IMG/VR virus record: IMGVR_UViG_3300033149_006603
Location: 1-34,254 of that record
DNA length: 34,254 nucleotides
Source of the DNA: a virus
Direction: 5' to 3' (one strand)
The notes beneath the pieces are model-generated. The model was given only the letters and a program-made list of their open reading frames with translations. It did no database searches and was not told where the DNA came from. Shown piece after piece: positions 1 to 34,254 of this stretch (positions are counted from its first letter, which is position 1; each line of letters opens with the position of its first letter). The position numbers and the translations under genes were made by a program.

Positions 1-6
1 AAATCA

Positions 7-138
7 TTAAATTCCCATCATTTTCAACATATAATCAATATGCTGAATAACAATAACTACTCCACTTAATAGTCCCAACCCTATAAAGATTGCCATTTCG
101 ACTCTGTCACCCACACTTTTAATACACCGCTTCTTCAT
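7..138 (-). CDS. Small single-pass membrane protein (43 aa)
   Basis: A complete short ORF read on the minus strand, starting MKKRCIKSVGDRVEMAIFIG and ending MLKMMGI. The ATG at 138 has a strong GGAGG about 6 bases upstream. An earlier ATG in another frame hits a stop at once, so this start is preferred. A basic N-terminus (KKRC, K8, R12) precedes one hydrophobic helix at about residues 14-33, giving an N-in single-pass membrane protein. I do not recognise a family. Phages encode many such mini-proteins (holins, exclusion or lysis modulators), but nothing here distinguishes between these. It lies at the window edge, so its operon partners are not visible. Confidence 0.65.
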   Translation of the reverse strand: MKKRCIKSVGDRVEMAIFIGLGLLSGVVIVIQHIDYMLKMMGI

Positions 139-491
139 AACATACCTCCAATCGTTTGTTGTTAAAAAACTTTTAAAGCTTTATATTTAAACACCCAGTA
201 ATACTGAGCGGTATTTCAAAAGTTAAGAATATATAGCACCCCGGGGTATTCGAACTCAGAGAAATGTTGAAAGGAGTACCAAAATACACACCTAGTCCCC
301 ATTCACCAATTTTGTCTTTCTTTGGTCCCCACAGCCCAATTTCTTTCATCTCCTCCCCCACCAGTCAATTATGGCCGCCAATCACCCGCTACGGTTCTAT
401 ATATAATATTTCCCAATTTCACCTTCATTAGCAAATTTTCACCAAGCGGCCCGGGAAGAGACTTCCCAAATAATATATATTTCCAATTTTG
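139..491. other. Gene-poor intergenic stretch
   Basis: No convincing gene. A minus-strand ORF (start near 349-361, stop at 173) has a purine-rich upstream stretch, but its translation looks non-coding. Visible structure includes a small hairpin at 194-204 (CAGTA/TACTG), a perfect 10-bp palindrome ACCCCGGGGT at 238-247, and two imperfect copies of an AT-rich segment (about 400-434 and 470-500) that both read roughly TATATTTCC...CCATTAG. The second copy runs into the terminator at 492. The stretch probably holds regulatory DNA for the flanking small genes. Confidence 0.4.
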
Positions 492-511
492 ACCCCATTA
501 GGGGTTTTTTT
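492..511 (+). terminator. Intrinsic terminator upstream of the 75-aa gene
   Basis: A 5-bp stem ACCCC/GGGGT with loop ATTA (492-505) is followed directly by a run of T. It reads on the plus strand and ends just before the promoter at 513, so it insulates the 75-aa gene from upstream plus-strand transcription. Confidence 0.65.
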
Positions 512-512
512 A

Positions 513-541
513 TTGATTTTTGAGCAAGTAATTGATAGAAT
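513..541 (+). promoter_or_regulatory. Sigma70-type promoter
   Basis: TTGATT (513-518), a 17-bp spacer and TAGAAT (536-541). The same pair of hexamers with the same spacing occurs downstream of the capsid gene at 26915. It would drive the gene starting at 576, leaving a leader of about 28 nt that holds an AGGAG Shine-Dalgarno. Confidence 0.7.
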
Positions 542-575
542 AGCCCTAGATGCCCACTAAATTAGGAGTTTAAAA

Positions 576-803
576 ATGGACACTACCTTGAGATTAAGCA
601 TGGAAGGAAAGGTTTATCTAGAGGAGATAGATAAAAATGAAAATGTAGTTACCAGAGAAGAGCTGGACTCGGATACCGTTCTTCACTGTGTAAGACAAAT
701 GGTTGAAAAGAGCATCAATGAAATGCTCCCAAAGATTTCTGAGACAGAGGAGGCTCCCAAAGACTTAACCGAGGGCCTGGGCAAAGAAAAGAGATGGCGT
801 TAA
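576..803 (+). CDS. Hypothetical 75-aa acidic protein
   Basis: ATG start with AGGAG 8 bases upstream, behind its own promoter (513-541) and terminator (492-511). The protein is charged and soluble: a short beta-like N-terminus (TLRLSMEGKVYLEEID), a helical middle (HCVRQMVEKSINEML) and a disordered Glu/Lys-rich tail. No family recognised. It is the only plus-strand gene in the left part and its stop overlaps the end of the convergent gene 800-1072 by 4 bases. It could be an early regulator or small accessory protein, but there is no sequence evidence for a specific function. Confidence 0.7.
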   Translation: MDTTLRLSMEGKVYLEEIDKNENVVTREELDSDTVLHCVRQMVEKSINEMLPKISETEEAPKDLTEGLGKEKRWR

Positions 804-1072
804 TCTTTCTCTGTTCTTCTTAAAAAATCATTGAATAAGTAGCTTATTTCTTTTACGGCTTCTCTATCGAGCAATACTTCGTCCCAATGCCCCCATCGAT
901 CTCTTATCCCGAGTATATACTTGATTCCTTTCCAAAGCCGCCGGAAGAACCCGAATCTGGTTAATTGAATTTCCAGATATATTAGCGGAAAATCCTCTTC
1001 TTGTTCGTCAACGAAACGAATGGTATGGTCAGGCAATCTACACGCGCACTCTATCCAAAGCTTCTTTTCCAT
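800..1072 (-). CDS. Conserved-looking small phage protein (90 aa)
   Basis: Starts MEKKLWIECACRLPDHTIRF. The layout (Cys-containing N-terminal strand CAC, hydrophobic strand LIYLEIQL, basic helix FFRRLWKGIKYILG, then WDEVLLDREAVKEISYL) resembles a small uncharacterised protein that recurs in many phage genomes; this is recollection of a pattern, not a search. The ATG has only a weak GGGG-type ribosome site. It is the last gene of the minus-strand block and converges with the 75-aa gene. No enzymatic motif is visible; DNA- or protein-binding is possible. Confidence 0.65.
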   Translation of the reverse strand: MEKKLWIECACRLPDHTIRFVDEQEEDFPLIYLEIQLTRFGFFRRLWKGIKYILGIRDRWGHWDEVLLDREAVKEISYLFNDFLRRTEKD

Positions 1073-1134
1073 TTGCCCCAGAATCCTTTCTATTTAATTA
1101 AAATCGACTAACCCATCTCCTAGTACTCACTTGA

Positions 1135-1162
1135 CCTCAATTGTTGCTCAGAATTGATCCTC
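1135..1162. repeat. 28-bp dispersed repeat, copy A
   Basis: Matches 3722-3749 at 25 of 28 positions. Each copy holds an inverted pair (TCAATT...AATTGA here) around GTTGCTCAG, so it could fold as a hairpin. TAGAAT/ATTCTA-type inverted motifs follow both copies. Copy A lies in the 119-bp gap between genes 800-1072 and 1192-1434; copy B lies beyond the other end of the minus-strand gene block. Confidence 0.7.
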
Positions 1163-1191
1163 GTTAGAATTAGAGGCATTCTAGTGTCTGA

Positions 1192-1434
1192 CTAGAATAT
1201 GATTATTTGCTCACCTGCTTTTTGAACTACTATTTTATTGTAGCAATACTGAAGACAAGTTCTATGCAATTGATCCACGGGAACGGATTGTTTCCGAGGA
1301 TCGTACTCACATTTAAAGAGGCAAGACTGGTGCTCCATTATTTTGACTTCTTTGCCCAGCAAGAAAGCCCAATGGAGCCCCACTCCTGCGAGCACCAAGG
1401 AGAAAACGATCGCAAGAAAGGAAACGAACCTCAA
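1192..1434 (-). CDS. Membrane-anchored twin CX3C mini-protein (80 aa)
   Basis: TTG start chosen because GGAG lies 8-9 bases upstream, inside the end of the preceding gene (stop at 1439-1441), which suggests translational coupling. Residues 1-27 form a hydrophobic anchor or signal (RFVSFLAIVFSLVLAGVGL). The rest carries exactly four cysteines in two CX3C pairs, C38/C42 and C60/C64, separated by 17 residues. This is the geometry of two disulfide-stapled antiparallel helices (as in CHCH and small-Tim proteins); the resemblance is in spacing only. The cysteines would sit outside the cytoplasm, where disulfides form. No phage family recognised. Confidence 0.7.
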   Translation of the reverse strand: MRFVSFLAIVFSLVLAGVGLHWAFLLGKEVKIMEHQSCLFKCEYDPRKQSVPVDQLHRTCLQYCYNKIVVQKAGEQIIIF

Positions 1435-1438
1435 TTAA

Positions 1439-2113
1439 TTACTCCAGAGCAGTGTCGATTTGGATTTTTATTTTAAAAGTCGGTATCTTTACATAATCCA
1501 CTAATCCCAACCTTTTCGCCTCCCTTGCCGTCATGTACCAGTCGCCATTACCGACTACATGTTTAAGTACATTTAAAAAGTAATTGGGTGGACGCTTAGC
1601 TTGTTTGGCCATTATCCGAAAAAGAAGAGTATTGAGCCTGTCGACTTCTTTCGCGGTAGCCTGAATCTCGTGGTTTTTCCCCACGAGCATAGCGGCTACT
1701 TCGTGAATCATGATCGTTGAATTAGGCGCTGCATATCTGTATCCGGGTGTTCCACTCGCAAGGAAAACGGCTCCAGCGGACATGGCCTTTCCAATCGCAA
1801 TTGTCGCCACGGGGACCCTAGAGGCCTGAACTATATCCACCATCTCCAATAGAGCATAGACAGATCCTCCATAACTACTGACAACAACAGGAATAACCGA
1901 TTGCCCAGTCCTTTGTGCCATTTTCATTTCTTCGGCAAATTTAGTGGCAGATTCTTGAGAAAAGTCTCGAACATGAATGATCACTAAACTGGGATCTTTT
2001 TGAGGACTAAAGAGGGTTTTTTCGATTGTCGCAGCCATCGGGCTACTTGATTCTACCTGAACTGGCAGAACAGCCAAACTGACTCCCAGGACTAATGCAG
2101 ATAAAAAATTCAC
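1439..2113 (-). CDS. ClpP-like serine protease with N-terminal signal sequence
   Basis: A 224-aa ClpP/crotonase-fold protease (family S14). The oxyanion strand SSYGGSV is at 79-85 (ClpP: NSPGGSV), the nucleophile Ser112 in GKAMSAGA, the general base His137 in STIMIHEVA, and a candidate acid Asp191 in GDWYMTAREAKRLGLVDYV, which matches the ClpP C-terminal signature. Residues 1-24 (MNFLSALVLGVSLAVLPVQVESSS) look like a secretion signal or membrane anchor, unusual for ClpP. GTG start with AGGAG 6 bases upstream. It lies between two other membrane-targeted genes, suggesting action at or beyond the inner membrane. Phage ClpP-like proteins are usually prohead proteases, but this one is far from the head genes and on the other strand. 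Confidence 0.85.
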   Translation of the reverse strand: MNFLSALVLGVSLAVLPVQVESSSPMAATIEKTLFSPQKDPSLVIIHVRDFSQESATKFAEEMKMAQRTGQSVIPVVVSSYGGSVYALLEMVDIVQASRVPVATIAIGKAMSAGAVFLASGTPGYRYAAPNSTIMIHEVAAMLVGKNHEIQATAKEVDRLNTLLFRIMAKQAKRPPNYFLNVLKHVVGNGDWYMTAREAKRLGLVDYVKIPTFKIKIQIDTALE

Positions 2114-2128
2114 CTTTTTCTCCTTTCG

Positions 2129-2440
2129 TTATTTTATTTCCTTAGCGTCACAATGACCCGTTAAAACATGACGTTCTCCTGTCCTGGCATCTGTAAAAAT
2201 CCAGGCACGAGACTGAGGGCAATAGATATCTTCCGGACTACCCCGAACGATGCCGTAAAAAAGAATCCTTTCTCCTGAATAGCATTTAAGTCTGATAGTC
2301 CGGTCCCTTACCGCTCCCCTTGCTTCTGTGTAATTAGTAACCTGCAGGTAAGTCATGTATCCCATTCCGGCCAAAAGGCTCAAAATAGTCAAACAAACAA
2401 ATGCGGTATCGAAAATCTTTTTCCATTTCTCCTTGTTCAT
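2129..2440 (-). CDS. Single-pass membrane protein with Cys-containing outer domain (103 aa)
   Basis: Start taken as the ATG at 2440 (MNKEKWKKIFDTAF), whose A is shared with the TGA of the upstream gene, with GAGGAG just upstream. The longer in-frame ORF would overlap that gene by about 90 bases. A basic N-terminus is followed by a hydrophobic helix at about 12-34 and a small soluble domain with C53, C74 and C97 and a beta-like pattern (TIRLKCYSGERILFYGIV, RAWIFTDARTGERHVLTG). Type II topology places the domain outside. No family recognised. It is in operon with the secreted ClpP-like gene 15 bases downstream. Confidence 0.75.
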   Translation of the reverse strand: MNKEKWKKIFDTAFVCLTILSLLAGMGYMTYLQVTNYTEARGAVRDRTIRLKCYSGERILFYGIVRGSPEDIYCPQSRAWIFTDARTGERHVLTGHCDAKEIK

Positions 2441-2748
2441 CAGCTCAACTCCTCTCCATGCACTCGATTCTCCAAGGCCCTTTTCGGAGAAACTTTGGGT
2501 AAATTTTTGACCAATTCTCGCTGATTCCATTCGCAGTCAGGAACGGGACATGTTTCCATGTATTCGATTTCTTTAGTCCGCCCGCAATTCGGACAAATAA
2601 AAATGGTCCGATAAATTCGATGATCATGCCAGTGAAATTCGGGAACATCACTTTTCCCATTTCTCCGTCGATAAAACGTAGTGGCCATAGACTCGCTTTT
2701 GTCCATTCCCACACATTCCATCTCTTCTTGACACTTACTGCATTTCAC
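2440..2748 (-). CDS. Zinc-ribbon protein (102 aa)
   Basis: GTG start at 2748, inside the last codons of the upstream gene (14-base overlap), which suggests translational coupling. Paired CxxC knuckles at C3/C6 and C52/C55 would build a zinc ribbon, with further Cys at C67 and C72 and a His-rich segment (FHWHDHR, 39-44). Small ribbons like this occur in phage transcription modulators and adaptors, but no specific function is indicated. The ribosome site is weak. The stop overlaps the ATG of the next gene by one base. Confidence 0.7.
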   Translation of the reverse strand: MKCSKCQEEMECVGMDKSESMATTFYRRRNGKSDVPEFHWHDHRIYRTIFICPNCGRTKEIEYMETCPVPDCEWNQRELVKNLPKVSPKRALENRVHGEELS

Positions 2749-3559
2749 TGAGTTCTTTTTCCTTATAGGCCCTTACCCATTCACTAATTTCATTCGCAAC
2801 TTTTTCTGGAGACAAAATTTCTTCGATTGGAGTTCCTTTCAGCAAAGGAGCCGATGTGTAATTAACCGCGTACCATTTTCCCCCTTCGGATTTAATAAAA
2901 TCAACTGCCCCGAGAGGATAATGAGATTCAAATAAACTCGAGAACTCAAATGGCCAATATATATAATCATTTTCAACTCTTATCTCTCGAGAACAATTAA
3001 GGCAATTTACTGATTCTCTCCCTTTCAAAGACAAAGTGGCGCCACAGAGAGGACAAGAATAAGTACCGTTTTTTACAAAGTAGAAAAGCGCCTTGTCTCT
3101 TCTGACCGGAAGTTCTTCGGTACCCGAAACTAAAACATTTCCTTCATGAGATTCCCACTCGTGATCAGAAGAATATTTAAGCCAAAAATACATTGATCCA
3201 ATTCGGATAAATCGAGTGCTTTCTGTTTTTTCTGTGGGAATAAATAAATAAGCCCATTGATCAGGATAATCTTCAAAAGCTTGCATGATGTCCATTTTGA
3301 TTTTTATTCGATTGGGAAAACAGACGACAACGAAAATATTTTCTGCGTTAAAAACATACTTCTTGGGCATTCTGTCCAGAAGCTCTCTCACACTCCCAAA
3401 AGGAGGCACGGTCAAACCGTCTTCATCTCGAAGACTTTTCAGCTGCTCTGTTCTTCTAACTTGTGAATCTTGTTTTCTAATTAATACATCTGTTCCTGTT
3501 TTAAAATATTCGTCATAGTAATCTTCGAAATTGGTAACTAATCTAACTCCGGTTTCCAT
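2735..3559 (-). CDS. Zinc-ribbon protein with ATP-grasp-like C-terminal segment (274 aa)
   Basis: ATG at 3559 with AGGAG 6 bases upstream and a strong promoter at 3586-3615; first gene of the minus-strand operon. A CxxC...CxxC ribbon (C169, C172, C186, C189) sits in the middle. Residues 217-243 (GAVDFIKSEGGKWYAVNYTS then APLLKGT) resemble the last strands of ATP-grasp enzymes, where the consensus is GVDF...GK.Y.lEVNTAPGL.GT. The usual metal-binding Glu of EVN is not present here (AVN), and I do not see a clear N-terminal nucleotide-binding half. It may be a degenerate or inactive ATP-grasp relative; the assignment is tentative. Confidence 0.6.
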   Translation of the reverse strand: METGVRLVTNFEDYYDEYFKTGTDVLIRKQDSQVRRTEQLKSLRDEDGLTVPPFGSVRELLDRMPKKYVFNAENIFVVVCFPNRIKIKMDIMQAFEDYPDQWAYLFIPTEKTESTRFIRIGSMYFWLKYSSDHEWESHEGNVLVSGTEELPVRRDKALFYFVKNGTYSCPLCGATLSLKGRESVNCLNCSREIRVENDYIYWPFEFSSLFESHYPLGAVDFIKSEGGKWYAVNYTSAPLLKGTPIEEILSPEKVANEISEWVRAYKEKELSEMQ

Positions 3560-3585
3560 TCGGACTCCTACGATTGTTTAAATCG

Positions 3586-3615
3586 ATTCTAACAGAAAGC
3601 GAGGGGAAAAGTCAA
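3586..3615 (-). promoter_or_regulatory. Sigma70-type promoter for the minus-strand operon
   Basis: On the minus strand: TTGACT (3615-3610), an 18-bp spacer and TAGAAT (3591-3586), close to consensus. It lies about 27 bases upstream of the ATG at 3559 and would drive the genes down to 800. Confidence 0.8.
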
Positions 3616-3721
3616 CGAAAAAGTTTTTGCCGAAAGACCAAAAGAGAAAAAAGGTAAATCTTCACGAGAATGGCGCGTAAGAAACGTTTGACCTCGAACT
3701 ATACCTAAGCCATAGCCCCGG

Positions 3722-3749
3722 CCTCGATTGTTTCTCAGAATTGATTCTC
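3722..3749. repeat. 28-bp dispersed repeat, copy B
   Basis: 25 of 28 positions match copy A (1135-1162). A further partial echo, TTGACCTCGA, is at 3689-3698, matching TTGACCTCAA that leads into copy A. It is followed by CTAGGCCTATTCTAGG-like inverted motifs. Confidence 0.7.
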
Positions 3750-3822
3750 AGTCGTTCTAGGCCTATTCTAGGTTTATACTCTAGCCCCCTTTTTAGGCAT
3801 CTAGGACTTCTCTTGCTTAATC

Positions 3823-4190
3823 CTCAGTTTTAATTACTCAGTTTTAAATATAATCAGTTTAATTAACTATTACCCTCAGTTTTAAATACAGATCTTAACT
3901 TCAATATATAATATATATATTAACATCAGGTCTATATTAACTTCAACTTATGTTAACTTCAGATCAGTTTTATCTTCAGAGATCAAGATCAGTTAATATT
4001 AACTTCAATATTAACTTAATACTGATATTAACCTCGAAACAGATATTAACCTCGAAACAGATTATACAGATCCATAAATATTAAATTATTTCAATAGCAT
4101 TGAAACAGAAGTTAATAGTTAATACTGAAGTTAATATTTAATACTGATATGAAACTCTTAAAACTCATGGTAATTAACTTCAGAAGTTAA
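3823..4190. repeat. AT-rich repeat array: candidate origin iterons or operator array
   Basis: TTAACTTC occurs at 3895, 3937, 3953, 3999 and 4174; its complement GAAGTTAA occurs at 4108, 4127 and 4183; near-copies are TTAACATC (3920), TTAACTTA (4011) and TTAACCTC (4028, 4046). That is about twelve sites in 300 bp on both strands. A second word, CTCAGTTTTAA, occurs at 3823, 3837 and 3875, with a variant at 4223. There is no gene between 3560 and 4310. The array lies between two outward promoters (3586-3615 minus, 4256-4284 plus). Dense short repeats in AT-rich DNA are typical of replication origins (iterons) or of a multi-site repressor region. Confidence 0.75.
4024..4059. repeat. 18-bp perfect tandem repeat (two units)
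   Basis: GATATTAACCTCGAAACA occurs twice in tandem with no mismatch (4024-4041, 4042-4059). Each unit contains a TTAACCTC variant of the array word, so it is part of the larger repeat region. Confidence 0.85.
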
Positions 4191-4234
4191 TATATTACTA
4201 TCAGATAGTAATTCTGTTTAAACTCAGTTTAAAC
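4173..4234. promoter_or_regulatory. Palindrome cluster upstream of the late promoter
   Basis: Consecutive perfect inverted repeats: ATTAACTT-CAG-AAGTTAAT (4173-4191), TTACTATC-A-GATAGTAA (4195-4211), and two GTTTAAAC palindromes (4216-4223 and 4227-4234) whose centres are 11 bp apart, about one helical turn. The last ends 21 bp before the -35 hexamer at 4256. This is operator-like; the binding protein is unknown. Confidence 0.6.
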
Positions 4235-4255
4235 CGAGGGGAAATAAAGCTTCCG

Positions 4256-4284
4256 TTGAAAAAGGAATTGTGGTAAAATATTAT
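4256..4284 (+). promoter_or_regulatory. Sigma70-type promoter for the morphogenesis operon
   Basis: TTGAAA (4256-4261), a 17-bp spacer and TATTAT (4279-4284). The transcript would start near 4291, with the AGGAGGAG ribosome site and the ATG at 4311 following at once. It drives the genes from 4311 rightwards. Confidence 0.8.
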
Positions 4285-4310
4285 AGATAAGGCAGGAGGA
4301 GCGAGTCCTA

Positions 4311-5177
4311 ATGAGCGACGACGAAAAGAAATTATCTCTGGAAGAAATAAAGGCTCGGAGAAAGAGAAGTCAGAAGAATAAATCGATGGCACTGGCTAGA
4401 AAATTTGAAGGGGAATTACGAATTTCCGAAGAAGACGATGGAGATAAAAATCTCTTTACGAGAGAACAACTTATTGAAGCTTTGGTATATGACCCGGAAA
4501 ACATATCTGATACAAAAACGTATACAGAAGAAGAGCTTGAATATGTAAAAAAGAGCATGAAAAAATTGCTCCTTGGATCGGGCTCCTCGATAATCATGAA
4601 GTGCCCCGGAAAAGAAGAGTGTCCTTACGGGGAAGAATGTCCTTTTGCGCGGATTGGGAAGGAACCGATGGGGAAATCTTGTCTTCTGGAAACTATGTAT
4701 TTTAACGAGCTTTTGATTCAAACGGTGAATTCTTTTGACGTAGATGCGACAAATGTGGCAGAGATGGCATTTTGTAATGAATTGGTTGAGTCGAAAATAC
4801 TTCAGATGAGGGCAAATAGGGCACTGGGAAAACCAGAGAATGTTGACCTTGTCGTGATGCAGGAAAGCTTTAGTAAAAGTGGAGATTTAATACAGAATCC
4901 AGTAGTTTCTCCTCATTTGGACGCTCGGGATAAAATTGTAAGAAGAATAGAGAGAATAATTAAGCTTATGGTTGGCGATAGGCAGGAAAAATACAAGCGG
5001 GCGGCTGCGTTGAAAAAGCGCGATGAAACAGATGAGTCGACAGATCAGGCGAAAAAAGCCCGGATGATCATGGAAGCTAAGATGAAAAAAGAGGTTAAAG
5101 AGCTGGAATCTGCGGAAGAAGAGGAAGAAGTATTAACCCCTGATGATATTCTAAGTCAAGTTGAGGATCCAGAATAG
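4311..5177 (+). CDS. Cys-cluster protein, candidate terminase small subunit
   Basis: 288 aa, ATG with AGGAGGAG about 10 bases upstream, first gene after the promoter. The N-terminal third is highly charged. A cluster C98-x5-C104-x5-C110-x13-C124 (KCPGKEECPYGEECPF) probably binds metal. A helical region follows (AEMAFCNELVESKILQMRANRAL), then NPVVSPHLDARDKIVRRIERIIKLM, which recalls the C-terminal part of P27-type small terminases (NP...A...i.r...lmG...R). The C-terminus is charged coiled coil ending in an acidic tail. Position upstream of the large terminase, though separated from it by four genes, supports a DNA-packaging role, but this is inference. Confidence 0.5.
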   Translation: MSDDEKKLSLEEIKARRKRSQKNKSMALARKFEGELRISEEDDGDKNLFTREQLIEALVYDPENISDTKTYTEEELEYVKKSMKKLLLGSGSSIIMKCPGKEECPYGEECPFARIGKEPMGKSCLLETMYFNELLIQTVNSFDVDATNVAEMAFCNELVESKILQMRANRALGKPENVDLVVMQESFSKSGDLIQNPVVSPHLDARDKIVRRIERIIKLMVGDRQEKYKRAAALKKRDETDESTDQAKKARMIMEAKMKKEVKELESAEEEEEVLTPDDILSQVEDPE

Positions 5178-8100
5178 TTGTTCTCGTTTCTACCTAAGAA
5201 TACATTATTTTTCGACATAGAAACCGGGGGCATAGAATCAAAAGAATCTTCTGTATTTTCCCTTACCTACGGACAACGGGGAAGAAGATTAAGAACCAGC
5301 TATGCCTCTCCCGCCAAAGGTTCATTTGTTTCCAGGTGGGCCGAAGATATAGTTTTATCGAAAATCCAAGGAAAAAAGACAGTTAGCGAGCAGAGGCTCC
5401 TAGAAGCCTTTCTTAAAAAACTAGAAAAGAGAAGGGCAGGATCTACTTTAGCTGGTTGGAATATAGGCTATAAAGCTATTCCTCAGGCGAGTTGGATTGC
5501 TGGATTTGATATTCCTTTTCTTGTAAGTCGGGCCGGAAAATATGGATTACAAGGAAGATATCAACAGGCCTTTGGCCGCTTAACTACGAGAGATATAGGG
5601 CAGGAATTTCTGGCGAGTACAGCTTCAAGAATTTACGGTTTTGCCAAGAATTTACCTCAAGAGCGTTTATTTCAAATATTTGATCCTGATATTTATCGAC
5701 AACTAGAACCTTATGGAAGAGAGGCCTTCGCCTTACGTCAGAGAGGTTTGGGCGTACCTGAGATAGCCCGAAAATTACAGGGATATAGAGTCGCAGGGTG
5801 GAAACAGGATCTGGCCTACGAGTTGATGACTGGGAAGCCCCTAACTTCTGCTCATATGTCTGAGGCTGATGTTCAGGCTATGATAGAGATGTCTGGGAAA
5901 ACGTTGAATATTTCAGATGAACAGTTTGCCAGAAAGTGGCATTCGTTAGCGCTGAAAGGTAGGCTAGTAAGCTCGGCTAAGGCTCAAGTGAGAAGAGGGA
6001 AAGAGATAGGCTGGGAGGCGCTAGAAGCCAGGGCAACGAGATACGGACTAGATTGGAGTTCCATTAGGAGCACAATAGAGTCTGAGAGAAAATATTTTTC
6101 TGGATCTGGTCGCATTTGGGAGCGAGAAGTAGCGGAAGAAGCAGTTGTTAGGGCTAGATCAATTTTTGCTGGACGAAAGGGATTGCTTATTGGGGGAGCG
6201 GTTGCGGCAGGAGCAGCTCTTTTGTATGCCGTTAAGCCCCTTAGATGGCTGAATGACAGGGATGAGCAGCTAGAGGCCGTTAAAAGAGGTGAGTTAGCCG
6301 AGGTTAAAATTTATGGGGCAGATGATGCCTACAATGAAATAAAAGGTATGCCTGAGCAGGGAATAGGTCCTGTTTTAAGGCATGCCATGACTCCATTTGG
6401 GTCTGGATATCAAGGAGAAAGAGAAAAAGACGCTTTCGATTATTCTTCTTCGATTATCCCAGGTCTTTTTTCAGCAGGTGTCGGAGGATTTCTAGCTTTT
6501 GGACGTCGCGAGGGAACTTGGCTGAATGTGCCTGTTGATCCGGCAGAATATGCAGAATCTTTTACAAAATTCAAATATCGTCCCGGCGACATCATTGTTT
6601 CTCGTAATGTTCTTTACGACGCCCCCTTCCATGTGGCAATCGTGGGTCCCGATAAAAGCGTATACCAAGCGTGGCCCGGGGCGGGGGGAAAAGCCGTTGT
6701 ACAGCGAGAAAGTATAAGCTCTTATGTTAGGGGTCAGATAAAAATACATGCTGCCGAAAAAATGGAGTACCCTCTTTTCGGTGTAGTGCGCCCCTCCGCT
6801 TTATCAGAAAGCAAACGTCTAGAAGTGGCCAGAAATGCAGCCGGGATATATGGCGACTTTATTTGGGGAACAATTAGGCCAAGATATGGGCTGCTTGCGA
6901 ACCAGGGTGTAAATGAGTTTAACTGTTTAAGCTATGTATCGGAAGCTTATAGTAGAGCTGGGGCGGAGTTCTTCAAGCCAGAGGTCAAGAGGGCTTTTCC
7001 GTGGAATGTTAGCGAAAAAGGCTGGGAATGGATGTTGAAAAGTCCGAGAAAAATCGGAGAGAAGCGTCTTCTTCCCAAATATGCGGCAGGGCTTGGACTC
7101 GTTAGTGCGGGGATTGGGGCAGCAACTGGCGACCCGCTTTTGGCTGGTTATGGCGTTGGAATGGTTGGGCTTTCGCTTGGGAGCAGGGCATTTTTAGAGA
7201 GTTCCCTTGCCAAGCGTCTTGGCTTGGTAGGTTTGGTTTTACCCGGTAAAACCAGAGCGCTCTTTATGAAGTCTCTCGCGTTTGCCGGTTATACAGCCAT
7301 GGCGCTTCCTGCCGTTTTAAGAGGGGCAAGCGACTTAAGCGATTTTGATGCATCAAGCTTGTTGAATGTGGCGGCAGCGGGCAGTAGTTTATATTTCGGG
7401 AAAACCGTATACGATACGATATTTAAGAATGTTCCCAAGTATGATCCTAAATCCAAGCGTTTGCTAATTCTCGCGGATGTGGCGGCTGGCGGAGCAATGG
7501 GACATACAATGCCAGCGGAGGCTATTAGAGATTGGGTTCAGAAACATGGCTGGGACGCTGATGTTGTTGGTGGTTTTGAGAACTTAAGTGGTCTAAAACA
7601 TTCTGGTGTTGGATACCGTGCGTTCGTAGATGCCGGATATAATACTCAATGGATATCTGGGCTTCCGGGTGTAGCGGTACAGTGGGACGTGCAGGGGAAA
7701 AATCTTTCTAGTCAGGCGAAATTCAGGTCTATTTTAACTAAGAATTTTGGTCTTAGTTCTGAGGGTATGGCTTTTGTCGTGCCTTCTGTAGAGCAGGCGG
7801 CAGATTATGCTTCGGTAACTGGTCAGAAGAACTTTTATTCATTCAATACCCTGGTTATCAAGCCGAAAACTTTTGAGAAAATACAGGCTATAAAAAGAAC
7901 GTTGGCAGCTGGACAGCTAAAGCTTCCCGGAATTTCGTCTGGAGAGAGGTTTGTAACTATTTCGGGCGGCGGGAAAGGCTTCGGGGTAGCTGAAGCCGCT
8001 AGGGTTTTGCAAGAAAGCGGATGGCTAAAAGAAACCAATAGAAAGGCTGTTATTTTTGCCGCCAATTTGAATACGCAAAGACCTAAGGCCTATAGAAGTC

Positions 8101-10181
8101 TAATGGAATTGGTGGAGAAGGATCCTTCGAGATTTATTGTTCACGATTTTGCTCCCGGAGGGGCTGGTAGAAGACTTACGGAGTATATGGCGGCAGCTGA
8201 TATAAATTTATTGGCCGGAGGAGCTTCCACTACGGTAGAAGCAACAGTCGCTGAGAAGCCGTTTCTTGCCTTTCGTGGAGCTGGAGTTCCAAAGTGGGAG
8301 CATTTTATCGGAAATCCAGAGTATGCCAGAGAGAAATGGGGGGCGTCGGTAAGGCTATATGAATTGCCTGGATTAGGAGAAGAAGCTGCCGAGAAGGTAA
8401 CTGAGCTAAGAGGGGCTTTGACTTTTCTCGAAAAACAGGGGGCGGTCAAGAGTGCAGTTCCTCGTATGTCAGAGTTTGACGCAGGTAAGAGAATAATAGA
8501 CATAATCGAAGAGGCGGAGAAAGCGGGGCAACTAAGGCCAGCGAAATTTAGGCCTACTCTCCAGGGGATGGTTTATCCTCTTTGGAAAAATCCTGGGGTG
8601 CGGCGAGCTGGATTGGCGACTCTCGGTATTTTTGCATTATTGGGGGTAAGTGGTCTGATTTCGGATGACGAAGAGGAAGTTTCCGATAGATTGGCAAAGG
8701 GGAACTATCAGGACCATAATACGATTCCTGGAATGCCGGAGGAGGGTATGAACGCCCAAATGCGGCATGAAATGACAGAGTTTGGTAGCGGCTGGCTAGG
8801 GAAGTTATTTAGGAGATTTGGCCGTAAAGCGTTGCCGGAAGCAGCAAGTACGGGTTGGCGATTATCTGCTCAACAAATGCGAGAAATGTCTGCCGTAGAA
8901 TTTAAAAGATTTGTATCTTCTCGTGCTAAATCCTCAAAATCATTACAAATTATAGGAGCGATGTCGAAGGAGAGTGGCGGTAATTGGGCGTTAAACGCTC
9001 GTCAACTTCAATCCCTTTCTACGGAAGAATTGATAAGAGAGATTAAGTCTCAAGGTGGCGAAGCAATAGGATTGCTTAAAGGAGCTTTTAAAGAAGCGGG
9101 GACGCAGGTTGGAAGAATTAGGGCAAATAAGGCTCTGAACCCGATTGAAGGATTAGGGTGCAGCGGGAAGGGTATTTTTACCGACTTCGGCTCTCCTTGG
9201 AAAGGCCCAGTTGTTTCAGGTCCTTTGGCGAAAAAGGTAGCCCTAAATGATCCGAGGATGTTCAATACTGTAGAGGGCTTGGTGCATGGGGGAATGAATG
9301 AGCGGAAGCGTCATGAAATGACTCCGTTTGGGGGGCCGTTTAATTGGGCTAAGGGATTGTTCAGGAAGACTTTTCCCGGTCAGAAGAATGCCTCTAAGAT
9401 ATTAAGCGAGATGAGCAAGAAAGAGAGTGTCATTGTTTTTCCAGAGAGATTAATGGGATATTTACCGAAAGAAATGAGGAAGGAGTATTCTGGGTTAGTC
9501 GGGGGATATCTTCCTTTGGCAGGAACACAGGCCACTAGGGCTAGGGGGGAAATGGCTTTCGAGGACATATTTAAGGTATTGAGGGCTCAGACTAGAGGGG
9601 ATGAAGCTGGACGAGAGCTGGCGAAGGAGTTTTATTCAGAAGCTGCTAAAAAAACAGGGCCTGGAGGGGGGATTCTTGTTTCCGAAAGAGGGTTTAAGAG
9701 AATGGCTCGTAAGGCGGGTGGAACGGATGTTATTTCAGAAACGATAGCTCACGAAAGAACTCATATGGGGTTAAGGGTTAAGGGGCTCCTAGAAGACGTA
9801 GAGGAAATATTTGATATGGCAGGGGCTTCTGGTGGGTACAAGAAATGGTTGAATAAGTATAAAAAACATGCCTATTATTCAAAAGAGCCAGGTCGGTTGG
9901 CGGAGGAATATGTAGCGCATGCGGCGGGAGCGGCTAAGAGGGGGATGACTAAGGCTGAAAAAGAAATGTATGCTCCTGCGATTGCTTATCTTAAAGGTAC
10001 TCCAGAGTTATCAGAATTTGCCGGATTGCAATTCCATAATAGAATGGGAGACATGACTAGGGCAGCTCAGCAGCAAGCGGTCTTAAATGCTAAGAACGGC
10101 GCCAAGAATCACATAAAACATACGAGCTCTTTAACAAATGCTGAAAGAGGATATAATAATGCCGGAAGGATTTGGGAGTAG
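5178..10181 (+). CDS. Giant polyvalent protein: DEDDh exonuclease, permuted papain-like peptidase, MurG-like glycosyltransferase, gluzincin-like metallopeptidase
   Basis: 1667 aa, TTG start directly after the upstream TAG, with GAGG inside the previous gene. Residues 1-260: DnaQ/RNase T-like DEDDh fold with D13 and E15 (FFDIETGG), D111 (GFDIPFL), H226 and D231 (SAHMSEADV). About 460-600: circularly permuted NlpC/P60 or C92-type peptidase, with PGDIIVSR and H485 (HVAIVG) before C583 (NCLSYVSEAY). About 758-1075: GT28/MurG-like, with GGAMGHTMPA at 771-780, ISGGGKGFG and the NLLAGGASTTVEA donor-site signature. About 1500-1600: HERTH (1525-1529) with possible third ligand E1576 or E1577 in AEEYVAH. 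Hydrophobic helices lie near 336-352, 633-665 and 1144-1160. Four FGS-type repeats occur at about 389-412, 1184-1207, 1322-1342 and 1365-1388. This resembles polyvalent proteins delivered with phage DNA; virion packaging is inference. Confidence 0.85.
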   Translation: MFSFLPKNTLFFDIETGGIESKESSVFSLTYGQRGRRLRTSYASPAKGSFVSRWAEDIVLSKIQGKKTVSEQRLLEAFLKKLEKRRAGSTLAGWNIGYKAIPQASWIAGFDIPFLVSRAGKYGLQGRYQQAFGRLTTRDIGQEFLASTASRIYGFAKNLPQERLFQIFDPDIYRQLEPYGREAFALRQRGLGVPEIARKLQGYRVAGWKQDLAYELMTGKPLTSAHMSEADVQAMIEMSGKTLNISDEQFARKWHSLALKGRLVSSAKAQVRRGKEIGWEALEARATRYGLDWSSIRSTIESERKYFSGSGRIWEREVAEEAVVRARSIFAGRKGLLIGGAVAAGAALLYAVKPLRWLNDRDEQLEAVKRGELAEVKIYGADDAYNEIKGMPEQGIGPVLRHAMTPFGSGYQGEREKDAFDYSSSIIPGLFSAGVGGFLAFGRREGTWLNVPVDPAEYAESFTKFKYRPGDIIVSRNVLYDAPFHVAIVGPDKSVYQAWPGAGGKAVVQRESISSYVRGQIKIHAAEKMEYPLFGVVRPSALSESKRLEVARNAAGIYGDFIWGTIRPRYGLLANQGVNEFNCLSYVSEAYSRAGAEFFKPEVKRAFPWNVSEKGWEWMLKSPRKIGEKRLLPKYAAGLGLVSAGIGAATGDPLLAGYGVGMVGLSLGSRAFLESSLAKRLGLVGLVLPGKTRALFMKSLAFAGYTAMALPAVLRGASDLSDFDASSLLNVAAAGSSLYFGKTVYDTIFKNVPKYDPKSKRLLILADVAAGGAMGHTMPAEAIRDWVQKHGWDADVVGGFENLSGLKHSGVGYRAFVDAGYNTQWISGLPGVAVQWDVQGKNLSSQAKFRSILTKNFGLSSEGMAFVVPSVEQAADYASVTGQKNFYSFNTLVIKPKTFEKIQAIKRTLAAGQLKLPGISSGERFVTISGGGKGFGVAEAARVLQESGWLKETNRKAVIFAANLNTQRPKAYRSLMELVEKDPSRFIVHDFAPGGAGRRLTEYMAAADINLLAGGASTTVEATVAEKPFLAFRGAGVPKWEHFIGNPEYAREKWGASVRLYELPGLGEEAAEKVTELRGALTFLEKQGAVKSAVPRMSEFDAGKRIIDIIEEAEKAGQLRPAKFRPTLQGMVYPLWKNPGVRRAGLATLGIFALLGVSGLISDDEEEVSDRLAKGNYQDHNTIPGMPEEGMNAQMRHEMTEFGSGWLGKLFRRFGRKALPEAASTGWRLSAQQMREMSAVEFKRFVSSRAKSSKSLQIIGAMSKESGGNWALNARQLQSLSTEELIREIKSQGGEAIGLLKGAFKEAGTQVGRIRANKALNPIEGLGCSGKGIFTDFGSPWKGPVVSGPLAKKVALNDPRMFNTVEGLVHGGMNERKRHEMTPFGGPFNWAKGLFRKTFPGQKNASKILSEMSKKESVIVFPERLMGYLPKEMRKEYSGLVGGYLPLAGTQATRARGEMAFEDIFKVLRAQTRGDEAGRELAKEFYSEAAKKTGPGGGILVSERGFKRMARKAGGTDVISETIAHERTHMGLRVKGLLEDVEEIFDMAGASGGYKKWLNKYKKHAYYSKEPGRLAEEYVAHAAGAAKRGMTKAEKEMYAPAIAYLKGTPELSEFAGLQFHNRMGDMTRAAQQQAVLNAKNGAKNHIKHTSSLTNAERGYNNAGRIWE

Positions 10182-10183
10182 GG

Positions 10184-10840
10184 ATGTTTGATAAGTTACT
10201 CGCAGGTACTCTAAAAACTGGTTTTCGGGGACTGAAGGCTGTTCATTGGGGGTTGCGAGGTAGTCTTGTTCGCAGGATGGCTACTACAAGTTTGCTTGGA
10301 GGTTTGGGAGCGGCGACAATAGGCGCTCCAGGCAGTTCCTTGGAAACCCGATTTGGTGCGTTTGTTGGTGGAGCTACCTTGGGAGCTTTGGCGGGAGCGG
10401 CCTCTTTTTTGCCATTGCGAAAAATGGCTTGGGGGGCGACAAAGAGTGGTATTTCGACAGGAATGTACGCTACTGGAAGTTTGGCAAAAAGTGCTTATGG
10501 TTTAGCTCGGAGGCACCCGGGACCTTTGCTTCTTGGTGCCGGAGCTTATGGGTTATATAGTTTCGCGAGTCCTTTTGTTGGAGGTTTATCCGGAGGAGAT
10601 AGGTTGGATTTGATGGCCTCCTATGATCCAGAGACTTTGCAGAGAGAGGCGCAGGGAATCATACAGACCGGCGGTGGCCAATGGGCAGGTCAGTCTTTTA
10701 GTGAAATGTCGGGATATGTGCCGGTGGGGGCTGGAGTAATTCGAGGTGGCCCTCAATATGTTGCTCCCTCTATGACTGATTCTTTTACGCAAAGTACTTA
10801 TGGCTTAGTTCAAGGGCTGCATAAGGGGGCGATGTCTTAA
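10184..10840 (+). CDS. Gly/Ala-rich hydrophobic protein (218 aa)
   Basis: Start taken as ATG 10184 (MFDKLLAGTL), with GGGAG 5 bases upstream, rather than the in-frame TTG at 10172 inside the previous gene. Hydrophobic, glycine-zipper-like helices at about 37-75 and 107-133 (LLGGLGAATIGAPG, FVGGATLGALAGAASFLPL, LLLGAGAYGLYSFASPFVGG), with a soluble C-terminal tail. No family recognised. Shares its style with the next two genes and with the hydrophobic parts of the 1667-aa protein; its stop shares an A with the next ATG. Candidate internal virion or membrane-inserting protein used during genome delivery, by context only. Confidence 0.65.
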   Translation: MFDKLLAGTLKTGFRGLKAVHWGLRGSLVRRMATTSLLGGLGAATIGAPGSSLETRFGAFVGGATLGALAGAASFLPLRKMAWGATKSGISTGMYATGSLAKSAYGLARRHPGPLLLGAGAYGLYSFASPFVGGLSGGDRLDLMASYDPETLQREAQGIIQTGGGQWAGQSFSEMSGYVPVGAGVIRGGPQYVAPSMTDSFTQSTYGLVQGLHKGAMS

Positions 10841-11520
10841 TGGCGTTAAGTTCTATGGCATATCGGGCAGGTTTTGGTGAGGAATCGGGCGCTTTTTCTG
10901 ATGTGGGCATGAGCTTCGGTGTGGGAGCATTAACTGAGGCTATTGGGTTTGGTAGAGGAAGAGAGATAATAGAGCTTTCCAAGGGAGGTGTTTTCGGAGG
11001 TGGGTGGAAAAATCGTTTTCTATTAGGAGCTAAGCAAGGTTCTCTCGAAGCGGTTGGACTGGAGATGAAGGGAATAAAAAGTGTGTTTGGAGAGAGTGCT
11101 CTTGGGAGGTGGGGAGGAAGGCTTTTCATGGGGGGCTTTACTGCTTACTCTATGTACGAGGGATATCAACAGGGAGGCATTCTAGGGGCCATAAAGGGCG
11201 GGATCCGAGAAGTTGCTGTATTTGGGGCTATGCGTGTGGTTGGAGAAGTTGCTGGGGCGAGTATATTGGGGGGCTTGAGTGTTCCCGTTGCTGTTGGTGC
11301 TGCTGCTGGTTATGGAGCCTACAAGGCTTTAGAATACGGGCAGTCTCGGACTCGGGCGTTAAGAGAGACGGAGTTTGTGACTCCTGTGGTGGATCCGTAT
11401 GGGACAGGATATACGATGAGACAAAGAAGCCTAGCTTCGATTCAGAAAAGTTATTTAAATGGAAGAATGGCCATGGGGAACGAGGCCGTACTCTTGGGGG
11501 CCGGTAGAGGTCTAAGGTAG
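10840..11520 (+). CDS. Gly/Ala-rich hydrophobic protein (226 aa)
   Basis: ATG overlaps the TAA of the previous gene by one base, indicating translational coupling. The N-terminus, MALSSMAYRAGFGEESGAFS, is followed by several small-residue hydrophobic helices, the strongest at about 125-165 (EVAVFGAMRVVGEVAGASIL, then GGLSVPVAVGAAAGYGAYKA). The C-terminus is polar, with a PYGTGYTMRQRSL segment. Glycine-zipper helices like these pack in membranes or in channel-forming internal virion proteins. No enzymatic motif and no recognised family. Member of the three-gene set 10184-12104. Confidence 0.65.
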   Translation: MALSSMAYRAGFGEESGAFSDVGMSFGVGALTEAIGFGRGREIIELSKGGVFGGGWKNRFLLGAKQGSLEAVGLEMKGIKSVFGESALGRWGGRLFMGGFTAYSMYEGYQQGGILGAIKGGIREVAVFGAMRVVGEVAGASILGGLSVPVAVGAAAGYGAYKALEYGQSRTRALRETEFVTPVVDPYGTGYTMRQRSLASIQKSYLNGRMAMGNEAVLLGAGRGLR

Positions 11521-11537
11521 AATAGGAGGGTTTAGAA

Positions 11538-12104
11538 ATGGTAACTCCGAGCTTTTTAGGAGAAATAGGAAAATCGTTATTTAAACAATCGATACCTTTA
11601 CTTGGGAAATCGCTATTTATCATGGGGAGGGTAGGAGGCGAGCTTGCCCTGAGAAATCCTACTGTTGGAATGGGAAAATATATGGTTGGAGGTGCTGTAG
11701 CGGGTGGTATTTACGGAGCTTTTAGTGATGACACAAGTGTACTGGGAGGGGCTATTTTAGGCTCTGTGATAGGTTCTGGGTTGATGCATGGTAGAATGGC
11801 TGGGGGCGCGGCTTTGAGGGCAGCTAGCAAGGGAACTGGTCTTCGAGGTTTTGGACGAGAGTATCTTTCTGGTTATTATAAAACTCAAGGTCGATTTGTG
11901 AGGCAGGCCGCTAGGTCTGCGCGAAATATTGGAGGTTTACTAAGTTCTCATTTACCTTTTAATCCCATAAAGGGGCTTTCAAGTTCTTCTGATAGATGGA
12001 TTAGGGCGGCGACTTCTTATGGGCGTCGTTCCTGGGGGGCTGGACATGCGATTTCTGGGGGAGCTTCAATTTTTGAAACTCTTAAAAATCTTTATAGCTT
12101 CTGA
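11538..12104 (+). CDS. Gly/Ala-rich hydrophobic protein (188 aa)
   Basis: ATG with AGGAGG about 9 bases upstream. The hydrophobic core at about 47-92 (MVGGAVAGGIYGAF, VLGGAILGSVIGSGLMHGRM) has glycine-zipper spacing; the rest is basic and Ser/Arg-rich (RFVRQAARSARNIGGLL, SYGRRSWGAGH). Third of a set of small hydrophobic proteins between the polyvalent protein and the terminase. The basic tail could contact DNA or lipid head groups. No family recognised; a role in the virion or in genome entry is inference from the neighbourhood. Confidence 0.65.
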   Translation: MVTPSFLGEIGKSLFKQSIPLLGKSLFIMGRVGGELALRNPTVGMGKYMVGGAVAGGIYGAFSDDTSVLGGAILGSVIGSGLMHGRMAGGAALRAASKGTGLRGFGREYLSGYYKTQGRFVRQAARSARNIGGLLSSHLPFNPIKGLSSSSDRWIRAATSYGRRSWGAGHAISGGASIFETLKNLYSF

Positions 12105-12115
12105 GAAGAGTCCGA

Positions 12116-15100
12116 ATGATTAATCTCAAAAAGTGTTCTTCTACGTGCTTGGAATGTATTAAGCAATATAAAGAAAAGCATAAAGTAGATTTTAAAGAAA
12201 GCAATGAGCGACCTCATTTTGCGATTGACTGCGGTGGTATCCCCAAAGAGTACCTAACGGAAGAAGAGGCGGCGGGATTTTCGGATCTAGAATACAGAGA
12301 AGTTCTTTCGTACTTAGATCCTGTTACTTGGGCCGCAGAAAATTTAGATTGGCATTGTTTAGATCCTGATGGGGAGATTTGGAAAAGAAAGAATCCCCAG
12401 GAGTATTTGAATTGGCGGAAGAAAAATCCTGGAGTAGATATTCTGGGTCACTCTCGATATCATCGACCATATCAGGCTCTGATATTGCGTTGTCGGGCCA
12501 GGCATAAGGTGATGCGCGTCGGACGTCAGGCCGGAAAATCTGAAGCCATTGTGGTCGCAATGCTTTATCATATGTTCGTAAAGCCTGGTGTTCCGGAAAA
12601 TGAGGGATTTATTATTGTTCTTGTTACTCCTTATCAGACTCAGATTGAGCTCATTTTTAAGAGAATAACCGAGTTGCTTCAGTCTAGTGTTAAGCTTCAG
12701 AATTCTATTCATAGAAGCGTGAAAGCTCCTCAGTATCAGTTGGAGCTGCACAATAATAGTCGTATTGCTGGATTTACTGCAGGTTCGAAGTCTAGTGGCG
12801 GAGCGACAAGCGTTCGTGGGCAGCACGCAAATATGCTTTGTTTAGATGAAGGATCTCTTGTCAATACGGGTGAATTTTCATTAAAGCCGATAGAAAAGCT
12901 TACCCTACAGGACACTGTTTTGGGAGCGGATTTCGATAGAATAGAAGTCGGGGAAATAATTGCAAATTTCAAGAGAGAGGCTGAGGTCATTAGGATATCT
13001 ACTCCGTTGACGACTCTTCGATGCACTCCGGACCATCCTATTTTTAACGGGAGAGAAGATGTTCCTGCCGAAAGAGCTCGGGAGGCTATTGTAGATCTTT
13101 CTTATCGGAATTTGTCCTTTAAGCAAGAGGCCATTATTGCTCGATTGGCAGGCTATAATTTTGGGGACGGGTGGATAACTGAAAATCTCAAAGAAGCTGG
13201 TTTTTCTGGAGACGAGAAGGATTTGCAGCAAATACTCCAGGACATTGTCGTATTAGGTGGGGAGCCGAGTGTAGGAAAGAATCGGTTTTCTATTAACAAG
13301 GAGCTTGGCATCGAGGGGATGGTGGCACAAATCGGCAGTAGATATGCGGTTAGATTGCTTAAGGATATATGCCCTAGGGGGAGAAAGGTGCATCAACAGC
13401 TTGCCGTGCCTTTGTCTGTCATGAATGGTTCGGCTATCGCGAAGAAGAATTTTCTTTCTGGATTATATAGCGCAGGAGGAACGGAATTGCGATACAAAAA
13501 GAACGGCACTACTCCTTGTGCGTTAGAGATAAGGATGAATTCTTCTAAAAAAGAGTTTATCGAAAAATGGATTTTCCAAATTGTAAAATTGCTAGAAAGT
13601 GTGGGCGTTAGAGTTTCAAAAGTTAAGATAAAGAAGGAAAAGGGGACGATCAATAAGGCCCAGGAGGATAGGTGGGTTGGTTTGATCAGGATGGCTAATT
13701 CAAGAAAGAATTTACTTCGTTTTATAGATGCTGTTGGAGCTTGTTATTCGATGGCCAAACAGCGAGCTTTTAACGCACACAGGCTTTACTGTTGGTACGA
13801 TTCTGTATACAAAGAGAGGGTATGGAAGAAAAACCGCAGGATTAGGGCTCTTGGATACTTGAAGAATAAGGAAACATCTTCTGCCTTGGGTATTCCACTT
13901 AGTACTGTGAAATTTCATAAAAAAAAATATCACCCGTTATTTTCAGAAAATAAGTTGGACGTCTCGGGTCTTATAGACAAGTTGTCGATAATTTCAGATG
14001 GATATGTTTTGCTTCCTATTTTGGATAAGCATCTGAAACGGAGAACTCTATCTACTGTTTACAATTTAACGTCTACGGCCTTTCATAGGTATTTTGGAAA
14101 CGGAATGTTAACTCACAACTGTTTGGATGAGGCTGACTATCTAAATTCCGATGACATGGACGCTGTTATGTCAGTTGTTACGAATTATCCCGAGGCGCTT
14201 GTTTGGATGTCTTCTACGCCTAGCGGAAAAAGAGATAAGTTTTTTAGTGTATGTCATGATATGGGCTGGAAAGAGTTCCATTTCCCTTCTTACGCAAATC
14301 CTTTGTGGAATGAGCGAATAGAGGCAAATTTTAGAAGCATTTTGACCAAGATTGCTTGGGAACACGAGATAGAGGCGAATTTTTCAGAACAAGAGCTTGG
14401 TGTTTTTCAGAATGCATATGTTGACGCGGCTAAGGATGTTCATGAGTATGAAGCGATGGTCCCCCAAAGGGGTTGGGCGTATATGATGGGGGTTGATTGG
14501 AATGATCCTGCTAATGGGACTACTATTTCAGTTGTAGGGTTTAATCCAGCGAATAACAACTATTATAAAGTGGCCAGAGAAATAGTTCAAAAAGCGGGAT
14601 GGACTCAGTTGGCGGCTTGTCAAAAAATAGCAGAATTGAATAGGCTTTGGCGGCCCGATAGGATTTACATAGATAAGGGGCATGGTTCAACTCAAGGAGA
14701 GATTTTGCGCAAATGGGGGTTTGAAGCTCTTACTGATCCGAGTCGCGGGAGGGGGCATCCGGATACAAAATTAAAAGATCTGGTTGTTTATGATTTTGGC
14801 TCTAATGTTGAGGTAAGAGATCCTTGGACTCAAAAAAAAGAAAAGAAGTATGCCAAGGCCTTCTTGGTCGAGAATGCAGTAAGATTTTTCGAAAGTCAGA
14901 TAATTCACTATCCCGCCTCCGACAAGGATTTTGCCAAACAGCTTAATGGCTATATTATCAAAAGGATAGGTGAGTCTGGTAAGCCGACTTACGAGGCAGG
15001 GCCTGCTGGAGATCATATGCTTGACGCATTCATGCTGGCCTTGGTTGCCTTTGCTCTGGAAACCTCTTCTTTGGGAAAGCCTAAATTTGATATGTCTATT

Positions 15101-15415
15101 TCTTTTGCGCCGCCGCTTAATTCTTTTCCAGAAGAGGGCGAGGGGAAGATTAAGGAGCTTGCCGAGGGGGTATACCATAAAGAAGGCCCCAAAGAGAAAC
15201 GAACAACTAGACCGTCGATGAAGCGTACGGGCTTTTTGGATGAAACTCCTGCCCTAATTACCAGAGGAAATGCACCCGCAGCCCACACGACCCTAGAGGC
15301 CAGAAAAAACACCATTTTTTGGGGAGAGGGAAAAAATCATTTGTCAAAAGATTCTGAAAATGGTATTATACGTAGAGGTTTAAGAACTAGACGTCCTCGG
15401 AGGAAAAATATCTGA
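12116..15415 (+). CDS. Terminase large subunit precursor with intein
   Basis: 1099-aa precursor; about 672 aa after removal of the intein (residues 242-668). ATPase half: Walker A GRQAGKS at 136-142, and Walker B LCLDEAD, which is only complete after splicing joins L241 to C669. Nuclease half: GVDWNDPANGT, RIYIDKGHG and GDHMLDAFMLAL, the acidic residues of an RNase H-fold terminase nuclease. Extra features: an N-terminal Cys cluster (C7, C11, C14, with C39) and a basic C-terminal tail of about 70 residues after the nuclease. The ATG has only a weak purine-rich site. The protein translocates DNA into the prohead and cuts it. The next gene starts in its stop codon. Confidence 0.95.
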   Translation: MINLKKCSSTCLECIKQYKEKHKVDFKESNERPHFAIDCGGIPKEYLTEEEAAGFSDLEYREVLSYLDPVTWAAENLDWHCLDPDGEIWKRKNPQEYLNWRKKNPGVDILGHSRYHRPYQALILRCRARHKVMRVGRQAGKSEAIVVAMLYHMFVKPGVPENEGFIIVLVTPYQTQIELIFKRITELLQSSVKLQNSIHRSVKAPQYQLELHNNSRIAGFTAGSKSSGGATSVRGQHANMLCLDEGSLVNTGEFSLKPIEKLTLQDTVLGADFDRIEVGEIIANFKREAEVIRISTPLTTLRCTPDHPIFNGREDVPAERAREAIVDLSYRNLSFKQEAIIARLAGYNFGDGWITENLKEAGFSGDEKDLQQILQDIVVLGGEPSVGKNRFSINKELGIEGMVAQIGSRYAVRLLKDICPRGRKVHQQLAVPLSVMNGSAIAKKNFLSGLYSAGGTELRYKKNGTTPCALEIRMNSSKKEFIEKWIFQIVKLLESVGVRVSKVKIKKEKGTINKAQEDRWVGLIRMANSRKNLLRFIDAVGACYSMAKQRAFNAHRLYCWYDSVYKERVWKKNRRIRALGYLKNKETSSALGIPLSTVKFHKKKYHPLFSENKLDVSGLIDKLSIISDGYVLLPILDKHLKRRTLSTVYNLTSTAFHRYFGNGMLTHNCLDEADYLNSDDMDAVMSVVTNYPEALVWMSSTPSGKRDKFFSVCHDMGWKEFHFPSYANPLWNERIEANFRSILTKIAWEHEIEANFSEQELGVFQNAYVDAAKDVHEYEAMVPQRGWAYMMGVDWNDPANGTTISVVGFNPANNNYYKVAREIVQKAGWTQLAACQKIAELNRLWRPDRIYIDKGHGSTQGEILRKWGFEALTDPSRGRGHPDTKLKDLVVYDFGSNVEVRDPWTQKKEKKYAKAFLVENAVRFFESQIIHYPASDKDFAKQLNGYIIKRIGESGKPTYEAGPAGDHMLDAFMLALVAFALETSSLGKPKFDMSISFAPPLNSFPEEGEGKIKELAEGVYHKEGPKEKRTTRPSMKRTGFLDETPALITRGNAPAAHTTLEARKNTIFWGEGKNHLSKDSENGIIRRGLRTRRPRRKNI
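12839..14119 (+). other. Intein with degenerate LAGLIDADG homing endonuclease
   Basis: 427-aa in-frame insertion. It begins with Cys1 (CLDEGSLVNTG, residue 242), carries the block-B signature T304-P-D-H307, and ends with the block-G motif GMLTHN (N668) followed by Cys+1 (C669). The endonuclease core has LAGYNFGDG (344-352, catalytic-position D351) and a second motif LSGLYSAGG (447-455), where the catalytic acid is replaced by Gly454. A helix-turn-helix-like stretch (TSSALGIPLSTVKFHKKKYH) precedes the C-terminal splicing block. Splicing residues look intact, so protein splicing is expected; homing activity is doubtful. Confidence 0.93.
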
Positions 15416-15843
15416 TGGCTTTGAATGTTTATGAAGATACGACTTCAGATCCTTATAGTACTAGTGGTTTATTTACCTTGCCTTTAATTTTGGGGTTTGA
15501 TGGTCGAACGGGTGGAGTTGTTCAGAAAAAGCTTTATCTAAGAAATGATAATGTTTTGTATAAATATGAGGATATAACTATAGAAGCAGAACAGGTCGGC
15601 GGGGACTTAGATTATATAGGTGGAACGGAGGGTTTTTATTTTAAGATGCGAGCAGGAGATGCTCGGCCCACGGCTGCTGAATGGGACACTATTAGTGGGG
15701 GGACTTCCATTTCTATGAGCGACATAATTGACGCCTCTACTTATCTTCCTTTTTGGGTGTATGTGGAGGTTCCTGGTCATTTAGCTGTCATGCATATCAA
15801 GGATGTCCGTTTTAAAATTAGTGCGACAGAATCTCTTTCTTAA
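15415..15843 (+). CDS. Hypothetical structural protein (142 aa)
   Basis: ATG inside the terminase stop codon (TGATG), with GGAGG 10 bases upstream. The protein is beta-rich and acidic (VVQKKLYLRNDNVLYKYEDI, GGTEGFYFKMRAGDARPTAAEWDTI, YLPFWVYVEVPGHLAVMHIKD) and reads like a small phage beta-sandwich (head completion, adaptor or fibre component). I do not recognise a family. Its last codons (LS, stop) are supplied by the repeat module that begins at 15834, so the C-terminus may have been altered by module insertion. Confidence 0.75.
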   Translation: MALNVYEDTTSDPYSTSGLFTLPLILGFDGRTGGVVQKKLYLRNDNVLYKYEDITIEAEQVGGDLDYIGGTEGFYFKMRAGDARPTAAEWDTISGGTSISMSDIIDASTYLPFWVYVEVPGHLAVMHIKDVRFKISATESLS

Positions 15844-15930
15844 GTAAAGTTCCAAAGGAACGGATTTGTTTTTTGAATTAAAAAAAGCTTGCCCTCTGAG
15901 AGCCGTTCATGCTAGGATATAGTTAATGAA
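15834..15930 (+). repeat. Promoter module, copy 1
   Basis: The first 58 bp (from TCTTTCTTAAG through AAAGCTTG) are identical to copies at 18635 and 27624; the remaining part is diverged but alignable up to the ATG. Contents: LS and stop codons of the upstream gene, hairpin GTTCC-AAA-GGAAC (15849-15861), a T6 run 7 nt later, A/T tracts like an UP element, then the promoter 15889-15918. Beyond the ATG this copy is unrelated to the other two. Confidence 0.9.
15889..15918 (+). promoter_or_regulatory. Extended -10 promoter in module copy 1 (leaderless)
   Basis: TTGCCC (15889-15894), an 18-bp spacer ending in TGC, and TAGGAT (15913-15918). The expected start point (about 15925) abuts the ATG at 15926, so the 42-aa ORF there would be read from a leaderless mRNA. 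Confidence 0.65.
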
Positions 15931-16054
15931 TATTTCTAAACGCGGTGGTCAAACGGTAGCAGACAGAGATGCTGCCGTGCGGTGTATTGGTGACCCGCTT
16001 AATCAGAGGACCGAGAAGGCGGTTCAGCTGGAATCGTCGGGCGGTGCCCGATGA
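15926..16054 (+). CDS. Small leaderless ORF coupled to the 853-aa gene (42 aa)
   Basis: Reads MNISKRGGQTVADRDAAVRC...SSGGAR. There is no Shine-Dalgarno; the ATG falls at the predicted transcription start of the module promoter. Its TGA overlaps the ATG of the next gene (ATGA), which itself lacks a strong ribosome site, so this ORF may serve mainly to bring ribosomes to the 853-aa gene. It is hydrophilic with no recognised family, and may be a leader peptide rather than a functional protein. Confidence 0.5.
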   Translation: MNISKRGGQTVADRDAAVRCIGDPLNQRTEKAVQLESSGGAR

Positions 16055-18612
16055 GCATCAAAGGCGGTACCCGTTTAAGCAATATTGACAAATCTATTCT
16101 TGGATATAAGCCCGAAATTAATTTCGTTGAGCCCGAATTTGAGGGCGAAGTTGTTCGAGGTTTGGCGCCTAAAATATTAGATTCTGCCGATATAGAGGCG
16201 AAATGGGATACGCTTGACAAGAAAGCTCAAGCTGGAAAATTGTTGGCGGAAGCTTTTCAAGGCATGGTAGATCAGAAGGTCGGAGACTTTTCCATTGCTT
16301 TGGATCCGATAATTGATAGCGGAATTAAACAATCTATCAGAAGGAGATTCCCGGGGGCTGACGACTCTGAGATAACTTTTTCTCAGTACAGAGAGTGTCG
16401 AGAAGCCATGAGGGAGAGGGGGCTTCAGAATGCTAACGGGTTAGTTCCTAATTTAGAAGAAGTAAAGAACATTAGGCTAAATCCCGATCAATCTGTTCCC
16501 ATAGATTTTGATTCTGCCGAAGCCCGAAAAGGACTTTTGAGGCCAGAGCTGCAAAAAGAGGGTCAAATAATAGAGCCCCTCGATATAGAGGGAAAGTTTT
16601 TGCCTATGATACTTTGCCAGTTGGCGAATATCCTCTGGCAAAAATTCGTTAAACCCTTTTTGCCGCCTCCTCTCAATTGGATACTTCCAGATGAGATTTG
16701 TAAAATAGGCGACGAAGAGGGAGGCGCCTTGGGGGAGGATGATTCTTTTTCCGATTTTGGTTTTGGCCCTGATTCTGGGAATGAGGTCGGGGATTCAGCG
16801 GGTGCGGCAAATTTGGCTGGGGCATTTACGAAAGAGGGTATTCCTACCTTTAAGAGATGCTGCGGATTCCAGGATTGCCAAAATATAATCCGGGCTTTTG
16901 AAAAGGGAGCGGCCTATTCTACGGATGAGCGTTCTGTTTTTGCTATGATGACCCCCTTTCTCCAGGATACGCAGGTTATGGCTGATGTTACTGGAGGCTT
17001 AGTCAGAAACAATAAGGGAGACCGCCTCAAGAACCTTGATAGTGAGATCAAAGAGGAGTTGGCGAAGGCCAGGGAGAGTGCGACCAGTTCGGACGATGGT
17101 CAGCTGTCTGAGGCGAGTGAGAGGGCCTCTAAGTATACGAAAGTTCCCTCTAGTATGTCTTATGGAGATGAAGGTTCGAATACCCTAACGATGGGATTAG
17201 GACTACAAGAGGAGTTTCAGGAAGACGTCAGTTTTTTGGACAAGATAAAGGAGCATGCGAAGGAATGTATTCCTTGTGACTTGAGATTGGTTTTGGACGA
17301 GATATTGGCCCTTGATAAGTGGAGTCTTTTGAAGACTTTAACGGGAATAGGGGTTGGAGAAGAGGTCTATAATGCCTTAGATAAATACTGGAATTCTGTT
17401 ATGGAGCGATCCCGAGAGCTTCTAGGGATGTTCAAGGACTTAGATCAATATGTTGACATTTGTGCCTTTTTAAAATTCATTCAAAAATGGGTTTGTTTCC
17501 CGGATATATCGAGAATTTTAGCGGCCCTTTTTGCTCTGTTGATGGATATAGGAGCGATACTCGATGGTTTTGGCATCGATCTTGCGTTAAGTCTGTTGGC
17601 TCCGCTTGTCATGCCCGCCCTGCAAAATCTCGTGGATCTCTTAGAGGACTTTTTGCTAATAATAATTAAGCCCCTTGAATGCCTGATCGACGGGGCTATG
17701 AATTTTTTAAATAAATTAAATTGGGGAGAGATTCAGTTGCCCACTAAGGCGACTATTAGGTTTTTCTCGGGTCCTTCGTCTTCAGTTAGATCTCCATCTT
17801 CTTCTCCGGAGGATACCGGGACTAGGTCTTCTCAAGAGCCCCATGACTTCAGTGTCGCTGGGACTTTTATGGGACAGGAGTACGATTTTTCAGGCCAGAT
17901 AAATCCCATGAATGAGGATTACGCAGATGATCCTTCGTGGAGTAGAACTTTTGATACTGGAGGAGCTGCTATAAGCAAAGGTCTTCAAAGCTCGTGGGAT
18001 AAATCGTTTGGCGTGGTTTCTGAAGGACTAAAGGAGGCTAGCTTAAGCATGAGGAGCATGTTGCAGGATCTTATCTTCTTTATGCGGAAGGCTGTTACTA
18101 AATTCGAGAATCTTATGCATGAAGTTCTCGAAGAGTTTCAAAAATTGATATCCGAGTACATCCTTGGTTATTCGATGAATATTGGTCGAGCTAATTCTCA
18201 AAAGTTGGCTATTTTAAGATTAATAGGCTTGTTGCTTGCCATAAGGAAGGCTTTTCAGGAGAAGCCCCAGTGTGATGAAGAAAATGCCGAGAATTTGATG
18301 GACTCCGAGTTGGCAAAAATAATTTCCCTGGATAGGGGGTACACCGTTTGGGAAGATGATGATGGAGAAATACACCTTTCTGAATCTGAAGAAAGCTTGA
18401 GGCCTGCTCGAGAAATTCTTGGGTCGGTTATCGGAGATGACGGCAAAGGTGGAGGAGGAGCTGTTTTCAATACTGGGGATGATGTCGTGGACGCTCAGCT
18501 GGCGGGTATAGTTGAAAAAATGCTAACTCCTGTTAATGTAGTATTTGGGTGTCCGCATAACATGACTTTGTCTGATGTGGATCAAATAAATGATTGGGTT
18601 AGTGGAGGCTGA
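16051..18612 (+). CDS. Large unrecognised, probably virion-associated protein (853 aa)
   Basis: ATG overlaps the stop of the 42-aa ORF. Soluble N-terminal part; paired cysteines at about 270-276 (CCGFQDC) and in CIPCDLR near 410; a long hydrophobic segment at about 486-550 (ILAALFALLMDIGAILDGFG, LLAPLVMPAL, LLIIIKPLECLI); a Ser/Pro-rich linker (SSSVRSPSSSPEDTG) near 577; and a helical C-terminal half. I do not recognise the family. Lying between terminase and portal, in the strand and style of the head genes, it may be a minor head, neck or internal protein; the hydrophobic helices would suit a protein that enters membranes. Confidence 0.8.
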   Translation: MSIKGGTRLSNIDKSILGYKPEINFVEPEFEGEVVRGLAPKILDSADIEAKWDTLDKKAQAGKLLAEAFQGMVDQKVGDFSIALDPIIDSGIKQSIRRRFPGADDSEITFSQYRECREAMRERGLQNANGLVPNLEEVKNIRLNPDQSVPIDFDSAEARKGLLRPELQKEGQIIEPLDIEGKFLPMILCQLANILWQKFVKPFLPPPLNWILPDEICKIGDEEGGALGEDDSFSDFGFGPDSGNEVGDSAGAANLAGAFTKEGIPTFKRCCGFQDCQNIIRAFEKGAAYSTDERSVFAMMTPFLQDTQVMADVTGGLVRNNKGDRLKNLDSEIKEELAKARESATSSDDGQLSEASERASKYTKVPSSMSYGDEGSNTLTMGLGLQEEFQEDVSFLDKIKEHAKECIPCDLRLVLDEILALDKWSLLKTLTGIGVGEEVYNALDKYWNSVMERSRELLGMFKDLDQYVDICAFLKFIQKWVCFPDISRILAALFALLMDIGAILDGFGIDLALSLLAPLVMPALQNLVDLLEDFLLIIIKPLECLIDGAMNFLNKLNWGEIQLPTKATIRFFSGPSSSVRSPSSSPEDTGTRSSQEPHDFSVAGTFMGQEYDFSGQINPMNEDYADDPSWSRTFDTGGAAISKGLQSSWDKSFGVVSEGLKEASLSMRSMLQDLIFFMRKAVTKFENLMHEVLEEFQKLISEYILGYSMNIGRANSQKLAILRLIGLLLAIRKAFQEKPQCDEENAENLMDSELAKIISLDRGYTVWEDDDGEIHLSESEESLRPAREILGSVIGDDGKGGGGAVFNTGDDVVDAQLAGIVEKMLTPVNVVFGCPHNMTLSDVDQINDWVSGG

Positions 18613-18620
18613 TTGGTCTC

Positions 18621-18644
18621 ATGGCTGATAAGAGTCTTTCTTAA
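18621..18644 (+). pseudogene. Seven-codon stub of an interrupted gene (MADKSLS)
   Basis: GGAGG (18604-18608) precedes ATG GCT GAT AAG AGT; the promoter module then supplies CTT TCT TAA. The site looks like the original ribosome site and first codons of the gene that followed the 853-aa ORF, possibly the portal gene, cut off by insertion of the module and tnpB. Spacing from GGAGG to ATG is 12 bases, somewhat long, so this is suggestive only. Confidence 0.4.
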
Positions 18645-18750
18645 GTAAAGTTCCAAAGGAACGGATTTGTTTTTTGAATTAAAAAAAGCTTGTTTTCCGA
18701 GAGTCGTTTGTGCTAGGATATAACTAATGAAAGCCAATAGAGCTTACAAA
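18635..18750 (+). repeat. Promoter module, copy 2, including tnpB start
   Basis: All 116 bp are identical to copy 3 (27624-27739). It runs from TCTTTCTTAAG, through the hairpin, A/T tracts and promoter, to ATGAAAGCCAATAGAGCTT plus ACAAA, which encodes MKANRAYK, a typical N-terminus of IS200/IS605-family TnpB (OrfB). Confidence 0.92.
18690..18719 (+). promoter_or_regulatory. Extended -10 promoter in module copy 2 (leaderless)
   Basis: TTGTTT (18690-18695), an 18-bp spacer ending TGC, and TAGGAT (18714-18719). The ATG of the tnpB remnant is at 18727, 8 nt after the -10, implying a leaderless transcript. It could also supply the downstream portal operon. Confidence 0.65.
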
Positions 18751-19652
18751 ATCCTTGTCGACTAAATCGATGGGCCAGTTAGCACACCAGGCCCAGTATA
18801 GAGCTAGAGCAATTATCTCAGCTCAAAAAGCTTCTGCTCGAGCAACAGGAAACAAGGTTAACGTCCCTGTGGTTGAGCGAATAGGATGTCCAGCCATACT
18901 GAAGGCCAATAAAGAAGCTGCGTTTGACTACTGGCTTTCGGTTCAAAATCAATTCGGAGGAAAGCGAATTAAATTACCTTGCCGTTCACATCGAAAGCTC
19001 AATAAAGCGCTTCGAGATGGCTGGACACTTAAATCAAATGCTGAGTTTATTCTAGATAACAAGAATAGACCGGTTGCTCGTGTTTACGTAGAAAAAGAAG
19101 TCCAAAAGGCTACTCCTAAATCAGAATCACTAGGCTGCGACGTTAATTACAAAAATTCAGTAGTTCGCAGCGATGCTTGCATTGGATTCAATGCCTCGAA
19201 GTTAATCAAGAAAGCTAGAGGCAAACGGTCCCAGCGTCAACGACAAGGTTTGAGAAGTAAATCAGTGAAGACTAATTTAAAACAGCGACTAGATATTGAA
19301 GCTAAGTTAGCAATTGGACGTTCCAAGCGCACTAAGCGGAATCTAGTCGTTGAAAACCCGAAGGTTCTGAGCTCCCTGGGTAGGGGTAAACTACAAGGTT
19401 GGGCTCAGTCCTACTTCGCCAATAGGTGTCAGGTACTAGCTCAGGAGGAGGAAGTGTTCATCTGGAGTATTAATCCAGCCTACACTTCTCAGACTTGCGC
19501 CAAGTGTGGTCATCTAGACAAACGGAGTCGGCGAGGTTCTCGTTTCACTTGCACTGCGTGTGGACACGGCCGAGAACATTGCCGCGAAGGGTACGTCGAG
19601 TCTCACTAGCGTGCTGGCGAGACGATCAGGAGACGTTAGCCGTGGGAAATAA
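18727..19652 (+). pseudogene. tnpB: Decayed tnpB (IS200/IS605 OrfB-like RNA-guided nuclease)
   Basis: Starts MKANRAYK, then shifts frame and stops; roughly the first 60-100 residues of a normal TnpB are missing. The main ORF (18755-19609, TTG) keeps RuvC-I Asp (GCDV, D129), RuvC-II Glu (VVENPK, E200) and the zinc ribbon C248/C251 and C266/C269. After CGH the frame changes: the other frame reads AENIAAKGTSSL to a TAA at 19650, matching the usual C-terminal NAA.NI..RG signature, while the segment that would carry the RuvC-III Asp is absent. This points to a small deletion. TnpB is a guide-RNA-directed DNA nuclease of transposons; this copy should be inactive. No tnpA is present. Confidence 0.85.
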
Positions 19653-21846
19653 TTCAGAAAACGGCACCTGTATACGAGTTGATTCTGAAGTCGGAAAAAG
19701 CGAACGAGTCAAGGTTTTTAAGTTAGATATACCTGCGAAAGCTGGGCCTCTTAGGGATCCGACATATCTTTATTCCTCTCTATATGGCTCTGGAGGCCGC
19801 TCTCAGTTTCTTCCGGCTGAATATGATCTCGCCGAGATCGGCAAGGCCGAGGATTGTGAAAGTTATGTTACTCAAGCTTTTGTAAAAAGAATTGGTTTAA
19901 TGTTTAAGGAAGGGTATGCTTTTGTTGGCCCTAATCCTAAGACTGTTGAATATGTGAGGGCCCGTTTTAGGCAAATAGCTCAAGTTTCTGATACATCCAC
20001 AGAAGATCTTATTAAGCGCATCGGAACAGAACTCGTCAAAAAATCTAATGCTTTTGTGGTGAAGGTTCGTAATCGTAGGGCGTCTGGGGGCAAGCCCAGA
20101 AAGGCTTTTGGGAGCAAAAAGAGCTTGGAGCCAATCGCTGCGTATTTTATCGCTCCTGCCGAAACGATGTCTTTTAAAACCGACAAAGATTGTCGACAAG
20201 TTGTCCGATGGAAGCATTCCATAGAAGGATTCGCGGGAGGAAGTTCGAAGGAATTTCCGGTTGAAGATGTAGCGCATCTGCATTTTAATCGCAAAGAGGG
20301 GTTTGTCTTTGGGACCCCGACTCTTATTCCCGTACTGGACGATATTAGGGCTCTCAGGAAGATCGAAGAGAATGTAGAGCTTTTGATATATCAGCATCTG
20401 TTTCCTCTATTCCACTATAAGGTTGGAACCGACGAGATGCCTGCCACTTATACAGAAGATGGATATAGAGAGATTGACGTTGCGAGAGCTTCTATACAGA
20501 ATTTGCCCGCTGAGGGCGGAATAGTTACCTCCCATAGGCATGATATAAAACTTCTAGGGACGGAAGGTCGGACCCTGCGAGCTAGAGAGTATCTTGAATA
20601 CTTTAAGCGGAGAGTATTCGCTGGCCTGTCAATGTCGGCGGTTGATTTCGGCGAGCCAGGAGCCGCGAATAGGTCCACTTCTGATACCATGTCTAGAAAT
20701 CTCATTGACTCCGTAAAAGATTACCAAAAAGCATTTGAGACGTTTTTTAATAATGAGATAATTCGAGAGCTACTCCTAGAGGCCGATTTTTCAGGGATAG
20801 ACCCCCTTGGCAAAGAGAATTTGGTTGAGCTAAAATTTAACGAGATAGATTTTGATGCGAAAGTTAAACGTGAAAGTCATTATGCTGATATGTTTTTGAA
20901 AAATGCCATTTCTCATGATGAAATGCGAATCGGTATAGGAAAAGATCCATTTGATATTCCGACCGTAGAGGAACAGAGGGCGGGTCGTCCAGAAGAAGAT
21001 AGGTTTAGAGAATGGTACCGGACTTCCTGGAAGCTATTCGAGGAGCCTAAGGCCCTGATACAGGCCGTGGATGAACCTTATTCAGCTGCAGCTCAAGCGG
21101 CAGTAGAGAGCCCTTCTCTGGAAGTTAATCAGGGAGAGCTAGAGCAAAGCCAGAAGATGAAGGAGGAGGTAGAACGAAAAAAGTCTACTGCAGTCAGCAA
21201 GGACATGAGAGATTTTGCGCAGTCTTCTTGGAAACCCAGGGTTAGTATTATTAGGGAGCAATTTGATAAAATAGAGAGTTGGGTTAAGGACGTAGTTGTT
21301 GGCGGAGAAAGAGATGAAGGTTGGATCGCTGCTCAAATAAGATTTCTTTTTGAAGATTCCAAAAGAACTCTTATTTCTAGTATGGTTGCGCAATTTTCAA
21401 AAGGTTATTTTGAAACCACTCCTAACGTAGAGAAGTATTCTCAGAGTTTGGCTAGGAATCGTTCTCGTTTGGAAAGTCGAGCGAATGGATATGTTTATCG
21501 ACTCGAAGAGGATGTCGGGCGATTGATAGTTAATAAGCTGGGTGTTTTGTTTAAGCTTGATACGTCACTAGAAGAATTGAAAAAAACTGTTAAAATTATA
21601 TTCGATTCACTTCGCTTCAGGGCGAATTGTATTGATGATGCAGAATTGGGAAAGGCCTTTATTTTGGGTCAAGCTTATGCTCTCATGGATGAAGGGGTAG
21701 AAGAAGTAGAGATAGTTGTGAACGAGGGAGCCTGCGATAAGTGTCTAGCCAGAAAGGGAGAGAGAGTCCTTTTGGAGACCTTTAATGTTGATCGACTGCC
21801 CGTTTATCATCCGTTTTGCAGGTGTACGATAAGAACGGTGAGTTAA
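19642..21846 (+). CDS. Portal protein with MuF-like C-terminal domain
   Basis: 734 aa from GTG 19642, chosen for AGGAG 9 bases upstream; the open frame extends further left only through tnpB sequence. The first about 500 residues have the portal pattern: TQAFVKRIGLMFKEGYAFVG, a long helical stem, LRAREYLEYFKRRVFAGLSM and RSTSDTMSRNLIDSVKDYQK. A charged linker (about 450-545) leads to a C-terminal domain ending in ACDKCLARKGERVLLETF and LPVYHPFCRCTIRTVS, the CxxC...G...HPxCRC signature of MuF/SPP1 gp7-type minor head proteins. The portal forms the dodecameric head vertex. Its start lies inside the tnpB tail, so the N-terminus may have changed. Confidence 0.88.
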   Translation: MGNNSENGTCIRVDSEVGKSERVKVFKLDIPAKAGPLRDPTYLYSSLYGSGGRSQFLPAEYDLAEIGKAEDCESYVTQAFVKRIGLMFKEGYAFVGPNPKTVEYVRARFRQIAQVSDTSTEDLIKRIGTELVKKSNAFVVKVRNRRASGGKPRKAFGSKKSLEPIAAYFIAPAETMSFKTDKDCRQVVRWKHSIEGFAGGSSKEFPVEDVAHLHFNRKEGFVFGTPTLIPVLDDIRALRKIEENVELLIYQHLFPLFHYKVGTDEMPATYTEDGYREIDVARASIQNLPAEGGIVTSHRHDIKLLGTEGRTLRAREYLEYFKRRVFAGLSMSAVDFGEPGAANRSTSDTMSRNLIDSVKDYQKAFETFFNNEIIRELLLEADFSGIDPLGKENLVELKFNEIDFDAKVKRESHYADMFLKNAISHDEMRIGIGKDPFDIPTVEEQRAGRPEEDRFREWYRTSWKLFEEPKALIQAVDEPYSAAAQAAVESPSLEVNQGELEQSQKMKEEVERKKSTAVSKDMRDFAQSSWKPRVSIIREQFDKIESWVKDVVVGGERDEGWIAAQIRFLFEDSKRTLISSMVAQFSKGYFETTPNVEKYSQSLARNRSRLESRANGYVYRLEEDVGRLIVNKLGVLFKLDTSLEELKKTVKIIFDSLRFRANCIDDAELGKAFILGQAYALMDEGVEEVEIVVNEGACDKCLARKGERVLLETFNVDRLPVYHPFCRCTIRTVS

Positions 21847-21858
21847 GGAGTTTTTAAG

Positions 21859-23478
21859 ATGAACAGTTATCTGAAGTTTGTTGACAATTTTCGATTGGAT
21901 TTAAGGTCCGTTTCAGGCATAAAAGATGAATTTCAGCCGCAAGATTCTGGATATTTCTTAAGTAATGGAGAGTCTTTGCTTGTCACTATGGCGGCAACTC
22001 ATTCTGGCAAAATAATTAATAATCGGATGTATCTTCCCGACAAGGTTCGGCTTGGGACTCCTACGTTTGTAGCTCCTTTCGAGAAGCCAGTTTTAATACA
22101 CCATGATGATTTTCAAGATCCTATTGGGCGAATAGTAAAGGCAGAGTATATAGACACTTCTGGTGTTATCAAAAAAATAGCAGTAATAGATTCTGCTGCC
22201 AAACTAGATGACGATAATTTTAAAAAGTTTATCAATGGTGACATGCCGTTTAAAGACCAGGTCAATATAATATGCGACTTGTACAATTCCAAAGTCATGG
22301 ATAGTGATGAATATGCGGGACTTGGTTACGCTTTGATACAGATGAATATTACGAACAAGGACGCCATTCAGAAGTTTTTGGATAAAAGATATCTTACTGG
22401 GTCCGTAGGTGCCACAACGAACGAGGCCATTTGTTCGATATGCAAACAGAATTGGTTAGCAGATGGGATGTGTGAACATTTTCCCGGAGAAGATTATGAT
22501 GGTCAGATTTGTTTTATAATTTGTGGTGACTTAAAATATCGAGAATATTCGATGGTTAATGATCCCGCAGACAGTCAATCTCAGGTTTTGGAGATTGTGA
22601 GAAACGGTTCTTCTGAGACCGTAAAGTTCGGCAATTGCAAGGATTGTCTTGTTTGTTCTGTTTCGGCCAAATTGGTCGACAATGCGGAGGACGGTATGAA
22701 GGGAAAAAAGAAGAACTTAAGGGACGAAGAGCAGGGCGTTAAGGGGATAGAGGGTCCTGGAGACCTCGAGGGGACTGAAAATACTGGAAGGGGAGAATCG
22801 GAACCTGCTCAAGAGGGGGGGGGAACAGAAGATACTGGAGAGCCTGAGGGAAAACCTGAGTCTGACGAAAATGAAGGCCTCGGAGACACTTCTGGAAAAG
22901 AGGATCCCAAAGGGGAAGAATCAGATGTTAGCGAAGGCGAGCCGGAAGGTGATGGAGAGGAAGGTGGCGAAGAAGGGGGTGGCGAGGGCGAGCTAACCGT
23001 CACAGGAGTAATCAGCAAGTTGTTCGAAGGGGACAATCCTGAAATTTCCGAAGAGGAGCGAGAATTTCTTTATGAAAAAATGGCTTCTGATTTTCAAGTT
23101 GAGTCCGAGGGGAATATGGAAGACGGCCCCGACGCGCCCCTGGATGCCGATGGAAATGTAGATTGGGAGCAGCTCAAAATAGAGATGGAAAAATATGCTG
23201 ATGGCCTAGAAGGGGAAGATGAAAAATTAAAGGATGCCAAAAAGAAGAATCCGAAAGGGCGTTCGGGTGGGAGCAATGCAGGAAAATACAGCAAGAGTGA
23301 GGGTCCGTTTTGTGGGCCGTCAGGAGGTGCCCCCAAGGGCACTTATCCCGTTGGAACCCGTAAGCGAGCTCGTGCTGCTCTAAGTTATGCACGTCATGCT
23401 CCTAATCCTGATGGTATTCGTAAGTGTGTTTGTCGCCATTGGCCGGATCTACCTTCGTGTAAAAAGAAGAAGAAGTAG
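21859..23478 (+). CDS. Prohead protease with zinc knuckle, acidic linker and C-terminal CGP domain
   Basis: 539 aa; ATG after AAGGAG. N-terminal protease domain: KPVLIHHDDFQDPIGRI (H81/H82) and LTGSVGAT (candidate nucleophile S182), then YREYSMVNDPADSQSQV, matching the end of S78-type prohead proteases. A Cys/His knuckle (C192, C195, C205, H207) is inserted between these. Residues about 270-380 are a Glu/Gly/Pro-rich disordered linker, typical of a fused scaffold. The C-terminus has FCGPSGGAPKGTYPVGTRKR...CVCRHWPDLPSC, a variant of the domain that opens the next gene. It likely processes head proteins during maturation. Confidence 0.82.
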   Translation: MNSYLKFVDNFRLDLRSVSGIKDEFQPQDSGYFLSNGESLLVTMAATHSGKIINNRMYLPDKVRLGTPTFVAPFEKPVLIHHDDFQDPIGRIVKAEYIDTSGVIKKIAVIDSAAKLDDDNFKKFINGDMPFKDQVNIICDLYNSKVMDSDEYAGLGYALIQMNITNKDAIQKFLDKRYLTGSVGATTNEAICSICKQNWLADGMCEHFPGEDYDGQICFIICGDLKYREYSMVNDPADSQSQVLEIVRNGSSETVKFGNCKDCLVCSVSAKLVDNAEDGMKGKKKNLRDEEQGVKGIEGPGDLEGTENTGRGESEPAQEGGGTEDTGEPEGKPESDENEGLGDTSGKEDPKGEESDVSEGEPEGDGEEGGEEGGGEGELTVTGVISKLFEGDNPEISEEEREFLYEKMASDFQVESEGNMEDGPDAPLDADGNVDWEQLKIEMEKYADGLEGEDEKLKDAKKKNPKGRSGGSNAGKYSKSEGPFCGPSGGAPKGTYPVGTRKRARAALSYARHAPNPDGIRKCVCRHWPDLPSCKKKKK

Positions 23479-23523
23479 AAATAAAAGTGATTCATAATAC
23501 AATTAAATGCTGGAGGTAAAAAT

Positions 23524-24429
23524 ATGAAGGGAAAGAAATTAACTGACAGTGAATTAAAGGCTTTGCCTTCCACTGATTTTTGTGGTCCCTGTCGCACTTT
23601 CCCCATTGTGGATGAAGCGCATTATCATGCTGCCCTTAAGCTTCTCGACAAGTATGAGGGTGGTGCTGATGTTAGTGCCATTTGGAATTGTATCATTCGC
23701 AAGGGAAAGGTGAATGGCTATGGAAAATCTGAGGAAGATAAAATCTTTGATCCTACCTCTGTGTTGAAGGTTGATAATTTCAGCGAAGAAGAGCTTCGCC
23801 TTCTGGTAAGCCATATTTCTGAAAATTTGTCTGAGCCTTGCGATGACTGTCAGGATGCTTTAGCCGCAGAGAATCTTCGTCTTGCAGATGAAGTTGTAAG
23901 GCTAGAAGAAAGAGTGGTGGAGCTGGTTGACAAAGAAGACGAACTTCAAGCTAAGTATAAGGTGGCCTTGCAGGACGTGAATGTTCTTCAGGATAAAATT
24001 TACGAAGACAAGGTTGCCTTGAGGGGCCTAAAAGAAAGATACCTAGGGCTCCTAGAGGCCCTGAAGAACCGGAAGACGAGTGATCCAAAACGCTTTACAG
24101 AGCTAACGGATGAAGTTCTTGACGCGGAAATACAAAATATTAATGAAAGTATTGACGTGTCTAAGATATGTGATAAGCTCGATAATGGTATGAGCGGTAA
24201 TCCCGAGGGAAAGTCTGTCGATAACCCTGTAGGAGCCGTCCTCGATAAGGCGAAAGATAAAGATGGTCGAAAAGTTTTGGATTCGGCTGGTTTACAAAAT
24301 ATAATGACTTCATACATGAGTATATATATGAGCCGGGGCGAGGAAGAAGCGGAACAATTTAAGAAGATGATTCAGCGAACCTATAAGATTCCTGAAGATT
24401 TGCTAAAAAAGATGTCTGTGAGCGAGTAG
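23524..24429 (+). CDS. Scaffold-like coiled-coil protein (301 aa)
   Basis: ATG with TGGAGG upstream. The N-terminal domain (about 15-62), LPSTDFCGPCRTFPIVDEAH...ALKLLDKYEG...IWNCIIRKG, matches a motif I associate with phage head proteins (FCGP.RSFP...H..AA..L..Y) and is related to the C-terminus of the upstream protease. A CDDC pair near 100 is followed by a long coiled coil at about 105-190, then a disordered stretch and a helical C-terminus (YMSIYMSRGEEEAEQFKKMI). Position just upstream of decoration and capsid genes fits an internal scaffold. No catalytic motif. Confidence 0.7.
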   Translation: MKGKKLTDSELKALPSTDFCGPCRTFPIVDEAHYHAALKLLDKYEGGADVSAIWNCIIRKGKVNGYGKSEEDKIFDPTSVLKVDNFSEEELRLLVSHISENLSEPCDDCQDALAAENLRLADEVVRLEERVVELVDKEDELQAKYKVALQDVNVLQDKIYEDKVALRGLKERYLGLLEALKNRKTSDPKRFTELTDEVLDAEIQNINESIDVSKICDKLDNGMSGNPEGKSVDNPVGAVLDKAKDKDGRKVLDSAGLQNIMTSYMSIYMSRGEEEAEQFKKMIQRTYKIPEDLLKKMSVSE

Positions 24430-24450
24430 ATTTTAGAGGAGGAAAAATAA

Positions 24451-25665
24451 ATGAGTGTTAATGCTATTGGACAGTATACGGCAACTCATAAGGTCTGGGA
24501 TCACGTTGGTAACGCGATACCTCCGGTTGAACTTTCCGAAGGAGATCGCCCGGCGATTAATTTTAGGCCTGCTTCATGGTTGCCCACCCAGTTCTTCGAC
24601 AAGTTTTACGAGGACTATTTTGTAATTATGCCCGGGAAGGGCGTGGCGCTTGACAACGATGGTTGTCTTGTTCCCGCTGGTATCGGTGTGGCTGGAGCCA
24701 CCATTGTTTATACCGCGACTGATGTCGCCGAGGGTGTCATTGATGTCACGACTGGTTCGGCGGTTACAACTGCGAAAACAGTAACTGTTTCGGATATTGA
24801 TGGTTCTACCGAAGACTTTATGGGTCGTTCGGGAACGGCTATCGATATTTCTGCTTTTGTCGGCGTATGCCCATATGGGTACCGCCAGTGGGCCGGAGAT
24901 AGTTCAGCCTATGATGATGGGACTAACCCGACAGCTTATCGCAAGTATAACTACAACATGCAGCATGGCGTTGCGATTGCTTGTGATTATTTGCTTGAGC
25001 TGCCTTTGGTGCCTGCCCAGACTTCTACGGAGTCGGTAACTTTTACTGCTCCTTCGGCGGGCGTATCCACTAATACTGGTGACGAACTTGCGAACTTGCC
25101 TGTCGCCAAGAATACGATGCGGACTCAGATTACTTTTGCTGATGGTGGAAGCGGTCACGCCGCAAGTCTTTTCTTGGTGGAAAAAGATGCTGCGGCTGAT
25201 TGTCTTACGCTAGGCGATTGGCATATTGATCTTGATACTGGTGTGATTTCGGTCTATTCTGGGACTACGACTCCTACGGGTATTACGGTGACTTATTACA
25301 ATTATGCATCGGCTCCTACTGGTGCGAATGTTTCTAAGTTCGCCTGTGCTTTAGGCGATTTGGACCCGGGCGATTTCGTTAAATTCAATGTGGATTCAAA
25401 TTATATAGTAGCGACTCCGGCAACTGATGGCTTTGACGTCATTTGTGGCCAGGTGCTTTCTATCAGCGAGTATCCTCGTGATGCTCTTGAGAAGGTTAAG
25501 ACTGCTTGGTCTAGTGCTCTCGGGACAGATGCGACTGGGTCTCTTCCTGGGTATGACGGGCAGTTGGATCAACTTCCGGGTACCGCTAACGGTGGAGTGA
25601 GTGCGAAGATTCACTACTCTGGTGCTGCCAATAAAGTCGTTACGATCAATCTGATAAGTCGATAA
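24451..25665 (+). CDS. Head decoration-like or structural protein (404 aa)
   Basis: ATG with GAGGAGG upstream. Beta-rich, Thr/Ala/Gly-rich protein (VIDVTTGSAVTTAKTVTVSD, GVISVYSGTTTPTGITVTYY) with an N-terminal FRPASWLPTQFFDKFYEDYF segment. Codon use here and in the next gene is more GC-ending than in nearby genes, as expected for highly expressed structural genes. Placement directly before the major capsid gene, with only 11 bases between them, suggests a capsid-associated protein produced in large amount. I cannot name the family. Confidence 0.65.
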   Translation: MSVNAIGQYTATHKVWDHVGNAIPPVELSEGDRPAINFRPASWLPTQFFDKFYEDYFVIMPGKGVALDNDGCLVPAGIGVAGATIVYTATDVAEGVIDVTTGSAVTTAKTVTVSDIDGSTEDFMGRSGTAIDISAFVGVCPYGYRQWAGDSSAYDDGTNPTAYRKYNYNMQHGVAIACDYLLELPLVPAQTSTESVTFTAPSAGVSTNTGDELANLPVAKNTMRTQITFADGGSGHAASLFLVEKDAAADCLTLGDWHIDLDTGVISVYSGTTTPTGITVTYYNYASAPTGANVSKFACALGDLDPGDFVKFNVDSNYIVATPATDGFDVICGQVLSISEYPRDALEKVKTAWSSALGTDATGSLPGYDGQLDQLPGTANGGVSAKIHYSGAANKVVTINLISR

Positions 25666-25676
25666 GGAGGAGATAA

Positions 25677-26909
25677 ATGGAAACCAGAATTGAAGACGCT
25701 AAATATTACCAGTTCATTTTCCAAAACAATGGTGTCTCCCCGGATGGCAGTGCTCGCATGAAGATTGAGGATATGATCGCAACCCAGACGGCTTCTCAGT
25801 GGATGCCGAAGGTCATTTCCAATATCGTTAAGGAGTCAATGGAGCCCATCCTCGTGGGGACGAGGCTTTTGCAAAGGCTTAACTATTCTTATGGTCAGGT
25901 TATCACTTTTGGGGCTATGGGAGCCATGACGGCCGCCGATATACCCGAGGGTGGTGAATTTCCAGAGCGTTCGGTTCAGCCCGGTGGGGCAACTGTCCAA
26001 GCGACTGTTGGGAAAAGCGGTCTTGCGGTAAAGTTTACTGACGAGATGATTCGCTATTCTCAGTTTGACGTTATGGGCTTGCATCTCCGTGAGGCTGGTC
26101 GAGCCTTGGCTCGCCATAAGGAGCTCAAGATTTTTAACATGATCCGCAATATGGGAGTTAAGGTTTTTGACAACGTTTCTCCTACGGCATCGATTAAGGG
26201 TGTGACCACTGGTCGAGATCTTACTGGTTCGGGCAATGGTTCCATCACGATGGATGATGTTTTTGATACGTTTGCTCAGGTTATGGTTCAGGGCTTTGTC
26301 CCCGACACCCTCTTGATGCATCCATTAACTTGGATTATGTTTGTAAAGGATCCAGTTCTTAGAACTTTTGCCATCAATTCGGGTGGTGGAACGTTTTTCG
26401 CAGGTTGGACTGGGAATCCCAATCAAGTCAGTTGGATGAATTCTTTGCGCGGTGGGATGGCAGGTGGCGCTGGCCAGAATATTGTTCCTGGTGGCAATGC
26501 CGCTGGTCTTTCTGCGACTGAAGTCGAAGGATATCATCCTCAGATGGATTCGGCGCCTGTGCTGCCGAACTATCTTGGGTTGCCTTTCCGCATTATCGTT
26601 TCTCCGTTCGTATATTTTGATCCTCGCCGGATGTTGACTGACATCTACGTATTTGATTCTAACGAATTGGGTGCCCTGGTGGTTGACGAAGAGGTTCGGA
26701 CTGACGAATGGACCGATCCGCGGAACGATATCCGCAAGGTTAAGCTCTGGGAGCGTTACGGCCTTGCCATGTTTCATGAGGGGCAACAGGCTGCGGTTAT
26801 CAAGAATGTCCATGTGGTACCGAACGAGATAGTGCTTCCCGCTCGTACAAGCATTGACGTTTCTGGTAGTGTAGCTGCCATTTCGCCTACCGCTAGCGTG
26901 CTTAGTTAA
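25677..26909 (+). CDS. Major capsid protein (HK97 fold)
   Basis: 410 aa; ATG with AAGGAGG. Features typical of HK97-like capsid proteins: an N-terminal helical region, then KESMEPILVGTRLLQRLNYS, the E-loop and P-domain stretch AADIPEGGEFPERSVQPGGA and GLAVKFTDEMIRYSQFDVMG, a spine helix LREAGRALARHKELKIFNMI, and the A-domain signature FDTFAQVMVQGFVPDTLLMH followed by PLTWIMF. It assembles the icosahedral shell. It follows the protease, scaffold and decoration genes and is closed by a strong terminator (26947-26980). Confidence 0.9.
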   Translation: METRIEDAKYYQFIFQNNGVSPDGSARMKIEDMIATQTASQWMPKVISNIVKESMEPILVGTRLLQRLNYSYGQVITFGAMGAMTAADIPEGGEFPERSVQPGGATVQATVGKSGLAVKFTDEMIRYSQFDVMGLHLREAGRALARHKELKIFNMIRNMGVKVFDNVSPTASIKGVTTGRDLTGSGNGSITMDDVFDTFAQVMVQGFVPDTLLMHPLTWIMFVKDPVLRTFAINSGGGTFFAGWTGNPNQVSWMNSLRGGMAGGAGQNIVPGGNAAGLSATEVEGYHPQMDSAPVLPNYLGLPFRIIVSPFVYFDPRRMLTDIYVFDSNELGALVVDEEVRTDEWTDPRNDIRKVKLWERYGLAMFHEGQQAAVIKNVHVVPNEIVLPARTSIDVSGSVAAISPTASVLS

Positions 26910-26914
26910 GTCGC

Positions 26915-26943
26915 TTGATTTGGTAGGAAGAGTATGCTAGAAT
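26915..26943 (+). promoter_or_regulatory. Sigma70-type promoter overlapping the capsid terminator
   Basis: TTGATT (26915-26920), a 17-bp spacer ending TATGC, and TAGAAT (26938-26943). The start point (about 26950) lies inside the 5' arm of the terminator stem that follows. Confidence 0.7.
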
Positions 26944-26946
26944 AAG

Positions 26947-26980
26947 ACCCGGAGGCCGGTAGGTCTCCGGGTTTTATTTT
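26947..26980 (+). terminator. Intrinsic terminator after the capsid gene
   Basis: Perfect 8-bp stem ACCCGGAG (26947-26954) / CTCCGGGT (26965-26972) with a 10-nt loop, then TTTATTTT. Strong by eye; it ends the head-gene transcript. Confidence 0.88.
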
Positions 26981-27009
26981 ATGTGTGTCAACTAATTTCG
27001 AGGTTTACT

Positions 27010-27633
27010 ATGGCTGAAGTTAAAATCGCTCTTAAGAATGAAAATGACATGCTGTTCATTCCTAGTGCGGGGATATACCTAAATTTTGAAGAGCCTGGAC
27101 CCATTATTGTTGACACAGACAAGCTATCCTTGCAAGACAGAAACACGCTAAGGATATCTCTTGTTGTGGGAAAAATTGTCGCCGACAAAGGGGAAGTTTT
27201 GTCTGAGGGACTTCAGTCTTTGCAGGCTTCTAGCGGGGGAATGGCGAACATTGCTAATCGAGTACTTTCCGCCCCTATTCACGAGAGAAAAGAAACCCCC
27301 CCGGGGGTCTTTAAAAACAGAGAGAGGGAGCGTCAACGAAAATTTGTTGCCCTTCTTAAAAAGAAGGTCTCAGATGTTAAAAAGTCTGTTGAGAAAGTGG
27401 AAGATTTTCGGGACATAAAGCTCTTACTTGAGCTAGAAAAACGAGGAAAGAAACGCAAAAGCATGGTGTCTTTTCTGGGCGAAAAGATCCGAGAACTTGA
27501 GAAGGATATTGCCAGGTCTATTGAACCTGTAGAGGGCCGCGAAATGCCTAAGGGATACGAGATTGGCACCAATTTTGATATTACAGAAGAGCCCGAAGAA
27601 GAAGAAGAGGTTACCATACATTTTCTTTCTTAA
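27010..27633 (+). CDS. Hypothetical head-associated protein (207 aa)
   Basis: Start taken as ATG 27010 (MAEVKIALKN) with GAGG 7 bases upstream, rather than the in-frame GTG at 26983, which abuts the terminator and lacks a ribosome site. N-terminal beta domain (MLFIPSAGIYLNFEEPGPII), then a basic helical region (NRERERQRKFVALLKKKVSD) and a second charged coiled coil (RKSMVSFLGEKIRELEKDI), with an acidic C-terminal tail. It is the first gene of the transcript started by the promoter at 26915. No family recognised; head-tail connector or head-vertex roles are possible from position. Its last codons (LS, stop) come from module copy 3. Confidence 0.7.
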   Translation: MAEVKIALKNENDMLFIPSAGIYLNFEEPGPIIVDTDKLSLQDRNTLRISLVVGKIVADKGEVLSEGLQSLQASSGGMANIANRVLSAPIHERKETPPGVFKNRERERQRKFVALLKKKVSDVKKSVEKVEDFRDIKLLLELEKRGKKRKSMVSFLGEKIRELEKDIARSIEPVEGREMPKGYEIGTNFDITEEPEEEEEVTIHFLS

Positions 27634-27739
27634 GTAAAGTTCCAAAGGAACGGATTTGTTTTTTGAATTAAAAAAAGCTTGTTTTCCGAGAGTCGTTTGT
27701 GCTAGGATATAACTAATGAAAGCCAATAGAGCTTACAAA
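27624..27739 (+). repeat. Promoter module, copy 3, with solitary tnpB start
   Basis: Identical over 116 bp to 18635-18750, including hairpin, A/T tracts, promoter and the codons for MKANRAYK. No other tnpB sequence follows. Confidence 0.92.
27679..27708 (+). promoter_or_regulatory. Extended -10 promoter in module copy 3 (leaderless)
   Basis: TTGTTT (27679-27684), an 18-bp spacer ending TGC, and TAGGAT (27703-27708), identical to copy 2. It is placed to drive the tail-protein genes from 27801 onward, with the first ATG at 27716 in leaderless position. Confidence 0.65.
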
Positions 27740-27781
27740 CGACATCTCGAATACGTAAATATATGGTACCTGACATTTTGA
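27716..27781 (+). pseudogene. tnpB N-terminal remnant (21 codons)
   Basis: Reads MKANRAYK and then RHLEYVNIWYLTF to a TGA. Only the first eight codons match the tnpB start of copy 2; the remainder is not TnpB-like. Interpreted as the scar of a second element or as duplication of the promoter end of the first. Confidence 0.6.
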
Positions 27782-27800
27782 GTAAAGGTGGAACTGGTGA

Positions 27801-28826
27801 GTGGCAGATTTAGTCGATGTAATTGAAGATTATAGTCCTCCGAATGAACAAACTGGCGTATCGCTTTTAACTACCATACAAATTGATTTTGACCGATTGA
27901 TGGATGAAGATTCGGTTGAAAGGGCTTTTTTCGTAGAGGGGCCTGACACTGATTCTGTTTTTGGTCCAAACTCTAAGGGTGGGGTTTGGCCTTCGGCTCT
28001 AGGAAAGAGCTTGGGTCAAGAAGATGACTTCCTGGAGTCTCCTGGCTATAAGGGTATAGTACAGGGGACCGTTGCTTTTACGACTGCCTCCAGCAAAACG
28101 ACTCTTATTTTTACTCCCTCCCAGGCTCTTGCTGCAAGTACGAACTATGTTGCTCATTTAACAGATTGTTATAGTCTTTCTATTGGGGAAACCGAGGCGG
28201 GTGTCGGAAATTCGGGCAATGGAGAGCTGGAATTTGAGGGTACTTGGGACGGGGCAAACGATACTGTAAATGCACGAATAACTACTTCTGGAGTAGCTGG
28301 TATTGCCGAATTTGTTTGGTGGAAGGGAAGCGATCCCCTGGCTGTTAAGGGGCCGATACTTTCTACTCGACGGCGCCGAGTAATTCTTCAGGACGATTTG
28401 TATATAAATTTTGGAGATGGCAGTTTTTTTGAAGACGATGAGTTTGGCGCAGATCTTTCAGCTGGGGCACTTTGCGAAGGACATGTAACCTTTGAATTTG
28501 ATACGGGTTCTGGTTCCATAGAATCTTTGCCTAGCACAGCCTCCAGTTCTATTCTGTCTGCTCTAAGGCAAACAGGGGCTACGTCGGTAACACCCCTATC
28601 GGTTGTTTCTGTGACTCCCGTAAATCATTCAGCTCAAATAGATATTGATACCTCGGAGATTGTCGTCGAATTTAACAAGGCCCTAGATGCCTCTTCCATT
28701 TCTGCCGGTTCTGTTTCTGTTGTAACTTCTGTGGCTACTGGGCATCCTGTCGTTGGGGCAATAGCTCATGGTTCTTTAGCCAAAACCATATCGGTAAGCG
28801 GTCGTTATTTAACGATTAGTATATAA
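27801..28826 (+). CDS. Ig-like-domain tail or virion protein (341 aa)
   Basis: GTG start (MADLVDVIEDYSPPNEQTGV) with AAGGTGG about 11 bases upstream. Two bacterial Ig-like (Big_5/SbsA-type) repeats are visible. The first, about 8-110, has YSPPNEQTGVSLLTTIQIDF, DRLMDEDSV and the closing TLIFTPSQALAASTNYVAHL. The second, from about 265, has SVTPVNHSAQIDIDTSEIVV, FNKALDASSIS and ends TISVSGRYLTISI, short of the normal closing strands. Between them is a beta-rich domain. Such domains decorate phage tails and bind carbohydrate or protein surfaces. First gene behind promoter module copy 3. Confidence 0.75.
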   Translation: MADLVDVIEDYSPPNEQTGVSLLTTIQIDFDRLMDEDSVERAFFVEGPDTDSVFGPNSKGGVWPSALGKSLGQEDDFLESPGYKGIVQGTVAFTTASSKTTLIFTPSQALAASTNYVAHLTDCYSLSIGETEAGVGNSGNGELEFEGTWDGANDTVNARITTSGVAGIAEFVWWKGSDPLAVKGPILSTRRRRVILQDDLYINFGDGSFFEDDEFGADLSAGALCEGHVTFEFDTGSGSIESLPSTASSSILSALRQTGATSVTPLSVVSVTPVNHSAQIDIDTSEIVVEFNKALDASSISAGSVSVVTSVATGHPVVGAIAHGSLAKTISVSGRYLTISI

Positions 28827-28840
28827 ACTGGAGGTTTTAA

Positions 28841-29233
28841 ATGTATAACGAAGTTGGTATATACCAAATGCACCCCATTGGCAGTGGTGAGGCCATTCGA
28901 ATTTACAAGAATGTGGCTGGAGATACCATTGGATTGGATGAAATAAATATTGCTTTTTATGGAGCTCAGCGAAGGAATTTGACCCCTACGGCTCATGATA
29001 ATACTTTTATTGTTCAGCCTAAGATGAGTTGCAAGAGAACTCTTCTTTATCCTGGGGCTGCTGTTGCAAGGGTGATTGATTCGATAGAGTTTATCGGAGA
29101 TTTTAATTGTTGCACTGAGGGTATAGGAAATTTCCTAGATGCGACCTGGGAGTTCGATATCCTTGGAGACGGAAGTGTCAACGATTGTGTGGTTGGTTTC
29201 GTAGATTATCCCGTTATTGGGGATACAATTTAA
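28841..29233 (+). CDS. Hypothetical structural protein (130 aa)
   Basis: ATG with TGGAGG upstream. Compact beta-rich protein (EAIRIYKNVAGDTIGLDEIN, IAFYGAQRRNLTPTAHDNTF, TWEFDILGDGSVNDCVVGFV), with cysteines at about residues 64, 92, 93 and 117. It looks like a small virion component such as a tail completion or baseplate protein, but I do not recognise a family. Lies between the Ig-like and fibre genes in the same operon. Confidence 0.7.
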   Translation: MYNEVGIYQMHPIGSGEAIRIYKNVAGDTIGLDEINIAFYGAQRRNLTPTAHDNTFIVQPKMSCKRTLLYPGAAVARVIDSIEFIGDFNCCTEGIGNFLDATWEFDILGDGSVNDCVVGFVDYPVIGDTI

Positions 29234-29252
29234 ATTTGAGGGGTACTAACTA

Positions 29253-30479
29253 ATGGCCATTGGCAAACATATCAAGGAACATAAAATACTAGGTATTGCC
29301 ACCGAGAAGTGGGTGGAGACTTACGTAGATGAGCTGTTTGATTCCTGGGATTGGCAAGAGTCGGTTATTGATATTGTCAATGCGCTTCCTGCGAACCCTT
29401 CGGATGGAGATAGGTACATAGTTTCGTCTGGTACTTATGACGAGTATATAGCTGAATTCGACACTACGATAAGTGGCTGGGATTATGCTCAACCAGATGA
29501 AGGATTTGCCTGTTGGGTTGAGGATGAAAACCGAGTCTATGTTTATAATGATCAGCATCCGGCAGGTGAGTGGTCCTATATGGGTAACTTTATGAACCAC
29601 AATTTGCTTATGAATCTTGCTGTGGGGGACGTCCATACTCAGTATACTTACCATCCAGGCCGCGCTGGTGGGCAGGATATTTATGGAGGAACTGGAGCCG
29701 GGGAGAGTCTGAATCTTTACGCAACAACCGGCGCGGGCGGACAGATTTACAATTGGGACGATACTACTGTTTCCGGCAACCTTGAGGTTACTGGAAATTT
29801 AGGAGTTGATGGTCACGTAGAAATTGAACAGACCCTAGAAGTCGATGGAAACGCAGATTTTGACGGTGACGTAGAGATTGGTGGAGACTTAAACTTTAAT
29901 GAGGGTGGCCCAATAACGACCGATACGAATGGAAGTCTAAGTATTATTCCTGATGGATATGGGAATACGGCTGTGCATCTCGAAGATGAATTGCAGGCGA
30001 TGCTTGTCGGGAATTCCACTCCTGTGGGTACTTTTACGAATTGTACCGTTGGTGCTGCTTCCGCAATTATTCAACATGCGGATATCGATACAGGTACAGC
30101 TGTTGGTGATTGTGTTCAAGTTTGTTCTGGTACTGGCGTAACTACTGGCTTCTATAGGCTTATTGCTGTTGGGGCCAACCAGGTTACTGTTGATCGTAAT
30201 GTTTCAGGTGCAGGTGGAGCAGATATTATATGTAAAGTTTATAGAGATGTAATTGCTTTTCACGCAACGGATGGAACAAATGGAAATTGGATTAGGGGAT
30301 TTTCTCATCAAGATAAACCGTTGCAAATTGGTGGAGATGAATTAGCTGCTACTGGCCACAGCTTAGGCGGCGAAGACGTTTTATTCGGGGGGAAGACCGA
30401 GTTTAATGATGTTGCTTATTTTGATCGGGATTATATTTTTCTGCTTATTCCCTTTTTGGTGGATTCTATCAAGTTGTAG
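29253..30479 (+). CDS. Tail fibre, N-terminal part (frame ends prematurely)
   Basis: ATG with GAGGGG upstream. Residues about 40-120 (ALPANPSDGDRYIVSSGTYD, SGWDYAQPDEGFACWVEDEN, YNDQHPAGEWSYMG) match the DUF2793-like domain found at fibre N-termini. A repetitive beta stretch follows (NLEVTGNLGVDGHVEIEQTL, EVDGNADFDGDVEIGGDLNF). The open frame ends in 13 aberrant residues and a TAG, while the -1 frame continues the fibre (SAYSLFGGFYQVVDDGLHLF) from about 30437. The break falls at a run of five T (30436-30440). It could be a mutation, an assembly error or a recoding site. Confidence 0.8.
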   Translation: MAIGKHIKEHKILGIATEKWVETYVDELFDSWDWQESVIDIVNALPANPSDGDRYIVSSGTYDEYIAEFDTTISGWDYAQPDEGFACWVEDENRVYVYNDQHPAGEWSYMGNFMNHNLLMNLAVGDVHTQYTYHPGRAGGQDIYGGTGAGESLNLYATTGAGGQIYNWDDTTVSGNLEVTGNLGVDGHVEIEQTLEVDGNADFDGDVEIGGDLNFNEGGPITTDTNGSLSIIPDGYGNTAVHLEDELQAMLVGNSTPVGTFTNCTVGAASAIIQHADIDTGTAVGDCVQVCSGTGVTTGFYRLIAVGANQVTVDRNVSGAGGADIICKVYRDVIAFHATDGTNGNWIRGFSHQDKPLQIGGDELAATGHSLGGEDVLFGGKTEFNDVAYFDRDYIFLLIPFLVDSIKL

Positions 30480-31618
30480 ATGATGGTTTGCATCTTTTTA
30501 CTGGAGGTACTTCTGGGAAAGGAAATAATAATTTAATTTTTACAGGACATTCTAGTTTTGCCACAGATCATGATCATGGTACATTATCAACTGATCCTAC
30601 AATTTTCCTTCATTCTGTAACATCTCCAGATGAAGATAATCGTCAATATGGAAAAATTACTCACGACCAAACAGCATTTGAAATAGGATGTGGAGCGGGA
30701 TATCATTATTTTTCATTAGACGCCCTAGCCGCGAACGGAACAATAACACTCACAGGAAATATGCAAACAAATGATGCATTCACTGTTGGCGAGGAAAATG
30801 GTGGACTAGGTACTCAATTTATTGCAGATACAGATTTTGCTGTTGGCTCGGATGCAGAAGAAACCTGCGATAATATTGTAGCGGCTGTCAATGGATCTGC
30901 GGAAGGTGGAAACCTCACAGCACATAGAAATGGCGATACGGTTGTATTCGAGCATGATACTCCTGGAGCTGCTGGTAATGCTGCTATCCTTACTGAGGAT
31001 GTTGATGGAGGAGCTAACTTTAGTGTAACAGGTGCAGGGACATTAACAGGCGGTAGAGACGCCGTTACAGGTACTCCCGATGATAGTCCTAATTATTATT
31101 TTCCAGGTATAAGTGAGTTTGGTGGATACAGTTATTTTGAAAGTAGAACTTATTTACGAGATCAAAATTTTATTTATGATGGTACAATACTAGTGGGGGT
31201 TATCTCTGGTGAAAAAGATGATGGTATTCATATTTCATTGTATGATGCAGATGGTGGTGGGAATCATAATTTAATTGTTACTTCTTATGATAATAGGTTA
31301 ATTGATCATAATCATAGTACGGCATCAACTAATCCAACTCAATTTTGGCATTCTGCTTTAACTCCAGCAACAAATGATACAAGATGGGGTTCTATATGTC
31401 ATACGGGAGATGCAGTAAATGAAGGTGATTTTTTATTTGCTGTTGGATCAGGTTCAATAAAACTTGATGCATCTTTAAAAATCAAAACAACAGAAATTGA
31501 TGATACAGATTCCCCGTATTCATTATTGACAACAGATTATTTGTTATTTGTTGACACTACAAATGGAGCGGTTACAATTGATTTACCTTCTGCTCAACAG
31601 TCAATAATTGTATTATAA
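30437..31618 (+). pseudogene. Tail fibre, middle part in the -1 frame
   Basis: Continues the fibre: FSAYSLFGGFYQVVDDGLHL then FTGGTSGKGNNNLIFTGHSS, with glycine-rich beta repeats; the unit LI..(S/Y)..H.H.T.STNPT.F.HS appears twice. Near the end LLVDTTNGAVTIDLPSAQQS is the familiar start of a fibre tip domain, but the frame stops 4 codons later. The only start in this frame near the 5' end is TTG 30488, without a ribosome site, so it is not a convincing independent gene. A/T-rich codon use differs from the part upstream. Confidence 0.7.
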
Positions 31619-31722
31619 CTCCCCAAGCTGAACTGATTGATGGAAATGCTAATTTGGTAATTAATGCTGATTATGCAGCTGTTGAATTAGTTTCAGATGG
31701 TTCTAATTGGTTTACTTTGTAA
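31603..31722 (+). pseudogene. Tail fibre, C-terminal end in a third frame
   Basis: Reads NNCIITPQAELIDGNANLVI then NADYAAVELVSDGSNWFTL and TAA. This is the usual end of the fibre tip domain whose beginning (TIDLPSAQQS) ends the preceding frame. Between QQS and NN the normal stretch of roughly 15 residues (a GRIYTIKDxSGNA-type segment) is missing, so a deletion that is not a multiple of three is the likely cause. Confidence 0.75.
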
Positions 31723-31752
31723 GATTTTTATACGTAAAGGAGATATTTAACT

Positions 31753-32172
31753 ATGGCTTATTTCCCTTGGGATCCACCGCTTGAAACAGCAGAAAGTGAT
31801 CCAATTAGTCGGCATTTTGTTTCAGAATCTTTTTCTGCTGCAGATCAAGAGGACGGGACGACTTATTATTATATAGACATGGATGGTTTTCGATATTTTT
31901 CTATTCAAGTAGATGATACTCCAGGAGTGGCGGGAGATCAGACTTATACTATAGAAGCTACGAATCAAGATGATGGAACCGCTGCTGCCTCTTGTTCTTA
32001 TGATGATGTCACCAATGCTTGGCTAGGAGTCGCAAGTTTTGCTACCGATTTCTATGCCACCAGAGACACTCCTGTTGCTTGTAAATATATCAGAATTAAA
32101 GTTGTAAGAGCTAATGACGGAGAGGGCAACGAGGATGGTGCTTGGGATATTTATGTCAAAAAGCTTTATTAG
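31753..32172 (+). CDS. Hypothetical virion protein (139 aa)
   Basis: ATG with AAAGGAG upstream. A single beta-sandwich-like domain (YYYIDMDGFRYFSIQVDDTP, GDQTYTIEATNQDDGTAAAS, CKYIRIKVVRANDGEGNEDG) ends AWDIYVKKLY. The pattern resembles small phage proteins encoded beside fibres that measure a discoidin- or jelly-roll-like fold, though I cannot assign a family. It begins 30 bases after the fibre remnant ends and probably forms part of the same adsorption apparatus. Confidence 0.7.
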   Translation: MAYFPWDPPLETAESDPISRHFVSESFSAADQEDGTTYYYIDMDGFRYFSIQVDDTPGVAGDQTYTIEATNQDDGTAAASCSYDDVTNAWLGVASFATDFYATRDTPVACKYIRIKVVRANDGEGNEDGAWDIYVKKLY

Positions 32173-32214
32173 CGATTTGTAGGCCCTCTAGGGGCGGGGG
32201 GGGAAGGACTGAAA

Positions 32215-33411
32215 ATGGCTGTTTACGATACTTCTCAGGTTTTTAATAGAAAAACAAAAGAGTTGATGGGACCAGCTTCGATTGAGAGGGCGGTTACCGA
32301 TGTTCTTTGCGTAAGTCCAAATGGAGATGGATCAGATGGATCTAGTTGGACGAATGCCTATACGACGGTTCAGGACGCCCTAGATGCCGCTTCTACAGAC
32401 GGAGATGATTGTACTTTAATTTTAATATCTCCTCACACGACTTATTATGACATTAATACCACAGGAGATCCTACGTGGACCGGGAATTATATTTTAAAAG
32501 GCACACATAGAACCTGGGCAAAAATCAAGAACGACCATGCAAGTGCTACTTCTGTCATGAAATTTACGGGCAAAACTTCATTAATAGATTTAAATATAAA
32601 TCTTGGAACAAGCAATAATGGTGTAATTTTAACTCATGGTGGGTGGCGTGTATATAATTGTCAGTTTGTCGGAGAAGATTTAACAAGTGCAAAAGATGCG
32701 TTACAGATAACAGGAGCTTCTCAGATTAAGCATGGAAGACTCGTGGAGTGCAATTTCCGCGGCGAAGGTATGACGCATATGACTGGGATAAAACTTACGA
32801 AAGTCGCATGCAGTTATTTTAAAGATGCAAGAATACATAACTGTAAAACAGGAATTCAAATTGTAGATGCTGATTCTGATCATAATTTATTTAGATTTTT
32901 TGATGTCGGAAATTGTGGAATCGGATTTGATATTGATACAGGAGATGTTCAGGCGTTACAAGAAATATATTTTCATGATAATACGACGAATATAGATGAT
33001 GAAGTTAAAAACCATGCGTATGAAAACTTAATTGGTGCATTTCCAATCGTAGTTCTTCCGGATGATTTAACTGGAACAGTTGTTACTGCGGGCGCAGGTG
33101 CAAATAATTATGGGAATGATACGGAAATAATTGCGGCGAACGCAATTGATCAACCGTTTAAAATTGTTGGCGTGATACTTAATGTCGCTGCCGGGGAAAA
33201 ATATAAAATAAAATTATCCGCTGATTCAGGAAGCACATTTTTTGATGAATTTATGATCGAAGGTGCGACACAAACTTTCGCAAGACTTATTGCCTCTTCT
33301 CCATCTGGAACCGAATTTATACATAATACCGACACACGAATTTCCGCAAAAGCAAAAAGTGAAAGTGGAGGAAACAATATAAGCGTTTGGATAGCTGTTC
33401 AAAAGATATGA
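32215..33411 (+). CDS. Beta-helix tailspike-like protein (398 aa)
   Basis: ATG with a GGGGGAAGGA stretch upstream. After a short N-terminal adaptor, residues about 50-260 have the right-handed parallel beta-helix pattern (pectate-lyase-like): GSSWTNAYTTVQDALDAAST, then short rungs such as SLIDLNINLGTSNNGVIL, WRVYNCQFVGED, HGRLVECNFRGEGM, CSYFKDARIHNCKTGIQIVD and HNLFRFFDVGNCGIGFDID. The C-terminal about 110 residues form a beta domain (FKIVGVILNVAAGEKYKIKL). Spikes of this type bind or degrade surface polysaccharide; no clear catalytic residues can be picked. Confidence 0.78.
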   Translation: MAVYDTSQVFNRKTKELMGPASIERAVTDVLCVSPNGDGSDGSSWTNAYTTVQDALDAASTDGDDCTLILISPHTTYYDINTTGDPTWTGNYILKGTHRTWAKIKNDHASATSVMKFTGKTSLIDLNINLGTSNNGVILTHGGWRVYNCQFVGEDLTSAKDALQITGASQIKHGRLVECNFRGEGMTHMTGIKLTKVACSYFKDARIHNCKTGIQIVDADSDHNLFRFFDVGNCGIGFDIDTGDVQALQEIYFHDNTTNIDDEVKNHAYENLIGAFPIVVLPDDLTGTVVTAGAGANNYGNDTEIIAANAIDQPFKIVGVILNVAAGEKYKIKLSADSGSTFFDEFMIEGATQTFARLIASSPSGTEFIHNTDTRISAKAKSESGGNNISVWIAVQKI

Positions 33412-33422
33412 GAGGTTTGTAA

Positions 33423-34254
33423 ATGTCTCGATTTATAAAAAATACCCTACCGTATGAAAGAGCTAGCGGTTGCATTTTTAGTGAGCAGTTTGAATCGAAT
33501 TCTGCTGTTCGGGAAAATGGTGGAACATTGCAGGCGAACGCTTATTGCGAAGATGACGCTGTAGTTTTAGATGGTACTGGAGACAATATTTCTTATCCAG
33601 ATTCTGATAAATTTTCATTTGGAAATGGAGTGAGTGATAAGCCATTTAGTATTAGCTGTTGGATTTACATAAATTCCAATCCTTTTGGTGTTATCGGAAA
33701 AGGAACACATAATTTTGATTGTGAATTTGCCTTACTTACAGGAACACTGGGGAATTTGACTTTTTACTTAATGGATGAGTCTGTAGATAATTGCCGTATT
33801 GGCCAAAGAAGTTCGTCAGCCTGTGCTTCGGATAGGTGGATACACATAGTCGCGACCTATAACGGTGGTGGAGAAAGCTCTGATATGACGTTATATCTCA
33901 ATGGCTCTATTTTCGCTTCTGCAGATAGTTCTTCAAATCCAGGCTCTTATATGGCCATGGAAAATCTTGGCGCATCCTTGACAATAGGCGACTGTTATGA
34001 TGGAAGCCGGGACGCTAATGGAAAAATAAAAGATTTAAAAATTTGGGATAGGGAATTAACGCCCCTAGAAGTCGAAGCGATGTATAGTCGTACAATGAAT
34101 AAATATGAAGATAATCTTGTCTTAGATTTACAAATGGATTTGGATAGCCATGATCCGACCAATGATAGGACTTTGGATTCTTCAGTAAATAAAGCTCATG
34201 CCACTTTGGGTGCAGGTGATGGTGGAGCTACTACGCCTACAAAACTTACATATA
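33423..34254 (+). CDS. LamG/concanavalin-like adhesin (partial, runs off the window)
   Basis: ATG at 33423 after GAGG (MSRFIKNTLPYERASGC); open to the window end with no stop (277 codons seen). Residues about 40-215 form a LamG-like jelly roll: LDGTGDNISYPDSDKFSFGN, FSISCWIYINSNPFGVIGKG, RWIHIVATYNGG, MTLYLNGSIF, and the closing signature GKIKDLKIWDRELTPLEVEA plus MYSR. A second similar domain seems to begin after residue 225 (NLVLDLQMDLDSHDPTNDRT). Such domains bind glycans on the host surface. Last visible member of the adsorption cluster. Confidence 0.85.
   Translation, partial: MSRFIKNTLPYERASGCIFSEQFESNSAVRENGGTLQANAYCEDDAVVLDGTGDNISYPDSDKFSFGNGVSDKPFSISCWIYINSNPFGVIGKGTHNFDCEFALLTGTLGNLTFYLMDESVDNCRIGQRSSSACASDRWIHIVATYNGGGESSDMTLYLNGSIFASADSSSNPGSYMAMENLGASLTIGDCYDGSRDANGKIKDLKIWDRELTPLEVEAMYSRTMNKYEDNLVLDLQMDLDSHDPTNDRTLDSSVNKAHATLGAGDGGATTPTKLTY

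Follow-up and report, generated by a model that had tools for sequence, protein, structure and literature searches.

A dense repeat array at positions 3817 to 4244 fills much of the gap between two diverging gene blocks in the window, the whole 34,254-bp stretch of DNA that was analysed, and we consider the chances about even that it is an operator array for a candidate phage regulator, which would activate a weak late promoter and perhaps repress the leftward one. The window coincides with the complete linear IMG/VR record IMGVR_UViG_3300033149_006603, which derives from a relative of the 0305phi8-36-like jumbo phages and is probably a fragment of a larger genome. The gap, as set by the gene directions, measures 751 bp (3560–4310), with genes running leftward up to 3559 and the virion operon running rightward from 4311, as expected from the original prediction that transcription direction flips here. 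The region had also been described as free of genes; the ORF list (50 aa or longer) has none contained in full within 3560–4310, although a 63-aa minus-strand ORF (4201–4392) overlaps the right edge. The first gene of the leftward block (2735–3559, minus strand) encodes a 274-aa protein with CxxC pairs, part of which has a 33% match in Moorella phage MTATph1, located at 120169–120588 within a leftward arm that also holds ribonucleotide reductase. The rightward virion operon opens with a gene (4311–5177, plus strand) for a 288-aa protein with four conserved cysteines. A 50-nt element at 3722–3771 is repeated at 74% at 1135–1184, both copies being placed upstream of leftward genes or blocks; the core of this repeat had no match in the viral-contig scan. 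An Rfam search gave no match.

The array contains 24% G+C over 3821–4240 and is where the duplex of the record is least stable, the stability minimum falling within it at the 100-, 200- and 400-bp scales. Eight exact TTAACTTC sites were observed between 3895 and 4190, five on the plus strand (3895, 3937, 3953, 3999 and 4174) and three on the minus strand (4108–4115, 4127–4134 and 4183–4190). About twelve sites of this type had been claimed, and their density and their presence on both strands held, with the count revised to eight exact sites or 11 in the form TTAAC[ACT]TC. The corresponding means in 1,000 local dinucleotide shuffles were 0.08 and 0.16, the largest value was 2, and none was as high as the counts observed. 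The concentration of the motif was also evident across the record, where 8 of the 12 copies of TTAACTTC in 34,254 bp lie within 3895–4190 (5 plus and 3 minus). Three word families crowd 3817–4244, namely TTAACTTCA with its complement (8 copies, counted as TTAACTTC), CTCAGTTTTAA (3) and TTAATACTGA (3), with shuffle means of at most 0.08 for all three. The predicted three-copy repeat proved exact, CTCAGTTTTAA occurring on the plus strand at 3823, 3837 and 3875 (3823–3885), as did the predicted perfect 18-bp tandem pair of GATATTAACCTCGAAACA (4024–4041 and 4042–4059, plus strand), and an inverted repeat with 22-nt arms of 95% complementarity (3995–4016 and 4117–4138) extends over 3995–4138. Between 3586 and 4284, 250 pairs of 8-mers were counted versus 26 in shuffles, and among 96 overlapping 700-bp windows the repeat z reached about 28 in the two over the array and 2.5 in the next, making the array the sole repeat-dense stretch of the record. 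Site positions showed no general 10–11 bp (10.5-bp) periodicity, 48% of random placements being equal or better, and the motif search inside the array, which lacked a shuffled control, serves descriptive use only. In a collection scan, at least 120 stretches carried two TTAACTTCA words within 30 bases, and the bare word is undiagnostic because the seven densest of these clusters, inspected by eye, resembled protein-coding sequence or other tandem repeats. A literature search for TTAACTTC gave nothing related among the matches listed.

The several palindromes of the original prediction were confirmed in a sharper form that the first reading had missed, as three perfect 19-bp odd dyads in a row that make up the right end of the array: dyad 1, ATTAACTTCAGAAGTTAAT (4173–4191); dyad 2, ATTACTATCAGATAGTAAT (4194–4212); and dyad 3, GTTTAAACTCAGTTTAAAC (4216–4234). 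Their centres, at 4182, 4203 and 4225, are spaced by 21 and 22 bp, about two helical turns. More than one perfect dyad was found in 0 of 2,000 shuffles, and the three account for three of the seven perfect odd dyads of at least 15 bp in the record, simple runs left out; 17-bp dyads of the imperfect kind (6 of 8 or better) were not in excess, with 11 versus a shuffle mean of 6.0 and a largest value of 13. Dyad 1 differs from dyads 2 and 3 at 3 and 6 of the 9 arm positions, yet each dyad is perfectly mirrored, and each folds on either strand into an 8-bp stem with a 3-nt loop (z −4.8 and −6.0), the fold of the whole region having a z of about −5. Because the differences are mirrored, a structure-based element is conceivable, and the dyads might work by forming hairpins or cruciforms in the DNA, which could, for instance, be promoters for a polymerase that reads single strands or hairpins for recombination or replication. 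This is doubtful, since dimeric protein sites give palindromes too, template-switch repair, which can perfect quasi-palindromes, is an alternative source of perfect ones, and general protein scans of the record revealed no virion RNA polymerase. It is just as doubtful, in particular, that the hairpin or cruciform rather than the sequence was selected in the dyads, which would then form a supercoiling-extruded element, set amid half-sites, with single-stranded loops for a phage protein or polymerase to read. That the array arose by chance or through faulty assembly of an AT-rich gap is scarcely credible; it is known from a single record, and a collection scan found dyads 1 and 2 in no other, but the shuffle tests and the degenerate words interleaved on both strands, which differ from a collapsed tandem, argue against it.

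Promoter-like sites were detected facing outward at minus 3615–3586 and plus 4256–4284, where outward promoters had been proposed, although a simple scan returned 2 such sites against a shuffle mean of 3.6. The leftward site (3586–3615, minus strand) reads TTGACT-18-TAGAAT with an extended −10 (TGTTAGAAT), and its class (TTG, 17–18 bp, TGnTAGRAT) recurs at 513, 15889, 18690, 26915 and 27679; the class search also gave 1001, 15341, minus 3946 and minus 22202, where the −10 is not TAGRAT. The rightward region (4256–4284, plus strand) can be read either as TTGAAA-17-TATTAT, with a fair −35, or as the extended −10 TGGTAAAAT (4271–4279) without a good −35, the hexamer then being TTCCGT. Start sites are predictions from sequence, and if the TGGTAAAAT alternative is right, the dyad centres would fall near −61, −83 and −104 relative to the predicted start, positions such as suit class I activators. 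Two words are shared by the flanks: GTTTAAATCGA (3576–3586, plus strand) lies at the predicted leftward start, the only other GTTTAAAYCGA of the record being at 4227, and CGAGGGGAAA (3600–3609, plus strand) lies in the leftward promoter spacer, with its only other copy at 4235. A word search of the record showed that both, the first in the form GTTTAAAYCGA, are contained in GTTTAAACCGAGGGGAAA (4227–4244, plus strand), and GTTTAAAYCGA and CGAGGGGAAA thus have exactly two copies each, one per promoter flanking the array. Comparison of the flanks by 11-mers with at most one mismatch gave 6 overlapping matches, which 0 of 150 shuffle pairs reached, and by 14-mers a single match, which 1 of 150 reached, both controls being post hoc, as the words were first found by looking.

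As an operator, the array would be bound at its TTAACTTCA-type half-sites by a candidate phage-encoded DNA-binding protein, and most strongly at the three perfect dyads (4173–4234), from which the regulator would bring the host's RNA polymerase to the rightward promoter, which may pair an extended −10 with a poor −35. By way of the same words, found at the start and in the spacer of the leftward promoter, the regulator may silence that promoter as well, and the rightward virion operon would be late. The repeat excess confined to the gap, the dyad spacing, the recurring leftward promoter class, the promoter-shared words and the diverging gene arms of many relatives all support this reading. The original prediction had offered two alternatives, an origin of the iteron type and binding by a regulator of both arms, and the second appears better supported because helically spaced perfect dyads stand beside a predicted promoter that may have an extended −10 and a poor −35 and because two words are shared between promoters, whereas the origin passes weak tests only and its skew evidence fails. 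Against the operator stand the absence of the array from the relatives checked, which leaves it without conservation support, its length of about 420 bp, greater than the job needs, and the lack of general phasing, of an imperfect-dyad excess and of promoter counts above shuffles. HTH_3 was absent from the record and from 8 relatives, and a Pfam scan of 21 record proteins detected no DNA-binding regulator.

Among known systems, lambda OL/OR carry dyads of 17–19 bp next to divergent promoters, three per operator and spaced by about two turns of the helix, and the array is like them in dyad size, spacing and divergent promoters, but differs by its added 420-bp half-site field and by the differing sequences of its three dyads. 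In logic, the proposed operator seems most like the p4 region of phi29. PMC3100819 describes a late promoter, A3, that has a poor −35 and requires p4, and p4 binding to imperfect inverted repeats between early and late promoters. The A2c/A2b/A3 region (p4, p6) is alike in its inverted-repeat sites between promoters, in its use of one region for both and perhaps in the poor −35 of its late promoter, and unlike in its four p4 sites, its shorter span and its consensus CTTTTT-15-AAAATG, with no p4 relative known for the present record. Here too, inverted-repeat sites lie between two promoters, one for each gene block, which were assigned by sequence only. Little is known of virion-gene timing in this jumbo-phage group, and the gap, short and clearly bounded, offers a DNA target for isolating the candidate regulator or probing an origin in a reporter.

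In lambda-type and plasmid iteron origins, repeated sites are placed beside DNA that melts readily, and an origin of this kind, at which an initiator would bind the repeats and dyads and melt the AT-rich array, is a rather unlikely interpretation. It is favoured by repeats that are dense on both strands, by their position adjoining easily melted AT-rich DNA with the lowest duplex stability in the record, by the dyad spacing of about 21 bp, as in lambda O iterons, and by a cumulative GC skew minimum near 3500–4000. A skew inflection had been suggested as a check and is present near the array, but it tracks gene strand: skew is +0.25 in 576–803, the sole plus-strand gene left of the array, and negative in the minus-strand neighbours. 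Because skew follows gene strand, the turn is no origin evidence and was rejected as such, and there was no strand-independent composition switch. Unlike iteron origins, the array sits in a promoter gap, scans of the proteins of this fragment, 21 of them against Pfam, revealed no initiator or replication gene, and no comparable array was seen in the relatives examined; a literature search on the origin gave no match. Partition sites are typically dense repeats beside a promoter, an arrangement also found here, but it is very improbable that the array is the centromere by which a plasmid-like phage is partitioned, no partition gene (NTPase or adaptor) being present among the 21 scanned proteins of the fragment.

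The 4311–5177 protein is a possible candidate for the small terminase. A packaging (pac/cos) or terminal-repeat boundary recognised by it would fit the place of the array, immediately upstream of a conserved gene that is followed by the virion genes and TerL, and the numbering of two named relatives, which begins at the arm boundary. The fold search returned 0 matches at E ≤ 0.001, and small terminases of HK97 and SPP1-like phage appeared among its weak matches at ranks 27 and 32 (E 1.2 and 1.5). Such a boundary is quite unlikely, as there is no significant fold match, the structure prediction (pLDDT 69, pTM 0.47) is too weak to name the protein, no relative was found among solved structures, and relatives with the same gene are without such an array.

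In the phage collection, the capsid, TerL and 4311–5177 proteins matched 0305phi8-36-like jumbo phages only, TerL also weakly matching Nostoc phage N1. The phages matched were Acinetobacter phage ME3, whose own annotation names 0305phi8-36 as homologous, Moorella phage MTATph1 and Bacillus phage KLEB27-3, with capsid identities of 32–36%; according to PMC2147016, the promoter classes of 0305phi8-36 were inferred from sequence. IMG/VR contained 19 loci with a relative of the 4311–5177 protein (31–38% identity) and 8 loci with a capsid relative, which in one case is identical and lies on a contig of 11.7 kb ending short of the gap, and scans with 2735–3559, 5178–10178 and the TerL C-terminus revealed no nearer relative spanning the gap. 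Ribosome-binding-like and sigma-70-like signals suggest a bacterial host. A 10-kb contig binned as a Thermoplasmata archaeon MAG (L173) gave a single weak match to the 4311–5177 protein (28%) and may be a mis-binned phage.

Many relatives likewise have diverging gene arms. ME3, MTATph1 and KLEB27-3 share homologous capsid, TerL and 4311–5177 proteins, and their arms diverge near the virion operon, but their arm boundaries, like those of the metagenomic relatives examined, are without the array. No comparable repeats were observed in five gaps (L006, L008, L010, L021 and L024), and repeat density over 37 relative locus pieces revealed no comparable array among those inspected, the milder-excess pieces L032, L162, L169, L172 and L019 being left out of the inspection. 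The pieces of raised density (L020, L022, L161, L011, L014, L017 and L170) displayed, by eye, other low-complexity, GC-rich or coding-like repeats, the exceptions being a 42-bp element present three times in L017 and an exact pair of 42 bp in L010. Alignment in 24 records produced short matches only (best E 0.048), and motif finding across the gaps of the relatives failed to settle on any usable motif. CC(C/T)GGGG, or CCGGGG then T, C or G, was present in 11 of the 13 relatives' gaps examined, which were drawn from the 19 loci, several of the remaining loci being near-duplicates. In the window, CCCCGGGGT lies at 240 (240–248), upstream of gene 576–803, under a slightly stricter pattern, chosen after reading the sequences, that also matches 8592 and 27300. 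Because this type of element occurs in the relatives' gaps and at 240 here, the usual arm boundary of the family seems to correspond to 142–575, and the leftward cassette (800–3559) together with the array looks like a lineage-specific addition. CC(C/T)GGGG is followed in some relatives by TCTTGCATGAAAAGG-like sequence, and a AATAATTC-like element seems, by eye, to be shared, with 2–3 copies in L010 and L017.

Other features were also observed in the record. A 130-nt repeat occupies three intergenic places (15834–15963, 18635–18764 and 27624–27753; 73–95% identical), with a hairpin GTTCCAAAGGAAC, later a T/A run, and then a promoter-like TTGnnn-18-TGCTAGGAT, and looks like a terminator–promoter module between virion genes. 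A TnpB-like ORF without the N-terminal part (18755–19609) adjoins a copy of this repeat and overlaps the portal ORF. TerL (12116–15415) carries an intein-like insert at about residues 250–670, according to NCBIfam and PHROG matches, and the 1,667-aa protein of 5178–10181, which had no Pfam or PHROG match, contains repeated GMPEEGMNAQMRHEMTEFGSG-type motifs discernible by eye.

Follow-up and report, generated by a model that had tools for sequence, protein, structure and literature searches.

The 34,254-base window, which is the entire IMG/VR record IMGVR_UViG_3300033149_006603, codes for a 1667-aa modular protein that is probably a polyvalent-type effector of a large tailed phage, with modules exchanged at linkers and delivered with the DNA. 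It belongs to a family of 44 distinct viral proteins defined by a dedicated linker of about 38 residues; the syntenic members occupy one fixed locus by the large terminase subunit (TerL) gene, and the content and order of modules differ from member to member. The preliminary description proposed a multidomain protein of the polyvalent type, an idea strengthened by the other enzyme modules of these 44 linker-bearing proteins. The residues and motifs on which it was based are all in place, including D13, E15, D111, H226, D231, H485, C583, and HERTH at 1525-1529, as well as GGAMGH at 771, GGGKGFG at 930, and GGASTT at 1014.

The gene and its neighborhood

The gene (ORF 5178-10181, + strand) reads through 1667 codons in one frame without an internal stop; its TTG start codon immediately follows the stop codon of the gene before it. 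Codon-position GC is uneven over the whole length, and both GC content and codon-position bias are continuous along it. The whole protein has no match in Pfam, PHROGs, NCBIfam, PDB sequences, or the named phages, and a search of IMG/VR with single-sequence patterns gave none either.

The gene lies between that of a conserved Cys-rich protein (288 aa; 4311-5177, +) and those of three Gly-rich hydrophobic proteins of 222 aa (10172-10840, +), 226 aa (10840-11520, +), and 188 aa (11538-12104, +), each in the same slot in relatives. These are followed by the TerL gene (12116-15415, +; phrog_2, E=3.9e-27) and, farther downstream on the same strand, by genes for the portal, a protease-like protein, and the major capsid protein. 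The portal and TerL are distant kin of those of Bacillus phage KLEB27-3, Acinetobacter phage ME3, and Moorella phage MTATph1.

There are several other features of note in the window. A LAGLIDADG intein (LAGLIDADG_3, E=0.0013) splits the TerL ORF, the TerL ORFs of several relatives are similarly long, and the portal ORF of one relative (L018, 1617-4838, -) also seems to bear an intein. An ORF with a TnpB/Cas12f-like TNB domain (18755-19609, +; E=1.3e-8) sits between the genes for an 853-aa protein and the portal, and overlaps the listed portal start; the C terminus encoded by the portal ORF (19495-21846, +) matches minor head protein families (phrog_115). Divergent from the late genes is an ORF for a ClpP-like protease with an N-terminal hydrophobic segment (1439-2113, -), and short AT-rich direct repeats (3824-4147) occur where the coding strand changes, ahead of the late genes.

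A dedicated linker and a fixed locus

The first relatives were reached via the capsid protein, on two contigs. There the product of the syntenic gene, 823 aa long, shares the N-terminal domain of the 1667-aa protein, carries a short repeat twice, and is kinase-like at its C terminus. An alignment of the 288-aa Cys-rich neighbor, used as bait, yielded 22 loci, about 19 of them distinct, and these are organized in a common order: the Cys-rich protein, a giant protein, usually three Gly-rich hydrophobic proteins, and the terminase. The giant proteins vary from 339 to 1784 aa at these bait-anchored loci and from 339 to 2418 aa among the relatives overall, with the same layout. Among the named phages, the cultured Bacillus phage KLEB27-3 resembles these loci in its flanking genes and codes for a 257-aa protein in the giant-protein slot; in Moorella phage MTATph1, up to the record end, TerL is not directly preceded by a comparable large protein.

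The short repeat is a linker of 39 columns (about 38 residues) with the consensus xFSGKDDxYNTIEGLxHxGxAxxxRxxxTDFGSG (also written SGKDDxYNTIEGLxHGGxAxxxRxxxTDFGSGW). Its hidden Markov model (HMM) matches every syntenic giant protein, and a scan of IMG/VR finds the linker in the 44 distinct proteins at one to six copies each. The 1667-aa protein contains three good copies, at aa 378-414 (6309-6419, +; domain E 1e-15), aa 1176-1208 (8703-8801, +; domain E 1e-14), and aa 1356-1392 (9243-9353, +; domain E 3e-18, this copy being one of the HMM's own seeds), and one degenerate copy with TDFGSPWKG at aa 1333-1343 (9174-9206, +; domain E 0.003). It is the product of the only linker-bearing ORF in the record, and the linker is likewise confined to one ORF in each of 11 records of 66 to 204 kb. 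Searches with a single pattern, which divergent copies could escape, found no linker in 84,980 bacterial and archaeal species genomes, and a single consensus, with the same limit, found none in 50,697 named-phage records.

When the 44 proteins are split at their linkers and the pieces are clustered, 24 module types turn out to be common to at least two proteins, in varying combinations and order. The commonest is kinase-like (21 proteins) and is often last; the DEDDh exonuclease module is present in 19 and is nearly always first, and a module class containing SNase is found in 17. Pfam matches among the relatives include SNase (4e-16 to 6e-11), APH/kinase (3.6e-9), DnaJ (9e-4; L024, aa 475-513), R2K ATP-grasp (2e-3; L038, aa 464-623), and RNase_H_2. 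A stretch at about aa 480-560 of L023 resembles a caspase-like peptidase by eye.

The constant parts

The N-terminal module (aa 1-320; 5178-6137, +) is a DEDDh (DnaQ/TREX-like) exonuclease, an assignment well supported at the level of sequence and agreeing with the preliminary description. It is related by blastp to other members, with E values down to 4e-51, and in an alignment of 12 relatives D13, E15, D111, and D231 are invariant and H226 nearly so. The profile of this alignment matches PDB chains labeled exodeoxyribonuclease III (E=1.2e-6), with the ExoI D-x-E, ExoII D, and ExoIII H-x4-D motifs in register and both motif blocks, H-x4-D included, aligned in the PDB match. In L043 (6324-9881), the exonuclease module is without catalytic residues and has other modules alongside in the same protein; with these residues lost there, exonuclease activity is not always needed.

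Hydrophobic segments form a second recurring part. In the 1667-aa protein a probable transmembrane helix predicted from hydropathy (aa 334-355; 6177-6242, +) lies ahead of the first linker, and further hydrophobic helices are at aa 424-442 and at aa 1143-1164 (8604-8669, +); there is also a Gly/Ala-rich hydrophobic stretch at aa 640-757 (7095-7448, +). Many members have a Gly/Ala-rich hydrophobic segment before the first linker, which exceeds an 18-residue mean of 1.3 in 19 of the 44, and windows above this value account for less than 3% of any family member. At the other end, the protein has a basic tail of the family type (A..NG..NHxxxT; 10053-10181, +); when the 44 C termini are compared by eye, a basic GG..HT-type tail is common to many of them.

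Variable modules of the 1667-aa protein

The most C-terminal module (aa 1480-1620; 9615-10037, +) is a putative zincin metallopeptidase, which is supported by motif and alignment and in keeping with what was first described. HERTH (1525-1529) and the downstream EE (1576-1577) correspond to HExxH and EExxA motifs that are invariant over four divergent relatives, among few other invariant columns. An HExxH motif is expected 0.02 times by chance in this protein, and the module matches L037 by blastp at E=0.001. A small module at aa 1209-1332 (8802-9173, +), between the second linker and the degenerate one, matches no other module.

A segment at aa 758-1140 (7449-8597, +) is predicted to be a GT28-type (GT-B) glycosyltransferase, which is supported by profile comparison. 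Against an alignment of Escherichia coli MurG with 29 to 30 homologues, fetched by PF04101 in one bacterial phylum, hhalign reports a probability of 85% (P=7.6e-7) over 304 columns, and the alignment is in register from the Gly-rich N-terminal loop through the ADxxxxxGAxT..E motif. A pre-built profile scores 41.1 (P=6e-5), and the best scores of 583 decoys are 27.6 (300 shuffles), 27.4 (133 module fragments), and 22.0 (150 unrelated ORFs). The similarity to MurG and other GT28 enzymes such as UgtP and MGDG synthase includes this collinearity, the GG..GH..PA and GGxxGx loops, and the ADxxxxxGAxTxxE motif.

The MurG-like designation first given to this segment was too specific. Pfam Glyco_tran_28_C (PF04101) matches aa 999-1030 below threshold (E=0.0048; 11.4 bits, cut-off 22), the MurG family model (TIGR01133) does not match the 1667-aa protein at E<=10, and PF03033 (GT28 N-terminal) and PF13528 (Glyco_trans_1_3) have no match in the window; because of these results, the module is better named GT28-like than MurG. 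The GGGKGFG loop is presumably closer to those of lipid glucosyltransferases than to that of MurG.

The segment at aa 456-625 (6543-7052, +) was described as a permuted papain-like peptidase, and its motifs bear this out in part: H485 precedes C583 (NCxxxV), and both this motif and PGD...HVAIV resemble those of LRAT/PLAAT proteins and YiiX (C92). Profile comparison does not extend the likeness, since hhalign against C92 and a two-sequence LRAT set does no better than shuffles, and PF05708 (C92) has no match in the window. A single-sequence AF2 model (pLDDT 42) has LRAT/PLAAT proteins (TIG3, HRASLS3/LRAT, AdPLA, PLAAT3) as its top VIA rows, with Z scores of 4.4 to 5.5, and the aligned ranges of most of these rows stop short of the Cys. 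A permuted papain-like fold is somewhat favored. The permuted papain-like superfamily includes lipid acyltransferases and phospholipases, so peptidase activity should not be assumed; should the fold hold, lipid acyl chemistry of the LRAT/PLAAT type would be equally likely.

Structure prediction, which had been put forward as a check on these segments, gave low-confidence models of both. The single-sequence AF2 model of the glycosyltransferase segment (pLDDT 44) is confident only in part of the second half, and its VIA rows place a GT-B fold (VldE, Z 5.0) level with unrelated Rossmann-like folds; Foldseek with either model returned no match at E<=0.001. Neither segment has relatives in phages, plasmids, or IMG/VR, and by these searches the two modules are private to the 1667-aa member. 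Plasmid matches to a fimbrial usher (E=0.6) are attributable to chance.

Comparison with known systems

In phages and conjugative elements, polyvalent proteins combine disparate enzyme domains, such as metallopeptidases, kinases, GNATs, and nucleases, in one very large chain, the metallopeptidase being the commonest; those of phages are encoded among late genes, and it is proposed that they are packaged and then injected (Iyer et al. 2017, PMC5512222). The 1667-aa protein resembles them in having exonuclease, GT28-like, and metallopeptidase segments within one ORF and in being encoded upstream of TerL, with the portal and capsid genes farther downstream. It differs in its single conserved linker, its fixed locus by TerL, and a DEDDh exonuclease that is usually first in the family. 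No Pfam match to the LPD, ArdC-N, DdrB-ParB, PBECR, or other signature domains was found in the window protein or the scanned relatives; such domains are not required of each polyvalent member. The text of PMC5512222 contains neither "glycosyltransferase" nor "papain," and no description of a linker-defined, one-locus family, or of a GT28-like module in it, was found in the openly licensed papers searched. The polyvalent class is already known; what appears to be new is a family with a GT28 module that is defined by its linker and fixed in its locus.

Acinetobacter phage ME3 codes for a protein, ME3_11 (L021 5895-7484), at the corresponding position, ahead of a hydrophobic protein and TerL. 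Like the family members, it has a DEDDh-like N terminus and a C-terminal hydrophobic helix followed by KP, but it is 529 aa long and has neither a linker nor effector modules. Its exonuclease match is weak (RNase_H_2, E=0.027; family profile, E=0.009, first-ranked among the ORFs of four named-phage stretches). Annotated as hypothetical, ME3_11 is likely a DEDDh exonuclease on these matches and is a possible minimal cultured relative.

Phage MuF-fusion effectors and polymorphic toxins also join a constant part to exchangeable effector modules. In contrast, the modules of the window family are internal, with several in each chain and repeated linkers between them, and a MuF domain was not found in the 1667-aa protein.

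Proposed role and alternatives

In the polyvalent-type effector reading, the protein would probably be made late, with the head genes. Its constant part would be the N-terminal DEDDh exonuclease, the hydrophobic helix, and the basic C-terminal tail, with variable enzyme modules threaded on the dedicated 38-residue linker; modules would be gained, lost, and reordered at the linkers as the locus stays put. The chain would most likely be built into the head during assembly and then enter the cell with the DNA, where its modules may act on host components and its nucleases on nucleic acids. We infer delivery with the DNA because nucleases, kinases, and a glycosyltransferase encoded among head genes make most sense in the next cell, and because the same context is described for phage polyvalent proteins (PMC5512222). 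Modules may be released when the metallopeptidase cleaves the chain at the linkers or close by, in line with the proposal made for polyvalent proteins (PMC5512222). The GT28-like transferase and the possible LRAT/papain-like acyl- or peptide-cleaving enzyme are predicted to sit between hydrophobic helices, and because of this flanking they may act at the membrane. Against the effector reading stand the absence of Pfam matches to polyvalent signature domains, the degenerate exonuclease of L043, and the low confidence of the two private-module models.

A more specific form of this reading is possible, if on the doubtful side: the linker would be a standard module-exchange joint, the fixed late locus an effector assembly line, and the chain delivered with the genome, with a membrane-directed GT28 enzyme acting on entry to modify a lipid or precursor of the host envelope. 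The envelope precursors invoked in the preliminary description belong here, and lipid II or another envelope component would be a candidate target.

The syntenic position beside TerL would also suit a protein that helps to package DNA or assemble the head. The main rival, which we consider rather unlikely, is that the protein is an intracellular factor of this kind, its modules being accessory cargo in the producing cell and never ejected. The exonuclease and hydrophobic part would then help concatemer processing or packaging anchorage. TerL is close by in the anchored loci, and ME3_11, an exonuclease-plus-helix protein without modules in the same slot, would fit an ancestral role of this type; the host-modifying modules (kinases, SNase, glycosyltransferase, and ATP-grasp) differ widely between phages, however, which argues against it.

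A lower probability still attaches to a polyprotein, in which the linkers would be prohead protease sites, the constant tail would target the prohead, and the chain would be cut into internal proteins. This would account for linkers placed between modules and for the conserved IEG tripeptide inside them, and there is precedent in giant phages such as SPN3US, which process and eject head proteins (PMC5694885, PMC10052503). However, the conserved stretch of about 38 residues is far longer than a protease site. Moreover, sites of the prohead protease are as a rule found in several head proteins, and the presence of the linker in one ORF per record, and in no other protein of the 11 large phage records, disfavors reading it as a general prohead protease site.

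Finally, separate genes could have been joined by the assembly, a possibility named at the outset as one that would refute the observation, or fused by accident. This could be suspected from papain-like and glycosyltransferase segments without relatives in the collections searched and from finding no independent contig that covers ORF 5178-10181. It is highly improbable given that the private segment has family linkers at either end, that the slot, the N-terminal module, and the C-terminal tail are those of the family, that GC and codon-position bias are continuous, and that relatives of 339 to 2418 aa share the layout.

The polyvalent-protein idea gains a clean syntenic test family, with one locus, one linker, and 44 distinct proteins, to which the cultured phage ME3 may add a minimal relative. 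The linker provides a simple sequence handle for more such proteins and their modules. If the assignment is true, the presence of a GT28-type module in a protein of this sort would add a new type of activity to those of phage effectors.
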